DNA from: a virus | Virus record (IMG/VR): IMGVR_UViG_3300032307_000647 | Coordinates: 1-49,988 of that record | DNA: 49,988 bases | Reading direction: 5' to 3' (one strand) | Shown: in pieces, positions 1 to 49,988 of the stretch | Position numbering within the stretch: position 1 is the stretch's first letter | Layout: every line of letters begins with the position of its first letter | Translations under genes and position numbers: made by a program | The notes under the pieces: generated by a model | What the model was told of the DNA's origin: nothing | Seen by the model: the letters and a program-made list of their open reading frames with translations, nothing else | The model's database searches: none

Positions 1-123
1 ATGACCGGCACCCTGCTCGCGCACACCAAACAAGTGCGCAAGGCCGGCGGCGTCTACAGGCTTACCGGCTCGGACGTTCCCGTTACCTACAGGACGTTCA
101 TGCCTTACAGCGTCGAGGTCAGC
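1..123. repeat. Terminal direct repeat, left copy (contig closure)
   Basis: Bases 1-123 are repeated exactly at 49866-49988. The giant reading frame runs through both copies in the same phase. This is what an assembled circular molecule looks like when the assembler leaves an overlap. It could also be a genuine short terminal redundancy, but its position inside a gene favours assembly overlap of a circular or circularly permuted genome. One copy should be removed when counting length, giving about 49,865 bp. Confidence 0.95.
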
Positions 124-3100
124 ATCAAGACGCACGACTCGGAGGGCAACCCTCTCAGGTCTCCCAAGGGCGGCATCCTTATCCATTCAGTAGACGTGGC
201 CGCGGTGAACCGCAGGCTCATGAAGACCTTCAAGCGACCGGATGTTCGCGCCTTGTTCGGCGGCAACTTCGCGGAGTTCGTGGACAGGTTCAACTCCTAC
301 GTCTCCAATCAGTCCGGCCTCAGCGGAGCCAAGGTGCCCAGCGCTGATCTGTTCCGGGCTGAGTTCGGAGCCGACGCCGAGAAGGTCAGGGACATAATGT
401 ACGAGGCCTTCGGCGGCCGTAAGCGCAAGGACGACTCCTTCATCAATACGCCTGCCGACGGATATCTCGGCGGCGCCGACGATCCTAATCGTCCGTTCTA
501 CACGATGCGTTTCGACACGCTCGCGGACATCAAGGTTCACCCGACCTCTTGGAACGTCCACAGCAAGGTCCAGCCCTTCCCGTACGTCCACATACAGGGC
601 TACGACGGCATCTCTCGCAACTTCCAGATCACGGGCTTCACGGAGCGTGACATGGGCAACGGCCGCAAGTACCTCAAGGACAACAACGGCTTTGAGATCT
701 ACGAGACCAAGGGCGGATACGCCCTGTTTGATCCGTTCGCCATCAAGGTCGGCGTGTTCAAGACCGCCAAGGCGGCGATAAAGCGAGCCACCGCAGAGCT
801 GGCCAAGGTCGACGAAGCAGACAAGGTCGAGCAGTCCGACCCCACCATCAACGACGTTGGTCACAACGACCAGACCCTAGCGGACCTCGAGGTTGTTTCT
901 GACGCCATGAATCGCGGCGCTAGGTTCCACCTTACCGGCGTCAAGGATGTCGTCATCAAGTCCATGCACGCCGGCAAGGCCGTTGCTGACCACATCAACG
1001 ACTCCATCGGCGAGAAGGTCAACGAGATCGGATACGAGAACCGACCCGGCGGCACCGAGACCGCGTTCTCCCAGAAGTTCATCAGCCTGTACTCGATGCT
1101 TGGCGACGGCGCTAAGGCGTTTGACACCGAGGTCGAAGTCGACGGCACCAAGTACAAGATAGGCATGTCCGACACGCAGATCGTCGTGTCTGACCCGTCC
1201 GTCGGCTACTCCAAGGGCACCGAAGTCGTCGGCGGCTTCCAGAACGAGCTCATTAGGATAGACAGGAACTGGTTCAAGGACCTGTACGCCAAGGACAAGG
1301 CGCTCCTTCAGGATCAGCTGTCCAAGCGCATGGCTTACGCCCTGAAGGTAAGTGCGCTCCACAAGGCCGGTCTCATCCCGATGCCTACCGCCTTCACCAA
1401 GGAGGCCGTGTCCAGCTACAGGGCCATGGGAGAAGTCATGCTCGGAGGTGGAGCTGGAAGCAGGGACACCCGCGACGCGGCCATCTCCAAGCTTCTTGAA
1501 GGCCACGGCAAGGGCATGGCAGATCTGGCCGGAGATATCCGCTGGGTCATGTTCGACGCCGGCGACAAGAACAAGAAGAACTGGTCCGACAACAGGCCTT
1601 CAGAGAGCCCCAATTTCGTACCCAACACCTTCGCGCGAGGCGGAGCCGCAATCACCCCTAGGTGGGAGACGGCGTTCAACTCCTTCAAGATAAGCTCGAC
1701 CATGGCCTCGGACCCGAGGCTAAAGCCAATCATAGAGCAGGCCATGGCGGCCAAGTCTCCGGAGGCATACGCCGGCAAGGTTGGCGGAGAGCTTCCGCTG
1801 TACATCGACATAACGAAGATAGCCCTAGGCGACGCAGACCGAGACGCTCTTGCCTCCCAGCTGATGGCGGCCGGCGCAAGCCGTGGTGCCTTCTGGGAGT
1901 TCCATAGCAAGGCGTCCGGCATCGATGACATCATCCCGGCGCTCAGGGAGTTCATCGCAGGCTCCAAGCTAGGCAGGAATGAGTCGAGCTCCCGCAATAA
2001 GCTTACCAGAGCTCAGCAACTACAGATGGGCGAGAAGGCCCGCACTCCCATGCAGGAAGGCCCTGCCAAGGAGATGGTCGTCGGATACATGAAGTCCGTC
2101 GAAGAGCTGGCAAAGCGAGGCGGCATGTTCACCAAGTCCGTGGCCGGCTTCTTCGACAGCGAAGGAAAGCTACGCGTCGATGCCGCAGGCAAGAAGACCG
2201 GCTTCGTGTCCAGCGTGGCCATGATGGATATCAATGACCCGGACGTCATGAACGTCGCGTCGATGTCCAACCTGTACAACGCGCTCAAGACCATATCGGA
2301 AGACATAAGCAACGACCCGGCCAACGAGCGCCACAAGCTGGACTACGTCAGGGTCATGGCGCTTATCATGAGGATCACCAGCGACGAGAGCATGATCTTC
2401 CATGAGTTCAAGTCCTTGGATGACAGGAATCTCGCCCCCGGCTCCGGAGAGATCAGGGCGAAGACCGGCCTTCTTGCCGGCGGTCATAGCGAGTCGATGG
2501 ACTTCTATACGCTACCTCCGTCCGTCGCAGAGGTCGTCACTACTCCTCCCGGCCTCGGAGGCATATACGCCTACAACCCGGTCAACGTAAACAAGAACAC
2601 CCCGGCTAGGTTCGCCAAGATAGCTGAAGAGAGGGCGATGCACGTCGGAGACAGCGGAGTGCCCGCCATGATATTCGGAGTGCCTAAGTACGGAGAGAAG
2701 TACTCCGCGAGCGCGATAGACGCCGGCGGCATATCTCACTACGTCGCCACCGGTTCCCAGATCAAGGCGTTCATGAGCAACGTCAAGGGCTCCGCTAAGG
2801 TGACGACGGATCCGAGCAGTCTCGTCAAGACGGCCGACGGAATCATACCGGCCGGCGCAACCAACTGGGATGGCGTCATCCCGGCTCTTGCCCTTCAGAC
2901 GTTCGCGGCACCCGGCGGCGAAGCTAAGATGAAGGCCCTGATCCCCACCGCCCAGAAGGCGGTCGAGGGAACCATATCTTCCGTCGTCGGATGGAAGTGG
3001 AAGGGAATGATGGAGGCCGCTAGGTCCATGGCCCGTAGCCCTGAGTCCGTCCGCGCGTCCGACATAACCATGATGCTCAAGTCTGCCGGAGCTGTCGGCG

Positions 3101-6100
3101 ACAACATGACTGTCCTCGAACAGCTCATGCATGGCTACATCGATACCTATAGCTCCAACTCGGACGTCAGGGTCGCCGGCCTGCTACGCATCACCCAGTC
3201 TCTCGCCATCCATGAGAACCTGTTCAAGGCCGGCCTAGACGCGGACTCGTTCCCTGTGGACGGACCCGCCCACTCCTTGCTCAGGAGCATGGATGTCAGG
3301 CAGACCAAGCTCACCCCGTCGTCCAACAAGTACATGAGGATGATGAGGCAGTTCCTCAAGGATGGTAGCGTGGCCGACGTCAGCGGCGACTACAGGATCA
3401 TGGAGCGCCAGATTCCGGGTCAGGTCTCTCAGGCCGGCACCACGGGCCTTAATGTCGGATATGGAGTCAAGTCGACCGACACAGTACAGCAGACCAAGCT
3501 GATGATGCTTACCGGCTCCAAGGCCATAGCACAGCTGGACAATGCCAGAAAGGACGAGCTACACAGGCTTGGCTTGATCGGAAAGATGGCCGATGGATTC
3601 GGCCGCGAGTTCGATTACTTCGAGATGTCTGACGCCAAGGCGGAGCTGAACCTTAGCAGGTTCGGCGGCACGCGCGACGGAATCATAACCTCTACGATGC
3701 CGGGCGGCGTTGCCGTCGTGGACAGGTATCTGGACATGGTGGCAAAGAGCATAGTGGATGGCACGCCTACCTTCGATATGTCGGCGCAGATGGCCATCGA
3801 TAACCACATCCAGACGCTCAACATAAAGATGAGCGACATCCTGAGCCATCCGGAGCTGTATGCGTTCTATCCACAGCTTGCGAGCATGCCGGTCAAGATC
3901 AGGTTCACCGGAGACTCGATCGCCGCATACAATCCTGAAAAAGGAGGTAGCTTCAAGATAGATGCCAACTTCCTGCTTGAGGACAGGCTTTCCGAAAGGC
4001 TGGCTATCACCGGCAGGGACGAGCCTGCCAAGTGGAAGGACCAGCTCAGCAGGTACTTCTCGCCAGAGGCGCGCAACGAAAGGTTCAGGAGGGTCATCCT
4101 CCACGAGATACAGCACGCCATCGTTAATGCTGAAAACATGATACCGCTGGTGTATCCGTCCATGATCGACTCCGAGTTGGTCGTCGGAACCGCGGCAAAC
4201 ATAAAGGAGCCTAGGATGGCCGCGCACACGATCGCCGCCCTGTCTCCCAATCTTCCGGTGGTGCTTGGCGGATCTGATCTGGCACCGATAGGCGGCTCGA
4301 CTCAGTCACTTATCACCCCGGGCGGCTATGGCGACAAGGCATTCTTCGAGGCGGTGGACAAGAAGCTGATAGCGAAGATGGACGCCATGTACGCAAGCTC
4401 GTTGAAGCTACTCAGCTTCAGCCAGCGCGGCATGGACTACGTCATCGACCCTCTCGATCCGACTGCGATCAAGTCCGCCCTGTCCAAGATAGTAGACGCC
4501 CCCATGTCCATAGACCTGATGCGAAGGGTCGTGCCCAATCAAAAGCTACTCATCAACAAGATGATGGCCAAGATAGGCGGAGCCTACGACATCATATCCG
4601 CCACGCTTAGCGAGGCGGACAGGGATAGCGCGATGCTAAGGATAGAAGCGATGTCCGAGTTGCTGTCCGCGCACGAAGCACAGCTTGATGCGTACGCCCA
4701 GCTGATCCCCAAGTACGACCCGGCGGCGGCCCTAAAAGCCTCCGACTCGATGTTCTGGAAGATAAACGACATAAACAACGACACGGCGAACTTCGTCGAG
4801 TACCTTCAAGGCATCACCGGTGTCGATTACGACAGGGAGTTCGGAGTCCTCAAGGCCGAGGTTACCGCAGGCATCAAGATATCTCAGGCCAAGATGCAGA
4901 TGAACGCCGGGGCGGCCAGCATGACCCCGGAAAGCCTGAGCAAGCTGACGACCCTAGTGTATAGCGACCTATCTAACCTGCTATACTCCGGAGACCTTAA
5001 CGAGTTCATGGCCAACACGACCATGGCTAGGTCTAGGATGGGCGAAGCCGAGCTGGCCAACGCCGCGTTCCCGCAACCCCAGCCTCTGCACCAGACCATG
5101 GTGGCTCTGGCTAGGTACATGGACGACAACTACAACACGCGCTTCTTCGGAAATGACGCTCCGAAGCTCATGATGATCGGCGGATCCGCCGGCTCTGAGC
5201 AGATGAACGTCAGTCCGTTCGGCAAGGCCTCTGAGAATCTGTTCCGTGGCGGCGTAAGGATGATGGCTAGGGCCACCCTGCTCAGCCACTATGTGTCCAG
5301 CGTCAACGAGGACATCGCCAAGTACGGCAAGCTGATGTTCACCTCGCGCGGATGGAAGATTGGCGAGGACGGCATGCCCGTCTACGTCCACGAGGTAGGA
5401 ACCCTGACCGGAGCTCAGAGCGCCCTTGAGGGCTTTGGTGGCGCGGCTCGCAACCTTGCGTTCAACGTTGAAGGCGCCATCCGCAAGAAGACCGAGAACA
5501 AAGGCTACAGGGTGTTCGAGAATGTCGGCGAAACGTTCGGCAACTTCACCGGAAGCGAGCGTCAGGCTAACACTAACCTGAAGCCGATAGCGGACCTGAT
5601 ACAGGAGAATGACTTCATGCCCTCCACGGAGGCAGTTCACTCCGGGCCCGGCGGAACCATTCCGTTCCTCGGAGGACTGACCTCCGACGGAAAGTCTGTG
5701 ACCATCCAAGACGTGGCCAAGGCCATGGGCGCGGTCGTGGTCGTCGAAGACACCATAGGATACAGGAGCGAGGTAATGAACGCCCTGTATAATAGCTCTC
5801 GCAGGGGAATCCCTGACGTCATCTCCGCGGAAAAGCTCGTCGACACCTTCAAGGCCGCCGGCGTGCCTGATTCCGACATAGCATCGGCGAGGCTGACGGA
5901 GATCCAGAACAAGTTCCGCGGATCCGATCTGTCCGTCGGCGAGCTGATAGACCTCGTCGCAGTACTTCACGAGGTGCCCATCATAACCAGCTACAAGGGC
6001 GGAGACTCAATCAAGTCTGTCCTCGTCAGGATGCTTGGAGGAAGCGACGTGTCCTCCGAGATGAGGAAGCTGTACGACTACGCGACGAAGGAGAACGGAG

Positions 6101-9100
6101 CTTACGCTGAGGTCATGCGTTCCTACATCAACTGGGTCGTAGGAAAGCAGACTGGCAGGAATCCCCTTACCAGCATCTTCAAGGCTAGGATAGACACCGC
6201 CGGCGAAGGAGCTTCTGCCGGAAGGTTCTTCCTGATGGATGCGGTGAAGAACTCGATCCTGTTCGACTGGAACTCCTCGGACAATATCGCCCGCATGATT
6301 GGCAAGGAGAACGGGCAGAAGGTGGTTGATCGAATCGTAGCACGCCTGATTGCCAAGTACCCGGACGCCAACCCGTCCCATTCAACCGGCTTGGAGAACC
6401 TCCTGCTTAAGGAGGATACGTTGATGTCCATCGGCACCGACGTGTCCGGATGGGAGGCGAAAGAAAGGGCCAAGGTAGAATACCTGCTCAGGTTTACCAC
6501 GAGGCTCGAGAAGCTTCTCATGCACCTGACGCCCATGGCCGACAAGCTGGCGGCCAAGCTGGAGAGGTCCATCAAGACCGGAGACATGCTGATGGATAAC
6601 AGCGAGCGATCCGACAAGATGATGAAGCTCGTCGAGGAGTTCTACAGCTCCGCGCTGGAGGAAGGACTCGCAGATGTGCTGTCCACCTCGGCGCTGGCTT
6701 CGGGTCCGGACGGAGCGTTCCAGACCACTAGGGAGATTTACAGAAAGCTGGAAGGCAACAGGTCGTACACCAGCAACCAGCCCCACGAGAGCGTGCTCAA
6801 GAGGGGCTATGGATACGCCGGAGACTCCTTGGCCGCAGGCCACATGGTCTTCCATGGACTGATCGGCGGAGCCAACCATGCGTTCAAGGAAAGCGCCTAC
6901 ATAGGCGGCATGATGTCCGGCATGGTCGGAACCATGCTGTTCCCGGAAGGAAAGGATGCCTACGACTCGGTCTCTGCCAAGCTACTGGCTAGGGCCTACC
7001 CCGGCATGGACTTCTCTCCGGGCTCCGACGTTCCTGCGTCCGTGGAGATCAGGAGGGACGGAACCACTAGGTCTGTCCTGCGTGGCATCGGAAGGCATAC
7101 CACGGGCGAGCCCAAGGAAGAGGTGTCGCTGGCGTCTGCATTGTCCAACATCGAGGGCAAGAACGCCCTCAGGGCCATCACGAACCAGACCGATCAGCCA
7201 GCCTACTTGCTCAACGCCGTCGCCGCACAGCGCGTGCTGATGGTAAAAGCCAAGGCCCTGCTCGACTACATAGCCAAGTTCGAAGGAGAGCCCGGCATCG
7301 AATACAAGATGAGGCTCATCAAGGGATCCTCGTCGATAAATGCCAGCGACCTAGAGACCGCCTTCAGCTCTCCCGAGCTGTTGGGCATACTGCAAGGCGC
7401 CGACATCGGCCCCCAGCTGGTAAAGGCAAAAGGCCTCCTGTCCATAGCTGAGAGCGTCAATCAGGGGGCCCACAACATCGGAGCCGGCGGCATCGTCGCT
7501 CTGGATCAGGGCTTCTGGGAGATGCCCATAGCCATAGACAGGGATTATGCCGGCGGATACAAGCCGCTGGCACAGGCCGCGATGGTTCGAGCCTACACTA
7601 GGGGCGGCGCGAAGAAGAACTTCGTAGTATCTTCCGTCGTGGAAGCCCTAGGCTCCGCGCTGTCGAGCCAAGAGGCCTTGGTGATCAACAACCTGATCGG
7701 CAAGGACACCAGCAGGGAGGGCAAGATAGCCGCCTCCGAGCCGGTGCGCGTCATGGCTAGGACCATAGCCATCGGAGCAAACCTTCTGTCCGAGACGGAC
7801 ATGTATGACTCCCCTGTGTTCTTGGACTACGCGTCTCCCAGCTTTGAGACGGCCATGGAAAAGAGGAGGATGCCCAAGATCTCCCGGGCTCTTGCTCGCG
7901 CCGCGAAAAGCCTAGAGGGCGAGTACGACGATCTGGCAGACAACTCCTACTACATAGCTAGGAACAACTACAGCGGCGGAGGCCTGCACTACGTCCTGTC
8001 CAAGGGCTTCGTCAACGACGGCTTCCTTCGACGCGTAGCTCTGTCGATGGATGGAACCACCCTGCTTGCCGCCGCGTCTCAGATACTGAGCACGGCAACC
8101 GAGTACGACAACAACAAGGCGCTCGGATCAAAGCTGAGGAGGTTCGTGCAGAAGGACTGGATGCCGTTCCGATGGGACATCGGATCTGACATAGAGTATG
8201 CGGCCTTCTCGGATCAGATGAAGAGGGATGCCGTCACACTTAGCGCCTCCGTTGCCGCGTCGCTTGGCGCCATGGCCATACCGAGCATGAGGTACCCTCT
8301 GCTTGGCGACCACAGGCTCAGCTCGTCCACGTCTCCGGGTGCGTTCAAGGACCTCATGGAGATGGCCAAACAGCCAGACGGAAACTTCCCCGACGAAGCC
8401 GCGAGGGATAGGGTGGAATCCATGATTCACGGAGCCATGAACGGCATGCCGAATGGCATGAGCATGGATGCCATGAAGCAACTGTCCGTCCTCACCGGCC
8501 TGACGTTCCTTCAGCGACAGCTGTTCGACAAGCTTGGCACTCAGTTTAGCGCCAAGGAAAAGCTGGCCATCGAAGCGGCCGTGCACCACGCCGCCTCCAT
8601 GATGGACGTCGTCGAAAGCTACGACATCGACCCGATCATCGTGAGCCGCAAGCTCGCTCCGGGAGCAGACCCGACCATTCCTTGGAACTGGGGCAAGATA
8701 TCCTCTGGCGTAAACTCCGCCTCGTACGTCGCCAACAAGAACAAGCTTCAGTACGACCTGTTCCGCCGCGCTGTCAGGTCTCAGATGGACATGTTCTCCA
8801 TGTCTCAGTATCCGGCTAGGATAACCGGAATGCTGAAGGACTTGGCTCAGGTTCCCGGTTACAAGCGCACGTTCAAGAGGAACTCCATGAACGGATCTTA
8901 CTCTAGGTCCGAGGGCAATGTCAGGCTTGTCTCTGGCATAAGGGGAGACTCTCCCCATGGCGTTTCTAGGGGTGGAGACTCCGGGTCTCCGACCATGAAG
9001 CTCAACCCAGAGATGCTGGAAGGCGTGAGCGAGGACGAGTCTTACACCCACCTCAACACCTACGCAGGCAAGGGAGTGTATTCGTCTGAGCTGGATGGCT

Positions 9101-12100
9101 ACCTTCCTGTTGGCGAAGGCGTCTCATTTTCCGGCATCTACGCGATGCCCTCCGAGTACGAGGGCGGCGTGGTAGGAGCCCTGTTCAACATGGCCGACCC
9201 TATCGACCTCATCGACATGGATCCGCCGGAACAGCCGGGCATCGTTCAAGTCGACGTCGGCGCCGCAGGTAAAAGCGCCCTCAGCGAGTCCGTCATCAGG
9301 GCTTTCGTGTCTGATACCATCATATCTCAGGCGCAACGCGCTGGAGCCGAGACCATCGAGGTAGCTCCTGCCGGCGTACAGCTGTCCTACGGCGGCGCTG
9401 GCACGGCGGAGTTCTCCGGCAAGCTGTCGCACGAGACCATGGATGTAGCTACGGCTCAGGTCCACGGACGAGGCATGAGGACCATCAGCAAGACCTCGTA
9501 CCAGAACATACACTCTGGACGCTCCAAGAAGCCCTTGCTGATCCACGGAGACGGCGGCCTGATGGGCTTCAGCGGAATCACCACCGGCAAGGATGATCGC
9601 GGCGGAACCGGATACCTTGGAGACCCGCACAGGGCAGGCGAGTTCGCCACCAAGAAGGGCTACGCTTGGAAGCGACTCCCGGACGGCAGGATAATGATAA
9701 ACATCACGGGCGACCATCTTGGATACAAGGTGGACGACATGATGAAGAGGCCCGGCAGGGTCGGCTATGGATTCAGCTTGGCCGAGGGCGTCGGATACGA
9801 TCCGAACACCGGCCTTGTTATCCCGTCCAACCTATACTCCCAGATAGTCACGGCCGATTACCTAGAAGCGTTCGGCCATCCCATGGCCGCGGCGTTCACT
9901 CAAAAGGACCCTGCCATGATGCAGGCCTACATCGATGCGGCCATCAGGGACAAGAGGGGCTACCACCATACGCGCGGAAAGATTCCGGAAAGCATGCAGA
10001 TACTGGAAAAGCTCAGCACGAGCATCTCCGGAAGGATGGGAACGGACGTGTTCAAGGAGTTCATATCTGACAGGAACATTGCACTTGAGCGAAGGGCGTC
10101 TCACGCCGCTTCCATCAATGAGGTCATGGCTCCCAGCTCGTACACGACCCTGATACTCCCGGCCGGAATGAAGACCGAGGATCTGGCGGCCGTGCTCATG
10201 AGCATACATGCCGACCCTCTCGTCGGCGCGGCCATAATAGACGGATCCAAGCGAGACCGCGGCCAAAGGGCCGTGTTCGAGTTCCAGCTCGGGGATCACT
10301 TCTCGGGCGACAGGAACCAGCGCGGAACCTACAGGGGCGCCTACACGGGCAAGACAGTCATACCGCATGCGAGCACGGGGCCCTACTCCCGCGGAGCTCT
10401 TGTCGGCTTGAAAGACAGCGTCAACGTAGCCGTCTCTCAGGACGGACATCTATGGAGCGACGTCTATGCCGCGGCCAGCAGGATGCTGTCTCAGGACGGA
10501 GGCTACTTCCTGCCGGACACCGAAAGAACCCTCTCCATGAACGGAGACACCGGCCTAGCCATAACCAAGCTGTTCCCCGGAAGGCCCGATCTTCTGGCCA
10601 ACGCTTGGGATACCAAGGCTGGCCATGGCATAAAAGTCTGGAAGCGATCCGGCCCCAAGAACGATCCGAACTTCAGGGCGTACGTCGTCGAGCTCAACCA
10701 GCCGTCGGCCATCGCTCCGGAAGGCGGTCTCGTGATCGGCAAGAAGGCGGTTGCCTTCAAGACCGAAGCCGAAGCCATAGCCTACTCCAACAAGGTGGCC
10801 ACCCACGCCACCTCCGCGTCCACCATCCGCGCGCTCGCCGGCAACGACTTCCGTATCGTCGACAGGCCCAAGGAAGGCGGATCTGATAAGTTCGCTCCTG
10901 ACGCATCCGTCAGCGAGATCCAGCGCGTCACGCCCCAGACCGGCCGCGCGTTCCAAGAAGCCCTCGAGGGCACCGGCCTGTATAGGGTTGGTGACCTTGA
11001 TGAGGCCATGTCCATCGCCGACGCTAGGAAGCTCGGCAAGGCCCTTGGTCGCAACGCGCACATAGAGTTCGACACTCCCCCTGTTCAGCTTCGCCAGATC
11101 ACCGGCAAGACGATGGGAGAGCTCGAGTCCGTGGTCAGGCAGAAGCTCAACTTCGGCCTTCCTCAGGGAGCCATGAACTTCGCGTCCAAGGCGATGAACG
11201 CCATCATGCGTGGCCTTCCCCCCAACAACCGCGACTTCACGCACCTCACCGGATCCGACTGGATGAACCTGCTGAAGAAGAACGGCGTCAGCAAGGACGA
11301 GATAAGGCAGACCGGCCTAGGCCACCTGTTGCTCAACTCCGCCGCCGTGAAGCTAAGCAGGCAGGATCTGGCTGAGTTCCTAGCCGGAACGTATCCCTCG
11401 CTCACCAAGTCCCAGCCGGCCTTCTATGGCATGCACGCCGCTCAACAGCTGGCGGCCATGGGAGCTCCTGAGACCGAATCCGTACGAGGAATGAGGGGCA
11501 CCTTCGTGCCTCCGTACATACATGACGCTAGGTTGCAGAGCCGCGCCAATCAGTTCCACGCCCTGAACGCCATATTCGAGATGAGGGACAAGCTGGACCT
11601 TAGGGTCAGTACCTCCACGTCCGATTCCTTCAAGGCCAAGGCGGCTACGCTACAGGCCGTCATGGAGTCGAAGCTTGTTGATTTCGCCAAGGTCATCGGA
11701 GTCCCCGAAGAGCTTCTTGCCGAAACCAAGGAGCTGAAGTCAGTCCTGTATCAGGCGCTTACTGACGCCACCAACGAGCAAAAGCCCTTCGCCACCTATG
11801 ACATGCGTGGCCTCGAGATGTCTAGGTTCGACATCAACGACAAGATAAAGGCGCTCGCCAGCGATGCCGCCGATGGCGCCCTGTTCTCCGAGCTAGGAGA
11901 CATAGGCCCTTATGTCAGGACCCTCATGGGAAGCGACCTGCCCAAGCAGGCTACCACCCATACTGTCAAGATGCACGAGGCGGCCGTCAGCGACAGCCTC
12001 AAGACGGACTACGGATACGGATCCGGCCTCAGCGACGTGATGGGTCAAGTCATGCACTCGTATGGATCGTTCCCGTACACCTCCTACATATCCGGCGTAT

Positions 12101-15100
12101 ACGAGAACCACCACCAGTCCATAGTCAGGTACGGCGACAAGAAGGAAGTGGCGTCGATGAAGGCCTACATCAAGGAGATCAACGACGAGCTCACTCGCAG
12201 GAGAAGGGATCACGCCGCCGCGCCGTCCGACGCAAACAGCCAAAGGATAGCCGCGCTTGAGTCCATGAAGCAGACCGCCGAAAGGGTTCTGTATGTTCGA
12301 TCCGCGCTGGCCGTTCAGCTGTCCAAGGAAAGCAGCCGAAGGCACGGCACCCACTTCGACCATGGCATGCCTCCGGGTACCGGCATGTCCGGAGCTGGCG
12401 GAGCTTACGAGCTTGGCCACTCTAGGACTGGTTGGGGCATGATGACCTCGGCCCTAGGCCTAGACGGATTCGCAACGATCATGGGCGTGGATAAGAACGG
12501 CGAGCTTCCGCTTGGTTTCAGGCGCGAGCCAATAGCCCTCCTCGAAGAAGTTCAGTCTGACGTATTCCAGCACGTCGACTTCTTCGGAGCCTACCAAGAC
12601 GACAAGCTTTTCCTTCCGATCGACGCGAAGGAAATCGAATCCATGGGCAGGTCTTCCGAGCTGGCCGCCCTCGTCGCAGACCATGCCAAGCTCTTGGCCT
12701 TGTCCGACAAGGCTGAAGAAGGAGCCATCGCTCAGCTGAAGAACATCATAGGCAGGGCCGGCCGCGGCATGCCGAGCACCGGAACTAGGACCTTCGATAG
12801 GCTTTCCGCCAAGCTGTTCCTAGATCAGACGGACCTGTTCCAGAAGTCCATGATGCACGAGGCCATGCCTGCGTTGCTGAAGAACACCGGACGCAAGGTG
12901 AAGGTCTCCGACAACATCAAGGCCTCCATAGCTAGGATGACGAACGGCATGGTATCTCCCTCTGAGATATTCGTGTTCGAGTTCGACCACGAGCTGATAG
13001 ACCTCGTCCGTAGCTTCGGAGAAATCAGCAGGACCTCCGTCGACGCAAATGTGTTCGAGTTCATCCAGCAAAGGGCTCTCGAAAACGTCCGCGGCGCGAA
13101 GCACGCCGACCCGTCCGTGCCTACTCATCCTAGGGCGGCCGAGATGAAAGCCAAGATGATCAGGGACCTTGAAGCCGGCAACCTGACCAGCGTGATCAGG
13201 GAACAGCTCAAGATATCCGAGTCCATAATCCACCGGGGCGTCGAGGCTCTCAGGTCTCAAGGTTATGACGCCCTGCGTAACGAGGTCAGGTCGATGGACA
13301 CGATGGGCATACGCGGATCGACGTACAACTTCGTCAAGGCTCTGGACAAGCTGGGTAGCAACTCGTCTGAGATCGGCAACATCGTCGCATCCCACGTCGC
13401 GCGAGCCATGGTAAAGGACGAACAGCTGGCCATGCAGATGGCGGCTTACATCGATGGAACCGGAGCCGTAGACTACGAGGGCCTAGTGGACAGGACCATC
13501 GAGAGGATCCGCAAGGACTACGGAGACAGCAAGTCGTACATAGGTAAGGCCGTGTTGGTCATTCTGGACGAGATGAAGCGCATGCCGTCCGAGGCTAGGC
13601 CGCACTCCACGGCAAACACGGGCTTCGCCAATGTGAAGACCGCCTCGAACAATCCGTACGCGGACAGGTTCCACAACGCCGCCATAGCCATAGACAGGAC
13701 CCTGAGCGACGCCGAGATATCGGACATCGCGTCCAACCTTCCTCCTATCAAGGACGCGAACGGCGACGTGGTGTACGCAAGGGTCGACGGCAAGGGCTTC
13801 GTGATAGGCAACTCCGGCAACACGTTCCGCACGTTCAAGGATCAGATGGACTTCGTCACCTTCATCCGTGACGCGAGGAAGTCTGGAGCCACGAGCGACG
13901 ACATCACCATCATGGTGGCGCCCTATCATAGGCACGCCGGTACTGCCGCAGGAGACTTCGCCAAGAACGTCGTCGAGGTGTTCTCGGCCATGTCCGGAGG
14001 CCCCAAGTTCCTACAGATGGCCGAAGCCAAGCAGGTAGAAATAGCCGGCCTGCGCAAGGAAGTGAAGGAGACCTTCTCTCCGAGCGACTCCGGATCCGTA
14101 AAGACCCCGAAGGGTGACAAGACCATATACCCTGAAGCCATACCCTTCGTCAGGGATGGATTCTACAAGAGCACCCAGCTCATGCTCAATGTGCTGGACT
14201 CCATGAACCACGGCATGCACGGCGTCGGAATACTTGACGCCACCTATCAGCTACAGCGTGGCGGAGGTTTGGCCGAGCCGCAGGGCTGGCTCAAGATCGG
14301 CGGCGGCAAGGGATGGATACTGTCCATTGAAGAGCTGTTCGACGACGTCAGGGACGGAACTAAGTTCGTCAGCGGCGGCCTTCTGGCCTACGAGAAGAAG
14401 ACCGGCAATCCTGCCAACGGACCGGACGGACCTCATGGCGGCTTCCTACATAGGCTTGCCACCATGAACATAGAGTCCGAGCTAGGAACTAGCGCCGACT
14501 CGATAAGGTTCAGCCACAACGGAATCGAAAGGAACCTGCATGGACACCTTCAGCTTGCCTTGCGCCAGCTGAACCTGACGGCTCAAAACTACTTCCCGAC
14601 CGAGTGGACGGCCAAGTTTGAGAAGCTCATCAACGATATGAACGACCCGTTCAGATCCGTCATGGGCAGGCCGCATCAGTACGAAGGCAACAAGAGCATA
14701 GCCATTCCTCAGCGTAGCTCTGGCCCGGACAGGATCGCCTTGAAGATAGGCGAGCAGGGAGGACTGTTCGCTGTCGCAGGACCTTCCGGCGAGTCTGCCG
14801 GCTGGGGCTACATCACGAACTACGGACTTCCGTCCTATGCCTTGGAGCTCATCGCTCCGGGTAGCACGGCTGACTGGAGGGCCAACTACTCCCTAGACCT
14901 GTTTGAAAGGCCGCAGATCAACACCGACGGAAGCTGGCTCGTCCTCACCGACAAGTCCGGCCGCACGATAGACAAGATCGATCAGTCTCAGGCCACGCCG
15001 AGACAGCTCGAAGCTTTCCGCGAGCGGTTCCTCCAGCTGTCGCAGTACAAGGGAAGGAACTGGATGGTTGGCACCTTCCTCAAGGAGTTCGGCCCGGCCG

Positions 15101-15888
15101 GCGGCTACGTCGACTTCGGCGTCGTCGGACCCACGTCCACGTTCCTTGATCCTAGGTTCTCCGCCACTCCGTTCGGCAACAACGGCATCAAGTCTCCCTT
15201 CATCAACATCCAGCCCGACGACGTGCTGGCTCGCATCAGGGCCAAGTACATCGACAAGGGTCTGTTGCCTGTCCATGTGGGAGAAAAGTCCCCCGGATCG
15301 TCGCTACCCGGAATGAGGAACGAGGGATGGAACTCCGGCGACATGCCGGCCATAGCCGAAGAAGCCATGAAGCAGAGGGGCATGATAAGCCCTGAAGCTC
15401 AGACTAGGACCGGATGGTCGGAAGTCGCGTCCACCTTCAAGATTGCCGGCAACTCCACCGAAGAGAGCGTCGAGATCAATCCTCAGGGCGCCATGAGCAC
15501 GCCGATGCTGTACGGAGCCAAGGCCAACGCCAGAGATGGCGGCGGCCCGTTCTTCCACGCCGGACTCAATGACCTGAACCACATTCAGGGACTCGTAGCC
15601 ATGTACTTCCCGAGAGCGGCCCTCGATCCTGCGGCCAGCGCGGCTTACATCATGAGGATGACCAATCCTCTCACCACGACGCTCGTGCACACCCCGCTGA
15701 CTAGGACCAAGGAGCAGGACATACAGTTCCGCCGAAGGGTCATGGAAGGCATCCCGCTGATGCAGATCACCGGCGCCAATGTCGCCGGAGGCGAGTCAAT
15801 CAGCGCCAACGGGGTCAAGAGGCTGGCTTACTTGATGAAACAGCGTGAAATGCTCCCCAAGATCAAACAGCAAGATGAGACCCCCTGA
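1..15888 (+). CDS. Giant polyvalent virion protein, 3' part (residues 992-6286)
   Basis: This is the larger part of a single gene that begins at 46893 and crosses the contig junction. The ATG at base 1 is an internal methionine, residue 992. The part shown here is 5,295 codons and the whole product is 6,286 residues, roughly 0.67-0.7 MDa. Visible motifs are an HEIQH zincin signature (full-length residues 2359-2363), of the type found in large phage polyvalent proteins, and an EEVQSD motif (5173-5178) preceded by a GHSRTGW segment, a layout also known from such proteins. I find no cysteine in the translation. AGG, CTA and ATA codons are abundant. The gene lies after four internal-virion-like genes and before holin and spanin genes. 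By analogy with DarB-type proteins and the 4,600-residue virion protein of Bcep22-like podophages (from memory), it is probably carried in the virion and ejected. Most of its length is unrecognised. Confidence 0.9.
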   Translation: MTGTLLAHTKQVRKAGGVYRLTGSDVPVTYRTFMPYSVEVSIKTHDSEGNPLRSPKGGILIHSVDVAAVNRRLMKTFKRPDVRALFGGNFAEFVDRFNSYVSNQSGLSGAKVPSADLFRAEFGADAEKVRDIMYEAFGGRKRKDDSFINTPADGYLGGADDPNRPFYTMRFDTLADIKVHPTSWNVHSKVQPFPYVHIQGYDGISRNFQITGFTERDMGNGRKYLKDNNGFEIYETKGGYALFDPFAIKVGVFKTAKAAIKRATAELAKVDEADKVEQSDPTINDVGHNDQTLADLEVVSDAMNRGARFHLTGVKDVVIKSMHAGKAVADHINDSIGEKVNEIGYENRPGGTETAFSQKFISLYSMLGDGAKAFDTEVEVDGTKYKIGMSDTQIVVSDPSVGYSKGTEVVGGFQNELIRIDRNWFKDLYAKDKALLQDQLSKRMAYALKVSALHKAGLIPMPTAFTKEAVSSYRAMGEVMLGGGAGSRDTRDAAISKLLEGHGKGMADLAGDIRWVMFDAGDKNKKNWSDNRPSESPNFVPNTFARGGAAITPRWETAFNSFKISSTMASDPRLKPIIEQAMAAKSPEAYAGKVGGELPLYIDITKIALGDADRDALASQLMAAGASRGAFWEFHSKASGIDDIIPALREFIAGSKLGRNESSSRNKLTRAQQLQMGEKARTPMQEGPAKEMVVGYMKSVEELAKRGGMFTKSVAGFFDSEGKLRVDAAGKKTGFVSSVAMMDINDPDVMNVASMSNLYNALKTISEDISNDPANERHKLDYVRVMALIMRITSDESMIFHEFKSLDDRNLAPGSGEIRAKTGLLAGGHSESMDFYTLPPSVAEVVTTPPGLGGIYAYNPVNVNKNTPARFAKIAEERAMHVGDSGVPAMIFGVPKYGEKYSASAIDAGGISHYVATGSQIKAFMSNVKGSAKVTTDPSSLVKTADGIIPAGATNWDGVIPALALQTFAAPGGEAKMKALIPTAQKAVEGTISSVVGWKWKGMMEAARSMARSPESVRASDITMMLKSAGAVGDNMTVLEQLMHGYIDTYSSNSDVRVAGLLRITQSLAIHENLFKAGLDADSFPVDGPAHSLLRSMDVRQTKLTPSSNKYMRMMRQFLKDGSVADVSGDYRIMERQIPGQVSQAGTTGLNVGYGVKSTDTVQQTKLMMLTGSKAIAQLDNARKDELHRLGLIGKMADGFGREFDYFEMSDAKAELNLSRFGGTRDGIITSTMPGGVAVVDRYLDMVAKSIVDGTPTFDMSAQMAIDNHIQTLNIKMSDILSHPELYAFYPQLASMPVKIRFTGDSIAAYNPEKGGSFKIDANFLLEDRLSERLAITGRDEPAKWKDQLSRYFSPEARNERFRRVILHEIQHAIVNAENMIPLVYPSMIDSELVVGTAANIKEPRMAAHTIAALSPNLPVVLGGSDLAPIGGSTQSLITPGGYGDKAFFEAVDKKLIAKMDAMYASSLKLLSFSQRGMDYVIDPLDPTAIKSALSKIVDAPMSIDLMRRVVPNQKLLINKMMAKIGGAYDIISATLSEADRDSAMLRIEAMSELLSAHEAQLDAYAQLIPKYDPAAALKASDSMFWKINDINNDTANFVEYLQGITGVDYDREFGVLKAEVTAGIKISQAKMQMNAGAASMTPESLSKLTTLVYSDLSNLLYSGDLNEFMANTTMARSRMGEAELANAAFPQPQPLHQTMVALARYMDDNYNTRFFGNDAPKLMMIGGSAGSEQMNVSPFGKASENLFRGGVRMMARATLLSHYVSSVNEDIAKYGKLMFTSRGWKIGEDGMPVYVHEVGTLTGAQSALEGFGGAARNLAFNVEGAIRKKTENKGYRVFENVGETFGNFTGSERQANTNLKPIADLIQENDFMPSTEAVHSGPGGTIPFLGGLTSDGKSVTIQDVAKAMGAVVVVEDTIGYRSEVMNALYNSSRRGIPDVISAEKLVDTFKAAGVPDSDIASARLTEIQNKFRGSDLSVGELIDLVAVLHEVPIITSYKGGDSIKSVLVRMLGGSDVSSEMRKLYDYATKENGAYAEVMRSYINWVVGKQTGRNPLTSIFKARIDTAGEGASAGRFFLMDAVKNSILFDWNSSDNIARMIGKENGQKVVDRIVARLIAKYPDANPSHSTGLENLLLKEDTLMSIGTDVSGWEAKERAKVEYLLRFTTRLEKLLMHLTPMADKLAAKLERSIKTGDMLMDNSERSDKMMKLVEEFYSSALEEGLADVLSTSALASGPDGAFQTTREIYRKLEGNRSYTSNQPHESVLKRGYGYAGDSLAAGHMVFHGLIGGANHAFKESAYIGGMMSGMVGTMLFPEGKDAYDSVSAKLLARAYPGMDFSPGSDVPASVEIRRDGTTRSVLRGIGRHTTGEPKEEVSLASALSNIEGKNALRAITNQTDQPAYLLNAVAAQRVLMVKAKALLDYIAKFEGEPGIEYKMRLIKGSSSINASDLETAFSSPELLGILQGADIGPQLVKAKGLLSIAESVNQGAHNIGAGGIVALDQGFWEMPIAIDRDYAGGYKPLAQAAMVRAYTRGGAKKNFVVSSVVEALGSALSSQEALVINNLIGKDTSREGKIAASEPVRVMARTIAIGANLLSETDMYDSPVFLDYASPSFETAMEKRRMPKISRALARAAKSLEGEYDDLADNSYYIARNNYSGGGLHYVLSKGFVNDGFLRRVALSMDGTTLLAAASQILSTATEYDNNKALGSKLRRFVQKDWMPFRWDIGSDIEYAAFSDQMKRDAVTLSASVAASLGAMAIPSMRYPLLGDHRLSSSTSPGAFKDLMEMAKQPDGNFPDEAARDRVESMIHGAMNGMPNGMSMDAMKQLSVLTGLTFLQRQLFDKLGTQFSAKEKLAIEAAVHHAASMMDVVESYDIDPIIVSRKLAPGADPTIPWNWGKISSGVNSASYVANKNKLQYDLFRRAVRSQMDMFSMSQYPARITGMLKDLAQVPGYKRTFKRNSMNGSYSRSEGNVRLVSGIRGDSPHGVSRGGDSGSPTMKLNPEMLEGVSEDESYTHLNTYAGKGVYSSELDGYLPVGEGVSFSGIYAMPSEYEGGVVGALFNMADPIDLIDMDPPEQPGIVQVDVGAAGKSALSESVIRAFVSDTIISQAQRAGAETIEVAPAGVQLSYGGAGTAEFSGKLSHETMDVATAQVHGRGMRTISKTSYQNIHSGRSKKPLLIHGDGGLMGFSGITTGKDDRGGTGYLGDPHRAGEFATKKGYAWKRLPDGRIMINITGDHLGYKVDDMMKRPGRVGYGFSLAEGVGYDPNTGLVIPSNLYSQIVTADYLEAFGHPMAAAFTQKDPAMMQAYIDAAIRDKRGYHHTRGKIPESMQILEKLSTSISGRMGTDVFKEFISDRNIALERRASHAASINEVMAPSSYTTLILPAGMKTEDLAAVLMSIHADPLVGAAIIDGSKRDRGQRAVFEFQLGDHFSGDRNQRGTYRGAYTGKTVIPHASTGPYSRGALVGLKDSVNVAVSQDGHLWSDVYAAASRMLSQDGGYFLPDTERTLSMNGDTGLAITKLFPGRPDLLANAWDTKAGHGIKVWKRSGPKNDPNFRAYVVELNQPSAIAPEGGLVIGKKAVAFKTEAEAIAYSNKVATHATSASTIRALAGNDFRIVDRPKEGGSDKFAPDASVSEIQRVTPQTGRAFQEALEGTGLYRVGDLDEAMSIADARKLGKALGRNAHIEFDTPPVQLRQITGKTMGELESVVRQKLNFGLPQGAMNFASKAMNAIMRGLPPNNRDFTHLTGSDWMNLLKKNGVSKDEIRQTGLGHLLLNSAAVKLSRQDLAEFLAGTYPSLTKSQPAFYGMHAAQQLAAMGAPETESVRGMRGTFVPPYIHDARLQSRANQFHALNAIFEMRDKLDLRVSTSTSDSFKAKAATLQAVMESKLVDFAKVIGVPEELLAETKELKSVLYQALTDATNEQKPFATYDMRGLEMSRFDINDKIKALASDAADGALFSELGDIGPYVRTLMGSDLPKQATTHTVKMHEAAVSDSLKTDYGYGSGLSDVMGQVMHSYGSFPYTSYISGVYENHHQSIVRYGDKKEVASMKAYIKEINDELTRRRRDHAAAPSDANSQRIAALESMKQTAERVLYVRSALAVQLSKESSRRHGTHFDHGMPPGTGMSGAGGAYELGHSRTGWGMMTSALGLDGFATIMGVDKNGELPLGFRREPIALLEEVQSDVFQHVDFFGAYQDDKLFLPIDAKEIESMGRSSELAALVADHAKLLALSDKAEEGAIAQLKNIIGRAGRGMPSTGTRTFDRLSAKLFLDQTDLFQKSMMHEAMPALLKNTGRKVKVSDNIKASIARMTNGMVSPSEIFVFEFDHELIDLVRSFGEISRTSVDANVFEFIQQRALENVRGAKHADPSVPTHPRAAEMKAKMIRDLEAGNLTSVIREQLKISESIIHRGVEALRSQGYDALRNEVRSMDTMGIRGSTYNFVKALDKLGSNSSEIGNIVASHVARAMVKDEQLAMQMAAYIDGTGAVDYEGLVDRTIERIRKDYGDSKSYIGKAVLVILDEMKRMPSEARPHSTANTGFANVKTASNNPYADRFHNAAIAIDRTLSDAEISDIASNLPPIKDANGDVVYARVDGKGFVIGNSGNTFRTFKDQMDFVTFIRDARKSGATSDDITIMVAPYHRHAGTAAGDFAKNVVEVFSAMSGGPKFLQMAEAKQVEIAGLRKEVKETFSPSDSGSVKTPKGDKTIYPEAIPFVRDGFYKSTQLMLNVLDSMNHGMHGVGILDATYQLQRGGGLAEPQGWLKIGGGKGWILSIEELFDDVRDGTKFVSGGLLAYEKKTGNPANGPDGPHGGFLHRLATMNIESELGTSADSIRFSHNGIERNLHGHLQLALRQLNLTAQNYFPTEWTAKFEKLINDMNDPFRSVMGRPHQYEGNKSIAIPQRSSGPDRIALKIGEQGGLFAVAGPSGESAGWGYITNYGLPSYALELIAPGSTADWRANYSLDLFERPQINTDGSWLVLTDKSGRTIDKIDQSQATPRQLEAFRERFLQLSQYKGRNWMVGTFLKEFGPAGGYVDFGVVGPTSTFLDPRFSATPFGNNGIKSPFINIQPDDVLARIRAKYIDKGLLPVHVGEKSPGSSLPGMRNEGWNSGDMPAIAEEAMKQRGMISPEAQTRTGWSEVASTFKIAGNSTEESVEINPQGAMSTPMLYGAKANARDGGGPFFHAGLNDLNHIQGLVAMYFPRAALDPAASAAYIMRMTNPLTTTLVHTPLTRTKEQDIQFRRRVMEGIPLMQITGANVAGGESISANGVKRLAYLMKQREMLPKIKQQDETP
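4102..4116 (+). other. Second zinc-metallopeptidase motif (HEIQH) of the giant protein
   Basis: These codons encode H-E-I-Q-H, full-length residues 2359-2363, in the context VILHEIQHAIV. The hydrophobic residues before HE and after the second H match the helix of zincin peptidases. The LHEIQHAI form is characteristic of phage polyvalent-protein peptidase domains. The third zinc ligand is not obvious by eye; acidic residues follow in the next hundred positions. Proteolysis of itself or of a host protein is inference. Confidence 0.65.
12544..12561 (+). other. EEVQSD motif domain of the giant protein
   Basis: These codons encode E-E-V-Q-S-D, full-length residues 5173-5178, in the context IALLEEVQSDVFQ. 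About 50 residues upstream is GHSRTGW, and about 100 residues downstream is a helix containing HEAMPALL. The order H-x-R, then EE(I/V)QSD, then a helix with a P-L/LP element recurs in large polyvalent proteins of phages and mobile elements. The biochemical function of that domain is not established as far as I know, so none is assigned. Confidence 0.5.
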
Positions 15889-16219
15889 TGCCGACATATC
15901 GAGCATGGCCAAGGACTCGCTGATCTCAGCGACACTTGGCGGCGCGGCGATGGTGGCGCGCATGCTCCTCAGCGACGAGCCGTTGTCGTTGGGATGGATA
16001 ATACGACGCGGATCCGCGGCGATGATAACCGCATCCATCGTGGGCCTAGTCGCTCAGGATTATATCCAGAGCAAGGGCGCGCTGTACGCTTCCATTGGAG
16101 CGGCCGGAGCTGTCGCACCAGAGATCATGGAGTACCTCATCAAGTATGTCCGCGCCAGAGGCGACAAAGAGATATCTCATGCGACACGAAAACAAACCAA
16201 CCGCAAACGACGCAAGTAA
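15875..16219 (+). CDS. Holin, LydA / superfamily III-like
   Basis: A 114-residue membrane protein that probably forms the inner-membrane lesion starting lysis. Three hydrophobic stretches are visible at about residues 15-32, 44-62 and 69-84, followed by a very basic tail (KQTNRKRRK). The central segment, with RRGSAAMITASIVG and a later GAAGAVAPEIMEYL, resembles LydA-type holins, where a hydrophobic hairpin precedes a conserved E-x-x-E/Y helix. The start at 15875 overlaps the giant gene's stop by 14 bases; an in-frame ATG at 15905 would give 104 residues. A spanin-like gene overlaps its 3' end, forming a lysis cassette directly behind the virion genes. Assignment rests on topology, context and general sequence resemblance. 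Confidence 0.7.
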   Translation: MRPPDADISSMAKDSLISATLGGAAMVARMLLSDEPLSLGWIIRRGSAAMITASIVGLVAQDYIQSKGALYASIGAAGAVAPEIMEYLIKYVRARGDKEISHATRKQTNRKRRK

Positions 16220-17237
16220 CCTGCTGTGGGCAACCTCGCTGATACTATCCATGGCCGCATCTTGTGCGGTCTATACAAGCTTTGTCGTTCAGTCGGTCTT
16301 GACCTCTCTGCGGTCAAGGGACGCGATGGTCGTCCTCCTGACTCCGGACGGGATCGCAAGCGACGACAAGAAGCTCGAGCAAAACCTAAACGCCGCGCAA
16401 AGAGCACTCGAGGTAAGCGCTGACGTCTCCTTGGCCCTGACGATAGCCTGCATCATAGTGGCCTGCGGGCTTATGATAAGGGTCTGGAAAAACTGGATGA
16501 AGTACTCCTCCATGCTTTGTCTTTTCGCCCTGATCGGGTGCGCTAGCAAGCCCGATAAGCTACCCGACGCTCAGCCGGCCCCAAAGGGCGTTGAGCTCGA
16601 CAAGGTGGGCAAGGATCTGGATGTCATCGACTCTCGGGTCGCCGCGGCCGTAAGTGTGGCTCGGGAGGCTAACACGGCGGGCAAGCCGGCCGTCGTCGAG
16701 TCCGAGCTGTCGGTGGCGTCCTCCTATCTTCCCAAGGCATCAGAAGGAGATCTGGCGTTCGCTCGCCAGCGATCTGAAAAGGCGACGCCGGCCGAGTACG
16801 AAGCTCAGCGCAAGAAGGCCGCAGAGAAACAGAAGGCCCTTGAAGCTGAGTGGTCTAACCTTGAGAAGCAGGTCGCCGCGAACAAGGCGGCCCTCGCCGC
16901 GCGCGACGCCCGGATAGCCGAGCTCGTGGCCGAGCTGGATCGGGTAAAGAAGGAGGCATCTGCCAACCTGTGGAGTATGGCTGGCGTGGCCGTGGCGGTA
17001 GCTGGCGCGCTCGCTACGGCGTTTTTCAGCCCAAAGGCTGGCATCCCCCTCATTATGTGCGGAGCCGCCCTAGGAGCCTTCCCGTTCGTGGTGGACTCCG
17101 AGTTCTTCCCTTGGCTGGCCGGCGGCTCCATGGCCTGCCTGTGCCTGCTCGGGCTTTGGTACGCTTATGACTGGGTTAGGGACAGGACCAAGGCCAGCCC
17201 GCCCATTGACACGGACCGACCCCACAAACAGGATTAA
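16179..17237 (+). CDS. Membrane lipoprotein with coiled coil, candidate u-spanin with N-terminal extension
   Basis: The frame encodes 352 residues in three blocks. Residues 1-106 carry two transmembrane segments (about 15-38 and 84-101). Met107 (codon at 16497) begins a lipoprotein signal: a basic residue, a short hydrophobic run and an LIGC lipobox with Cys121. Residues 205-260 form a charged Ala/Glu/Lys/Arg coiled coil, followed by three hydrophobic segments near 266-283, 287-305 and 312-330. Read from 16497, the 246-residue product has lipid anchor, periplasmic helix and C-terminal membrane anchor, which is the layout of unimolecular spanins that fuse outer and inner membranes. No stop separates the upstream block, so either one fused protein is made or two products arise from one frame. 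The start at 16179 overlaps the holin gene by 41 bases. Confidence 0.55.
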   Translation: MRHENKPTANDASNLLWATSLILSMAASCAVYTSFVVQSVLTSLRSRDAMVVLLTPDGIASDDKKLEQNLNAAQRALEVSADVSLALTIACIIVACGLMIRVWKNWMKYSSMLCLFALIGCASKPDKLPDAQPAPKGVELDKVGKDLDVIDSRVAAAVSVAREANTAGKPAVVESELSVASSYLPKASEGDLAFARQRSEKATPAEYEAQRKKAAEKQKALEAEWSNLEKQVAANKAALAARDARIAELVAELDRVKKEASANLWSMAGVAVAVAGALATAFFSPKAGIPLIMCGAALGAFPFVVDSEFFPWLAGGSMACLCLLGLWYAYDWVRDRTKASPPIDTDRPHKQD

Positions 17238-17265
17238 CCCGTTGGTTGTAGATCGCGTGTGAGGT

Positions 17266-17299
17266 GCCTGCCGAAGGCTTAAAGCTGGATTACTCCAGC
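17266..17299 (-). terminator. Hairpins at the convergent junction of late and early operons
   Basis: The 71 bases between the spanin-like gene (plus) and tRNA-Gln (minus) hold two small hairpins: GCCT/AGGC at 17266-17278, and GCTGGA/TCCAGC with a four-base loop at 17284-17299. On the minus strand the second is followed by TTTAA. This is a plausible site for ending both convergent transcripts, but the T tract is short and stability was not calculated. Confidence 0.4.
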
Positions 17300-17308
17300 G
17301 CCTCAACG

Positions 17309-17379
17309 AAGTCTCGCGGGGAGTCGAACCCCGACAAGGAGAACCAAAATCTCCTGTGCTACCATTACACCACGAGACC
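17309..17379 (-). tRNA. tRNA-Gln (anticodon TTG)
   Basis: A complete 71-base cloverleaf. The acceptor pairs GGTCTCG with CGAGACT, ending in a G-U pair. The D stem is GTGT/GCAC, the anticodon stem GGAGA/TCTCC around loop TTTTGGT, and the T stem CGGGG/CCCCG with loop TTCGACT. The anticodon is TTG, reading CAA and, less well, CAG. CCA is not encoded. It is the last gene of the minus-strand operon, six bases from tRNA-Leu. Confidence 0.93.
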
Positions 17380-17385
17380 GACGAG

Positions 17386-17466
17386 TGCCCGGAGAGGGAT
17401 TCGAACCCTCACGCCTTGCGGCGCCAGAACCTAAATCTGGTGTGTCTGCCGTTCCACCATCCGGGC
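17386..17466 (-). tRNA. tRNA-Leu (anticodon TAG)
   Basis: An 81-base class II tRNA with a compact variable arm. The acceptor GCCCGGA pairs perfectly with TCCGGGC and the discriminator base is A. The anticodon stem CCAGA/TCTGG encloses TTTAGGT, giving anticodon TAG, which reads CTA. The T loop is TTCGAAT. CCA is not encoded. It begins five bases after the stop of the adjoining 142-codon gene, so it is probably cut from the same transcript. CTA is common in the late virion genes. Confidence 0.95.
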
Positions 17467-17471
17467 AAGGT

Positions 17472-17900
17472 TCAGTTGCTGAAGGCCTTGAGGAGGGCGT
17501 GGATCGCCTTCTTCGCCTTGAGCTTCGCCTTGCGGTCAGGGCCGCTGACGACCTTCGCCGGCTTGGGAGCCTGCGGAGCGGCGGCTCCGTAGACAGCCGG
17601 GTCGAGGCCGAGGGTGCGGGAGAAGCGGATCGCTCCGATCTCGCGCATCACGCCGCGACGGATGAGGTCGGAGACGTTGATCTTTTCCTCACGGCAGGTG
17701 AGGATGATCTCCTTGTAGAGCGAGGCCGGGACAGCGGCGGAGAGGACGCCGTGCACGGACTTGCCATAGCCCATGCCGAGGTTCGTCTTCTTGCCGTTGA
17801 GCTTGGTCTTGCCCGTGGCGCAGATGCGCTTGGTGGCGCGAGCCTTGCCGGTTCCGCGGATGGCGAAACCTTCGTTGTTGTTGTTGGTGTTGTGGATCAT
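17472..17900 (-). CDS. Basic protein with possible ribbon-helix-helix segment
   Basis: A 142-residue, Lys/Arg-rich early protein that I do not recognise. It starts with an Asn-rich stretch. Residues around 55-90 (VPASLYKEIIL, then NVSDLIRRGVMREI) have the strand-helix-turn-helix pattern of Arc/CopG-like ribbon-helix-helix proteins. The C-terminus is a basic, Ala/Lys-rich tail. DNA binding is therefore plausible but unproven. The leader before the ATG is rich in A and C with no Shine-Dalgarno sequence. It sits between tRNA-Arg upstream and tRNA-Leu downstream in the same transcription direction. Confidence 0.65.
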   Translation of the reverse strand: MIHNTNNNNEGFAIRGTGKARATKRICATGKTKLNGKKTNLGMGYGKSVHGVLSAAVPASLYKEIILTCREEKINVSDLIRRGVMREIGAIRFSRTLGLDPAVYGAAAPQAPKPAKVVSGPDRKAKLKAKKAIHALLKAFSN

Positions 17901-17933
17901 GTGTGGATGATGTGTGGTTGGGTGGAAAGGAAA

Positions 17934-18005
17934 TGGCCCCGCTAGGAATCGAACCTAGATTAAGCGTTTAGGAAACGCCTGTCCTATCCGTTGAACGACG
18001 AGGCC
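17934..18005 (-). tRNA. tRNA-Arg (anticodon CCT)
   Basis: A 72-base cloverleaf. The acceptor GGCCTCG pairs with CGGGGCC through one T-G pair. The anticodon stem GGCGT/ACGCT encloses TTCCTAA, giving anticodon CCT, which reads AGG. The T stem is CTAGG/CCTAG with loop TTCGATT, and the discriminator is A. CCA is not encoded. It lies seven bases downstream of the ERF gene. AGG is a major arginine codon of the giant and internal-virion genes but rare in the early genes around this tRNA. Confidence 0.95.
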
Positions 18006-18012
18006 AGATGGT

Positions 18013-18729
18013 TTAGTAGGGGACGTCGTCGCCGATCTCAGGCGACGTGGAGCCCGGGCCGGACTTGGCCTTCTTGTACTCGTCGAGGGCGGCACGGAGG
18101 TTGAGATCCGCGTCAGAGATGCCCTTGTCGCCGTACGGCTGGGGGAACCACTTGTCGGCGTACCAGTCGAGGCTGTTAGCCGGGAGCTGGCCAAGGGTCT
18201 GGCCCTTGTTCTTGCCGAAGTGGAGAGCGACGTTGCGCCACTCGCCCTGCACCGCGCTGGGAGCCTGCTTGGGCTTGGCCGGAGCGTCGTAGGACGGCTT
18301 GGCCGGAGCACCATAGGTCTGGGCGGGCTGGATCACGGCGGCCTGACCATCGTCATCCTCGGCGGCCGTGAACGTGATGGCGCTCAGGGCGTACCGGCGA
18401 AGGTAGCTATAGATGGAGCCGGCCTTCTGCGCGTCGATCTTCTCCGGGTCGGTGGGGATCTGCGCGCTGAACTCGAGCTGATCGCCGCTGACGTGCAACA
18501 GGATCGTGCGGATGCCGATGTGGCTACCGATCGAGTCCGGGTGCTGGATGATGGTCCAGCCGTGCTTGGCGAACGTTCCCTTGATCGCATCAATGTGCGA
18601 GCCGAGGGTGGCGTACTTGTTGCGGTAGTGCGGGTTGAGGGCGTCGAACTTCGGCGCCGCGACTTCGCTGATAGCCTTGACCAGAGCCGCGGAAGCGACG
18701 GCGCTGAGCTTGTTGTTGGTATTATCCAT
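18013..18729 (-). CDS. ERF-family single-strand annealing protein
   Basis: A 238-residue recombination mediator that anneals complementary single strands. The N-terminal ERF core is clear: NPHYRNKYATLGS near residues 32-44, then SGDQLEF near 81-87, and GSIYSYLRRYALS with AEDDDGQ near 104-129, matching the family's GS-x-x-Y-x-R-RYAL and E-DDDG blocks. A Pro/Ala-rich linker (about 133-160) leads to a small C-terminal domain with FGKNKGQTLGQLP and LDWY (171-190), a module also attached to other phage recombination proteins and nucleases. It pairs functionally with the PD-(D/E)XK exonuclease at 23271-24137 in the same operon. Arginine is encoded almost only by CGN codons, unlike the late genes. 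Initiation is at ATG 18729 behind a TTCCACCC leader. Confidence 0.88.
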   Translation of the reverse strand: MDNTNNKLSAVASAALVKAISEVAAPKFDALNPHYRNKYATLGSHIDAIKGTFAKHGWTIIQHPDSIGSHIGIRTILLHVSGDQLEFSAQIPTDPEKIDAQKAGSIYSYLRRYALSAITFTAAEDDDGQAAVIQPAQTYGAPAKPSYDAPAKPKQAPSAVQGEWRNVALHFGKNKGQTLGQLPANSLDWYADKWFPQPYGDKGISDADLNLRAALDEYKKAKSGPGSTSPEIGDDVPY

Positions 18730-18737
18730 GGGTGGAA

Positions 18738-18893
18738 TTAGTTGGTTTTGGTGAACTTGGAGAGGAAGTTGCGGATGATGGCCGTGGTGAGCGCGCTGGT
18801 CGTGCGGTACTCGCTGGATTTGGAGACCTTGATCAGCGTCTTAACTTCGGCCGGAGTGAGTCGGACAGTAAGGAAGTGGCGCTTAGGAAGCAT
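18738..18893 (-). CDS. Small ribbon-helix-helix-like protein
   Basis: A 51-residue protein starting at ATG 18893, which overlaps the end of the upstream gene by 11 bases; longer in-frame starts would run further into that gene. The sequence RHFLTVRLTPAEVKTLIKVSKSS followed by TTSALTTAIIRNFL in outline gives a basic strand and two helices, as in Arc/CopG-type regulators. It is probably a small DNA-binding protein, but the target is unknown and the fold call is tentative. Confidence 0.55.
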   Translation of the reverse strand: MLPKRHFLTVRLTPAEVKTLIKVSKSSEYRTTSALTTAIIRNFLSKFTKTN

Positions 18894-19188
18894 CGTCGGC
18901 GGCGTTGTCGGCCTTCTCCCAGTCAGCGATAAGCTGAGCACCGGAGTTGTCGATAGTATTGAAGCGGATGGCGTCGCGCATCTGGCGTCCGATCAGGCGG
19001 AGCTCGGCGAGCTTTACGACAAGCTTGTCCATGTCCTCGATGATCTTCTGCTGTTCGGCGACGACCTTGCTGACTCGTTCGTTGAGGAGGTGGTAGCTCT
19101 CCTGAGCGTTGGCGAGCTCAGCGCGGGTGGCCATGAGCTGGTTGTTGGTGTGGAGCGCGTTGAGCGCGTTATTGATGATGTCGTCCAT
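18883..19188 (-). CDS. Coiled-coil early protein of unknown function
   Basis: A 101-residue protein starting MDDIINNAL at 19188, behind a CCTTTCCAC leader. The middle is a heptad-like helix with LLNERVSKVVAEQQKIIEDM and then KLVVKLAEL, indicating a coiled coil. An upstream in-frame methionine would add a proline-rich extension across the leader and is less likely. The start of the next gene overlaps its 3' end. I do not recognise a family. Confidence 0.6.
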   Translation of the reverse strand: MDDIINNALNALHTNNQLMATRAELANAQESYHLLNERVSKVVAEQQKIIEDMDKLVVKLAELRLIGRQMRDAIRFNTIDNSGAQLIADWEKADNAADDAS

Positions 19189-19222
19189 GTGGAAAGGGTG
19201 CCCCCTTTCGGGGGCCGGTTGG

Positions 19223-19450
19223 TTAGGCCTTCTTGGCGTTGATGATCGCTTCAAGGGCGGCGACGCGCTGGTGGAGATCCTCGACCGCGGCCACAGTTGC
19301 GTTGTGGATGCGGATCATCTCGGGCATGTCCTCCTCGGGGTTGACCTCGGAGTGGCGCTTGCCGAGCACCGCGATGAACGGGTCGTGAGCTTCCTTGATG
19401 ATGTTGTGGATCTCCTCGCGGGAGAGCACTTTGGTGGGTTTGATGTACAT
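19223..19450 (-). CDS. Small early protein of unknown function
   Basis: A 75-residue protein beginning MYIKPTKVLSREEI at 19450. It is mostly helical in appearance and ends in a short coiled-coil-like stretch (AAVEDLHQRVAALEAII). The leader before the ATG is about 40 bases of A/C-rich sequence containing TAATTTCCCACC, a motif shared with other genes of this operon. No function is assigned. Confidence 0.6.
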   Translation of the reverse strand: MYIKPTKVLSREEIHNIIKEAHDPFIAVLGKRHSEVNPEEDMPEMIRIHNATVAAVEDLHQRVAALEAIINAKKA

Positions 19451-19490
19451 GACGTGTGGTTGTTTGTTGGTTTGGTTTTCCGGTGGGAAA

Positions 19491-20366
19491 TTAGTTGGCG
19501 CGGGCGGCGAGACGGGCGGCGATCAAGGCGTCGAGCACTTCGCCGTCGGACATGTAGGCGTCGGCCTTACAGGTGAGGCCAGCAAGATCAGCGATCTTGG
19601 CCCAGTCGAGCTCGATGGTGACACGGACAGTCTTCTGGGATCCGTAGCCCTGAGTGCAACCGATGGCCTTAACCGCAGGAAGGTCGCCGGCAAGGCTCTG
19701 GAGCTTGGCCCTGTGGGCCTTGAGTGCGGCCTTCTGGACGTCGCGGGCGTCGCGCTCCATCTCGACGGCCGTGTCGGTCATGGTGGTGGCCTTAATGTAG
19801 TCGTAGACGCAGGCATTGACCTTGTCGTTGATGATCTTGACGAGGCGCTTGGCGGTGCTGTCCGGGTTGATGTCGCGGCTAGCACGGCGGAAGCTACCGA
19901 CCTCACCCTTGGAGACGACAGTCGTGAACTGCTTGCCCTTGGCTTCGTTCGGGCTCACGTCCCAGATCATGTAGGACACATGGGAGACAGGGCCGTCCTT
20001 GCGGTTCTTGTCGGCCGTGATGGACATGACGACGTTGCCGACATGATCAAAGCGGGCGAAGGGGTTGTCGGTTTCAGGGAGATCCATCCAGCTGAACTCG
20101 TCGCTCTCGAGGGCGCAAAGCTTCTGGAGCTTAGCGACGTTAGCGCGAGCTTCGGCCACCTTGGAGGTGAGCTCGCAGAGGCTCTTGCTGTTGCTCTCGG
20201 AGAAGATCACGCGGATCTCGGTGCGCTCGTAGGAGCCGTAGCCGGTGTCGCCGGTCTTGGTCTCGGTCACGGCCTTGTAGCCGGCCTTGGCGAGAGCGGC
20301 GAGGGCCGCGTTGAGGATCTGAGTGGCGCTATCGGCGCTCACATTGCTGTAGGTGATGTTAGACAT
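19491..20366 (-). CDS. Early protein of unknown function (291 residues)
   Basis: A 291-residue soluble protein starting MSNITYSNVSADS at 20366. No domain is recognised. Visible features are an N-terminal alpha/beta region (GYKAVTETKTGDTGYGSYE), a central stretch with ISHYM-like aromatic content (VSHVSYMIWDVS), and a helical C-terminus ending in an Ala-rich helix. Arginine is encoded mainly as CGC/CGT with a single AGG seen, unlike the late genes. The 65-base gap upstream contains a hairpin, so this gene may start a separate transcription or translation unit. Confidence 0.65.
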   Translation of the reverse strand: MSNITYSNVSADSATQILNAALAALAKAGYKAVTETKTGDTGYGSYERTEIRVIFSESNSKSLCELTSKVAEARANVAKLQKLCALESDEFSWMDLPETDNPFARFDHVGNVVMSITADKNRKDGPVSHVSYMIWDVSPNEAKGKQFTTVVSKGEVGSFRRASRDINPDSTAKRLVKIINDKVNACVYDYIKATTMTDTAVEMERDARDVQKAALKAHRAKLQSLAGDLPAVKAIGCTQGYGSQKTVRVTIELDWAKIADLAGLTCKADAYMSDGEVLDALIAARLAARAN

Positions 20367-20398
20367 GCGTGTGATTGGGTGAGGAGATCACTATCCCT

Positions 20399-20424
20399 AG
20401 GTGTGCACCCCTGTGCAACACCAA
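20399..20424 (-). other. Hairpin in the spacer between two early genes
   Basis: The 65-base spacer holds an imperfect stem of GGTG-T-TGCA against TGCACACC with loop CAGGGG on the minus strand. No T tract follows, so it does not look like a classical terminator; attenuation or mRNA protection are possibilities. The 10-mer GGTGTGCACC within it recurs at 20493-20502. Confidence 0.3.
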
Positions 20425-20431
20425 TTTAACA

Positions 20432-20857
20432 TTATTTCGTAAGTCGCTGATACTGAACGTGATATTTCAGCATCTTTTTCTGGAAATTGAGGGGTGTGCA
20501 CCAGATCCGACCCCCCATTTTGGCATATCCGGCCACCCCAAAGCGGTATCCGGCATAGACGTCGGCGAACGTGAGATCCCGGCCAAGCTTAAGCTTAAGG
20601 CGTTCGTATGTAAGATCCAGATACAGCTTACATGCGGTCGTCGCGTAGTATCGACTATGTGCATACGTCCACGGAAGAGAGCTCACCTCATACCACGCGT
20701 CGTGAGTTATTCCATACGCACCGCGCGCGATCACAACGCCTCGGCTCTTATGCTCGTATGCGTCCGGCTGGCTGACGATGCCGGTCTCGAGCTCACGCAC
20801 CCATGCGAGCTGATCGCCCTTGGCCACGATGCCAAGCATGAGAAGCAACCACCTCAT
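20432..20857 (-). CDS. Lysozyme/transglycosylase-like endolysin with signal or SAR segment
   Basis: A 141-residue protein that probably cuts peptidoglycan. After a short hydrophobic N-terminus (RWLLLMLGIVAKG, residues 2-14) comes RELETG (21-26, with a candidate catalytic Glu), then GAYGITHDAW (46-55) and AGYRFGVAGYAKMGG (102-116). An E, then GxYGIxxxxW, then an A-G-Y-R-x-G block is the pattern of soluble lytic transglycosylase or goose-lysozyme-like phage enzymes. The N-terminus could be a cleaved Sec signal or a weak signal-arrest-release anchor. The start at 20857 overlaps the previous stop as ATGA. It is unusual that this lytic gene lies in the early operon, opposite to the holin and spanin genes. 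Confidence 0.6.
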   Translation of the reverse strand: MRWLLLMLGIVAKGDQLAWVRELETGIVSQPDAYEHKSRGVVIARGAYGITHDAWYEVSSLPWTYAHSRYYATTACKLYLDLTYERLKLKLGRDLTFADVYAGYRFGVAGYAKMGGRIWCTPLNFQKKMLKYHVQYQRLTK

Positions 20858-21000
20858 TTTGCAGGCCTCCATTTGTTGCGCTCCATGATCTTAGCCCATC
20901 GCTCTTTATTCCATTTCTGGAAGGAGGCTATGACCTTCCTTTCATGGGGCGTCAGCTCTTTGAGCCCGGGCTTCATAATTTCTGGACGGCGCTTCTTCAT
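20854..21000 (-). CDS. Small basic protein, translationally coupled
   Basis: A 48-residue basic protein: MKKRRPEIMKPGL, then a helical segment rich in Lys, Trp and Glu, ending WRPAK. It overlaps the helicase loader gene upstream and the endolysin gene downstream by ATGA at both ends, which supports it as a real coupled cistron. No family is recognised. Confidence 0.6.
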   Translation of the reverse strand: MKKRRPEIMKPGLKELTPHERKVIASFQKWNKERWAKIMERNKWRPAK

Positions 21001-21716
21001 ATCATCTCGGGCGTCTCGACGCCGGGCGCGACGGCCACGCTCGCAAACAGATCCTTGTCCTTAAGACGTGCGACGAAGGCCGCGCCGATCTCCTTGTCCG
21101 GGAACCTATCATGCAACGACTGGCCGGTGTGATTGGTCGTGATGATAGTAGGCTTGCACGACTGCGTGCGCTGGTCGATGAGGGCAAAGAGCACGGAGGC
21201 CATGCGCTCCGTCATCTTCTCCTTGCCCAGATCGTCGAGCCCAAGCACGTCGCATTCGACGAGCTCCTTCATCGTGCGGTCCCACCTGTCCTTGCCCCAC
21301 GCGCTCACCAGCTCGGCCTCAAGCTCGAACATGGTAAGCACCCGGACATAACGCTTCATGCCCTTGAGCCTGTTGCGGACGTACCAAAGGCAACGCGTCT
21401 TGCCCTTGCGCGTGGCCCCATGGATCAGGAGCGAGCGCTTGGTCTTGGATGGATCCCAATGCAGGGCGACGTTGCGAAGCACCTCGGGCAACCTGTCGGG
21501 ATCCGTGTCCTTGAAGAGCTCCGGGCATCCATCCGTGTTGCTAGGGCTAGGCTTGATGCCCTCCTCCTTCGCGCGGATAGCCTCGGCCGCGAGCACGCAG
21601 GCGTCAGCCTTGCAGTACTCGGCCGGAGCCAACTTGATCACGTTGCCGGCGATCTCGAGGAACTTGGGCTCAATCATGGCCCCACAGTTCACGCACGGCT
21701 TACCTTCGTGGTTCAT
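20997..21716 (-). CDS. DnaC-like replicative helicase loader (AAA+ ATPase)
   Basis: A 239-residue ATPase that probably loads the host replicative helicase at the phage origin. An N-terminal cysteine cluster (CVNC at 8-11, further Cys at 35 and 40) may bind zinc. The AAA+ core has Walker A GATRKGKT (100-107), Walker B DVLGLDDLG (156-164), a sensor-like TIITTNH and a C-terminal AAFVARL with a candidate arginine finger, as in DnaC/IstB-type loaders. The start at 21716 is chosen because the family's N-terminal zinc-like region begins here; it overlaps the preceding small gene by 17 bases. The initiator gene and origin lie just upstream, giving a lambda O/P-like arrangement. Confidence 0.82.
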   Translation of the reverse strand: MNHEGKPCVNCGAMIEPKFLEIAGNVIKLAPAEYCKADACVLAAEAIRAKEEGIKPSPSNTDGCPELFKDTDPDRLPEVLRNVALHWDPSKTKRSLLIHGATRKGKTRCLWYVRNRLKGMKRYVRVLTMFELEAELVSAWGKDRWDRTMKELVECDVLGLDDLGKEKMTERMASVLFALIDQRTQSCKPTIITTNHTGQSLHDRFPDKEIGAAFVARLKDKDLFASVAVAPGVETPEMI

Positions 21717-21873
21717 TGTACATCTCCCTAATGGTCTTCTCGCTGAAGGCCTTGAGCCTGCCATTGAGGCAGAGGTTGAAGTACCGGACTTTGCCCTTCA
21801 CCCGGGCCTTGAGAGGCCGGACGACAGAGCCGTCAGGAAGCATGTAGTACTTGGTGTTGTTGATCTGTTTCAT
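21700..21873 (-). CDS. Small basic protein between initiator and loader
   Basis: A 57-residue protein starting MKQINNTKYYMLPDG at 21873, two bases after the initiator's stop, and ending EPRR inside the loader gene. Basic residues alternate with aromatic ones (KGKVRYFNLCLNG), suggesting a compact beta-rich nucleic-acid binder. No family is recognised. Tight packing on both sides supports it as a gene. Confidence 0.55.
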   Translation of the reverse strand: MKQINNTKYYMLPDGSVVRPLKARVKGKVRYFNLCLNGRLKAFSEKTIREMYNEPRR

Positions 21874-21875
21874 GA

Positions 21876-22541
21876 TCAGAAACCTTTCGCGTGGTCGTTG
21901 TCAGACTGGGCCGGCTTGCTAATGCGCACATAGCCGTGCTGGCCCGCCGGTGCCTTCACATGGATCGACTGCCACTCGTTGCGGCCCGACACCTCAAGAG
22001 CGTCGATGGCCGCCTTAGGATCGAAGCCAGACAGGTATTTGGCCTGCTTCACCTGCCATGCAAGGCTGGTGGTCCACTTGCGCTGACGCCTGAGGGCGAC
22101 GTAGTCAGACCAAGCGTTCCAGAGATCCTTAGACCAAGCCTTGATGATGGTCTGAAACTCCTCCGCCTGTATCTTATTCTTATCGTTTATATCATTAGTA
22201 TCTATTGGGTGAAGTTTCTTTCGCCCCTCCCCTGAAACTTTTTTCACCCCCCCGGTGAAGTTTTCTTCACCCCCATCGAGCGCGAGGGTGACGATGTCCC
22301 AGAGGACGCCGTTCGGGTCACGCTTGATGTGGCCGGCAAGCTCAAGCTCGCCGATCAGGAGCTGAACGTTCCGATCAGAGCAGTTCAGGTACGCGGCAAG
22401 CGTGGCGCGCGACGCGTAGCACCCCTTCTCGTTGGAGAGGATGTGCACGATGGACCACAGGAACTTGGCGTTGGTGCTGATGTTGGGGTCGCTGAATATC
22501 TTGGCCGGTATCCAGACGCCCTTGAATGGAAGGTCGCTCAT
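21876..22541 (-). CDS. O-like replication initiator carrying the origin in its coding sequence
   Basis: A 221-residue protein with an N-terminal winged-helix domain. KFLWSIVHILSNEKG (26-40) then ASRATLAAYLNCSDRNVQLLIGELELAGHI (in outline 43-72) match the HTH_36-type pattern in which an arginine/serine recognition helix follows a conserved leucine helix. A hydrophilic linker (about 90-130) follows, then a C-terminal helical domain with repeated Trp and basic residues. The linker is encoded by three iterons and an AT-rich block (22171-22271), as in lambda gene O, where the protein binds repeats inside its own gene. The ATG at 22541 overlaps the preceding stop as ATGA, and the helicase loader lies downstream. 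Function is inferred from fold pattern, context and the embedded repeats. Confidence 0.78.
   Translation of the reverse strand: MSDLPFKGVWIPAKIFSDPNISTNAKFLWSIVHILSNEKGCYASRATLAAYLNCSDRNVQLLIGELELAGHIKRDPNGVLWDIVTLALDGGEENFTGGVKKVSGEGRKKLHPIDTNDINDKNKIQAEEFQTIIKAWSKDLWNAWSDYVALRRQRKWTTSLAWQVKQAKYLSGFDPKAAIDALEVSGRNEWQSIHVKAPAGQHGYVRISKPAQSDNDHAKGF
22171..22206. other. AT-rich DNA unwinding element of the predicted origin
   Basis: 29 of these 36 bases are A or T (81%), in a genome that is otherwise GC-rich. The block directly adjoins the iteron array at 22208. It lies within the initiator's linker codons. Position and composition match a duplex unwinding element at an iteron origin. Confidence 0.7.
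22208..22271. repeat. Three 18-bp iterons at exact 23-bp spacing (predicted replication origin)
   Basis: Repeats begin at 22208, 22231 and 22254. The third, GGTGAAGTTTTCTTCACC, is a perfect inverted repeat with 7-bp arms around TTTT. The first matches it at 15 of 18 positions and the second at 13 of 18. The constant 23-bp step is about two helical turns, as expected for initiators bound on one face. The array sits inside the initiator gene beside an AT-rich block, the layout of lambda ori. Confidence 0.75.
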
Positions 22542-23050
22542 TTGGCTTCGTACTTGTCGATGCAAGGCGGCACGAGGCCAACCTCTGATCTAGGTTTCAT
22601 CAGGTTGGTCACGACCTCGATGGCCGTAAGCCACTTGTCCTCGAAGTCCTTTGCCTCGATGGCGTAGTAGTTCACCTGCTGTTTCAGCCGCTCGACCTCG
22701 GCCTTGAGGCGGGCGTAGTCGTTGTCTGGGTTGATTTCCTCGTAGGTGGTCTTGCCTTCAAGTTCCTTGAGTTTGAGTTGAGCCGCAGGGGAGTGCATCA
22801 CGGCCTTGGTCAGCCGCTCGACCTGTTCGCACAGGAAAGCCGACCTTGCCATTTCCTTTTCGTGCATCTGGTCAAGGCACTCGTTGCCCTCTTTAAGCCG
22901 CTCGACCTCGGCCTTGAGCTGGGCGTAGTCCTCATGAGGCACCCAGTTGCCATCCGGGTCGCGCAACATCTGTGCGATGCCGCCGGCCGGAGCAGACAGG
23001 TACATGACGTACCTGTTGCCCTCGCCTTTGTGGGATCCGAGTTCGCTCAT
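22538..23050 (-). CDS. Coiled-coil early protein with repeated LKAEVERLK elements
   Basis: A 170-residue protein starting MSELGSHKGEG at 23050 with an ATGA overlap to the upstream gene. After a short N-terminal region it is mostly coiled coil, with the near-identical element YAQLKAEVERLKEG / YARLKAEVERLKQQ occurring twice (about residues 43-57 and 116-130), suggesting an internal duplication. The function is unknown; a scaffold or oligomerisation role is possible. It overlaps the initiator start as ATGA, so its translation is probably coupled to the initiator. Confidence 0.6.
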   Translation of the reverse strand: MSELGSHKGEGNRYVMYLSAPAGGIAQMLRDPDGNWVPHEDYAQLKAEVERLKEGNECLDQMHEKEMARSAFLCEQVERLTKAVMHSPAAQLKLKELEGKTTYEEINPDNDYARLKAEVERLKQQVNYYAIEAKDFEDKWLTAIEVVTNLMKPRSEVGLVPPCIDKYEAK

Positions 23051-23271
23051 CGCTTGTGGCTCGTGGAGCGTTCCTTCCAACCATCAGGCGTGTGTGCCCG
23101 GATGCTGGCGACGTAGCCATCAGGCTTCCAGTCGAGCCTGATGGTCATGTCGGAGTGTTCGTAGGTGATGAAGCCCTCGCCCTGCATGATGTAGGGCGTG
23201 TTCTCGATTGCGTCGACGAGCTTGCTGTCGGCCCACGCGTCGAAGCCGAGCCGGTTGATGTGGTCGAACAT
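23047..23271 (-). CDS. Small early protein of unknown function
   Basis: A 74-residue protein starting MFDHINRLGFDAW at 23271, where TGATG joins it to the exonuclease stop, and ending as ATGA with the next gene. It contains a beta-rich stretch (GEGFITYEHSDMTIRLDW). No family is recognised. The start/stop overlaps on both sides support expression. Confidence 0.55.
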   Translation of the reverse strand: MFDHINRLGFDAWADSKLVDAIENTPYIMQGEGFITYEHSDMTIRLDWKPDGYVASIRAHTPDGWKERSTSHKR

Positions 23272-24137
23272 CAGAGCGTGGCCCTACGGAGGTAGGTCTC
23301 GTCGTTGGTGGACTGGAAGTACATGCGGAAGATGCCCTGAATGAGCGACTTCTTGCCTTCCTCCAGCGTGTGCTGGCTGATGTCGTACGCGCGGTGCGTC
23401 ATGTGATCCTTGGAGCTCACGACGTACGAGCACTCGGCCGGCTTGTTGTAGAACGCAGAGGCCAAGAGCGTGTAGGTGTAAGCCTGCAACGGCCAGTTGC
23501 TGTCGCGCGACTTGCGACGCACGGCCACCTCAGTCGAGGAAGGTGCGGTCTTGTAATCGCCGACGAACACCTTGCCGCAGTTGAGCACCTCGACGTAGTC
23601 GAGCTGGCCCTTGATGCGGAAGTTGCTGATCGTGTGCTTGGGGCTGGTGACGCTGACGCTGGCCACGAGGCTGAGCTCATAGTCAGGCTTGGCACCGCCG
23701 GCAGGATTGAGCGCGCGCATCAGCTTGAACGCATCGATGGCGAGCGTGGACGCTTTGTTCGCGACCTCTTCGCTGATCGGCGTGAGCCCGGAGCTTTCGG
23801 CCGCCGTGCTGTACTGAAGCCACAGAGCCTTGCCCTCCTTGGTTCGCCTATCGAGCTTGGGCACGACCATGTAGATCTTGCTGATGTCGTCGCCCGCGCA
23901 GACCGAGTGATAGTAGCGGCCGAGCAGGATGTCGTCAGTCGTGTCCTGCTCGTCGTAGATGCGCTTGCCGGCGTTGAGGCCATGCTCGAGCACCTTCTTG
24001 ATCAGGCTCTGGTTGACGGCTCCATACTCGCGATACTCATCGCGGTCGATCTGGATGACGTTGTCGACCTTGATGGTCGCGTTGTTGATGAACTCAAGCT
24101 CGTCCTTGAGCGTGAGCGGTTCGTTTGGGTTTTCCAT
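23271..24137 (-). CDS. PD-(D/E)XK exonuclease (RecE/Cas4-like) for recombination
   Basis: A 288-residue nuclease that probably resects double-stranded ends to give substrate for the ERF protein. Visible blocks are LLGRYYHS (71-78) with the early His, IKGQLDYV (175-182), the core VGDYKT (192-197) supplying the D and x-K of the PD-(D/E)XK motif, and NWPLQAYTY (214-222) with the QxxxY element. This order is that of RecB-type nucleases in phage exonuclease-annealase pairs. The leader has TAATTTCCCACC followed by ACACACATG and no Shine-Dalgarno sequence. Confidence 0.8.
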   Translation of the reverse strand: MENPNEPLTLKDELEFINNATIKVDNVIQIDRDEYREYGAVNQSLIKKVLEHGLNAGKRIYDEQDTTDDILLGRYYHSVCAGDDISKIYMVVPKLDRRTKEGKALWLQYSTAAESSGLTPISEEVANKASTLAIDAFKLMRALNPAGGAKPDYELSLVASVSVTSPKHTISNFRIKGQLDYVEVLNCGKVFVGDYKTAPSSTEVAVRRKSRDSNWPLQAYTYTLLASAFYNKPAECSYVVSSKDHMTHRAYDISQHTLEEGKKSLIQGIFRMYFQSTNDETYLRRATL

Positions 24138-24152
24138 GTGTGTGGTGGGAAA

Positions 24153-24311
24153 TTATCGGGTGGTGAGGTCTTCGATCCAGTCGAGGATCATGGGCATGGC
24201 GTCCGGGCCGTACTCGACGCCCTCGATGGTGACCTTCTGGGCACCACGCGAGAGCGCGCGATAGGCGTCGAACAACTCGCGCCGGAGCTGGTCTGCGATG
24301 GGGTCGCTCAT
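24153..24311 (-). CDS. Small acidic protein of unknown function
   Basis: A 52-residue protein starting MSDPIADQLRREL at 24311, joined to the upstream stop by ATGA. It is acidic with a helical N-terminus (LRRELFDAYRAL) and a GVEYGPDAMPMILDW segment. No function is assigned. Confidence 0.5.
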   Translation of the reverse strand: MSDPIADQLRRELFDAYRALSRGAQKVTIEGVEYGPDAMPMILDWIEDLTTR

Positions 24312-24712
24312 TTGCGTTTCTTGATCTCGCGCTTGAGGACAGGCTGGATGACCACGCGGTCCCAACCCCAGTCGCCGATGTACTTGGCTTCCTTGGCGTG
24401 GGCCTTCTGGGCCAAGCTCATGTTGCCGCAGTAGCCGGCGACATACCAGTCATCCTTCCAGCCCTGCATCTCAACGTGGCGAATGCCGAGCTGAGTGGCG
24501 TACTGCTGGTACGTCTCAATCTCCTTGGCCGTGAGAGCCGGGTTGGCGAGCTTTGCGCCGATCTTGGCGAGCTGGTCTTCGAGGTCCTTAAGCTTGCCGG
24601 CGCGCCACTTGGGCCCGCGCATGCAGGCGATGGCATACTGGTATTCCCGGTTGCTCTTGCGGGTGTCGACGACCTCGTCGGCGATCATGATGGTGTATTC
24701 GTATTTGGACAT
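24308..24712 (-). CDS. Early protein of unknown function (134 residues)
   Basis: A 134-residue basic protein starting MSKYEYTIMIADE. The N-terminal strand is followed by a central helical hairpin (LKDLEDQLAKIG... through TAKEIETYQQYA), then Trp-rich sequence (WKDDWYVAGY and GDWGWDRV) and a KREIKKRK tail. No family is recognised. It begins five bases after the previous stop and ends as ATGA with the next gene. Confidence 0.55.
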   Translation of the reverse strand: MSKYEYTIMIADEVVDTRKSNREYQYAIACMRGPKWRAGKLKDLEDQLAKIGAKLANPALTAKEIETYQQYATQLGIRHVEMQGWKDDWYVAGYCGNMSLAQKAHAKEAKYIGDWGWDRVVIQPVLKREIKKRK

Positions 24713-24717
24713 GTTGG

Positions 24718-24936
24718 TTATCGGGTGAGGAGATTGAGCTTCTCGAGCATGGCGCGAACCTCATCGCACATATCGCGATGGAAGTTCAGCTTGCGCTCGA
24801 AGCGCTTCGCGTTGAGCGAGGCCGAGGCATCCGGATCATGCTTGGGGTTCTTGTAGTGCTCTTCGATGGCCTTGGTGTGCTCATCGATGATGGCCGAGAG
24901 TACTTCTCGGACCTTCAGTTCTGCGGCTGTTCTCAT
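24718..24936 (-). CDS. Small early protein, first of the main early gene run
   Basis: A 72-residue helical protein starting MRTAAELKVREVL at 24936. An upstream in-frame start would extend it into the leader and is unlikely because it would cover the dyad at 24967-24992. The 75-base leader between this gene and tRNA-Ile is the largest gap in this part of the operon. Function unknown. Confidence 0.55.
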   Translation of the reverse strand: MRTAAELKVREVLSAIIDEHTKAIEEHYKNPKHDPDASASLNAKRFERKLNFHRDMCDEVRAMLEKLNLLTR

Positions 24937-24966
24937 GTGCGTGTAGTTGGGTTGGAGACAAGTGTT

Positions 24967-24992
24967 TTGACCCATCTGGCCATGAGTGTCAA
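24967..24992. promoter_or_regulatory. Operator-like dyad in the early leader
   Basis: A 26-bp imperfect palindrome with outer arms TTGAC/GTCAA and a TGGCCA core, both centred at the same point; 9 of 13 base pairs are symmetric. On the minus strand it includes TTGACA, which could be a -35 box, but the -10 region 17 bases on (CAAAAC) is poor. A regulator site is plausible. Confidence 0.35.
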
Positions 24993-25011
24993 GCTGTTTG
25001 AACTATTTATT

Positions 25012-25087
25012 TGGTGGGCCCTGCCGGATTCGAACCGGCAACCAATCCCTTATGAGGGGACTGCTCTGACCATTGAGCTAAGGGCCC
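25012..25087 (-). tRNA. tRNA-Ile2 (anticodon CAT, probable lysidine type)
   Basis: A 76-base cloverleaf with encoded CCA. The acceptor GGGCCCT pairs with AGGGCCC, the anticodon stem is GTCCC/GGGAT around CTCATAA, and the T stem GCCGG/CCGGC with loop TTCGAAT. CAT could mean elongator Met, but the C4-G69 and C5-G68 pairs and the general resemblance to E. coli ileX and the T4 tRNA-Ile2 favour a tRNA modified by TilS to read ATA. ATA codons are frequent in the late genes. Confidence 0.85.
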
Positions 25088-25094
25088 AGTCAAA

Positions 25095-25484
25095 TCATTC
25101 CTGATCGCCGGTGCGTATTATGACCGGCCTGCGTTCGCCCATATAGGCCACACCCCGGACAACGTTGTAGTCTACCCACTCTACGGCCGTCTGCAACCGA
25201 TCATCTTCATCGACGTCGTCGAAGCCTTCGTAGAATGCGGCCACGAGCTTCTCGTAGCTGTAGATCACATGGTTCGCGTCCATGTCCCAACCCACGATCG
25301 CGGTGTCGAGCTGTTCGCGCGGCTCAAGGAGGATACAGCCCATCAGGCCATCCTCGACGTCGAGCACATCATCGAACCATGTGCGGTGTTTGGCCTTCAC
25401 ATCAGCCCCAAGCTTATCAGCTGGGCTCGTGCTCAAGCGCGGTTTGATTTTCTTAGCCTTCGGTTGTTTGCGTTTGCGTGTCAT
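25095..25484 (-). CDS. Early protein with basic N-terminus and acidic C-terminus, unknown function
   Basis: A 129-residue protein starting MTRKRKQPKAKKIKP at 25484. The first 20 residues are strongly basic and the rest acidic (for example DDVLDVEDG and GFDDVDEDD). No family is recognised. It is the promoter-proximal gene of the minus-strand run, with tRNA-Ile directly downstream. It starts only 30 bases from the ATG of the divergent nuclease-like gene, so any promoter must overlap that gene. A further in-frame upstream start would overlap that gene and is not favoured. Confidence 0.6.
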   Translation of the reverse strand: MTRKRKQPKAKKIKPRLSTSPADKLGADVKAKHRTWFDDVLDVEDGLMGCILLEPREQLDTAIVGWDMDANHVIYSYEKLVAAFYEGFDDVDEDDRLQTAVEWVDYNVVRGVAYMGERRPVIIRTGDQE

Positions 25485-25514
25485 GGCAATCCAATGCAGA
25501 TCAGATCGTATCAC

Positions 25515-25985
25515 ATGTCCATACCAATATACGAGTCGGCCGCAGATAGAGAGCGCGAGCATCAGGTCGCCCAGCTCATAGCCGTGCGCTGGAATTGCAC
25601 GCCCATCAAGTCGGGCCATTTGGCCATGCACGACTATGCCCTATGCAGGCACGACCATAAGGACAACCGGCTACTAGCTCATGCCTATCTGGAGATCAAA
25701 TGCCGCTCCCTCCATAGGCCGCTATTCTGGCTATCCAAGGCCAAGTGGGATTACTTGCTAGAGCTAGCCGATACGACGTCATGTCCGGCCTTCCTTGCCG
25801 TCTATTGTGCCACGTCCGGCCTTGTCCATTACATCCAAGCTCGCAACCCCTACCCTGAGACCACATATGCCGGCCGATCAGACCGGCCAGATGACCCCAA
25901 GGCCAAGGAGCTAATGGTCGTCCTGCCAGCATCACGTTTTAGCCCCCTAGGTAAGCTCCTGAGGCCATTTGATGGTCAAGCCTAG
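25515..25985 (+). CDS. PD-(D/E)XK nuclease, Holliday-junction-resolvase-like
   Basis: A 156-residue protein on the plus strand, isolated among minus-strand genes. The pattern is REREHQVAQLIA (12-23, with an early Glu), HDYALCRH (39-46, with Asp40), then LEIKCR (59-64), giving the E...D...E-x-K signature of archaeal-type resolvases and VRR-NUC-like nucleases. SKAKWDYLLELA and then AFLAVYCATSGLVHYI follow, as in the later helix and strands of that fold. The start could be ATG 25515 or in-frame ATG 25494. It may process junctions or phage concatemers, alongside RusA 0.9 kb away. Family placement is by pattern only. Confidence 0.55.
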   Translation: MSIPIYESAADREREHQVAQLIAVRWNCTPIKSGHLAMHDYALCRHDHKDNRLLAHAYLEIKCRSLHRPLFWLSKAKWDYLLELADTTSCPAFLAVYCATSGLVHYIQARNPYPETTYAGRSDRPDDPKAKELMVVLPASRFSPLGKLLRPFDGQA

Positions 25986-26212
25986 CCAGACTACCGGATG
26001 AGCCGATTGTGAGCCGTATTGGTCAGGGATAGGGATATAATCGACGCGTGACCCCCGACTGGTAGCCTCCTAAAGAACGACCCCATGTCAAGCCCCCTCA
26101 GCTCAGATTTCTGATCAGCGCGACGTAATGATGACCTTTGAGCTCATATTGGTGTATCGATTAGACATAATGGATCTTGTGCGAAATCGATATGTGAGCT
26201 CCTGACCCCTGA
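25986..26212. other. Non-coding spacer between convergent genes with dyads
   Basis: This 227-base gap lies between the ends of the convergent nuclease-like and helix-turn-helix genes. I see no credible gene in it. It holds TATAAT at 26036-26041 without a suitable -35, CTGATCAG, a split inverted repeat with GAGCTCA and TATCGAT blocks at 26140-26201, and a CCCCT/AGGGG hairpin at 26206-26220 that covers the minus-strand stop codon. Termination, packaging or regulatory roles are all possible. Confidence 0.4.
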
Positions 26213-26827
26213 TTAAGGGGGCGGGGGGGGTCCACCGGCGGCCGGCGGCGGCGGGGCTGACGGGTTATCACCCTCACCCGTTATATCCAAAAAAGACCCC
26301 CTCGGATCCTTAGCCCAGTCGAGGTATTTCGCGGTTTCCTGAGGCTTCCCGGGCACGATATTGGCGTCCAGCACGTTCTCTTTGGCCTTCGCGAGCTCGG
26401 CACCCCTAGATTTGAGCAGTCTGTCGAGGGAAGTATGGTCGATTGAAAATCTGTGTTCTACGACGGCCTGCGGCTGGTCTTGGAGGGTCTGAATCTTGTC
26501 TATGGCGATGCCCATGGCGATGGGGATCTGGGAGACGTGGAGCTGGTCCAGCTCGTCGACCAGCTTCTGGCTGGCCTGCTGGACGAAGCTCTTGAGGTTC
26601 CGGACAGTCGAGGCCTTGAACTCGTCGTTCAGGCCGGTGGACTCCGGCATGGCCCGTTTGATCGCCATGACGTTGTTCGGCGACATCCGCTGAAGCTTGG
26701 CGATTTCGTCTATGCCGCGGCCGGCTCGCAGGAGCTCGCGCACGGCTTCTTTGCGTTCTTCCGAGACGCGAGAGGCGTTGTGATCCGAGCTGGGGTTCGT
26801 ATCCAGACGCTCATTATCGTTTGACAT
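26213..26827 (-). CDS. Helix-turn-helix protein, possible small terminase or switch regulator
   Basis: A 204-residue protein starting MSNDNERLD at 26827. Residues about 25-55 (EERKEAVRELLRAGRGIDEIAKLQ, then MSPNNVMAIKRAM) form a helix-turn-helix. A helical segment with VSQIPIAMGIAIDKIQTLQ follows, a combination seen in DNA-binding proteins encoded next to phage terminases. The C-terminus is Pro/Gly/Ala-rich and is encoded partly by a run of eight G. It is divergent from RusA, with a shared symmetric start region, and lies 1.55 kb from the large terminase. It could be the small terminase, oddly on the opposite strand, or a repressor acting on the palindrome beside its start. Confidence 0.6.
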   Translation of the reverse strand: MSNDNERLDTNPSSDHNASRVSEERKEAVRELLRAGRGIDEIAKLQRMSPNNVMAIKRAMPESTGLNDEFKASTVRNLKSFVQQASQKLVDELDQLHVSQIPIAMGIAIDKIQTLQDQPQAVVEHRFSIDHTSLDRLLKSRGAELAKAKENVLDANIVPGKPQETAKYLDWAKDPRGSFLDITGEGDNPSAPPPPAAGGPPPPP

Positions 26828-26867
26828 GCTTCGGGAGTGTCGCGACATTCGCGTCCATGTCAAACGA
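26817..26867. promoter_or_regulatory. Nested palindrome spanning two divergent start codons
   Basis: Perfect 12-bp arms TCGTTTGACATG and CATGTCAAACGA flank a 27-base centre that contains the perfect palindrome TGTCGCGACA, centred within half a base of the outer one. Each arm includes the start codon of one divergent gene and a TTGACA directed inward. It could be an operator and a face-to-face promoter pair. Confidence 0.55.
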
Positions 26868-27351
26868 GCTTGTCGGACGTGACCCCTTGAGAATTGATTT
26901 CGTCGCGCACGTCGAGCCCATCAGGACAACGCACCAAGCTGACCTCCGGATCCTCAAGACCAAGGATGGCCGTCAGTTCATCGGCAAGACGTCCAAGTCG
27001 AAGATCAAGAATTGGGGCGAGCTGTTCGCCATGCAGATCCGCCGGCACAAGCCGGACAAGCCGCTGGAAGGCCCGCTCTGGCTCAGGCTGACGTTTGCCT
27101 TCCCCCTGAACAAGGGCGACAAGGGCAAGAGCCTGCCGCACCCGGTCAAACCGGACTGGGACAACCTGCCGAAGACTGTGTGCGATATCCTGACGCGCGA
27201 AGGATTCTGGCATGACGACGCTCAGGTCGTCTTTGGTCAGGTCGTGAAGTGCCGCCACTCTCAGCCGTTCGTCGGAGTCCGCATCTGCCCGGCTCCGTGG
27301 ATCGATGAACCCTTTGTCGAAGCCCTGTATGCATCCCACAACCCAGACTGA
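26857..27351 (+). CDS. rusA: RusA-family Holliday junction resolvase
   Basis: A 164-residue endonuclease that cuts four-way DNA junctions. The catalytic block KPDWDNLPK (98-106) with D100 and D102, D110 within TVCDIL, and EGFWHDDAQVV (115-125) match RusA, where three aspartates bind metal, followed by a conserved DDxxV strand. The N-terminal region with TFAFPLNKG also fits. ATG 26857 is chosen because it lies in the symmetric divergent start region; an in-frame TTG at 26821 would run through that palindrome. It leads the rightward gene run and probably clears branched concatemers before packaging. Confidence 0.85.
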   Translation: MSNELVGRDPLRIDFVAHVEPIRTTHQADLRILKTKDGRQFIGKTSKSKIKNWGELFAMQIRRHKPDKPLEGPLWLRLTFAFPLNKGDKGKSLPHPVKPDWDNLPKTVCDILTREGFWHDDAQVVFGQVVKCRHSQPFVGVRICPAPWIDEPFVEALYASHNPD

Positions 27352-27799
27352 GAAGGAGATAATAGCCCGGTATGGCTTGCCTCGAGATGAGATGATCGCC
27401 TTCCGGCGCGCTCAGCTCAAGGAGGGCGAGGACTGGTACCGCGTCCATCAGGGAGCCAAGCCGGCCCACATGTGCCCGATCGCCTTCACCGACGGCGGCT
27501 ACCTCAAGGTCATGGCCAAGTTCAAGCTCACCACCACCGAGCAGGACGTCTGGCCGAAGGTCGCCGTAGTCTCGCGTAACAACTGGCCGAACCAGAAGCT
27601 CATGACTGTCCTGATCGACGGCAAGAGCCACAACGTCATCGTCGCCAACGCCAAGCTCTTCTACCCGGGAGCCGAGGTCGAGGTCGACCGCAAGGGCGGC
27701 AAGCTAATCTGCTCGCAACGGCCGGTCAGCGCCGCCAAGCTCTTTCACGCAATCAAACGTCGTCATGAAGAAATCCAGCCCCGCAAAGAAATCCAATAG
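27329..27799 (+). CDS. Protein of unknown function with possible DNA-binding N-terminus
   Basis: A 156-residue protein starting MHPTTQTEKEI at 27329 and overlapping the RusA gene by 23 bases. The N-terminus (EKEIIARYGLPRDEMIAFRR) is helix-turn-helix-like, and the rest looks beta-rich with several Trp, Lys and Val residues. It sits where a small terminase is often found, upstream of the large terminase, but I see no decisive motif. A GTG/ATG further inside the frame is possible. Confidence 0.55.
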   Translation: MHPTTQTEKEIIARYGLPRDEMIAFRRAQLKEGEDWYRVHQGAKPAHMCPIAFTDGGYLKVMAKFKLTTTEQDVWPKVAVVSRNNWPNQKLMTVLIDGKSHNVIVANAKLFYPGAEVEVDRKGGKLICSQRPVSAAKLFHAIKRRHEEIQPRKEIQ

Positions 27800-27839
27800 C
27801 TCCAGCTCCAAGAGCTGGAAAGGCTACAAGGGTTGCTAA
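27765..27839 (+). CDS. Lys/Ser-rich 24-residue peptide
   Basis: A 24-codon frame encoding MKKSSPAKKSN, a Ser/Lys run and a GYKGC end. It overlaps the previous gene's 3' end and ends as TAATG with the next start. Without it the start of the next gene would be separated from the previous stop by 39 bases. It is reported because of the tight TAATG junction; it may not be translated. Confidence 0.35.
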   Translation: MKKSSPAKKSNSSSSKSWKGYKGC

Positions 27840-28384
27840 TGTCCGTCCCCTCTCAGGAGGACGAAGACCTACTACAGGTCCCCAACCCAGCTGAACAAGC
27901 TCGGGTTCGGGGAGCCATCAAGTCGCTAAGCCAGATGATGTCCGAGAGGGCATCACAGCAACAGGCCGAGATCGCCGCTCAGTACGGACTCGGAGCTGAC
28001 ATGGCGTTCCGTCGACGCGTTACTCTTGAGTCCGGAGCTGACGGCATCGTCGCCGCCGGCGGGCCAAGAAAAGGCGGCTACGTCGGACTCGAGTCCGGTG
28101 CGGCCGGAATCGTCGCCGCTGGCGGAAGAAAAACAGGCGATCATGTGACCTTGGGCATGGGCGCGGCTGGCATCAAGGGCCAGAACCTAGCCTACCTGTC
28201 CCGGAAAAAAAGTGGCGTGGGCGCCCTTGCGGGCGCCAGATACGGCTCTCCCGAGATGTTCCCGGGCAAGTTCCCGTACATAGTGGGCGGCCCTGTGGCG
28301 GTTGGCTTCGGCCGGTCGGCCGGTGGCGCGAACATTAACATTCTTGCCGCAGGTCAAGGCGGCTTCGCCTGCCGCGCGACGTGA
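27839..28384 (+). CDS. Gly/Ala-rich repeat protein of unknown function
   Basis: A 181-residue protein starting MSVPSQEDEDLL at 27839. A charged helical N-terminus is followed by tandem copies of a roughly 20-residue unit around LESGADGIVAAGG and LESGAAGIVAAGG, with a third degenerate copy LGMGAAGI (about residues 62-115), each followed by a basic turn. The remainder is Gly-rich. No family is recognised. It overlaps the large terminase start by GTGA. A packaging-associated or minor virion role is possible from position alone. Confidence 0.55.
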   Translation: MSVPSQEDEDLLQVPNPAEQARVRGAIKSLSQMMSERASQQQAEIAAQYGLGADMAFRRRVTLESGADGIVAAGGPRKGGYVGLESGAAGIVAAGGRKTGDHVTLGMGAAGIKGQNLAYLSRKKSGVGALAGARYGSPEMFPGKFPYIVGGPVAVGFGRSAGGANINILAAGQGGFACRAT

Positions 28385-30021
28385 GCTTCGACCAGATCAA
28401 CATTGGGACTCGTGACGACCCGTTGATGGTCACGAAGCACCCGATAATACATACTCCGACCAAGGAGGATCTGATAGAGCTCGCGCGTGAGCTTGGCCCG
28501 GAGGCCGCGGCAGAAGTGCTCAAGCGCCGCGAGGAGAAGATCAAGGCGGAGGAGCTCGACCCGTATCGTCACGGATTCGAGCCTGACCATTGGCGTGAAG
28601 CCGACGGCCTGCTCATGGCCGGCAACGAGCTTCTCATCATGGGCGGTAACCGAGCCGGCAAGACGGAGTACGCGGCAAAAAGGGTGATGCAACTCCTGTG
28701 CTCCCGCCCGAACTCTAGGGTGTGGTGCCTGCACACCACGTCGCAGACCTCCATCCAGATGCAACAGGCGGTCATCTGGAAATACATGCCGCCGGAGTAC
28801 AAAAACGCCAAGAAGACGAAGGTAACCAACATTCAGTACTCCCAGAAGAATGGATTCACCGACGCGACGTTCGTCCTTCCGAACAGGTCGCAGATCTTCT
28901 TCATGAACTATGGTCAGGAGAAGAAGGTCATCGAAGGTGGCGAGCCTGACCTGATATGGTGCGACGAGCTCGTGCCTCCGGATTGGGTCGAGACGCTACG
29001 CTACCGACTCGTCACGCGATCCGGCAAGATGATCCTGACCTTCACTCCGATCACCGGATACACTCCTGTCGTCAAGGAGTACGTCTCCGGGTGCCGCTTC
29101 AAAAAGACCCTCAAGGCAGACCTTCTACCCGACACGCAAAATGTACCCAACATACCTAAGGGCCATATGCCCTACACGGCTTCGTGTATCAAGGGATCAG
29201 CGAACGTCATCTGGTTTCACTCTATCCTCAATAGCTATTCTCCTTTCGAGCAGATCAAGCTGGCTCTGAGGGGGAGGGGGCCGTACGAGGTAAAGATCCG
29301 CGCGTACGGATGGGCCGAGTCCCTGTCCGGATCCCAGTTCCCGCGATTCGGAGAGCCGAACATAATACCTCCCGAGCGAATACCGAAGGAAGGCACCAAC
29401 TACATGGTCGTCGATCCGGCGGGAGCTAGGAACTGGTTCATGCTGTGGATGCGGGTCGACAAGGACGGCAACAAGTACGTCTACCGAGAATGGCCGGACA
29501 TAAGCATGGGCGAATGGGCCCTCAACGGAGAGAAGCCTGACGGCAAGCCCGGCCCGGCTCAGAGGCAAGGAGCCGGCATGGGTCTCATCGAGACCAAGCA
29601 ACACATACGCTCGCTTGAAGGCGAAGAAGAGATCTTCGAGCGGTACATCGACCCTCGCGCCGGAAACGCGACAGTCATCAACAAGGAGGGCGGAACCACG
29701 CTCATACAGCTCCTAGAGGAAGACCCGGAGCCGATGTGGTTCACGCCTGCCGCCGGCCTCAGGCTCGAGGAGGGCGTAAATATTATCAACGACTGGTTTT
29801 CATACGACCAGAACCAACCGATCAGCGTCGTCAATCAGCCGAAGCTCTACATCTCCGAGGATTGCATCAACACAGCTTGGTGCATCAGGGAGTGGACCGG
29901 CCTAGACGGAGAGAAGGGCGCAAGCAAAGACCCGGTAGACTGCCTTCGTTATCTGGCGGTCATGCAACCCGGCTACGCCGACGACAAGACCTTCAAGGCC
30001 ATCGGAGGGGGATCTTACTGA
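28381..30021 (+). CDS. terL: Terminase large subunit
   Basis: A 546-residue DNA packaging motor. The ATPase domain shows Walker A GGNRAGKT (88-95), Walker B DLIWCDE (190-196) with the catalytic Glu, and a coupling-type TFTP motif (220-223). The nuclease domain begins near YMVVDPAG (341-348, Asp345 a candidate metal ligand), with RYIDPRAG (about 417-424) and a C-terminal KDPVDCLRYL block, as in the RNase H-like nuclease of TerL proteins. The start is GTG, overlapping the previous stop as GTGA. Length is typical. It is followed directly by a small helix-turn-helix gene and the portal. Confidence 0.92.
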   Translation: MSFDQINIGTRDDPLMVTKHPIIHTPTKEDLIELARELGPEAAAEVLKRREEKIKAEELDPYRHGFEPDHWREADGLLMAGNELLIMGGNRAGKTEYAAKRVMQLLCSRPNSRVWCLHTTSQTSIQMQQAVIWKYMPPEYKNAKKTKVTNIQYSQKNGFTDATFVLPNRSQIFFMNYGQEKKVIEGGEPDLIWCDELVPPDWVETLRYRLVTRSGKMILTFTPITGYTPVVKEYVSGCRFKKTLKADLLPDTQNVPNIPKGHMPYTASCIKGSANVIWFHSILNSYSPFEQIKLALRGRGPYEVKIRAYGWAESLSGSQFPRFGEPNIIPPERIPKEGTNYMVVDPAGARNWFMLWMRVDKDGNKYVYREWPDISMGEWALNGEKPDGKPGPAQRQGAGMGLIETKQHIRSLEGEEEIFERYIDPRAGNATVINKEGGTTLIQLLEEDPEPMWFTPAAGLRLEEGVNIINDWFSYDQNQPISVVNQPKLYISEDCINTAWCIREWTGLDGEKGASKDPVDCLRYLAVMQPGYADDKTFKAIGGGSY

Positions 30022-30026
30022 CCACC

Positions 30027-30254
30027 ATGATATCCATACCTGCCGGCACTCCTCCGTTGCTTCGACTAGCCGAAGCCCAGAGCATCTTCAACATCAGCAA
30101 GTCCACGCTGTTGCGCATGAGGCGCCGCGGCGACGTCAGGGTCTACAAGACCACGGGCGGACAATTCATGTTCTACCGCGACGACCTGATCGAGCACATT
30201 TCCAAGAACACCAATGGCAAACATCAAGTACAAGGACCATCGCAATCAGCGTGA
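30027..30254 (+). CDS. MerR/excisionase-like helix-turn-helix protein
   Basis: A 75-residue protein starting MISIPAGTPPLLRL at 30027. LAEAQSIFNISKSTLLRMRRRGDVRVYKTTGGQFMF in outline has the helix-turn-helix plus wing of the MerR/excisionase HTH_17 group: ISKSTLLRMRRRG is the recognition helix, and GGQFMFYRDDLIEHI the following strand and helix. It lies between terminase and portal and overlaps the portal start by 41 bases in another frame. It could regulate late genes or take part in packaging. Confidence 0.6.
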   Translation: MISIPAGTPPLLRLAEAQSIFNISKSTLLRMRRRGDVRVYKTTGGQFMFYRDDLIEHISKNTNGKHQVQGPSQSA

Positions 30255-32439
30255 CCAGCTGGCGTACCACCAGCGGGTACCGGATATCCAGTTCCTGCTG
30301 AACGAGTATCAGCGCTCGGCCTACTTCGGCACGATGGTGTCGAAGATGAACTACGCCGATGACATCCGCCTAGCTCGCTGGCCGGGCCAGACCGACGACG
30401 GCAAGAAGCATAGCTACGCCCGGCCCGACGGCGATCCGGCGTTCCCGTTCGAGGGCGCTTCCGATGTCCGCGTCCGCCTAGTCGATAGGCTCATCAGGGA
30501 GCAGAAGGCCCTGCTCATGCACTCGTTCAAGGCGTGCACGCTCAAGGTCGGCGGCACCGAGATCAATGACACCATGTCCGCGGCGTCTGCCACGAACCTG
30601 ATGAGGTGGCTCATCGAGACCAAGATGAAGCTCGAGCTCCACAAGGAGGCCGAGCTCACGGCCGACTACATGCTTCACTACGGATGGTCCATCGTTCAGA
30701 TCGGCTGGGAGCGCGAAGCCGGCAAGCGTATCCAGCCCTTGACCATACAGGAGCTAGCTCAGGCCGCCCAAGCCCAGCAGATGGCCGGAGCCGACGGCAG
30801 GATGGGCGCGCTCGTCGCCGCCCTCTCCGACCCCAAGAAGCAAGACTACGCGGTACAGCTCATGATGGCTTATCTGCCTGATCAGTCCGAGTCACAGGTC
30901 AGGAAGATCGTCAAAGACCTCACGGAGACCGGAGAGGCCAGCGTGGAGCAACCCTTCATCGCCAAGAACCTGCCCGTCGTCACGGCCCTAAAGCCCTACG
31001 ACGAAGTGTGTTTCCCCCCGGAGACCAGCGACCTCCAGAAGGCGCGCGTCATCTTCAGGCGTCAGTATGTCACCGAAGTCGAGCTCAGGTCCATGGCTGA
31101 AGTGGCCGGATGGAAAAGCGACTTCGTGGAAGCCGCATCCCGGACGATGGGCAACCACTATTACTTCAATGACCCGAACCTAGTCCCCACGACCACGATG
31201 TTGAACTCCAACATCCAGCGCGGCGACAACCTAGTTGAGATCGTCTGGGCGTACTACCGCCAGCTCGATAAGGACAACATCCCGGCCATCTACTATACTG
31301 TGTTCTGCCCGCAGGTGGGATCGGAGATGTACGCCATACAGGAGATGCTCAACTACGCCCACAACCAGTACCCGTTCGTCGAGCTACGCATGGAGACCTC
31401 GCGCCGTCAGGTCACGGAGTCGCGCGGCATACCCGAGCTAACCAAGACGGAGCAGGACGAAGTGAAGGCACAGCATGACGCCATCAGGGACAGGACTGCG
31501 TTTGAAGTCCTGCCTCCGGTCAAGGTGGTCAAGCGAATCGGAGCCCTGAACAGGATAGCCCCTGCCCAAGTCCTGCCGGTCACCAACAAGGACGACTACA
31601 CTTGGCTCGAGCCCCCCGCCGGCCGCGCTGAGTACGCATTCCAGATCATCGAGCAGGTCGAGAAGAACCTAGGCAACTACTTCGGCTTCCAAGTCGGAGA
31701 AAAGCCTATCGACCCGGTGAAGATCCAGATGATGAAGCAGCTCCAAATCGACAACTGGCTCATGTTCTGGACTCGTTGCTTCAGCCAGATGTTCACGCTG
31801 TGCCTCCAGTACATGCCTGAAGAGGAGATCGTCCGCATCACGGGTTCCCCTCTGAAGCAGGGCATGTCCGACATCCACACGCAGTACGACCTTAACGTAC
31901 GCTTTGACGTACGCGACGCCGACCCGGAGTTCGTCCGCGAGAAGCTCAAGTCCATCGTCGAGACTGTCGTTCCTCTGGACGTCTCTGGTGTTATCGACCG
32001 CGACAAGCTCGTGAAGCTCGTCATCGAGTCCATCAGCCCGGATGCCGCCCGAGAGCTCGTCATCGACAAGGCCACCGCGTCGCAGAAGCTGTACAAGGAC
32101 GTCACCAGCGACATCGCGCTGATGATGCTCGGCAACGAAGCCCAATACGTCGAGAACGACCCGCAGGCCTCGTCCAAGCTACAGTTCGCTCAGGATATCC
32201 TAGCCAAGAACCCGAAGGCCCAGCAGGCCGCTCAGGGCGACAGGATATTCCAGATCCTCCTCGAGAACTACATGAAGCAACTTCAGTTCTCCGTGGAGCA
32301 GGAAAAGAACAAGCAGATTGGACGCGTCGGCGTCTCGCCGGCCACCGAAAAGATCCAAGAGGAGTTCGGCAAGGCCGCGCAAGAAGGAGCCGCACCGGCC
32401 GCCCAAGCTCCCACCGCAACACCTGATCAACTCGCATGA
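30214..32439 (+). CDS. Portal protein
   Basis: A 741-residue protein, the size of podovirus portals. It follows terminase and precedes scaffold and capsid, the standard order. The N-terminal region has FEGASDVRVRLVDRLIREQKALL in outline, a block common at the start of portal proteins of this type, then long alternating helices and strands. ADYMLHYGWSIVQIGWE resembles the portal wing. The C-terminus is Gln/Ala-rich and low complexity. It contains five cysteines, unlike the internal-virion block downstream. Assigned by order, length and general pattern. Confidence 0.85.
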   Translation: MANIKYKDHRNQRDQLAYHQRVPDIQFLLNEYQRSAYFGTMVSKMNYADDIRLARWPGQTDDGKKHSYARPDGDPAFPFEGASDVRVRLVDRLIREQKALLMHSFKACTLKVGGTEINDTMSAASATNLMRWLIETKMKLELHKEAELTADYMLHYGWSIVQIGWEREAGKRIQPLTIQELAQAAQAQQMAGADGRMGALVAALSDPKKQDYAVQLMMAYLPDQSESQVRKIVKDLTETGEASVEQPFIAKNLPVVTALKPYDEVCFPPETSDLQKARVIFRRQYVTEVELRSMAEVAGWKSDFVEAASRTMGNHYYFNDPNLVPTTTMLNSNIQRGDNLVEIVWAYYRQLDKDNIPAIYYTVFCPQVGSEMYAIQEMLNYAHNQYPFVELRMETSRRQVTESRGIPELTKTEQDEVKAQHDAIRDRTAFEVLPPVKVVKRIGALNRIAPAQVLPVTNKDDYTWLEPPAGRAEYAFQIIEQVEKNLGNYFGFQVGEKPIDPVKIQMMKQLQIDNWLMFWTRCFSQMFTLCLQYMPEEEIVRITGSPLKQGMSDIHTQYDLNVRFDVRDADPEFVREKLKSIVETVVPLDVSGVIDRDKLVKLVIESISPDAARELVIDKATASQKLYKDVTSDIALMMLGNEAQYVENDPQASSKLQFAQDILAKNPKAQQAAQGDRIFQILLENYMKQLQFSVEQEKNKQIGRVGVSPATEKIQEEFGKAAQEGAAPAAQAPTATPDQLA

Positions 32440-32723
32440 GCCAACCAAGAAACCCAAGTGACGTAAATCTGGCCGTTCAACGCGCGCTGGAAAGCCAAAG
32501 CATTCATTGCAACGAGATGTTCAAGGCCGTACTCGTTGTGATCGACATGTCCCTACAGATAGAAATGTCTAGGGTCATGTCGGCCGGAACGACCGGCGAA
32601 GCTAGGATCCACAGCGCCGGCCGGCTGGACGCCCTAAACGACATCCTCGTCGAGCTTCAGTCTAGGCGCGACGTCGCGATCAGCACGCCAAATACGGCTC
32701 AAACCAATCCACCGCCCGCATGA
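32436..32723 (+). CDS. Small protein between portal and scaffold
   Basis: A 95-residue protein that overlaps the portal stop by ATGA. It is largely helical (NLAVQRALESQSI, and LQIEMSRVMSAG) with a Pro/Thr-rich C-terminus. One cysteine is present. No family is recognised; a minor head role is possible from position. Confidence 0.5.
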   Translation: MSQPRNPSDVNLAVQRALESQSIHCNEMFKAVLVVIDMSLQIEMSRVMSAGTTGEARIHSAGRLDALNDILVELQSRRDVAISTPNTAQTNPPPA

Positions 32724-32754
32724 CGCTTGTGATGCCGGTCCAAGGATACACATT

Positions 32755-32792
32755 TTGACCTGTCTCTGCGGACGTTAAACGCTGATCCACAC
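32755..32792 (+). promoter_or_regulatory. Candidate promoter before the scaffold gene
   Basis: The 69-base gap contains TTGACC at 32755 and AACGCT at 32778, 17 bases apart. The first base of TTGACC is 38 bases from the scaffold ATG, so transcription would start at or next to that ATG. The -10 match is weak. Boosting expression of scaffold and capsid would make sense. Confidence 0.3.
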
Positions 32793-33743
32793 ATGGAAAA
32801 CGACCAACAGCCACAAGCTGACCTCGATCTTGGGAACGAGTATAATCCCCCCATGAACCAAACCGCGGGACAGGCCGAACCCCGCGCTGTAGAAAAGCCC
32901 GAAGATTTCTTCTCTCGGGTGCTGTCTGCCGGCCAGACGGAACAAACCACCGGCGAGGAGTCGCCGGAAGCGCCCGAGGCGGAAACGCCGGAGGCAACCA
33001 CGGAAAGCCAAGAGACCGAACAGCATGCCGGGCAACCCGCGTCCTCCACCAAAGGGATGCAGAAACGCTTGGACAAGCTTACGGCCCTAAGGCGGGAAGC
33101 CGAGGAACGAGCCCAGAAGCTGGAAGAGGAAGTCGCGGATCTCAAGCGATCCAAGGCCGTCGTACGCACCGAGTCGCCAAATCCTTTCGCGCAACTTGAT
33201 AGTGTGTCCGATATACAGGCCGAGTTTGAGAAACAGCGAAAAATCCGCCTATTCTGCGAGCGTTACCCGGACGGATACTACCCGGAAAATGGTGAGCCGG
33301 TGAGCAAGGAGTCCATAGCCAAATCAAAGGTAAAGGCCCTCCTAGCCATCGAAGAACACCTTCCGCAACAGATGGAGTACATCCAGACCCGGTCGCAAGC
33401 CAAGCAGATCGCCTCGAGCGAGTTCAAGTGGCTCAACGACCCTACGGATGACCGCACGGCCAAGGTGAAAGCCTTCGTCGACGCAGTCCCGGAGATAAAG
33501 CGGTTCCCGGATTACGAGATCTATGCGGCGCACATGGTGAACGGACTGACGAGCTACCAAGCTCAGAAGGCCCGAGCCAAGTCAGCCCCGGCGCGAGTTC
33601 CGATGCAACCCATGAGCACAGGCTCTGCCCCGACTAAGCCCCAAAAGGGTGACGCCGTGGAAGGTGCCGCGAGCATGGATCGCTACCGCAGGACGGGCTC
33701 TATCGATGATCTGGCAAACGTGTTCAAAAACAAGTTCGTCTAA
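32793..33743 (+). CDS. Capsid scaffolding protein
   Basis: A 316-residue protein directly before the capsid gene. It has an acidic, low-complexity N-terminal half (many Glu, Gln and Pro; repeated EAPEAETPEAT-like sequence), a coiled coil (KRLDKLTALRREAEERAQKL in outline, about 88-125) and a basic Pro-containing C-terminal part, the usual composition of scaffolds that bind the capsid protein and leave before DNA entry. No cysteine is seen. The assignment rests on position and composition. Confidence 0.72.
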   Translation: MENDQQPQADLDLGNEYNPPMNQTAGQAEPRAVEKPEDFFSRVLSAGQTEQTTGEESPEAPEAETPEATTESQETEQHAGQPASSTKGMQKRLDKLTALRREAEERAQKLEEEVADLKRSKAVVRTESPNPFAQLDSVSDIQAEFEKQRKIRLFCERYPDGYYPENGEPVSKESIAKSKVKALLAIEEHLPQQMEYIQTRSQAKQIASSEFKWLNDPTDDRTAKVKAFVDAVPEIKRFPDYEIYAAHMVNGLTSYQAQKARAKSAPARVPMQPMSTGSAPTKPQKGDAVEGAASMDRYRRTGSIDDLANVFKNKFV

Positions 33744-33756
33744 ACCCTAAAAGACC

Positions 33757-35094
33757 ATGGCCAACCTCTACGAAAGCCAGTTCCAGAACGAGCGCCCCCT
33801 ACCCGGTGCGCGCGTCGGTATCCGAGAAGAGCTCTCGGACCTCATCCTCAACGTCGACATGAAGGACACGCCCATCACCTCGATGGCCAAGCGTGGTTCC
33901 AAGCCCGGCAACACCACGTTCCGCTGGCAGGTCGACCGCAACCCTGATCCGTCGATCGAACTCGGCATCCTCGATGGTGCTGACGTCGACCCGACCAACC
34001 CCAAGAACAACGACGACTTCAAGCAGTACACGATCGGCTACCGCACGGAAGTGGAGAACAACATCCACATGTTCCGCCGCGCTGTCCACGTCTCTAACTT
34101 GACGCAGGATATCCTGAACATCGCCGGCGTTAAGGACGAACTGTCCCGCCAGCTGTCCAAGGCTACCCTCGACCTGAAGCGCTCCATGGAGCTGACCTTC
34201 ACGTCCGACGTCCTTCCGGCTCGCGATAACGGCACGAACCTCCCTTACAGGACTCGTTGCCTTACCTCGTGGATCAAGAACGACCTCGCTACGGCCACCA
34301 CCAACAAGCAGATCAAGTACGGCATCACCGACTCTAACAAGCAGGTGATCCGCCCGATTGATTCGAACTTCACCACCCCCAGCACGTCCATCATAGGTAC
34401 CGGCCTTACTGTCGATAACCTCTCTGAGAACGACGTTCAGGACGTGATGACCTCGGTCTACGAACAGACCGGCCAGTTCCGCTCCCACGAAGCCGTCGTC
34501 GGCACCTCCCTCAAGAGGCAGTTCACGAACCTCGTGTACACCCAGCGCGCTCCGGCCCTCGACTCCAAGATCACCAACAACCGCGACGCCAACTCGGATA
34601 CCATCAAGGCCTCCGTCGACGTCTTCGAAGGTGATTTCGGTCGTCTGTCCCTGATCCCGTCGCAGTTCCTGCATGCCGGCGTCAACCCGTACACCTACAA
34701 GTTCGTCGGCAACGATGATCTCCCCTCCGGCGTCGCCGATGGCCTTAACTGGGTTGTCTACGATGGCGTTCAGGTCGAGTCCAACATCGTCCCTGTCAAC
34801 GTGACTTGGTCCGGCGACACCCCGACTGTCGACACCACCAGCGCCATCGCTTGCTACGCCACCGAGGCTGAAGCCAAGAAGCACGTCAATCTGCACGCGC
34901 AGAACGCCAAGTGCAAGGGCTTCATCATCCCGTGGGAGTACCTCGAGATCCGCTATGGTGGCAACATCGCGCAGGTCCGAGAGCTCACCGAAAACGGCGG
35001 TGGTCCTCGTCGCATGATGGAAGCCATGGCCGCTCTGGTCGTCCAGAGCCCGCTGTGCTTCGGCATGTTCGACTACAAGGCCAACAACGCCTAA
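33757..35094 (+). CDS. Major capsid protein, SU10/DUF5309-like
   Basis: A 445-residue HK97-fold capsid protein. The start pattern LSDLILNVDMKDTPITSMAKRG, then TTFRWQVDRN and EVENNIHMFRRAVHVS in outline, followed by VKDELSRQLSKATLDLKRSME, matches the SU10/DUF5309 family, where a DxxTP element and a W in the next strand precede the long spine helix. Codon choice differs from the virion genes downstream: Arg is nearly all CGC/CGT (about two AGG among 25) and ATA is almost absent, as expected for a very abundant product. A 504-codon antisense frame across it is an artefact of that bias. Confidence 0.88.
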   Translation: MANLYESQFQNERPLPGARVGIREELSDLILNVDMKDTPITSMAKRGSKPGNTTFRWQVDRNPDPSIELGILDGADVDPTNPKNNDDFKQYTIGYRTEVENNIHMFRRAVHVSNLTQDILNIAGVKDELSRQLSKATLDLKRSMELTFTSDVLPARDNGTNLPYRTRCLTSWIKNDLATATTNKQIKYGITDSNKQVIRPIDSNFTTPSTSIIGTGLTVDNLSENDVQDVMTSVYEQTGQFRSHEAVVGTSLKRQFTNLVYTQRAPALDSKITNNRDANSDTIKASVDVFEGDFGRLSLIPSQFLHAGVNPYTYKFVGNDDLPSGVADGLNWVVYDGVQVESNIVPVNVTWSGDTPTVDTTSAIACYATEAEAKKHVNLHAQNAKCKGFIIPWEYLEIRYGGNIAQVRELTENGGGPRRMMEAMAALVVQSPLCFGMFDYKANNA

Positions 35095-35106
35095 TCGTAC
35101 GAGGTC

Positions 35107-35445
35107 GTGGCTGAGCTCCCTCCCATCCACGAAACCATCCCGGGCGATCTCCTTAAGCCGATGCTTGAGGAGTTCCGCTCGGGGTGGAACCTCCGTAAGG
35201 TCCAAGCAGAGGCGGCTCGGAAGCTCATTGCCGAGACCAACAAAACTGAGCACCAATTTTCCGAGGGTCTGGGCCAGCTGAAGGCCCGTATCCCTATCGA
35301 CTTTTATCAGCACATGAAGTTCTTGTTCGGCCCGGATATCTGGCAGGACAAGAAGTTCCTGAACCGAGTCCTTCAGGAGAACCCTGAGTTCAAGCCGACT
35401 GTCGCCGCCAAGACGCAGATAGTCGCGCCGGGGCTTCCCTTCTGA
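35107..35445 (+). CDS. Small protein after capsid, possible head completion protein
   Basis: A 112-residue helical protein starting with GTG at 35107, twelve bases after the capsid stop. It contains FRSGWNLRKVQAEAARKLI and later KARIPIDFYQHMKFLFG in outline, and no recognised motif. Its stop overlaps the next gene start (TGATG). Position suggests a head or connector accessory protein. Confidence 0.5.
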   Translation: MAELPPIHETIPGDLLKPMLEEFRSGWNLRKVQAEAARKLIAETNKTEHQFSEGLGQLKARIPIDFYQHMKFLFGPDIWQDKKFLNRVLQENPEFKPTVAAKTQIVAPGLPF

Positions 35446-36200
35446 TGCGCACCTGCTACTTCAGCGAGATCCTCCACATAGCCCTCCAGCTCTGTGGCCT
35501 TGACCGCAACCTGACAACTCCGGACAGGTTCGCCATGATCCGCGACTTCGCCAGCCGAAGGCTTCAGAAGATCTGGGAGTCTAATGACTGGCCCGAGCTG
35601 AAGAAGTATACCCAATGCCAGACCGAGATGGTCGGCGAACGCATGAGGATAGTCCTGCCGGCCAACATCGGTCAGGTCATCGCAGTATGGAGCCGCGATC
35701 CGATTGGCTCTACCCATGCCGTTCAGAAGGACATAGAGACCATCGACGACGGCATCTATCTGGTCAACGAGCTGGATAGTACTGTCTGGGTCGAGCACCG
35801 CCCGGACGCTCCTGTCCTGTCTGGCGACGCGTGGGTTTCCACGCAGTCCTACAGCCCGGGCGCTCAGGTCTACTATGACGCCGGTAGCTCCTCTGGCTCG
35901 CTGGTGCCCGTTCAGGGCTACGCGATACAGGGCGACTTCTACACCTACGTCGGCACCACCCCTAGCTCGGCCGGATCGGCTCCGACCATTGGAGCTTGGG
36001 AGAAGGTAAAGATACCGAAGCTCTTCTCAGACTATATGGCCCAAGGCGCATTTTCGGACTATAGCCGCGCGCAGGGCACCCTTGACGTAAATACCCTAGG
36101 CTACATCGAAGGCCGTACCGAGGAGGCCAAGGTTCACGCCATGGACCAAGTCCTACGCCAGCAGGGCAACGTGCGTCGCATCAACTTCCGAGGATACTAA
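35445..36200 (+). CDS. Head-tail adaptor-like protein with an inserted beta module
   Basis: A 251-residue protein. The N-terminal helical region (LHIALQLCGLDRN, then RFAMIRDFASRRLQKIWES) and the C-terminal helices (LFSDYMAQGAFSDYSRAQG, then EEAKVHAMDQVL) resemble podovirus gp11/gp4-type adaptors that ring the portal. Between them, about residues 125-185, lies a Ser/Gly/Tyr-rich segment with W, GAQVYY, GYAIQGDFYTYVG and IGAWEKV that looks like a small carbohydrate-binding module of the CBM5/12 type. It would project from the connector. Start at 35445 overlaps the preceding stop. Confidence 0.6.
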   Translation: MRTCYFSEILHIALQLCGLDRNLTTPDRFAMIRDFASRRLQKIWESNDWPELKKYTQCQTEMVGERMRIVLPANIGQVIAVWSRDPIGSTHAVQKDIETIDDGIYLVNELDSTVWVEHRPDAPVLSGDAWVSTQSYSPGAQVYYDAGSSSGSLVPVQGYAIQGDFYTYVGTTPSSAGSAPTIGAWEKVKIPKLFSDYMAQGAFSDYSRAQGTLDVNTLGYIEGRTEEAKVHAMDQVLRQQGNVRRINFRGY

Positions 36201-36201
36201 A

Positions 36202-36477
36202 ATGTTCAACAAGACCACCCCCCTAATCAAGCGGTTCAAGACCAAGACCATCACGGCCTCGGCCACCGCCACCGAAGTTCCCAAGGTCGAGCTTGGCGAA
36301 CAGCGAATCCAGATCCACATCCAGCCCAAGGCGGCCAACTGCGTGATCAAGTTCAACGAGGCCGACACCGATGGCCTCCTTGTTCTCACCAACGGCATCT
36401 ACATCATCGAAGGCTATCAGGGTCCGCTGTTCATCACCGGCTCCGGCTCCGTCGTCATCTACGAGGGCGTCATCTAA
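36202..36477 (+). CDS. Small beta-rich virion-region protein
   Basis: A 91-residue protein starting MFNKTTPLIKRFK at 36202. It is mostly beta strands (RIQIHIQPKAANCVIKFN, then YQGPLFITGSGSVVIYEG), similar in shape to small decoration or tail-hub proteins. No family is recognised. Its stop overlaps the next start (TAATG). Confidence 0.5.
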   Translation: MFNKTTPLIKRFKTKTITASATATEVPKVELGEQRIQIHIQPKAANCVIKFNEADTDGLLVLTNGIYIIEGYQGPLFITGSGSVVIYEGVI

Positions 36478-37499
36478 TGGGATCGTCGTATCTGCCCCCT
36501 CCGGAGCAGAACGTCGTCAACGTTGGCGATGAAATCTCCGCCAGCTCGCTAGCCGGCATACAGGCGGCCAACCCTGCTCTGTCTGGCTCTAACCCTGTCG
36601 CATCTAGCCAGTCGGTTGCTAGCGCAATAGCGGCTATACCCATCCCGCCGCCTCCTAACCTTTCTGGATACGCACAGCTGTCTGGAGCCACGTTTGCCGG
36701 AAAAGTAAATACGCCTTCGCCAACTTCTAGCTTTTGCGGCCTTAATGTAGGAAGCTTCCTCTCTACGTCCAACATTACGGGTTCGGTTGCCGGCGACATA
36801 TGGATAGGGACTTTCCAGCTGACCTATAGGAACGGCCAAGGAAATATCGTATACGGCGCGGCCACCAACCTAGCTAATGTTTTTGGCGCTCCGCAGATTA
36901 TCGACACGACAAATACCGCTCCAGCCCTTCGCGTTACGCAAAAGGGAACTGGAGACGCAATCCGGGTCGAAGACAGCACGACCCCGGACTCCACCTCTTT
37001 TGTCGTAGACTCGCAAGGAAAGGTAGGCATCGGAGGAGTAGTCCCGACTTGGCTCGACGACAAGGTGGCTGTTCACGACGGCAACATCGTGTTTGGGTGG
37101 CCGTATGGCGTCAGGTTCGGAGACGGCACTTCGATCTATTCGGTCAACGCCCTGACCAGCCAGATCCAGAGCTCCGTCCAACAGCCTATCATCAATTACA
37201 TCTTTAGTGGAGCCTCGGTGTATACCGGCTCTGCTTCCGTTTATAGCCAGTATCTGGCATACTACGATAGTACGGCTAACGGAGGAATGGGTGCGGACGT
37301 GTACGTCGACTACCTGTCATATACTTACACCTATAGCGTTGCTTGGAACCCTTCAGTCATGGGATTCACGCAGACCAATTCATCCCCGTCCTACCCAAGC
37401 CAGTACACCATAGTCGGCACCTATACCATGCCGGGTGGCTACAATTACGGCATTCGCGCAGACGGATCTGGCGGCGTCCAAGACACTATTCAGCTTTAA
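36477..37499 (+). CDS. Tail fibre-like protein
   Basis: A 340-residue protein. A low-complexity N-terminus rich in Ala, Ser and Pro is followed by beta-rich, glycine-containing repeats. APALRVTQKGTGDAIRVED, then SFVVDSQGKVGIG (about residues 140-180), is a motif found in many phage fibre and baseplate proteins, where GNVGIG-type elements precede trimeric fibres. The C-terminus is Tyr/Ser-rich (for example YTYTYSVAW), typical of a receptor-binding tip. One cysteine is present. The exact structural role is inferred. Confidence 0.65.
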   Translation: MGSSYLPPPEQNVVNVGDEISASSLAGIQAANPALSGSNPVASSQSVASAIAAIPIPPPPNLSGYAQLSGATFAGKVNTPSPTSSFCGLNVGSFLSTSNITGSVAGDIWIGTFQLTYRNGQGNIVYGAATNLANVFGAPQIIDTTNTAPALRVTQKGTGDAIRVEDSTTPDSTSFVVDSQGKVGIGGVVPTWLDDKVAVHDGNIVFGWPYGVRFGDGTSIYSVNALTSQIQSSVQQPIINYIFSGASVYTGSASVYSQYLAYYDSTANGGMGADVYVDYLSYTYTYSVAWNPSVMGFTQTNSSPSYPSQYTIVGTYTMPGGYNYGIRADGSGGVQDTIQL

Positions 37500-37502
37500 T
37501 CC

Positions 37503-37610
37503 ATGATCACCATCATCCTCATCTCCATCTCCTTTGTCGGCGGCGTTTACGTCGGCGCTCGCTGGGCTGAAAAGCTCCGCGATATCTACACTTCCGTCAC
37601 CGGTAAGTAA
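37503..37610 (+). CDS. 35-residue single-pass membrane protein
   Basis: A short frame starting MITIILISISFVGGVYVG and ending YTSVTGK. The first 18 residues form one transmembrane segment, and the rest is amphipathic and basic. It starts three bases after the fibre stop and ends three bases before the next GTG, so it fits the operon exactly. Arginines are CGC, unlike adjacent genes. It could be a lysis accessory or membrane-associated virion component. Confidence 0.5.
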   Translation: MITIILISISFVGGVYVGARWAEKLRDIYTSVTGK

Positions 37611-37613
37611 GCC

Positions 37614-38798
37614 GTGCTTGAGGAGCCCTACTGGAAGCGTCTGATAGACGAGGCCACTAGGGCTCGTCCCGACCTAGCGTACAAGTTTAAGTCGGCAAGC
37701 GAAGCGGCCAAGCCGGACGACTCTCCGAGCGCAGTAATGTCCGGATCCCCGGACAGCTCTCCTGTCGATATCGCGTACACGGACAAGACGGAGATACCCG
37801 GAAGGCCTACATTCCCGTTTGAGGTCAGGGTCATGGCCAACGAGGAAGGCATCCTTACGACCATCCGGTGCTACAAGGGTAAGATTTACGACCCGCGCAC
37901 GGGGCAAATGGCATCATCCTTCAAGGGTTTGCTCGTCCAAGGCGTGACTTCGCGCAAGCGAGTAACACTAAGCGGCAATCGTGGCAACGTGAGCGGCGAT
38001 CAGAAAGATTTCACGCCCTCAAATTACGACCCGGGTCCCGAGCAATTCAAGTATTCGGAGTATAACGACCCAATTCAGACGACTTGGCTCCCAAACTACG
38101 AAGGATTGCCGTCTAGTGGAGTCAGTAACGTCGGAAAGGACTCTGATCCTATCGAAACAACTGTCACTTTCGCCACCGGATCGTATCCGATAGCCAAGGA
38201 CTCCTTCACTACGGCTGATGATGGCGCTTATTTCGAGTGGCCATACGTCAATGGAGCCATGGTTCGCCTGTTTTGCTACGACGATGGCGATCCGGCGACC
38301 CGAAAGTGGGGCATTTGGGGCAACTCCGGGCTTCCGACTAGCGTCGGCTCTCAGGGTTTCTTCATTTTCTTGGCTCAGGTAAACGGAAGTCAGGTCATGC
38401 AGATGTTTCGTAGTGATATAGTGGCGCTCGGTGGCGGCGGCGCCGCGGCTAAAAGGCCCTTCCAACTGACCTCTAGCGGAAATAAGTTCACCATAGAGCC
38501 CGGAACGGCAAATGGGTTCGTGTGCAATGGGATCACCGATTACCCGCTAACGATAGCAACTGTCCTATACTGGAACCTTCACACGGAATGGTCTAACGGG
38601 GTGATGAGCGGAGCCAGCACGAGATTTGGATCCTCCCCGGCAAACACCTCTACGGACAGCGAGCTTGCCATGCCGGTTGGCATGATAGTAAGCGACGGCA
38701 CAAATGTTACTGTCTCCTCATACCTTTCTGGGTCAATATGGGTAGAGAGATACAAGTGCGGCCAAAATAATGCCGAGTATTTCGTCTCCAGCACATGA
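37614..38798 (+). CDS. Virion-region protein of unknown function (394 residues)
   Basis: A 394-residue protein starting with GTG at 37614. It has a helical N-terminus (YWKRLIDEATRARPDLAYKF), a disordered Ser/Pro stretch, then beta-rich sequence with many Gly, Thr, Ser and Trp residues. Four cysteines are visible. No family is recognised. Neighbours suggest a tail or adsorption structure. It overlaps the following gene by ATGA (38795-38798). Confidence 0.55.
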   Translation: MLEEPYWKRLIDEATRARPDLAYKFKSASEAAKPDDSPSAVMSGSPDSSPVDIAYTDKTEIPGRPTFPFEVRVMANEEGILTTIRCYKGKIYDPRTGQMASSFKGLLVQGVTSRKRVTLSGNRGNVSGDQKDFTPSNYDPGPEQFKYSEYNDPIQTTWLPNYEGLPSSGVSNVGKDSDPIETTVTFATGSYPIAKDSFTTADDGAYFEWPYVNGAMVRLFCYDDGDPATRKWGIWGNSGLPTSVGSQGFFIFLAQVNGSQVMQMFRSDIVALGGGGAAAKRPFQLTSSGNKFTIEPGTANGFVCNGITDYPLTIATVLYWNLHTEWSNGVMSGASTRFGSSPANTSTDSELAMPVGMIVSDGTNVTVSSYLSGSIWVERYKCGQNNAEYFVSST

Positions 38799-40018
38799 GC
38801 TGGGGCGTCCTGACATTCAGGAGATCTGCGGCATGCCTTCTCAATGGATGGCATCCTAAGCCGATACCACAGTCCGGCCTGATAGACGGCATGAGCGATA
38901 GCGGCTTCCAATGGGGGGCCGACAAGCCTGAGCGAGCTCAAGATGGAACCTACTTTCCGGACGCGCCGTCCGAAAGGGTGGTCAAGATAAGGTCCCTAAC
39001 CAACCGAAAGCCGTCAGTAAAGGTAGTCGCCCGCATAACCACAAGAAACCGGAGCTATGGATATTATGGGTCCGCTGGGCCGAGGCTTGGGCAAATACAG
39101 CCCCCGTTCTACGACCAGCTATGGCTTAACGACAGGATCAACCTGAAGGAGTACCTTCCGCCCGCCTCCCAATGGTGGATACCCCACCCGCAGTTCAACC
39201 CGTACAATATACCAACGACAGAGATTTGGTACATAGAGGGCTATTCTGACAAGCTGAACAACCAAGGCGAGAAGGTCGGGAGGATGTGCACCATTAAGAA
39301 GAACAGGATTGTCGGAGAGCCATACAATGATCCGAGCAACACGACCTATTGGCCTGACTTCGAAACTGAGCTATTTGAGACGTCGAACAAGAGCTGGACG
39401 CCAGAAGACGATGGCTTCACGGCAATGGAGAACAACAACGACGACGACCCCCAGTACAAGTGGTACTACAAGGTGGTCGGAGAGGACATAGGCGCCGACA
39501 AGATGACCAGCGTGTTCACCGACGCTTACCCGTACGGCATTAGTCTCATGTGGGCGCGAGACTCCGCCGACAACGAGGTTCAGTTTGACATAGACAAGGA
39601 ACAGCCCGGTAGGGTCACCAGCCTATGCGCTTACGCTCCAGATAAGACCTCATCTACAAGCCCATTCTGGTGGAACAGGCAGGACCTGAAGATGGAGATA
39701 TACGCCGTCGTGGATGAGCCAGAATGCGGCGAAGACGAGCCCTGCTGGCTAGAGGGGGTTTCGTATAGCCTTACTGTCGACTATGAGGAGGGAACGGCTG
39801 AGTCAGACTGGGAGATGCAGAGGGGTGTCAGAGGTTACCCGCTCCTCTCCGGGGGAGGGGGTGGCCAATGGACCCAGACGGCACAGATCGGGGAGCAGGA
39901 ATCCATCCCGGGATGGACTATTGGCGGACGGACTTATAAGCTAGCCACTATGGAATGGAACGATGTTGCCGAAGGAACGTACAAAATCATTAAAGACTTT
40001 CACGTCTCACTAGACTAA
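38795..40018 (+). CDS. Virion-region protein of unknown function (407 residues)
   Basis: A 407-residue protein starting MSWGVLTFRRSAA. It is rich in Trp, Tyr and Pro (YDQLWLN, QWWIPHPQFNPYN) with a Cys pair near the C-terminal third (CGEDEPCW) and a GGGGGQW run. Beta structure is likely throughout. No family is recognised. Position between other tail-region genes suggests a tail component. Confidence 0.55.
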   Translation: MSWGVLTFRRSAACLLNGWHPKPIPQSGLIDGMSDSGFQWGADKPERAQDGTYFPDAPSERVVKIRSLTNRKPSVKVVARITTRNRSYGYYGSAGPRLGQIQPPFYDQLWLNDRINLKEYLPPASQWWIPHPQFNPYNIPTTEIWYIEGYSDKLNNQGEKVGRMCTIKKNRIVGEPYNDPSNTTYWPDFETELFETSNKSWTPEDDGFTAMENNNDDDPQYKWYYKVVGEDIGADKMTSVFTDAYPYGISLMWARDSADNEVQFDIDKEQPGRVTSLCAYAPDKTSSTSPFWWNRQDLKMEIYAVVDEPECGEDEPCWLEGVSYSLTVDYEEGTAESDWEMQRGVRGYPLLSGGGGGQWTQTAQIGEQESIPGWTIGGRTYKLATMEWNDVAEGTYKIIKDFHVSLD

Positions 40019-40020
40019 TC

Positions 40021-41388
40021 ATGGCTCGCGAAATATCAACAGAGGCAGACCTAAGGTTTGAGGGCTTCGCAAGCTACCCTAACAGCGGAGCCTTTGAGCC
40101 CAGCACCATGCTTGAGTACGCATCCAACGTGCGCATCAGTAACGGAGTCATAACCCCGCGTGCAGGATCGTCTAAGGCGTACACGGCCGGCCATAACGTG
40201 ACCTACGCCCTTCCGGCCTACGGAAAGACCGGCGACTCAATCCTGCTATTTGGCGCGAACGAGCGATACACCATCGACGGATCTACCCACGTCTCCCTTC
40301 CGGCGCTGGCGACCAAAAGGCCCGTGCGCGGACAAGGATACGCCGACGCTCTGTGCATGGAATCGATCGACACGGACTTCGTAGCTGGCGGCAATATCGT
40401 CGAGCGGCTGGTCACGGCGAAGAACGATCAGCTCAGCTTCACCTTCTACGGCGGCGTTCAGCCCATACCGGCCGACAACCTGAGCTTGGTTCAATGTACC
40501 TATGACCCGATACAGGCCGTAATCACGGGGCACAACTCCGTGTTCGCGTTCGGAAAACGTAGTATTTACGCGGTCAAAGCAGGCATGGGCTATGTCGCCT
40601 CGCAGAAGAAGCCGGACAGCTTGCATCAGGTTCAGAAGCTGAGCTCGCAGGATGGCGTAGCTGGCCCGAATGCCGTCGCCGAGCTTGGCGGCGTGATCGC
40701 GTTCTTCGACGTCAACCGCGAGCCGGGCATCAAGGTGATCAGCGGCGGCAAGATAAACGAGGGCGGAGAGCCCATGAGCAACACGATCAAGGACATCATC
40801 CAGCAGGTAGACTCAAGCCGCTACGCTGAAATACATGCCGTAGGCTACGCCGGAAGGTTCTACTTCTCACTTCCGTTCCAAAACAAGTGGAAGGTGCTTG
40901 TGCTAAACCCTGCACTCAAGGGTATGTTCGAGTCTCTGGACGAGTATCCGTTCAATCCGAACATACTGATGGTTGCCCGCAAGAACGGCATACCGCGACT
41001 GTGGGCGTTCGACACCCAGCACAGGGACCTGTATCTGCTTGAGGACGGAGTGAATGACTCCGGCGGCGGCCATCCTGTGTCTGAGATCAGGAGCCGTAGC
41101 TACCAATTCAGGACTCTCGCCGACAAGAAGTACGATGGATTCTACGTCCAGCTGGACAACGCCACCGGCGCGGCGGTCCAGATAAAAGCCATCACAGTCA
41201 ATCCGGACTCCGAGCAGATGCTTGATCAGTTCTCCAACGCGACCGGAAGCACGATTAGGCGTGGTTTGATTAACAAACGTGCCATGGCCGTGAAGCTCAA
41301 GGTCATTGTATCGGCCGGCAACCCGCGCATCCTAGCCATGGGGGTTGATGGCTCCATGGTCGGACGCTCCTTCTTCAGCATCTACTAA
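40021..41388 (+). CDS. Nozzle-like tail protein (gp10 / tubular protein B type)
   Basis: A 455-residue beta-rich protein. The opening (EFEGFASYPNSGAFEPSTMLEYASNVRI in outline, with VITPRAGS soon after) is the pattern of podovirus tail nozzle proteins, in which an N-terminal strand-turn leads to a beta-propeller-like body. Repeated strand-turn segments (VFAFGKRSIYAV, RFYFSLPF, KVLVLNP, RLWAFDTQHRDLYLLEDG) support the propeller. It lies downstream of the adaptor and fibre genes, where this protein usually is. Two cysteines are seen. Confidence 0.6.
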   Translation: MAREISTEADLRFEGFASYPNSGAFEPSTMLEYASNVRISNGVITPRAGSSKAYTAGHNVTYALPAYGKTGDSILLFGANERYTIDGSTHVSLPALATKRPVRGQGYADALCMESIDTDFVAGGNIVERLVTAKNDQLSFTFYGGVQPIPADNLSLVQCTYDPIQAVITGHNSVFAFGKRSIYAVKAGMGYVASQKKPDSLHQVQKLSSQDGVAGPNAVAELGGVIAFFDVNREPGIKVISGGKINEGGEPMSNTIKDIIQQVDSSRYAEIHAVGYAGRFYFSLPFQNKWKVLVLNPALKGMFESLDEYPFNPNILMVARKNGIPRLWAFDTQHRDLYLLEDGVNDSGGGHPVSEIRSRSYQFRTLADKKYDGFYVQLDNATGAAVQIKAITVNPDSEQMLDQFSNATGSTIRRGLINKRAMAVKLKVIVSAGNPRILAMGVDGSMVGRSFFSIY

Positions 41389-42203
41389 TGCCAATAACCG
41401 ACACCCCGACCAACGATACGAGCCCGACGTCGTCTTACACGATGCCGGTCGTTCATACCGGGTACGATTACAAGATCTACGGCCGCGATATTGGCGCGGA
41501 GATGTCCACGACGCTGGACGCGTATCTCGCCAACGCCAGCAAGTGGGCCAGCACCAATCTAACGCTGACCGGGTCGCTGGTGTCGCAGACTGTAACCAAC
41601 GCCAACGGCCTTAAGTCGATCTTCACGGGCACCATGGGTAGCTCGGCGATATCGCTGGTGCCCACGACCACCGGACAGTCCCTTAGGCTCGACGAGCTGG
41701 CGCTGGCGGCAAAAGCCCTCCTAGAGTCGCCTGAAATCGACGAGTCCGCCAACGGCCAGATATCCGCAGGCCTCAGCGCGGCAATGGGTGGCGGCCATAA
41801 TTCCGTCACGGCCATCAAGGATAGCATCACCTTCGAGCAGAAGCTACAGGCTAAGCAGATTTCCTTTGGTGCATACGCGCAAGCCCTAGACGCTTACTAC
41901 AAGGTCTACACGGCCACCGCGGCCTCGCTGTCGCAGGTCACGGCTCAGAGCTCCGCTCAGGCCGCGCTTACTATTCCGATCGTCGCTCCGTTCGAGTCTC
42001 AGATGGCTTCGGACGTGCTTGCCGCGTGGAACGATTCTCTCAACACCGGCCAGCTCAGAGATCAGCAGATCAGGCAGACGCACGCCGCAGGAACAGCCCT
42101 CGACGGCTTCAATCCGGGAACCAACTTCTCCGCGTGGAACGCCGAGTACGCGCTCGCCTACTGCGGCATCAAGTCCCAAGCCGCCGCCGCCAAAGCCACC
42201 TAA
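41388..42203 (+). CDS. Virion-region protein of unknown function (271 residues)
   Basis: A 271-residue protein starting MPITDTPTNDTSPTS. A Thr/Ser-rich N-terminus leads to long helices rich in Ala, Gln and Ser (EQKLQAKQISFGAYAQALD, and QVTAQSSAQAALTI). The composition is that of internal virion proteins. One cysteine lies near the C-terminus. It starts with TAATG overlap and ends with the same overlap to the next gene, where the cysteine-free block begins. Confidence 0.55.
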   Translation: MPITDTPTNDTSPTSSYTMPVVHTGYDYKIYGRDIGAEMSTTLDAYLANASKWASTNLTLTGSLVSQTVTNANGLKSIFTGTMGSSAISLVPTTTGQSLRLDELALAAKALLESPEIDESANGQISAGLSAAMGGGHNSVTAIKDSITFEQKLQAKQISFGAYAQALDAYYKVYTATAASLSQVTAQSSAQAALTIPIVAPFESQMASDVLAAWNDSLNTGQLRDQQIRQTHAAGTALDGFNPGTNFSAWNAEYALAYCGIKSQAAAAKAT

Positions 42204-43276
42204 TGCAACAACTACAATCACTATACCGGGGCGACTCCTCCCCTTCCCTGTCCCAGATATTTGGGATGCAGTACCAGCCCCAGCAGGCCATATCGCAAGC
42301 GGCCAACACGGCCGTAGGCTCTGGCATGTCTGCCGGCGCGCAGGTCAAAACGACGGCCATGAACAACGCCACGCAGATGGCGATCGCCGACGCGAACCGG
42401 TTCGAGAATCAGAGGCAGTTTAATCTCACCAACAAGCTGTACAACAGGAACGCATCCGAGAACGAGAGGCACAACCTGTCCACGGAAGCCAACGCTGACA
42501 AGATTACGGCGTGGAATACCGGAGGCCAGCAGGCGGCCGGCGATGAAGAGGCGAAGGGTATCATTAGCGCCCAGATAAACGACCTCACCACTACGCTAAA
42601 TAGCCTAGATAAGAACGATCCAAGCTACCAGAAGAAGGCTCAATACCTCAGGGACAGGATCAAATCCATTCAAGATGGAGGCAATAAGGCCGCACAAACG
42701 CGAGGAGGTCTTAGCGGGTTTGCAAAAGGCCTAGCCAACACCTACGCAAAAAACGGCCTGTTCGAGGGACTAGGCAAAGAGCTTACGCGCGTAGGCGCGC
42801 AGGGGCCCACTCCTTCGGCTAAGCCGGTTGCGAAAACGCCTAGCGAGATAAGCCCGGTTGCTGTCACTTCATGGCCGAGCTCGAATGGAACAGTTATATC
42901 GCTCCCCTCAGGATCCAATATCAACTCGTTTAACCTAACCGGAGGATCCGCGCCGGCCACGCTTAGCGGTAGCGTCTTTAACATGACTGGCACGGGCCAG
43001 ACCAACTTGACTGGCGTGACCACGCTCGGCGGACAGCCCGTATCGGGTCCGCTAACCATAGGGCCGTCTAGCCCGGCTACGACTCCACCGGCGACGACTC
43101 CACCGGCGACGACTCCTCCAGCCGGAACTCCACCGGCCGCAACTTCCGGGAGAACCTTCTTCCCGCTAACCCCATCAGCGCCGACTCCGCTCGCTCCCCC
43201 TGCGGCCGCAAGCGGAACTACGTTCTCGTTCTTCCCAAGACCTGCTGAGTTCAGGCCCACTCCGTCCGGATTGTAA
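42203..43276 (+). CDS. Internal-virion-like protein with Pro/Thr repeats, Cys-free
   Basis: A 357-residue protein starting MQQLQSLYRGDSS at 42203 (TAATG overlap). The N-terminal half is Gln/Ala/Asn-rich helix (QAISQAANTAVGSG, then TQMAIADANRFENQRQF). The C-terminal third is a Ser/Thr/Pro linker with a tandem TTPPA motif (DNA repeats of 15 bases at 43079-43138) and a final Pro-rich tail. No cysteine is present. It resembles podovirus internal proteins that go into the capsid and are ejected, but the family is not recognised. Confidence 0.55.
   Translation: MQQLQSLYRGDSSPSLSQIFGMQYQPQQAISQAANTAVGSGMSAGAQVKTTAMNNATQMAIADANRFENQRQFNLTNKLYNRNASENERHNLSTEANADKITAWNTGGQQAAGDEEAKGIISAQINDLTTTLNSLDKNDPSYQKKAQYLRDRIKSIQDGGNKAAQTRGGLSGFAKGLANTYAKNGLFEGLGKELTRVGAQGPTPSAKPVAKTPSEISPVAVTSWPSSNGTVISLPSGSNINSFNLTGGSAPATLSGSVFNMTGTGQTNLTGVTTLGGQPVSGPLTIGPSSPATTPPATTPPATTPPAGTPPAATSGRTFFPLTPSAPTPLAPPAAASGTTFSFFPRPAEFRPTPSGL
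43079..43138 (+). repeat. 15-bp tandem repeat encoding T-T-P-P-A
   Basis: Four consecutive 15-base units, the first two identical (ACGACTCCACCGGCG) and the next two diverged. They encode a Pro/Thr linker within the 357-residue protein. Copy number could vary between strains by slippage. Confidence 0.7.
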
Positions 43277-44526
43277 TGAAGTTCTTTGGCGCAGACCCAA
43301 TACAAGACCTTACTCCTGATCAGCTTCGGAGTATATCGGCGGGATCCGAGCTTGGAGCCGGCCCTGACGATTTGGCGAGGAAGGAAAGGGCGTCGCGCAG
43401 GCTACAGGTAGAACAGCGCAGGTTTTCTTCGCGCCCTGAAGATTCTTGGAAGCCAATAATAGGCGGTGAGGTAGGAAGGCTTACCGCCGAGGGGCTAATA
43501 AGGACAGACACCGCGGCCGACCTGATAGGAGATGTCAGGGTTGCCAAGGGCAAGGCGCTCCTAGGAAAGCTTGGGCCATGGATAGATGTGGCCGGCAATA
43601 TTTACGGAGCCAACTCGGCCACCGCGGCAGGAGAAAGCCCCTATGGAGACGTTGTCTTTAAGAACGGACAATGGGAGATCGCATCGCCCGAGGGAATAGA
43701 CGCCAACTCTATCGCAACCAATACCATTGAAGGCCTAATAAGCGCGGCTCAATGGACCAAGGTTGGAGCAATCCCGGCCAGCCTGTTTGCCGGAGAACTT
43801 ACCGAATCACAGATACACGAAGCGAACAGGAAGAAGGCCCCTAGGCTTGCCGAGATAGCAAATACCCCGGGATACATGGGATCAAAAGCAGAGGTAGATA
43901 CCCTTCTTCGAAATCTTCACGACCTAAGGATAGCTAGCGCGACTTCAGCTCCTGATGAGCCCGGCAAGATGAGCGGTGTGTTCTGGCAAGGCATAAGGGC
44001 AGACGCCAAGGCAGGCTACGATGCTGAGCTGGCTAACATAGCGGCAGACCTGTCGAGCGGAGATGAAGAAAGGATCAGAAGGGCATCCGAGCAGATGCCT
44101 GTCGTTGCCGAGATGATGGACAGGGTTAATGCTGACTTGGAGGCAGTACAGACAAGCTCTCAAGAGTTCACTTGGCCCATCAAGAGATTCGGAGAGTTTG
44201 TGGCCGATGAGGCTCCGAACATGAACATGACGCACTACTTCAGCGGAGACAGGCTACTTGAAACCCTCTCCGGGAATGTTACTAGCCACGGCCTGCTTGA
44301 TTACCTCAAGCCGTCCGGGAAGAACATGAAGCAATACCAACAGCGCAGGCGCTGGTCTGGACAAGACAAGCCGACCAGAAACCAAGGAAGCGCATTGCTG
44401 ATGGAGCTAAGCCAGAGGGCGCATGAAGCCGCTGGCGGAGATCCTGTCATAGCCCGCGACGCCAAGCAAAAGGCAATTAAGGACAATTTTTCCGTAGCCG
44501 ACCCCGGCTATGGCCTTTATCAATAA
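43276..44526 (+). CDS. Internal-virion-like protein, Cys-free, AGG/ATA/CTA-rich
   Basis: A 416-residue protein starting MKFFGADPIQDL, mostly helical, with Ala- and Gly-rich segments (AGNIYGANSATAAGES; GLISAAQWTKVGAIPASLFAG) that could touch membranes. No cysteine is present. Arginine codons are predominantly AGG, and ATA and CTA are frequent, the opposite of the capsid gene. No family is recognised. It starts at TAATG on the previous stop. By position and composition it is a candidate head-interior or ejected protein. Confidence 0.55.
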   Translation: MKFFGADPIQDLTPDQLRSISAGSELGAGPDDLARKERASRRLQVEQRRFSSRPEDSWKPIIGGEVGRLTAEGLIRTDTAADLIGDVRVAKGKALLGKLGPWIDVAGNIYGANSATAAGESPYGDVVFKNGQWEIASPEGIDANSIATNTIEGLISAAQWTKVGAIPASLFAGELTESQIHEANRKKAPRLAEIANTPGYMGSKAEVDTLLRNLHDLRIASATSAPDEPGKMSGVFWQGIRADAKAGYDAELANIAADLSSGDEERIRRASEQMPVVAEMMDRVNADLEAVQTSSQEFTWPIKRFGEFVADEAPNMNMTHYFSGDRLLETLSGNVTSHGLLDYLKPSGKNMKQYQQRRRWSGQDKPTRNQGSALLMELSQRAHEAAGGDPVIARDAKQKAIKDNFSVADPGYGLYQ

Positions 44527-44546
44527 CTCAATAACCTAATACATAC

Positions 44547-45920
44547 ATGGCACTCCAAGCACCAAAACACAGCCCGGCGGCAGAAAAGGAACTACGCGCC
44601 ACCCTTAAGGCAAAAAAGGAACTCATGGAAAAGCTCCTCCTTGAGAATCCGGCATTCAAGGGCGACGCGCCGATCGTGCTTCAAGGCGGCGGAAGGACCG
44701 AGACTGATGAAAGCGTGATAAGGAACCCCGGAGCAAACGACCCGGGTGGCACCACGACAAAGAAGAGCGTAACCACCAATGCAGGGCAGTCCGTGCACGC
44801 AAACACCGCCGCGCAGGATAAAGTGCGATCGACTTTTGATGACCTGAACACATTCATCACGACCGCCGAAGCCGACTTGGCCGATCCTGCTAGGCTCGCA
44901 AACAGGATACCCATAGGCGAAGAGGAGCTAATTGACGTGCTTGGCTCTGGAGTAAGCAACGCTCCCGCGATGGGCAGGGTAAGGACGTTCACCGACCTAT
45001 TGTCCAAAATGGAGACCGGAAGGCCAGAACAACAGGCCCTAATAAAGCTGATACAGGGATCCAACCCTACCGGAGGATATACCTTCCTTCGCAGTCTCAT
45101 GCCCGGCGCTAGGGAGAATGTAGATCTTCTCGCCGAGATAATGCACGGGATGAACAATAAAAACAGGGCCGCCGGCATGCTCAACTTGGACGAGCTTCAG
45201 GCCCTAAGGACGAACGCCCCGTTGCTAGCTACGCCGAATCAAGTCTCAAACGAGATACGAGCTACGGCTGGAGCCGCAGGGGGAGCCTTGCCTGCCGCGA
45301 ACAAGCTCGCAAACCAAGCCGAGCAGGTGGCGGTAAGTGCTCCTGCCGTTGAGAGGAACATCGCCAACATGGGCGCAGACGCGCTCAATCAAATAGGCAA
45401 AAACAGAAGGACGGCAACCATAGGAAGCGTCCTTACCGGCGCCGCCGCCGGAACGACTGCCGCCATGTGGCCGACAAATGACACCACCAAGTTCAATCAA
45501 AAGGCCCTTAAGGCTCTCCTTGGAACCGCATCCATAGACAAAGAGCTGTACAAGACCGATCCGTCCCAAGCCTTGGAGAATGCCTTTGGCGCGTATGCCG
45601 AGCGAGAGTTTGGAAGGAGCAAGAAGAAGCCTCAGTACAGCAGGTATGAGTCAATAATGCAGAAGTACGCCCAGACGCTTGCTAGGCTTGGCGAAGGCAC
45701 GCTAAAGATAACTGACAATGACCAAGGCCTTACCGACCTCAGGAAGGACATCAGCTCGTTCTACGCCCCTTCCGCCGGGTATGAAGGATACAACGCAGAA
45801 AACCCTATCGCGTTCCCGTATATGTCTGGCAACAAGCCCGGAGTCATAAGCATCGACAAGGACATGAAGAACATCGCTAGGCTAAAGGACGGCGAGGAGT
45901 TTGCCGCGTTCGACAACTAA
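44547..45920 (+). CDS. Internal-virion-like protein, Cys-free
   Basis: A 457-residue protein starting MALQAPKHSPAAEKEL at 44547. It has a helical, charged N-terminus, a Gly/Thr-rich linker, a central helical region (LNLDELQALRTNAPLLATP), and a short Gly/Ala-rich hydrophobic segment (SVLTGAAAGTTAAMWP) that could insert in a membrane. Its C-terminus is Tyr/Pro-rich. No cysteine is seen. The 20-base gap before it has no Shine-Dalgarno sequence. No family is recognised. Confidence 0.55.
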   Translation: MALQAPKHSPAAEKELRATLKAKKELMEKLLLENPAFKGDAPIVLQGGGRTETDESVIRNPGANDPGGTTTKKSVTTNAGQSVHANTAAQDKVRSTFDDLNTFITTAEADLADPARLANRIPIGEEELIDVLGSGVSNAPAMGRVRTFTDLLSKMETGRPEQQALIKLIQGSNPTGGYTFLRSLMPGARENVDLLAEIMHGMNNKNRAAGMLNLDELQALRTNAPLLATPNQVSNEIRATAGAAGGALPAANKLANQAEQVAVSAPAVERNIANMGADALNQIGKNRRTATIGSVLTGAAAGTTAAMWPTNDTTKFNQKALKALLGTASIDKELYKTDPSQALENAFGAYAEREFGRSKKKPQYSRYESIMQKYAQTLARLGEGTLKITDNDQGLTDLRKDISSFYAPSAGYEGYNAENPIAFPYMSGNKPGVISIDKDMKNIARLKDGEEFAAFDN

Positions 45921-46903
45921 TGGTCGACCCGGAAGATCTAGACCCGGAGGTCCTAGCGGCCGCCGTGGAGGCCTATCAGAACGGCCTTGGCGGTGCCGCG
46001 CCTGCCGCCGATCAGAGCTTCACTCCGGCAGTCATGTCGGACATGCAGGTCATCAGGGCCATGGGCAAGGATCCCATGGAGTTGCACAGCCCTGACTTTA
46101 TCCGCGAGGCGACGGCATACAGGGCCGCGGTAGGCAAGCAACAGGCACTACAGGCCAAGGCCAACGCCGCGCAGGTCAAACAACAGGAGAAGCTCAACGA
46201 CCCATCGTTTCAGGCCCAGCAGGTCTATGGCAGGCTTGGCAACGTGGGTGCCGCTAGGACCATAGCCAAGTCTAGGGGGCCCGCCCTGTTTCAATACGGG
46301 GAGGTGGTTGATATGGGTAAGGCCGGAGCGTTTTACATGGCTCCATCCGGCTACCTGATGATCCCTGACGGCAAGGGGGGAATGGTTAAGCAGTCGGCCG
46401 AGGACGTCGTCAAGATGGCCGGCGTCAGCGTCATCCCCTATCTGGGCGGCGACGAGGAAGCCAACGACTTCAGGAACACCACGGCCAAGGCATCGTCCAT
46501 CATAGGCTTCATGGACGCCCTTGAGAATCTATACGAGAAGAACAACAATCTCGTGCCCATGTCTAGCGACTACTACAGGGCACAGCAGATCGAAGAACAG
46601 CTGACGCTGGCAGTTACTCAGCTCCGAAGCGGGTCAAAGAGTGCGGCCGGCATATCCGACATCGAGATGGAAGCCATCAAGAGGACGCTTCCGCGCAGGA
46701 CTGACTTCAGGGAGCTCGACAGAGACTCTAGGATCAAGCTGTCCCAGACCAAGCAACAGCTGTTGGCTCTCATCATGGATAGGGCTCGCCGAAATGGCAT
46801 TGATCTCAGGCAGATAAAGCAGCAAGGTAACGTACCGACGGCTCAACCACAGGCCGGCGGAACAATAACCTCTCCTATATCTGGCCTAGTTCATGGACGC
46901 TGA
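45920..46903 (+). CDS. Internal-virion-like protein, Cys-free, precedes the giant gene
   Basis: A 327-residue protein starting MVDPEDLDPEVLA (TAATG overlap). It has a helical Ala/Gln-rich region (QALQAKANAAQVKQQEKL), a central compact region (GAFYMAPSGYLMIPDGKGG), then a long helical part (QIEEQLTLAVTQLRSGSKS). The C-terminus is Gln/Pro/Gly-rich. No cysteine is seen. The giant gene's ATG lies 11 bases before the stop, so the two may be translationally coupled. Function unknown; presumed ejected or head-interior. Confidence 0.55.
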   Translation: MVDPEDLDPEVLAAAVEAYQNGLGGAAPAADQSFTPAVMSDMQVIRAMGKDPMELHSPDFIREATAYRAAVGKQQALQAKANAAQVKQQEKLNDPSFQAQQVYGRLGNVGAARTIAKSRGPALFQYGEVVDMGKAGAFYMAPSGYLMIPDGKGGMVKQSAEDVVKMAGVSVIPYLGGDEEANDFRNTTAKASSIIGFMDALENLYEKNNNLVPMSSDYYRAQQIEEQLTLAVTQLRSGSKSAAGISDIEMEAIKRTLPRRTDFRELDRDSRIKLSQTKQQLLALIMDRARRNGIDLRQIKQQGNVPTAQPQAGGTITSPISGLVHGR

Positions 46904-49900
46904 TCAACAACCTCAACCGCAAGAAGAAAAGCCTAGCCTAGATGGCCTAGACATACAGAAGACGAGGGAGCTTCTAGCAAGACAGGGAGTGCCGATGATG
47001 ACGCCGGCCCTCCCTGATTTTTATCAGGGTCAGGATCCGGTACAGCAGGAGCCCAACGCTCCGACCGGCATAGCCGCACAGGCCGTCACGGGCAAGGACG
47101 TGTACGAGTACTTCCAAGCGCATCGTAATGGTCCGAACAAAGTAAGGTTTTCGTACGACGAGCAGGGCGCTAAGGCGTTCGGCATGATGGTGGATTACAT
47201 GCGTAGCCGTGACTCGCATCTCTTTGACACCGCATCGATGGCTCTAGGCCAGATGGTCAACGAGATGACGGAGGGCGCAAACGCTATGCCGAACCCGTTC
47301 ACAGATCCGCTTAAGGCTGGAGCTACGGCCGCGGAAGGATTGGCGCGAGGCATAAGGGATATCTACGGAGTTCTGGCTGAGTCCGAAGATCCGACTAGCC
47401 CGTTCTTCAAGTTCAGGAACTATGCGGCAAGGCTTCTAGGCAAGGACGACGGCGACGTCTACTCGCAGATGAGGCAGTTCCATCTTGCTGTCGATTTCAA
47501 CGACGCAACCTACGACAAGACGTCCGTTCTCGCAGACATTCTCCCTGAGGGATGGCGAGACCACTTTAGCAAGTATGTAGATCAGAAGGCCGCGATAGGT
47601 CTTTCCTACATCGCCATGGACCTTCCTGAGTTCATACTCAGCTTGGGTTCGTCCACTCCGGCGACTGCGGCAAGGCTGGCCGCGACCAGCGGATCCAAGG
47701 CGGCTCGCATGGCCAAGGGAGAAAAGATGTACGCCGCTTGGGCCGCGGCTACTACCGATCGAATCGGTAGCTTTGGCCAGCGCGTCATGGGCAACACCAT
47801 GGAAGCCGCGGGCGGAGCTATCAAGGCCCCCTTCAAGGCCATCTATGGAACTAGTCAGGCCGCCGCACAGATGGCCGGAGACTATGCCGGAAACGCCGTT
47901 CGCAACATGGCTACGGCTGAGATCGTCGAAGCTGGCGTTCAGATGACCGGCATGGGCCCGACCAATCCGGCCATCGGTTTCTTCCGTAGCTTCGGCGCGG
48001 AAGCCATGGGCGAGCTCTTGCAGGTCGCTGGTCAGGACATGGTCGACAGGTCGCTCGGCAAGACCATGGTCAAGTCGGACTCGCTCGGCATGACGACGCT
48101 TGAGCGCCTTGCCAGCGGCACGGCCAAGGGCGCGGAGAGCATGTCTAGGGAAGCCCAGATACTCGCGAAGGGCGTGAACGCCGCCGTCGGCTGGGCCCCC
48201 TCCCTGTCTGGCGCGACGCTGAAGACGATGTTCAGGGATGGCATGTTCGGTGCGGCCTTGGGCTACGGCAACTCGACCGAGGAAGGCATGGGTGCCGGCC
48301 TTGCGATGGGTGCGGCATGGGGAGGCATGACCGGAAGCATCCGCCATCTACACTCTTACACGACCTACACGCCGCAGGACGCGCGCGTCGTAGACAACTT
48401 TAGGGACTACGTCATTCCTGCCTTCGGCCGCATAATGGGCCCGACCAGCATGGAGATGGCTAGGCGCTTCCATGACAAGGTAAACAGCTTTGGCGATCTA
48501 AGGACCAGCTCCATCGAGCTCTCCCACCTGTCCACTCTAGTGGCCCACGAGGCCAGCTTGGTTGGAGAAGGCAACGTCATGTTCTACTTCGGCAACAGCC
48601 CGCAGGAGTTCATGAACGTGATGGCCGAGTCTAACATCAAGCCTCAGGACTACGACAAGGTTGTCGGCGCGTTCGCGTCCCTCAGCGAAAGCTCTGCGGC
48701 CGGCATGTTTGAAAAGATCACCCTCAACGACGGATCCGTCAAGAGGCTGATCGCCATCAACTCCGACATGTACAGGCCCACCACGGCCAGACATGAGATA
48801 ACCCACGCCCTGTTCAGGTCTGTCGTCGAGGCCAACTCGGAGATGGACTCCGTCATCAACAAGGAGACGGGCAGGTACATGGGCGATGTGTTTAATCCCT
48901 CCTACGCCAGCAGGATATTCGGAACCTCGAAAGACCTAGGCGTAATGCCGGACGCCGCGTGGCAGTCCCTGATGATCAGCTATGGCGCGGCCCAGATGTG
49001 GACCGAGTTCGGCAAGCCGGACGACCCCAAGATAGTTGGCAAGATAGGCGAGATGGCCAAGGCGGAGTATGGCGAGCTTCTCACTAGGATAAGGGGCCAC
49101 CTCAAGAGGGGCGTGGACATGCAGAACTACGAGGTCGTCAATGACTTCATCCGCGCCACGAACATGGCCGAGGAGGCCTTTGCCTACTACGCCTCCGGCA
49201 CGTCCAACGTTTTCGCCGTAGACAAGTACGTCAAGGATCCGGCAGCCCGCAACCTGCTCAGGGGATGGGCAGAGAACAGGGCTGCTAGAAAGAACAGCCG
49301 CATCCTGTCGTCGCTTGAAGAAGCTGGCGTAGAGATCAGGGCTAAGTTCACCAACGCGGACGGATCCCCTAAGCTGTTCGACGACGCCGGCAACCCGGCC
49401 ATCGAGACCTTTATGTTCGACGACGGCATCGTCGTCAGGACTCCGGGCATGGACTCGTGGGTTGAGTCTGTACTTAAGCAGGCCTACGCGCGAAGCGAAG
49501 TCCTCGTCTCGACGCTAGATCCCTTCAGGCAGGAAGCCTTCGCCAAGGAACACGGCAAGACCCACTTGTTTGCGCCGGTGCGCAACGGGGGTATGAAGCT
49601 CAAGTCTCCGGCCGAGCTGGATGAAATATCCAAGGATCAGGCCGCTAAGATTCTCGACTCCATCAACAAGGTGAACGAGCAGGTCAGGCCCGTCGTCGAG
49701 ACCGGCCCAGATGGATCCAAGAGGATCAAGCTAGAGAACGCCAACGCCGAAACCATTCAGGCCATACAGGCATCCGGAGCGCTCACCCCTCAGGAGTTCA
49801 ATGAGCTCCTAGCCATCGTCAAGGTGGCTGAGAAGAACAGGGCTGGCGACGTCACGTTCAACGTTATGACCGGCACCCTGCTCGCGCACACCAAACAAGT

Positions 49901-49988
49901 GCGCAAGGCCGGCGGCGTCTACAGGCTTACCGGCTCGGACGTTCCCGTTACCTACAGGACGTTCATGCCTTACAGCGTCGAGGTCAGC
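46893..49988 (+). CDS. Giant polyvalent virion protein, 5' part (residues 1-1032, overlapping the left end)
   Basis: Start of the 6,286-codon gene that continues at base 124 of the window; residues 992-1032 are shown at both ends. ATG 46893 (MDADQQPQPQEEK) lies in the 3' end of the preceding gene. From 46893 to 49866 is exactly 991 codons, so the phase is preserved into base 1. The N-terminus is Gln/Pro-rich; Ala/Gly-rich segments (around 245-330 and near 460-490) could insert in or pass membranes. A first zincin motif HEITH sits at 634-638, and EEAFAYY at 760-766 may include a third metal ligand. No cysteine is present. Together with the downstream part this is by far the largest gene of the genome. 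Confidence 0.9.
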   Translation, partial: MDADQQPQPQEEKPSLDGLDIQKTRELLARQGVPMMTPALPDFYQGQDPVQQEPNAPTGIAAQAVTGKDVYEYFQAHRNGPNKVRFSYDEQGAKAFGMMVDYMRSRDSHLFDTASMALGQMVNEMTEGANAMPNPFTDPLKAGATAAEGLARGIRDIYGVLAESEDPTSPFFKFRNYAARLLGKDDGDVYSQMRQFHLAVDFNDATYDKTSVLADILPEGWRDHFSKYVDQKAAIGLSYIAMDLPEFILSLGSSTPATAARLAATSGSKAARMAKGEKMYAAWAAATTDRIGSFGQRVMGNTMEAAGGAIKAPFKAIYGTSQAAAQMAGDYAGNAVRNMATAEIVEAGVQMTGMGPTNPAIGFFRSFGAEAMGELLQVAGQDMVDRSLGKTMVKSDSLGMTTLERLASGTAKGAESMSREAQILAKGVNAAVGWAPSLSGATLKTMFRDGMFGAALGYGNSTEEGMGAGLAMGAAWGGMTGSIRHLHSYTTYTPQDARVVDNFRDYVIPAFGRIMGPTSMEMARRFHDKVNSFGDLRTSSIELSHLSTLVAHEASLVGEGNVMFYFGNSPQEFMNVMAESNIKPQDYDKVVGAFASLSESSAAGMFEKITLNDGSVKRLIAINSDMYRPTTARHEITHALFRSVVEANSEMDSVINKETGRYMGDVFNPSYASRIFGTSKDLGVMPDAAWQSLMISYGAAQMWTEFGKPDDPKIVGKIGEMAKAEYGELLTRIRGHLKRGVDMQNYEVVNDFIRATNMAEEAFAYYASGTSNVFAVDKYVKDPAARNLLRGWAENRAARKNSRILSSLEEAGVEIRAKFTNADGSPKLFDDAGNPAIETFMFDDGIVVRTPGMDSWVESVLKQAYARSEVLVSTLDPFRQEAFAKEHGKTHLFAPVRNGGMKLKSPAELDEISKDQAAKILDSINKVNEQVRPVVETGPDGSKRIKLENANAETIQAIQASGALTPQEFNELLAIVKVAEKNRAGDVTFNVMTGTLLAHTKQVRKAGGVYRLTGSDVPVTYRTFMPYSVEVS
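48792..48806 (+). other. First zinc-metallopeptidase motif (HEITH) of the giant protein
   Basis: These codons encode H-E-I-T-H, residues 634-638, in the context ARHEITHALF. The local helix pattern fits a zincin. MAEEAFAYYASG, about 122 residues later, has an E-E-A-F-x-Y-Y element like the acidic ligand helix of some peptidases, but the spacing is long and this is uncertain. It is a separate domain from the HEIQH domain 1,725 residues further on. Confidence 0.6.
49866..49988. repeat. Terminal direct repeat, right copy (contig closure)
   Basis: Exact copy of bases 1-123. See the left copy for interpretation. Joining the ends here gives one uninterrupted reading frame. Confidence 0.95.

Follow-up and report, generated by a model that had tools for sequence, protein, structure and literature searches.

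The DNA analyzed here (the window) is the complete 49,988-bp record IMGVR_UViG_3300032307_000647, which derives from an uncultured freshwater phage. The record begins and ends with a 123-bp exact direct terminal repeat (positions 1–123 and 49866–49988); this points to a genome of 49,865 bp that is closed or circularly permuted, and probably closed. About one-third of the record (1–15888, plus strand) is a single ORF of 5,295 codons, three pieces of which were searched and matched no PHROG family at E ≤ 0.001; a tandem repeat with 15-bp units lies at 43073–43144, amid likely structural genes. The locus of interest contains a replication initiator gene, three iterons and an AT-rich block inside that gene, and a helicase loader gene downstream, separated from the initiator gene by a 57-codon ORF (Table 1).

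Table 1. Features of the initiator locus, in window coordinates.
Feature	Positions	Strand	Description
Replication initiator gene	21876..22541	-	221 aa; HTH_36, PHROG matches, AF2 model
Iteron 1 (first in reading order)	22254..22271	-	GGTGAAGAAAACTTCACC; peptide G-E-E-N-F-T
Iteron 2	22231..22248	-	GGTGAAAAAAGTTTCAGG; one frame over, peptide V-K-K-V-S
Iteron 3	22208..22225	-	GGCGAAAGAAACTTCACC; stop-prone frame, peptide R-K-K-L-H; T to C avoids TGA
AT-rich block	22171..22206		29/36 A/T, presumed DNA unwinding element; 3' of iterons on coding strand
Helicase loader gene	20997..21716	-	DnaC/IstB-type, Walker A GATRKGKT; Pfam IstB_IS21, PHROG DnaC-like

The initiator consists of a winged-helix N-domain, a linker predicted to be disordered and a helical C-domain. 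The N-domain matches Pfam HTH_36 (PF13730; residues 20–72, E = 8e-8, 32.4 bits vs the curated cutoff of 25); at E ≤ 0.1, the only other Pfam match is a weak one to DprA_WH, so that neither Phage_rep_O (PF04492) nor RepA_N (PF06970) is matched at this threshold. The PHROG matches are to DnaD-like and O-like initiators (E = 3.7e-6 for the O-like family). A PDB sequence search returned weak matches only, mostly MarR-like, and a tblastn search against GenBank phages returned no match. In the AlphaFold model, the helical C-domain is confident and residues 82–118 have pLDDT values <50. The top PDB matches of this model in Foldseek are the N-domains of RepA_N initiators (4PTA and 5KBJ, the latter a Rep–DNA complex; E = 0.006–0.013); the E-values are weak overall (0.006–0.05) and the Z-scores (VIA) of the RepA_N N-domain folds (8.3–8.5) are tied with those of LexA-type winged helices, so the fold class is supported and not the family.

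The array lies ~270 bp inside the gene. A reading of the sequence made before this analysis (the sequence-only reading) had placed it in the linker between the helix-turn-helix and C-terminal domains, and the boundaries of the HTH_36 match and of the low-pLDDT stretch agree with this placement: the array occupies codons 90–111, within that stretch, and the AT-rich block occupies approximately codons 111–123, at its end. Because this region encodes only a flexible linker, it is free to carry a DNA signal.

The downstream loader that had been described as DnaC-like is present, with profile matches to Pfam IstB_IS21 (8.5e-10), PHROG DnaC-like (1.4e-21) and, weakly, Bac_DnaA. A similar loader gene lies downstream of the initiator gene in seven other loci (L079, L086, L087, L038, L049, L050 and L056). 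The same reading had called the two genes an ‘O/P-like pair’. A loader is indeed there, but it is a DnaC/IstB-type AAA+ protein, and its Pfam and PHROG matches (only IstB_IS21, weak Bac_DnaA and DnaC-like PHROGs) include no lambda P family; the likeness to O/P is therefore functional only.

The three iterons are 18-bp inverted repeats, each within one mismatch of GTGAA-N6-TTCAC, with start-to-start distances of exactly 23 bp. Their reported starts (22208, 22231 and 22254), inverted-repeat form and spacing were reproduced: Tandem Repeats Finder independently calls a period of 23 over 22208–22274. No other site in the 49,988 bp lies within one mismatch of GTGAA-N6-TTCAC, and the array is also exceptional by a motif-free array score (45, whereas the runner-up elsewhere in the window scores 36). 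The A/T count given earlier for the adjoining block is exact, and this block is the sole place in the record where at least 29 of 36 bp are A/T; thus, the array and the block, neither of which has a counterpart elsewhere in the 50-kb record, adjoin one another.

A spacing of 23 is not divisible by three, so the iterons fall in three frames and encode different peptides (GEENFT, GVKKVS and GRKKLH). In the third of these frames, an intact GTGAA would place a TGA stop codon in frame; in the window, as in each of the ten close relatives, this copy instead contains CGA (Arg; GCGAA or CCGAA). The sequence-only reading had named in advance, as a check, whether the repeats persist despite codon divergence, and they do: all ten close relatives keep three copies, each with 0–2 arm mismatches, and the 16-bp core of iteron 1 is intact in all except L085 (right arm TTCGT). 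With seven relatives and degeneracy-matched resampling, synonymous codon identity is 0.87 in the iteron codons vs 0.66 elsewhere (p ~1e-4) and 0.89–0.90 vs 0.66 in the AT-rich block (p ~0.04); the p-values are indicative, since the sequences share ancestry. Synonymous identity among the relatives is also high over codons ~152–179 in the C-domain, a stretch with no obvious repeats. In L087, whose initiator is 46–51% identical, three copies are kept, but the third-frame copy is lost and one is present further upstream; the array is thus shifted one unit upstream within the protein, as expected if an array of DNA sites can slide along the codons of a linker.

These comparisons bear on whether the repeats are a feature of the protein, that is, a repeated linker peptide or the remnant of a recent tandem duplication. 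Linkers often bear repeats, and some of the period-24 arrays found elsewhere do repeat a peptide (GEENFTTPGEENFT); in the window, however, each copy encodes a peptide of its own, conservation extends to synonymous sites, and when the protein was recoded synonymously 400 times, no version reached the array score (maximum 33 vs 45 for the real sequence). We regard a protein-level origin of the repeats as very improbable; the pattern of conservation indicates that the repeats are selected as DNA, not as peptide.

Arrays of the same kind are found elsewhere. We scanned 2.9 million viral contigs (IMG/VR) for two intact GTGAA-N6-TTCAC cores separated by 3–14 bp and obtained 75 loci, in which the start-to-start spacing peaks at 23 and 24; a control that used a single scramble of the arms (GAGTA-N6-TACTC) returned 16 loci, with periods of 19–22 and none at 23–24. 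Part of the excess over the scramble comes from arrays outside initiators, so the initiator loci, picked by hand from array position and family match, were analyzed apart. These 38 loci form ~18 initiator clusters with similar arrays in the same linker position, and the commonest spacings among them are 23 (39 intervals) and 24 (24 intervals). AT content rises downstream (3') of the array (+0.13) and not upstream (5'; +0.004); the downstream value is the larger in 34 of the 38 loci and in ~15 of the 18 clusters. When 22 representative ORFs were scanned, 11 matched HTH_36, two Phage_rep_O and one RepA_N, models that overlap. Two slightly differing initiator copies (L077 and L078) lie at the two ends of one contig (3300043419_001406), perhaps the result of a cross-strain assembly or of a real duplication.

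In the 38 loci, perfect copies number 56 and 45 in two of the frames and zero in the stop-prone frame, an absence that is forced by the need for an open frame; the informative point, as we read these sequences, is that near-perfect copies are retained at the right spacing in the stop-prone frame (14 imperfect copies). Among all 75 loci, perfect triples spaced 24/24 are present and perfect triples spaced 23/23 are not, and where a 23-bp perfect pair is accompanied by a third copy within one mismatch, the third copy is disrupted within what would otherwise be the TGA.

The same 14 copies bear on the proposal that the repeats function as hairpins in the mRNA or as cruciforms; each copy has a form suited to this (an inverted repeat with a 6-base center). 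All 14 are changed in one arm only, with TTCAC intact in the other and no compensation, and the six central bases vary freely; the relatives likewise show no compensatory double changes. Single-arm changes without compensation fit half-site recognition rather than pairing, and we give a structural role for the repeats scarcely any weight.

The GTGAA-N6-TTCAC palindrome is not confined to initiators. Seventeen of the 75 viral loci (L057, L042 and their clusters) lie in non-initiator ORFs; these form two clusters in which the pairs are mostly 24 bp apart. In L057, the array immediately precedes a repressor-like helix-turn-helix reading frame, and the palindrome may therefore serve there as an operator. 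Genome-wide, pairs of GTGAA-N6-TTCAC at 22–25 bp are mostly actinobacterial and often found at ORF starts; loci L109–L227, mostly from Streptomyces and other actinobacteria, include many GTGAAT-type palindrome pairs at these distances, again often at ORF starts. Because pairs with this spacing are common outside initiators, the presence of the motif is not by itself enough to define an origin. The main rival to an origin is an operator array, to which a repressor or the initiator itself would bind inside the gene and block transcription, with no origin function. The repressor-like neighbor in the viral cluster and the ORF-start positions in actinobacterial genomes are what such a reading would expect; however, it does not explain why the array lies in the linker codons, ~270 bp inside the gene, next to the most AT-rich block in the record, nor why that position recurs across initiators, and the initiator, once bound, could fulfill both functions. 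We judge an operator with no origin function to be unlikely, although less so than the other rivals.

A generic palindrome search of cultured relatives identified an array with a different core in the same position: in Bifidobacterium phage PMBT6 (L235), three copies of GGTGACACCCATGTCACC are located at 1546–1663 inside an HTH-domain gene. We interpret these GTGAC variants as a natural specificity variant of the array. In a Klebsiella phage, the search identified another palindrome pair spaced at 24; it revealed no clear regular array in SE-1, TMW1.706P2, TP901-1, c5 or phi31.1.

Other nucleoprotein sites, for example, a partition site or a replication pause site, can likewise be palindromic arrays. 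No partition gene was recognized among the subset of ORFs that was scanned, and the combination of a position inside the initiator gene, an AT-rich block and a loader gene fits an origin; a site of this type has, in our estimate, only a slim chance of being correct. The sequence-only reading had also proposed GC skew as a check, and here the origin assignment gained nothing: the site is unmarked (the record-wide minimum is at 43327 and the maximum at 25018). The known origin of lambda is also unmarked by skew; because lambda failed as a positive control, we dropped skew as an origin marker.

Considering what was observed directly (a layout that is found only once in the record, is conserved at the DNA level and recurs in other initiators, and the likeness in fold), we conclude that the locus is very probably a lambda-type in-gene replication origin that is bound by the product of its own gene; binding, melting, loading and firing are predicted. 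In the proposed mechanism, dimers of the winged-helix N-domain would bind the three 23-bp-spaced palindromes, each monomer contacting one half-site; the nucleoprotein complex thus formed would strain and then melt the adjoining AT-rich block; and the C-domain, together with the DnaC-like loader, would bring in a DnaB-type helicase of the host so that replication could start.

In-gene origins of this kind are already known; the interesting part is the occurrence of one iteron core, in this position in many phages that are only distantly related, across initiators that match three Pfam models. A possible generalization, which we offer tentatively and think somewhat less probable than its converse, is that GTGAA-N6-TTCAC at 23–24 bp is a common iteron code of winged-helix initiators matched by HTH_36, Phage_rep_O or RepA_N in phages of distant hosts, that the N-domain and its origin constitute a portable module, and that the architecture of the array reflects a compromise between spacing and stop codons in the three reading frames. 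A limited literature search with few subscription papers (spellings of the GTGAA/TTCAC core, also with iteron terms) returned nothing relevant, and in it we found no description of one iteron core that recurs in the linkers of initiators matching three Pfam models, in arrays whose architecture is shaped by a stop codon in one frame. For the uncultured freshwater phage group, the analysis locates the likely origin. It also points to a way of finding origins by sequence alone, that is, by searching initiator linkers for palindromes ~23–24 bp apart that cross reading frames, and the shared core raises the question of whether the origins of phages and plasmids use a common recognition code and are exchanged as modules.

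Proven in-gene origins (lambda, phi80, SPP1 and pSK41) follow the plan seen in the window. The layout is that of lambda, whose origin is located in gene O and consists of iterons and AT-rich DNA (PMC7466680). The comparison with lambda, made in the sequence-only reading, is borne out: as in the window, the lambda iterons are 18-bp imperfect inverted repeats between the N- and C-domains of the initiator (spaced at 20, 24 and 23 bp, compared with 23 and 23 in the window), the AT-rich DNA is 3' on the coding strand, and a loader gene lies downstream. The systems differ in iteron sequence (ATCCCTC...GAGGGA in lambda vs the GTGAA-N6-TTCAC type), in iteron number (four or six in lambda, the Stx phages and phi80 vs three) and in the families of their proteins; the window initiator matches HTH_36 and not Phage_rep_O, and its loader is DnaC/IstB-like rather than lambda P. 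Gene 15 of phi80, with four sites inside the gene, follows the same plan as the window. In SPP1, oriL has origin repeats and an AT-rich unwinding element inside gene 38, and a separate helicase loader (gp39) is encoded (PMC6316719); likened by description, it shares with the window an origin inside the initiator gene and a separate loader, but SPP1 encodes its own helicase (gp40).

Of the plasmid systems, pSK41 shares the spacing as well as the plan. Its rep gene contains four palindromic boxes at exactly 23-bp spacing followed by AT-rich DNA; its boxes are in frames 1, 0, 2 and 1, so that all three frames are used, as in the window. The linker encoded by the pSK41 boxes is reported to be dispensable and can be deleted (PMC5703833). 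The N-domain of the pSK41 protein may fold like the model of the window initiator, a likeness with a weak Foldseek E-value and a tie with LexA-type folds on Z. The pSK41 system differs in its box (GTGTCAAAAGGACAC), its family (RepA_N), its plasmid context and its C-domain, which binds DnaG primase. The chimeric Rep of pPR9 joins an HTH_36 N-domain to its own adjacent in-gene origin segment and supports autonomous replication (PMC5703833); likened by description, it resembles the window in having an HTH_36 domain beside an in-gene origin region.

Follow-up and report, generated by a model that had tools for sequence, protein, structure and literature searches.

What keeps cysteine out of five adjacent genes in the late region of a viral genome? 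The question is raised by the window analysed here, i.e. the whole 49,988-nucleotide stretch of IMG/VR record IMGVR_UViG_3300032307_000647 (positions 1 to 49,988). The last and by far the largest of the five genes leaves the window at one end and continues at the other. A 123-bp direct repeat is present at both window ends (1-123 is identical to 49866-49988, inside the giant gene), and the terminal overlaps in relatives measure 38-127 bp. The repeat thus corresponds to the overlap of a circular (or permuted) assembly, and the giant gene was read across the origin. The genes of interest are the following.

40021..41388, plus strand: gene immediately preceding the module, product of 455 aa with 2 Cys that weakly resembles a C75C1 protein annotated as head closure (Hc3)
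41388..42203, plus strand: boundary gene, 271 aa, one Cys (residue 259, near the C-terminus)
42203..43276, plus strand: predicted ejection protein of 357 aa without Cys; about 6 relatives have a recognisable counterpart (26-56% identity)
43276..44526, plus strand: predicted ejection protein of 416 aa without Cys, matched by BLAST in a single relative
44547..45920, plus strand: predicted ejection protein of 457 aa without Cys, matched by BLAST in a single relative
45920..46903, plus strand: predicted ejection protein of 327 aa without Cys, the best conserved of the small members
46893..49988, plus strand: giant gene, residues 1-1032 of 6,286, HExxH at residue 634
1..15888, plus strand (new sequence 124-15888): giant gene continued, HExxH at residue 2359, 0 Cys
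15878..16219, plus strand: gene directly 3' of the giant, holin-like (PHROG match, E 5e-4)

A preliminary description had read no cysteine in the five products, and the computed count is exact on this point: TGT and TGC are absent from all 7,843 codons of genes 42203, 43276, 44547, 45920 and the giant, with 1,557 residues in the four small products together and 6,286 in the giant, which has no internal stop. At the rate of 13 other late genes (36 Cys in 4,464 codons) 63 cysteines would be expected, and the chance of finding zero is about 10^-28 (10^-27.6). A composition model based on position-specific base frequencies raises the expectation to 103. The other five reading frames of the same DNA contain 115-515 TGT/TGC, and 1,641 codons of the block are one base away from a Cys codon, none being Cys. 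Codon counts and off-frame TGT/TGC exclude chance or composition as an explanation. A general avoidance of cysteine in virion proteins is excluded as well, as portal, capsid and tail genes contain this residue. The counts given previously for portal (5) and capsid (4) are correct, while that for the large terminase TerL is 8 rather than about 9; gene 40021 has two and gene 41388 one. The next longest Cys-free run in the window genome is 554 residues. For each small gene alone the zero is weak evidence, since only 2.6-3.7 Cys are expected in each, and it is the relatives that settle the question.

A TerL search of viral contigs yielded 220 relatives, of which 27 more or less complete genomes were taken; they share the gene order of the window. 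In 18 genomes the small genes that follow the 41388 orthologue and precede the giant encode 26,525 residues without any cysteine, and the orthologues of 45920 are Cys-free in 29 of 29 loci checked. The 23 giants (window included; 5.3-6.5 kaa, with identity to the window's from 56% down to 18%) contain 76 Cys in 135,042 residues, i.e. 0.056% versus 0.91% in five core late genes. As the relatives' giants carry 0-10 Cys each, the exact zero in the window giant is the low end of a strong depletion. Near-zero cysteine is the rule for giants, and the exact zero is partly luck. The positions of these cysteines are scattered, the commonest Cys column being common to 5 of the 23. Among substitutions counted in eight genome pairs, those involving Cys number 41 of 22,384 in giants versus 40 of 2,521 in core late genes (p 4e-19). 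Scattered positions and substitution counts together mean that cysteine arises and is then lost, i.e. that purifying selection is at work, which is absolute in the small proteins and slightly leaky in the giant. The selection against cysteine in a co-located set of genes proposed in the preliminary description is therefore borne out by the counts in relatives. In the window's complete relatives the longest Cys-free run also lies within the block or the giant. The boundary of the block had been called sharp because of the one Cys in 41388. This cysteine is present, but the 41388 orthologues have 0-3 Cys each (14 in 4,947 residues, or roughly one third of the rate in core genes) and are thus intermediate, which makes the module boundary graded. 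Gene 41388 is possibly the outermost member of the module. One relative (G025, contig of L066) has near its Cys-free module a 327-aa open frame in which 22 residues (6.7%) are Cys; this frame directly precedes the 40021 orthologue.

Which phage carries this module? Its late genes are arranged in the order TerL, portal, scaffold, capsid, tail region, 40021, block, giant and holin-like gene, and judged by TerL, capsid and this gene order the phage is of podophage type. The window capsid shares 24-29% identity with those of phiM5, Venkman, phage tf and Vibrio podophages (e.g. KIT05), and the window TerL and capsid match the PHROGs of those proteins. Homologous major capsid protein and terminase would place the phage in the LUZ24-like/Zobellviridae lineage. 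No close member of its family was found in the annotated phage collection, and the family is known solely from metagenomes. A TerL search among bacterial genomes returned no host; we infer a Gram-negative one. The holin-like gene 3' of the giant places the module between tail and lysis genes. The late-operon slot between tail genes and lysis/fibre genes is that expected of a podovirus ejection module, and it is the slot of the internal virion proteins of T7, LUZ24, phiM5 and ICP2.

Known ejection proteins were counted in the same manner. No cysteine is present in N4 gp50, gp51 and gp52 (4,294 residues), P22 gp7, gp20 and gp16 (1,309), SP6 gp35-37 (2,487) or P-SSP7 gp15-16 (2,082). A single one is found in T7 gp14-16 (2,261) and in Sf6 gp11-13 (1,326), and four in epsilon15 gp15-17 (2,394). 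The ejection proteins of the seven phages pooled have 6 Cys versus 125 expected at the rate of the other late genes of those phages (p 1e-34). The median log2 ratio is -6.1 for Cys and -0.9 for the next residue, Trp; in other words, the Cys median is down about 65-fold, and for no other residue is it lowered more than about 2-fold. Exclusion of cysteine is thus found in all the proteins with which the preliminary description proposed a comparison (T7 gp14-16, P22 gp7/16/20 and the N4 virion RNA polymerase). Three RNA polymerase proteins of crAss001 have 5 Cys in 6,102 residues. C75C1, which has the nearest annotated capsid, encodes a Cys-free series of 728, 244, 2,769, 375 and 1,343 aa. When genes were called mechanically, the longest Cys-free run coincided with the ejection/internal-virion cluster in 9 of 9 reference podophages (T7, SP6, N4, P22, ICP2, KIT05, LUZ24, Venkman and phiM5), the cluster of ICP2, KIT05, LUZ24 and Venkman being assigned by annotation and position rather than by experiment. 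Three phiM5 internal virion proteins have been detected in particles. Scaffold proteins, which are not ejected, are often Cys-free too (T7, P22, SP6, LUZ24, Venkman, phiM5 and P-SSP7), perhaps on account of their entry into and exit from the procapsid, so that the mark is not exclusive and its specificity is limited for single short genes. The claim that lack of cysteine marks the ejected set without homology accordingly stands for the longest run of a genome, with the reservation that scaffolds often share it.

The block shows the near-total exclusion established here on known ejection proteins, and it occupies their slot. From these two features the block is very probably the ejected set, in partial agreement with the preliminary description; the support is good but indirect, the assignment being made by analogy, as no homology was found. 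Comparison of the block with 36 reference proteins and searches with Pfam, PHROGs, PDB profiles, Foldseek and hhalign gave no credible match to a known ejection protein. Homology is not a strict requirement for membership, since known ejection proteins that are unrelated to each other have no mutual homology either. It often fails for ejection proteins because they evolve fast, as is the case for 43276 and 44547. In the relatives, the small genes that immediately precede the giant rank with the fastest-evolving, while TerL is 80-97% identical, and relatives sought with gene 44547 alone were not found. The 45920 product is retained in relatives at 23-46% identity. Its model is mostly helical (pLDDT 79), with no significant match in a fold search, and the small block proteins showed nothing resembling a transmembrane segment.

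The giant is besides Met-rich (4.3%) and Trp-poor (0.7%). At least 90% of the 23 giants retain its two HExxH motifs (residues 634 and 2359). The alignment of the first region shows no variation in the HExxH, in a Glu further on or in about 50 other residues, and the model of this region (pLDDT 73) has the HExxH on a helix preceded by two strands. Sequence and model suggest that both sites are zincin-like. The model of the giant shows many strands. A fold search with a 674-residue region gave nothing significant, Pfam recognised no other domain in the giant, and no further fold or homologue was obtained with Pfam, PHROGs, PDB profiles, Foldseek or hhalign. A weak match between residues of about 2890-2968 and the StenR_269 giant (hhalign, E 2.8e-6) was discarded, as it relied on a single-sequence template and the alignment was poor on inspection. 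An outgroup whose TerL is 65% identical has, as homologue of the N-terminal region of the giant, a Cys-free protein of 1.4-1.6 kaa, which adjoins a Cys-free gene of 440-569 aa. The two forms differ by about 4,700 residues in size and share cysteine exclusion.

We consider it probable that the five genes encode internal virion/ejection proteins of a podophage of the LUZ24-like lineage, from which cysteine has been purged mainly on account of the oxidising periplasm. With 41388 the set could comprise six genes. These proteins would be made late, packed in the head and would exit together with the DNA. The small ones likely form a conduit through the host envelope, and the giant, a putative multi-domain protein with two zincin-like HExxH sites, likely enters with the DNA. 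Unfolding, refolding and assembly of the chains would take place away from the reducing cytoplasm and chiefly in the oxidising periplasm, where disulfide formation is fast. Cysteine would be a liability for chains refolding there, and hence purged. Periplasmic oxidation as the main cause is the best but less certain part of this reading.

Another cause could act on the same ejected proteins, namely threading through the portal/tail channel or long, dense storage in an oxidising medium, where crosslinks would jam ejection. This is possible but unlikely. Tape measures use the same channel as ejection proteins and are poor in cysteine as well (lambda gpH 0 in 853 residues, T4 gp29 0 in 590, P2 T 1 in 815 and TP901-1 0 in 937), and the Lactococcus phage TP901-1 has no Gram-negative periplasm to cross, although only about 3 Cys would be expected in its tape measure. 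Tape measures leave via the tail into the envelope. DarB of P1 and Alt of T4 are head proteins injected through long contractile tails; stored in the head and passed through the tail tube, they have near-normal cysteine, with 9 in 2,255 and 3 in 682 residues, respectively. Passage through the tail is thus insufficient, and the data agree better with exposure to the envelope. As a sole cause, the unfolded tail passage of the earlier suggestion is disfavoured, whereas its periplasmic part would be in better accord with the counts. The preference for the envelope over tail passage is a lean and not a proof, as it relies on two proteins and one phage of a Gram-positive host. The proteins might also share no fate at all if long, Ala-/Met-rich dynamic proteins merely use little cysteine, as scaffolds do. 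The frequent lack of cysteine in scaffolds and the low Trp of the block (0.68% versus 1.64%) go in this direction, but a general drift of composition agrees poorly with the 65-fold effect confined to cysteine in the seven phages and with the unused codons one step from Cys. Moreover, giants with two zincin-like sites and many strands in their model do not resemble a scaffold coil. We regard this explanation as very improbable.

The giant could instead be an N4-type virion RNA polymerase that inherited its lack of cysteine with the family, as proposed for StenR_269. Its size, absence of cysteine, HExxH domain and position are like those of N4 gp50 (PMC5512222; PMC10747016). No RNA-polymerase family of Pfam or PHROGs was matched by the giant, and neither N4 gp50, in the segments compared, nor a T7-like single-subunit polymerase core was recovered, the single-sequence N4 profile used being of limited sensitivity. 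The nearest small form, in the outgroup relatives, is just 1.4-1.6 kaa. A polymerase of this type is therefore improbable. Sulfur saving or a mutational bias that strips Cys codons has a negligible probability and is refuted by three observations: Met is raised in the block (3.98% versus 2.55%), TGY is frequent in the other frames and the neighbouring genes are normal in cysteine.

Phage proteins that are released into the host envelope, both ejection proteins and tape measures, may in general be recognisable by their lack of cysteine whatever their homology, with oxidation in the envelope and not tail passage as the cause. Such a signature would suffice to name the ejection cluster of an unknown phage from its sequence alone; we would give this generalisation an even chance. 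If true, cysteine exclusion has acted in this family on a giant whose size is about 4,700 residues away from that of its outgroup form.

Among known systems, the N4 module (Schitoviridae; gp50 vRNAP of 3,500 aa, gp51 and gp52) is like the block in combining a giant with small partners, Cys-free and in a late-gene position. The window giant is about 1.8 times longer, with four to five small partners versus two in N4, and no sequence relation or polymerase signature is detectable in the block. T7 gp14-gp16, SP6 gp35-37 and P22 gp7/gp20/gp16 share with the block the end of the structural operon, the near-total exclusion of cysteine and the longest Cys-free run of their genome. In contrast, no sequence or fold match to them was found, no lytic transglycosylase was recognised in the block, and the giant has 4.8 times the length of T7 gp16. 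LUZ24-like phages, Zobellviridae and StenR_269/DES1 have a related capsid and the gene order of the window, but their large internal proteins measure about 0.9-2.3 kaa (records counted) and show no convincing homology to the block. The giant further resembles phage polyvalent proteins (PMC5512222), being very large, encoded near virion genes and, as judged from sequence and model, endowed with zincin-like HExxH domains and an invariant later Glu as third ligand. No named effector, ART, helicase or methylase domain was recognised in it, and the P1 polyvalent examples DarB and DdrB contain cysteine, unlike the window giant. Iyer et al. 2017 (PMC5512222) describe the zincin-like domain as the one most often present in phage polyvalent proteins, including N4 vRNAP.

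The lack of cysteine in N4-like vRNAP has been published and suggested to ease passage through the tail or periplasm (PMC3715699, PMC2784036, PMC3915230, PMC4837373), and these papers cite Kazmierczak 2002 for it. Cys-free large internal proteins have also been reported in StenR_269, DES1, PA11, HP1 and ICP2 (PMC10747016). In the open-access literature we found no statement of a module-wide exclusion across the T7, P22 and N4 lineages, and cysteine is unmentioned in a review of ejection proteins (PMC8954989) and in an N4 structure preprint (PMC12633501). Within this literature, the lack of cysteine was known for single giants (N4 vRNAP, StenR_269). A rule at the residue level that holds from T7, P22, N4 and SP6 to a cyanophage and LUZ24-like phages offers a cheap way of listing candidate ejected proteins in unknown phage genomes. 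The old remark on the N4 RNA polymerase also becomes open to testing, as the question whether disulfide chemistry in the periplasm limits phage entry. The 6,286-residue giant is a candidate addition to the largest known ejected phage proteins.

Some observations concern the rest of the window. The early region (15889-28380) contains DnaC-like loader, RusA, HTH and PDDEXK genes; those of its genes that were scanned included no recognisable DNA or RNA polymerase. Four tRNA genes (Gln, Leu, Arg and Met) are present on the minus strand (17308-17466, 17933-18006 and 25012-25087). The late gene at 38795-40018 encodes 407 aa with 18 Trp (4.4%) and had no BLAST match in the other genomes fetched; its product is a candidate receptor-binding protein. 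An open frame of 504 aa lies antisense to the capsid gene (33799-35313, minus strand). This frame is open in 12 relatives too (about 480-690 aa) and is probably a by-product of codon use.

Follow-up and report, generated by a model that had tools for sequence, protein, structure and literature searches.

The window analyzed here, i.e., the whole 49,988 nt of the IMG/VR virus record IMGVR_UViG_3300032307_000647, encodes a single protein of 6,286 residues whose gene is cut by the contig ends. We consider this giant to be, with a probability of about 80%, the largest component of the machinery that a podovirus uses for ejection, i.e., a chain of the polyvalent-protein kind that would be packed into the capsid and ejected into the host. 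This reading is based on the position of the gene in the head-tail operon, on the cysteine-free block of genes it belongs to, and on an LPD23-type zincin that other phage giants share. While this kind of protein is already known, the family is undescribed in the libraries searched and its single chain exceeds in length every phage comparator examined.

The giant gene across the contig junction

The first and last 123 bases of the window are identical (1-123 and 49866-49988) and lie in the same phase. When the ends are joined, one forward frame runs from the ATG at 46893 to the TGA at 15886-15888 and spans 6,286 codons (682.3 kDa), i.e., 37.8% of a circle of 49,865 bp. The original prediction, which proposed one gene hidden by the junction with 6,286 codons, about 38% of the genome and 0.67-0.7 MDa, is thus reproduced by our computation. 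At 58% GC, a frame this long cannot have arisen by chance. The parts of the gene are:

46893..49988, + strand: N-terminal part of the giant gene, aa 1-1032 (mean column identity 61% across 12 aligned relatives)
1..15888, + strand: continuation of the giant gene from base 1, aa 992-6286 (aa 992-1032 are repeated at both ends)
49866..49988, no strand: end overlap of 123 bases, same sequence as 1-123; cut made by the assembly
1..123, no strand: second copy of the 123-base overlap

Using the giant's N-terminal part and the major head protein as queries, we found 16 IMG/VR relatives (about 20-56% amino acid identity) which carry the whole giant gene on one contig without a junction. In nine of them, a single frame inside one contig encodes 6,259-6,459 aa, while the seven more distant ones show lengths of 5,615-5,831 aa; the giant proteins of G018 and G020 are identical. 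For three pairs of relatives (G001/G003, G005/G016, G007/G010), dN/dS is between 0.04 and 0.25 in every 600-codon block, i.e., the gene is under purifying selection over its whole length. Since the relatives carry an uncut gene and selection acts from end to end, we interpret the junction as an assembly cut.

One could also take the repeat as a physical end of the genome, such that the window would hold two separate genes. The repeat is indeed exact, and phage tf has a terminal repeat of 186 bp. Nevertheless, this explanation is strongly disfavoured and the least probable of those we considered: beside the uncut gene in the 16 relatives, the alignment continues through the junction (no gap in aa 960-1060 of the giant), and the same 123-base overlap is placed elsewhere in the relatives G006 and G007, each of which is cut at a quite different position. 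The end overlap of another relative (G005) measures 99 bases. Overlaps of 123 and 99 bases would correspond to the word length used by an assembler and not to a repeat of biological origin. Twelve contigs have lengths of 47.8-51.9 kb. Their ends are scattered relative to the giant gene, and four of them (the window, G011, G012 and G021) are cut inside it, which is about what is expected for a gene filling some 38% of the circle. Two observations had been named beforehand as speaking against a joined gene, namely true linear ends at the repeat and a stop or frameshift in the joined sequence. The scattered ends disfavour the former, and the joined frame is open throughout.

The most conserved part of the giant comprises the N-terminal ~1,230 residues, which would suit a region docking onto partners that are themselves conserved. 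A scan of 84,980 species of bacteria and archaea, each represented by one genome, returned 490 pattern matches, none of them a relative, and thus gave no indication that the virus occurs as a prophage.

Position in the head-tail operon

The giant gene is the last of the head-tail operon and follows the terminase, portal, head and Hc3-like genes:

28381..30021, + strand: terminase large subunit (phrog_2, E 3.9e-17; 34% identical to C75C1)
30214..32439, + strand: portal, assigned by position (30% identical to C75C1 CDS0032)
33757..35094, + strand: major head protein (phrog_1328, E 2.6e-34)
40021..41388, + strand: head-closure (Hc3)-like tail gene, cysteine present (PHROG 3287/578; C75C1 Hc3, E 1e-9)
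42203..43276, + strand: putative ejection protein, 357 aa, no cysteine (weak tf_54 match, E 0.007)
43276..44526, + strand: putative ejection protein, 416 aa, no cysteine
44547..45920, + strand: putative ejection protein, 457 aa, no cysteine
45920..46903, + strand: putative ejection protein, 327 aa, no cysteine; overlaps the giant start by 11 bases

This corresponds to the layout of podovirus ejection proteins, which come after the head-tail connector genes with the largest member last. The gene directly upstream of the giant (45920..46903) keeps its position in 13 relatives and is cysteine-free there within the aligned part. The genome as a whole shows a weak kinship to LUZ24/tf-type podoviruses and the best one to phage C75C1, which is also the nearest annotated relative by terminase. 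At the corresponding place, C75C1 carries cysteine-free genes of 2,769, 375 and 1,343 aa.

Domains and motifs of the giant

Direct family searches returned little. The giant gave only sub-threshold, chance-like matches to Pfam and PHROGs, also when 12 members of the family were scanned against Pfam, and none of the Pfam LPD models matched it or these members directly. Nothing credible resulted from profile searches of PDB sequences, where a Mediator match (0.0046) was discarded. HTH_23 matches were obtained for five members (best E 0.0026) and presumably fall into a C-terminal extension of the mid relatives that is absent from the window. A tblastn search of large pieces of the giant against 50,697 phage records was without match; the lead to phage 8P and MW202426 came from one distant member used as query. 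The family is undescribed in the libraries searched. Sequence conservation, profile-profile comparison and structure models point to the following elements:

3475..5127, + strand: LPD23-type region and predicted zincin metallopeptidase domain 2, aa ~2150-2700 (hhalign 98.7%, E 3e-16)
3847-3873, 4102-4116 and 5002-5004, + strand: domain 2 motifs HPELYAFYP and HEIQH, and candidate third ligand E2659
48372..49268, + strand: probable zincin domain 1, aa ~494-792 (HEITH at 48792-48806, and E761)
12418..12570, + strand: HxR...EExQSDxxQ motif, aa 5131-5181 (EE.QSD..Q invariant in 19/19 sequences)
11260..11412, + strand: W...VSKDEIRQTG...LSRQDLAEFL segment, aa 4745-4795 (weak match to the Nsp-JY18 giant, hhalign 24%)

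The firmest assignment is that of domain 2. Residues 2150-2700 align with the LPD23-metallopeptidase segments of five phage giants and one faecal contig (hhalign 98.7%, E 3e-16), while other regions of the giant used as controls stay below 7%. The aligned elements are HPELYAFYP, HEIQH and a subsequent Y...E...T..R segment. H2274, H2359, E2360, Q2362 and H2363 are invariant in all 19 sequences. E2659 is found in all rows opposite the glutamate of the GEVEARN motif of polyvalent metallopeptidases, a short stretch that is weak when taken alone. That is, domain 2 shows what defines a zincin, an HExxH motif with a downstream glutamate, and in AF and MW202426 Pfam LPD23 lies directly before the shared segment. 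Judged from sequence, we firmly assign domain 2 to the LPD23-type zincin metallopeptidases, with its activity predicted.

A second zincin (domain 1) is probable. E761 is invariant in 19/19 sequences, and HExxH is present in 17 of the 18 that have the respective column. The AF2 model of aa 1-1032 has a mean pLDDT of 53 and is usable only at about residues 495-770, where the best matches are zincin-like. For the model of domain 1 (m6b25e492a54f), VIA-align gives a weak match to a zincin-like fold (Z 6.3, 184 residues, rmsd 4.9), where Z values below 8 may reflect a common arrangement. The order of the HxR...EExQSDxxQ motif is repeated in proteins of Nostoc phage Nsp-JY18 and MW202675, with a weak profile match (24%) for the region around it. 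For aa 4690-5330, the structure model reaches a pLDDT of 62, and fold searches with it yielded uninformative helical chance matches.

Given its length, the giant might be a tail fibre, an adhesin or another protein on the exterior of the virion, since such proteins can be very long and the giant's enzymatic function is only predicted. We regard this as very improbable, given that the Pfam and PHROGs scans returned no match to a fibre-type family and that the protease-like domain is common to polyvalent giants.

Cysteine exclusion

None of the giant's 6,286 residues is a cysteine, and the same holds for the 1,557 residues encoded by the four preceding genes, which adds up to a cysteine-free block of 7,843 residues in five genes. 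The window's other genes encode 67 cysteines in 7,046 residues (0.95%); at this rate, the chance of finding none in the block is about 3e-33. The giants of the relatives have 1-10 cysteines in 5.6-6.5 thousand residues. With no cysteine in the aligned part of the gene upstream of the giant (13 relatives) and 2-6 in the Hc3-like gene, the cysteine-free border at 42203 is found again in relatives.

The established ejection proteins of N4 (gp50, gp51, gp52) contain no cysteine in 4,294 residues, T7 gp15 and gp16 none in 2,065 (gp14 has one), and P22 gp7, gp20 and gp16 none in 1,309. In all three phages, cysteines do occur in the products of the replication, terminase and portal genes and of most tail genes. 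Beyond the ejection proteins, P22 gp26 and some small virion proteins are cysteine-free as well. Among other giants, we count none in BcepIL02 gp70 (4,667 residues), USP_25 (4,899), AF (2,213) and MW202426 (3,145), one in phiC725A (3,787) and two in 8P (5,145).

The absence of cysteine may reflect passage through the oxidising periplasm, since disulfide bonds forming there should prevent a chain from threading or refolding. Whether cysteine exclusion generally marks phage proteins that are ejected across the envelope we put at even odds; the depletion is a correlation, counted in only a few phages. Neither a review on ejection proteins nor a study of the N4 vRNAP mentions cysteine, and among open-licence papers we found no statement on cysteine-free ejection proteins.

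These counts also bear on the explanation that the giant is a polyprotein which the infected cell produces and the chain's own zincins cleave, the products of which stay intracellular and are neither packaged nor ejected. The chain does hold one firm and one probable HExxH domain, and P1 DdrB is processed before packaging (PMC5512222). On the other hand, the giant sits in the head-tail operon, the related 8P giant carries the annotation of a structural protein, and cysteine is fully excluded as in proven ejection proteins but not in the cytoplasmic genes of the same genome. We thus consider an intracellular polyprotein unlikely, albeit the strongest competitor of an ejected protein. From operon position and cysteine-free block we infer that the giant is a central virion protein, which supports the central role proposed in the original prediction.

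Comparison with known systems

The closest link, on the basis of sequence similarity, is to the LPD23-zincin polyvalent giants of the Pseudomonas phages 8P (5,145 aa), AF (2,213), USP_25 (4,899) and phiC725A (3,787) and to MW202426 (3,145). They have in common with the window's giant the shared segment, a late virion gene and a cysteine count of zero to two, while the similarity is confined to the LPD23-zincin segment. Giants sharing this segment carry Pfam LPD22, LPD23 or LPD38, which in AF and MW202426 are recognisable, unlike in the giant.

Polyvalent proteins in general (Iyer et al. 2017, PMC5512222), which occur in phages and conjugative elements, are large multi-domain chains, often above 2,000 aa. 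They resemble the giant as very large products of the head-tail operon with a zincin beside an LPD23-type region and invariant catalytic motifs. The LPD23-MPTase segment is the domain of the polyvalent network that profile-profile comparison places in the giant. Apart from this firm zincin, the 6,286 aa show a probable second one and a single motif module. In contrast to polyvalent proteins, we recognised no ART, helicase, methylase or lysozyme domain, and the giant family reaches 5.6-6.5 thousand aa in phages of about 50 kb. Injection is predicted for polyvalent proteins, and the predicted task of their metallopeptidases is either processing of the chain or an attack on host proteins (PMC5512222). 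A published one, encoded on a plasmid, has 12,242 aa (PMC5512222); among the phage comparators examined (N4, 3,500; BcepIL02, 4,667; USP_25, 4,899; 8P, 5,145 aa), the giant is longer than all.

N4 gp50 (3,500 aa) is likewise a giant virion protein without cysteine and with an HExxH motif, and its ejection is proven. For its way through a channel of ~35 angstrom, a beads-on-a-string passage has been proposed (PMC12633501). As the gene is of the same kind and gp50 shows such a motif (HELVH at 2228), the giant could be seen as an extended N4-type virion RNA polymerase. This is as improbable as an exterior protein, because Pfam scans with 12 members revealed no single-subunit RNA polymerase family and the giant's profile did not match gp50, to which it shows no detectable homology.

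As precedent, a giant of Bcep22-like phages had been put forward. In functional terms this is a fair comparison, since the DarB-like BcepIL02 gp70 (4,667 aa) is a cysteine-free giant encoded by the last virion gene; a homologue it is not detectably, with the giant's profile giving E 0.71 and no domain reported. The systems T7 gp14-16, P22 gp7-20-16 and tf gp51-54 also combine several cysteine-free proteins beside tail genes. They differ in that the largest T7 member has 1,318 aa and that no transglycosylase was found in the window's giant, nor did domain searches find a peptidoglycan hydrolase.

Proposed mechanism and implications

Packaging, ejection, anchoring and enzymatic activity of the giant are proposed as follows. 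The 682-kDa chain would be a late product, expressed from the final gene of the head-tail operon, and packed inside the capsid together with the four smaller proteins (42203-46903). It would then leave the particle via the short tail, either before the DNA or along with it. A trans-envelope channel may be built and anchored by the smaller proteins and by the giant's strongly conserved N-terminal ~1,200 residues, and the remainder would thread through it into the cytoplasm as a string of domains. There, the two zincin domains and the HxR...EExQSD module might target the host early in infection or cleave the chain into functional parts.

For annotation, the window illustrates that randomly cut circular contigs often split such a gene and thereby hide it. 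For phage biology, a largely undescribed group of podoviruses with genomes of about 48-52 kb devotes 36-40% of its genome to a single protein of some 0.6-0.7 MDa that is presumably ejected. It is nearly twice as large as the N4 vRNAP and makes it more pressing to ask how chains of this size get through a tail channel about 35 angstrom wide. The most general lead is the cysteine-free block, a simple and testable signature for ejected proteins. If cysteine exclusion is indeed a general mark, it would connect ejection systems that are unrelated to each other (T7, P22, N4, LUZ24-like, Bcep22-like and polyvalent giants) and make ejected proteins predictable from sequence alone, and the giant family would be its extreme case, in which a single chain reaches 6,459 residues with almost no cysteine.

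Additional genes of the window

Beside the giant gene, the window carries the following features:

four tRNA genes, for Gln(TTG), Leu(TAG), Arg(CCT) and Met(CAT), on the minus strand at 17308-18006 and 25012-25087
a gene for an Exonuclease VIII-like protein on the minus strand at 23271-24137 (phrog_412, E 4.7e-15)

Further domains and ends of the giants

The giants of the Pseudomonas phages 8P (L067, aa 4035), USP_25 and phiC725A (at the equivalent positions in L073 and L074) carry a further HExxH motif (HEMTHGQQ/HEMVHGQQ), and this second motif shows no profile relation to either HExxH region of the window giant. Within alignment A2 (aa 1033-3150), a single member shows a below-threshold match to the RNase-like PBECR1 domain, and this match was discarded, its E-value of 0.22 being too weak for use.

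Among the giants of the IMG/VR relatives, HTH_23 matches are found in 5 members. The giants of G005-G007, G009, G010 and G016 (L035-L040) have an additional C-terminal stretch of about 150-200 aa, which includes a helix-turn-helix-like segment and is absent from the window's lineage; the HTH_23 matches presumably lie in this stretch. Contig ends also interrupt the giant gene in the relatives G011, G012 and G021, such that linear gene calls there would come out truncated.

Possible exchange within the giant gene

In block-wise comparisons, synonymous divergence is several-fold higher in aa ~1200-2400 of the giant for the pair G005 vs. G016 and in aa 1-600 for G001 vs. G003, i.e., the raised blocks reach values of 1.1-1.8 compared to about 0.1-0.5 elsewhere. 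Such several-fold jumps between blocks suggest recombination exchanges inside the giant gene.
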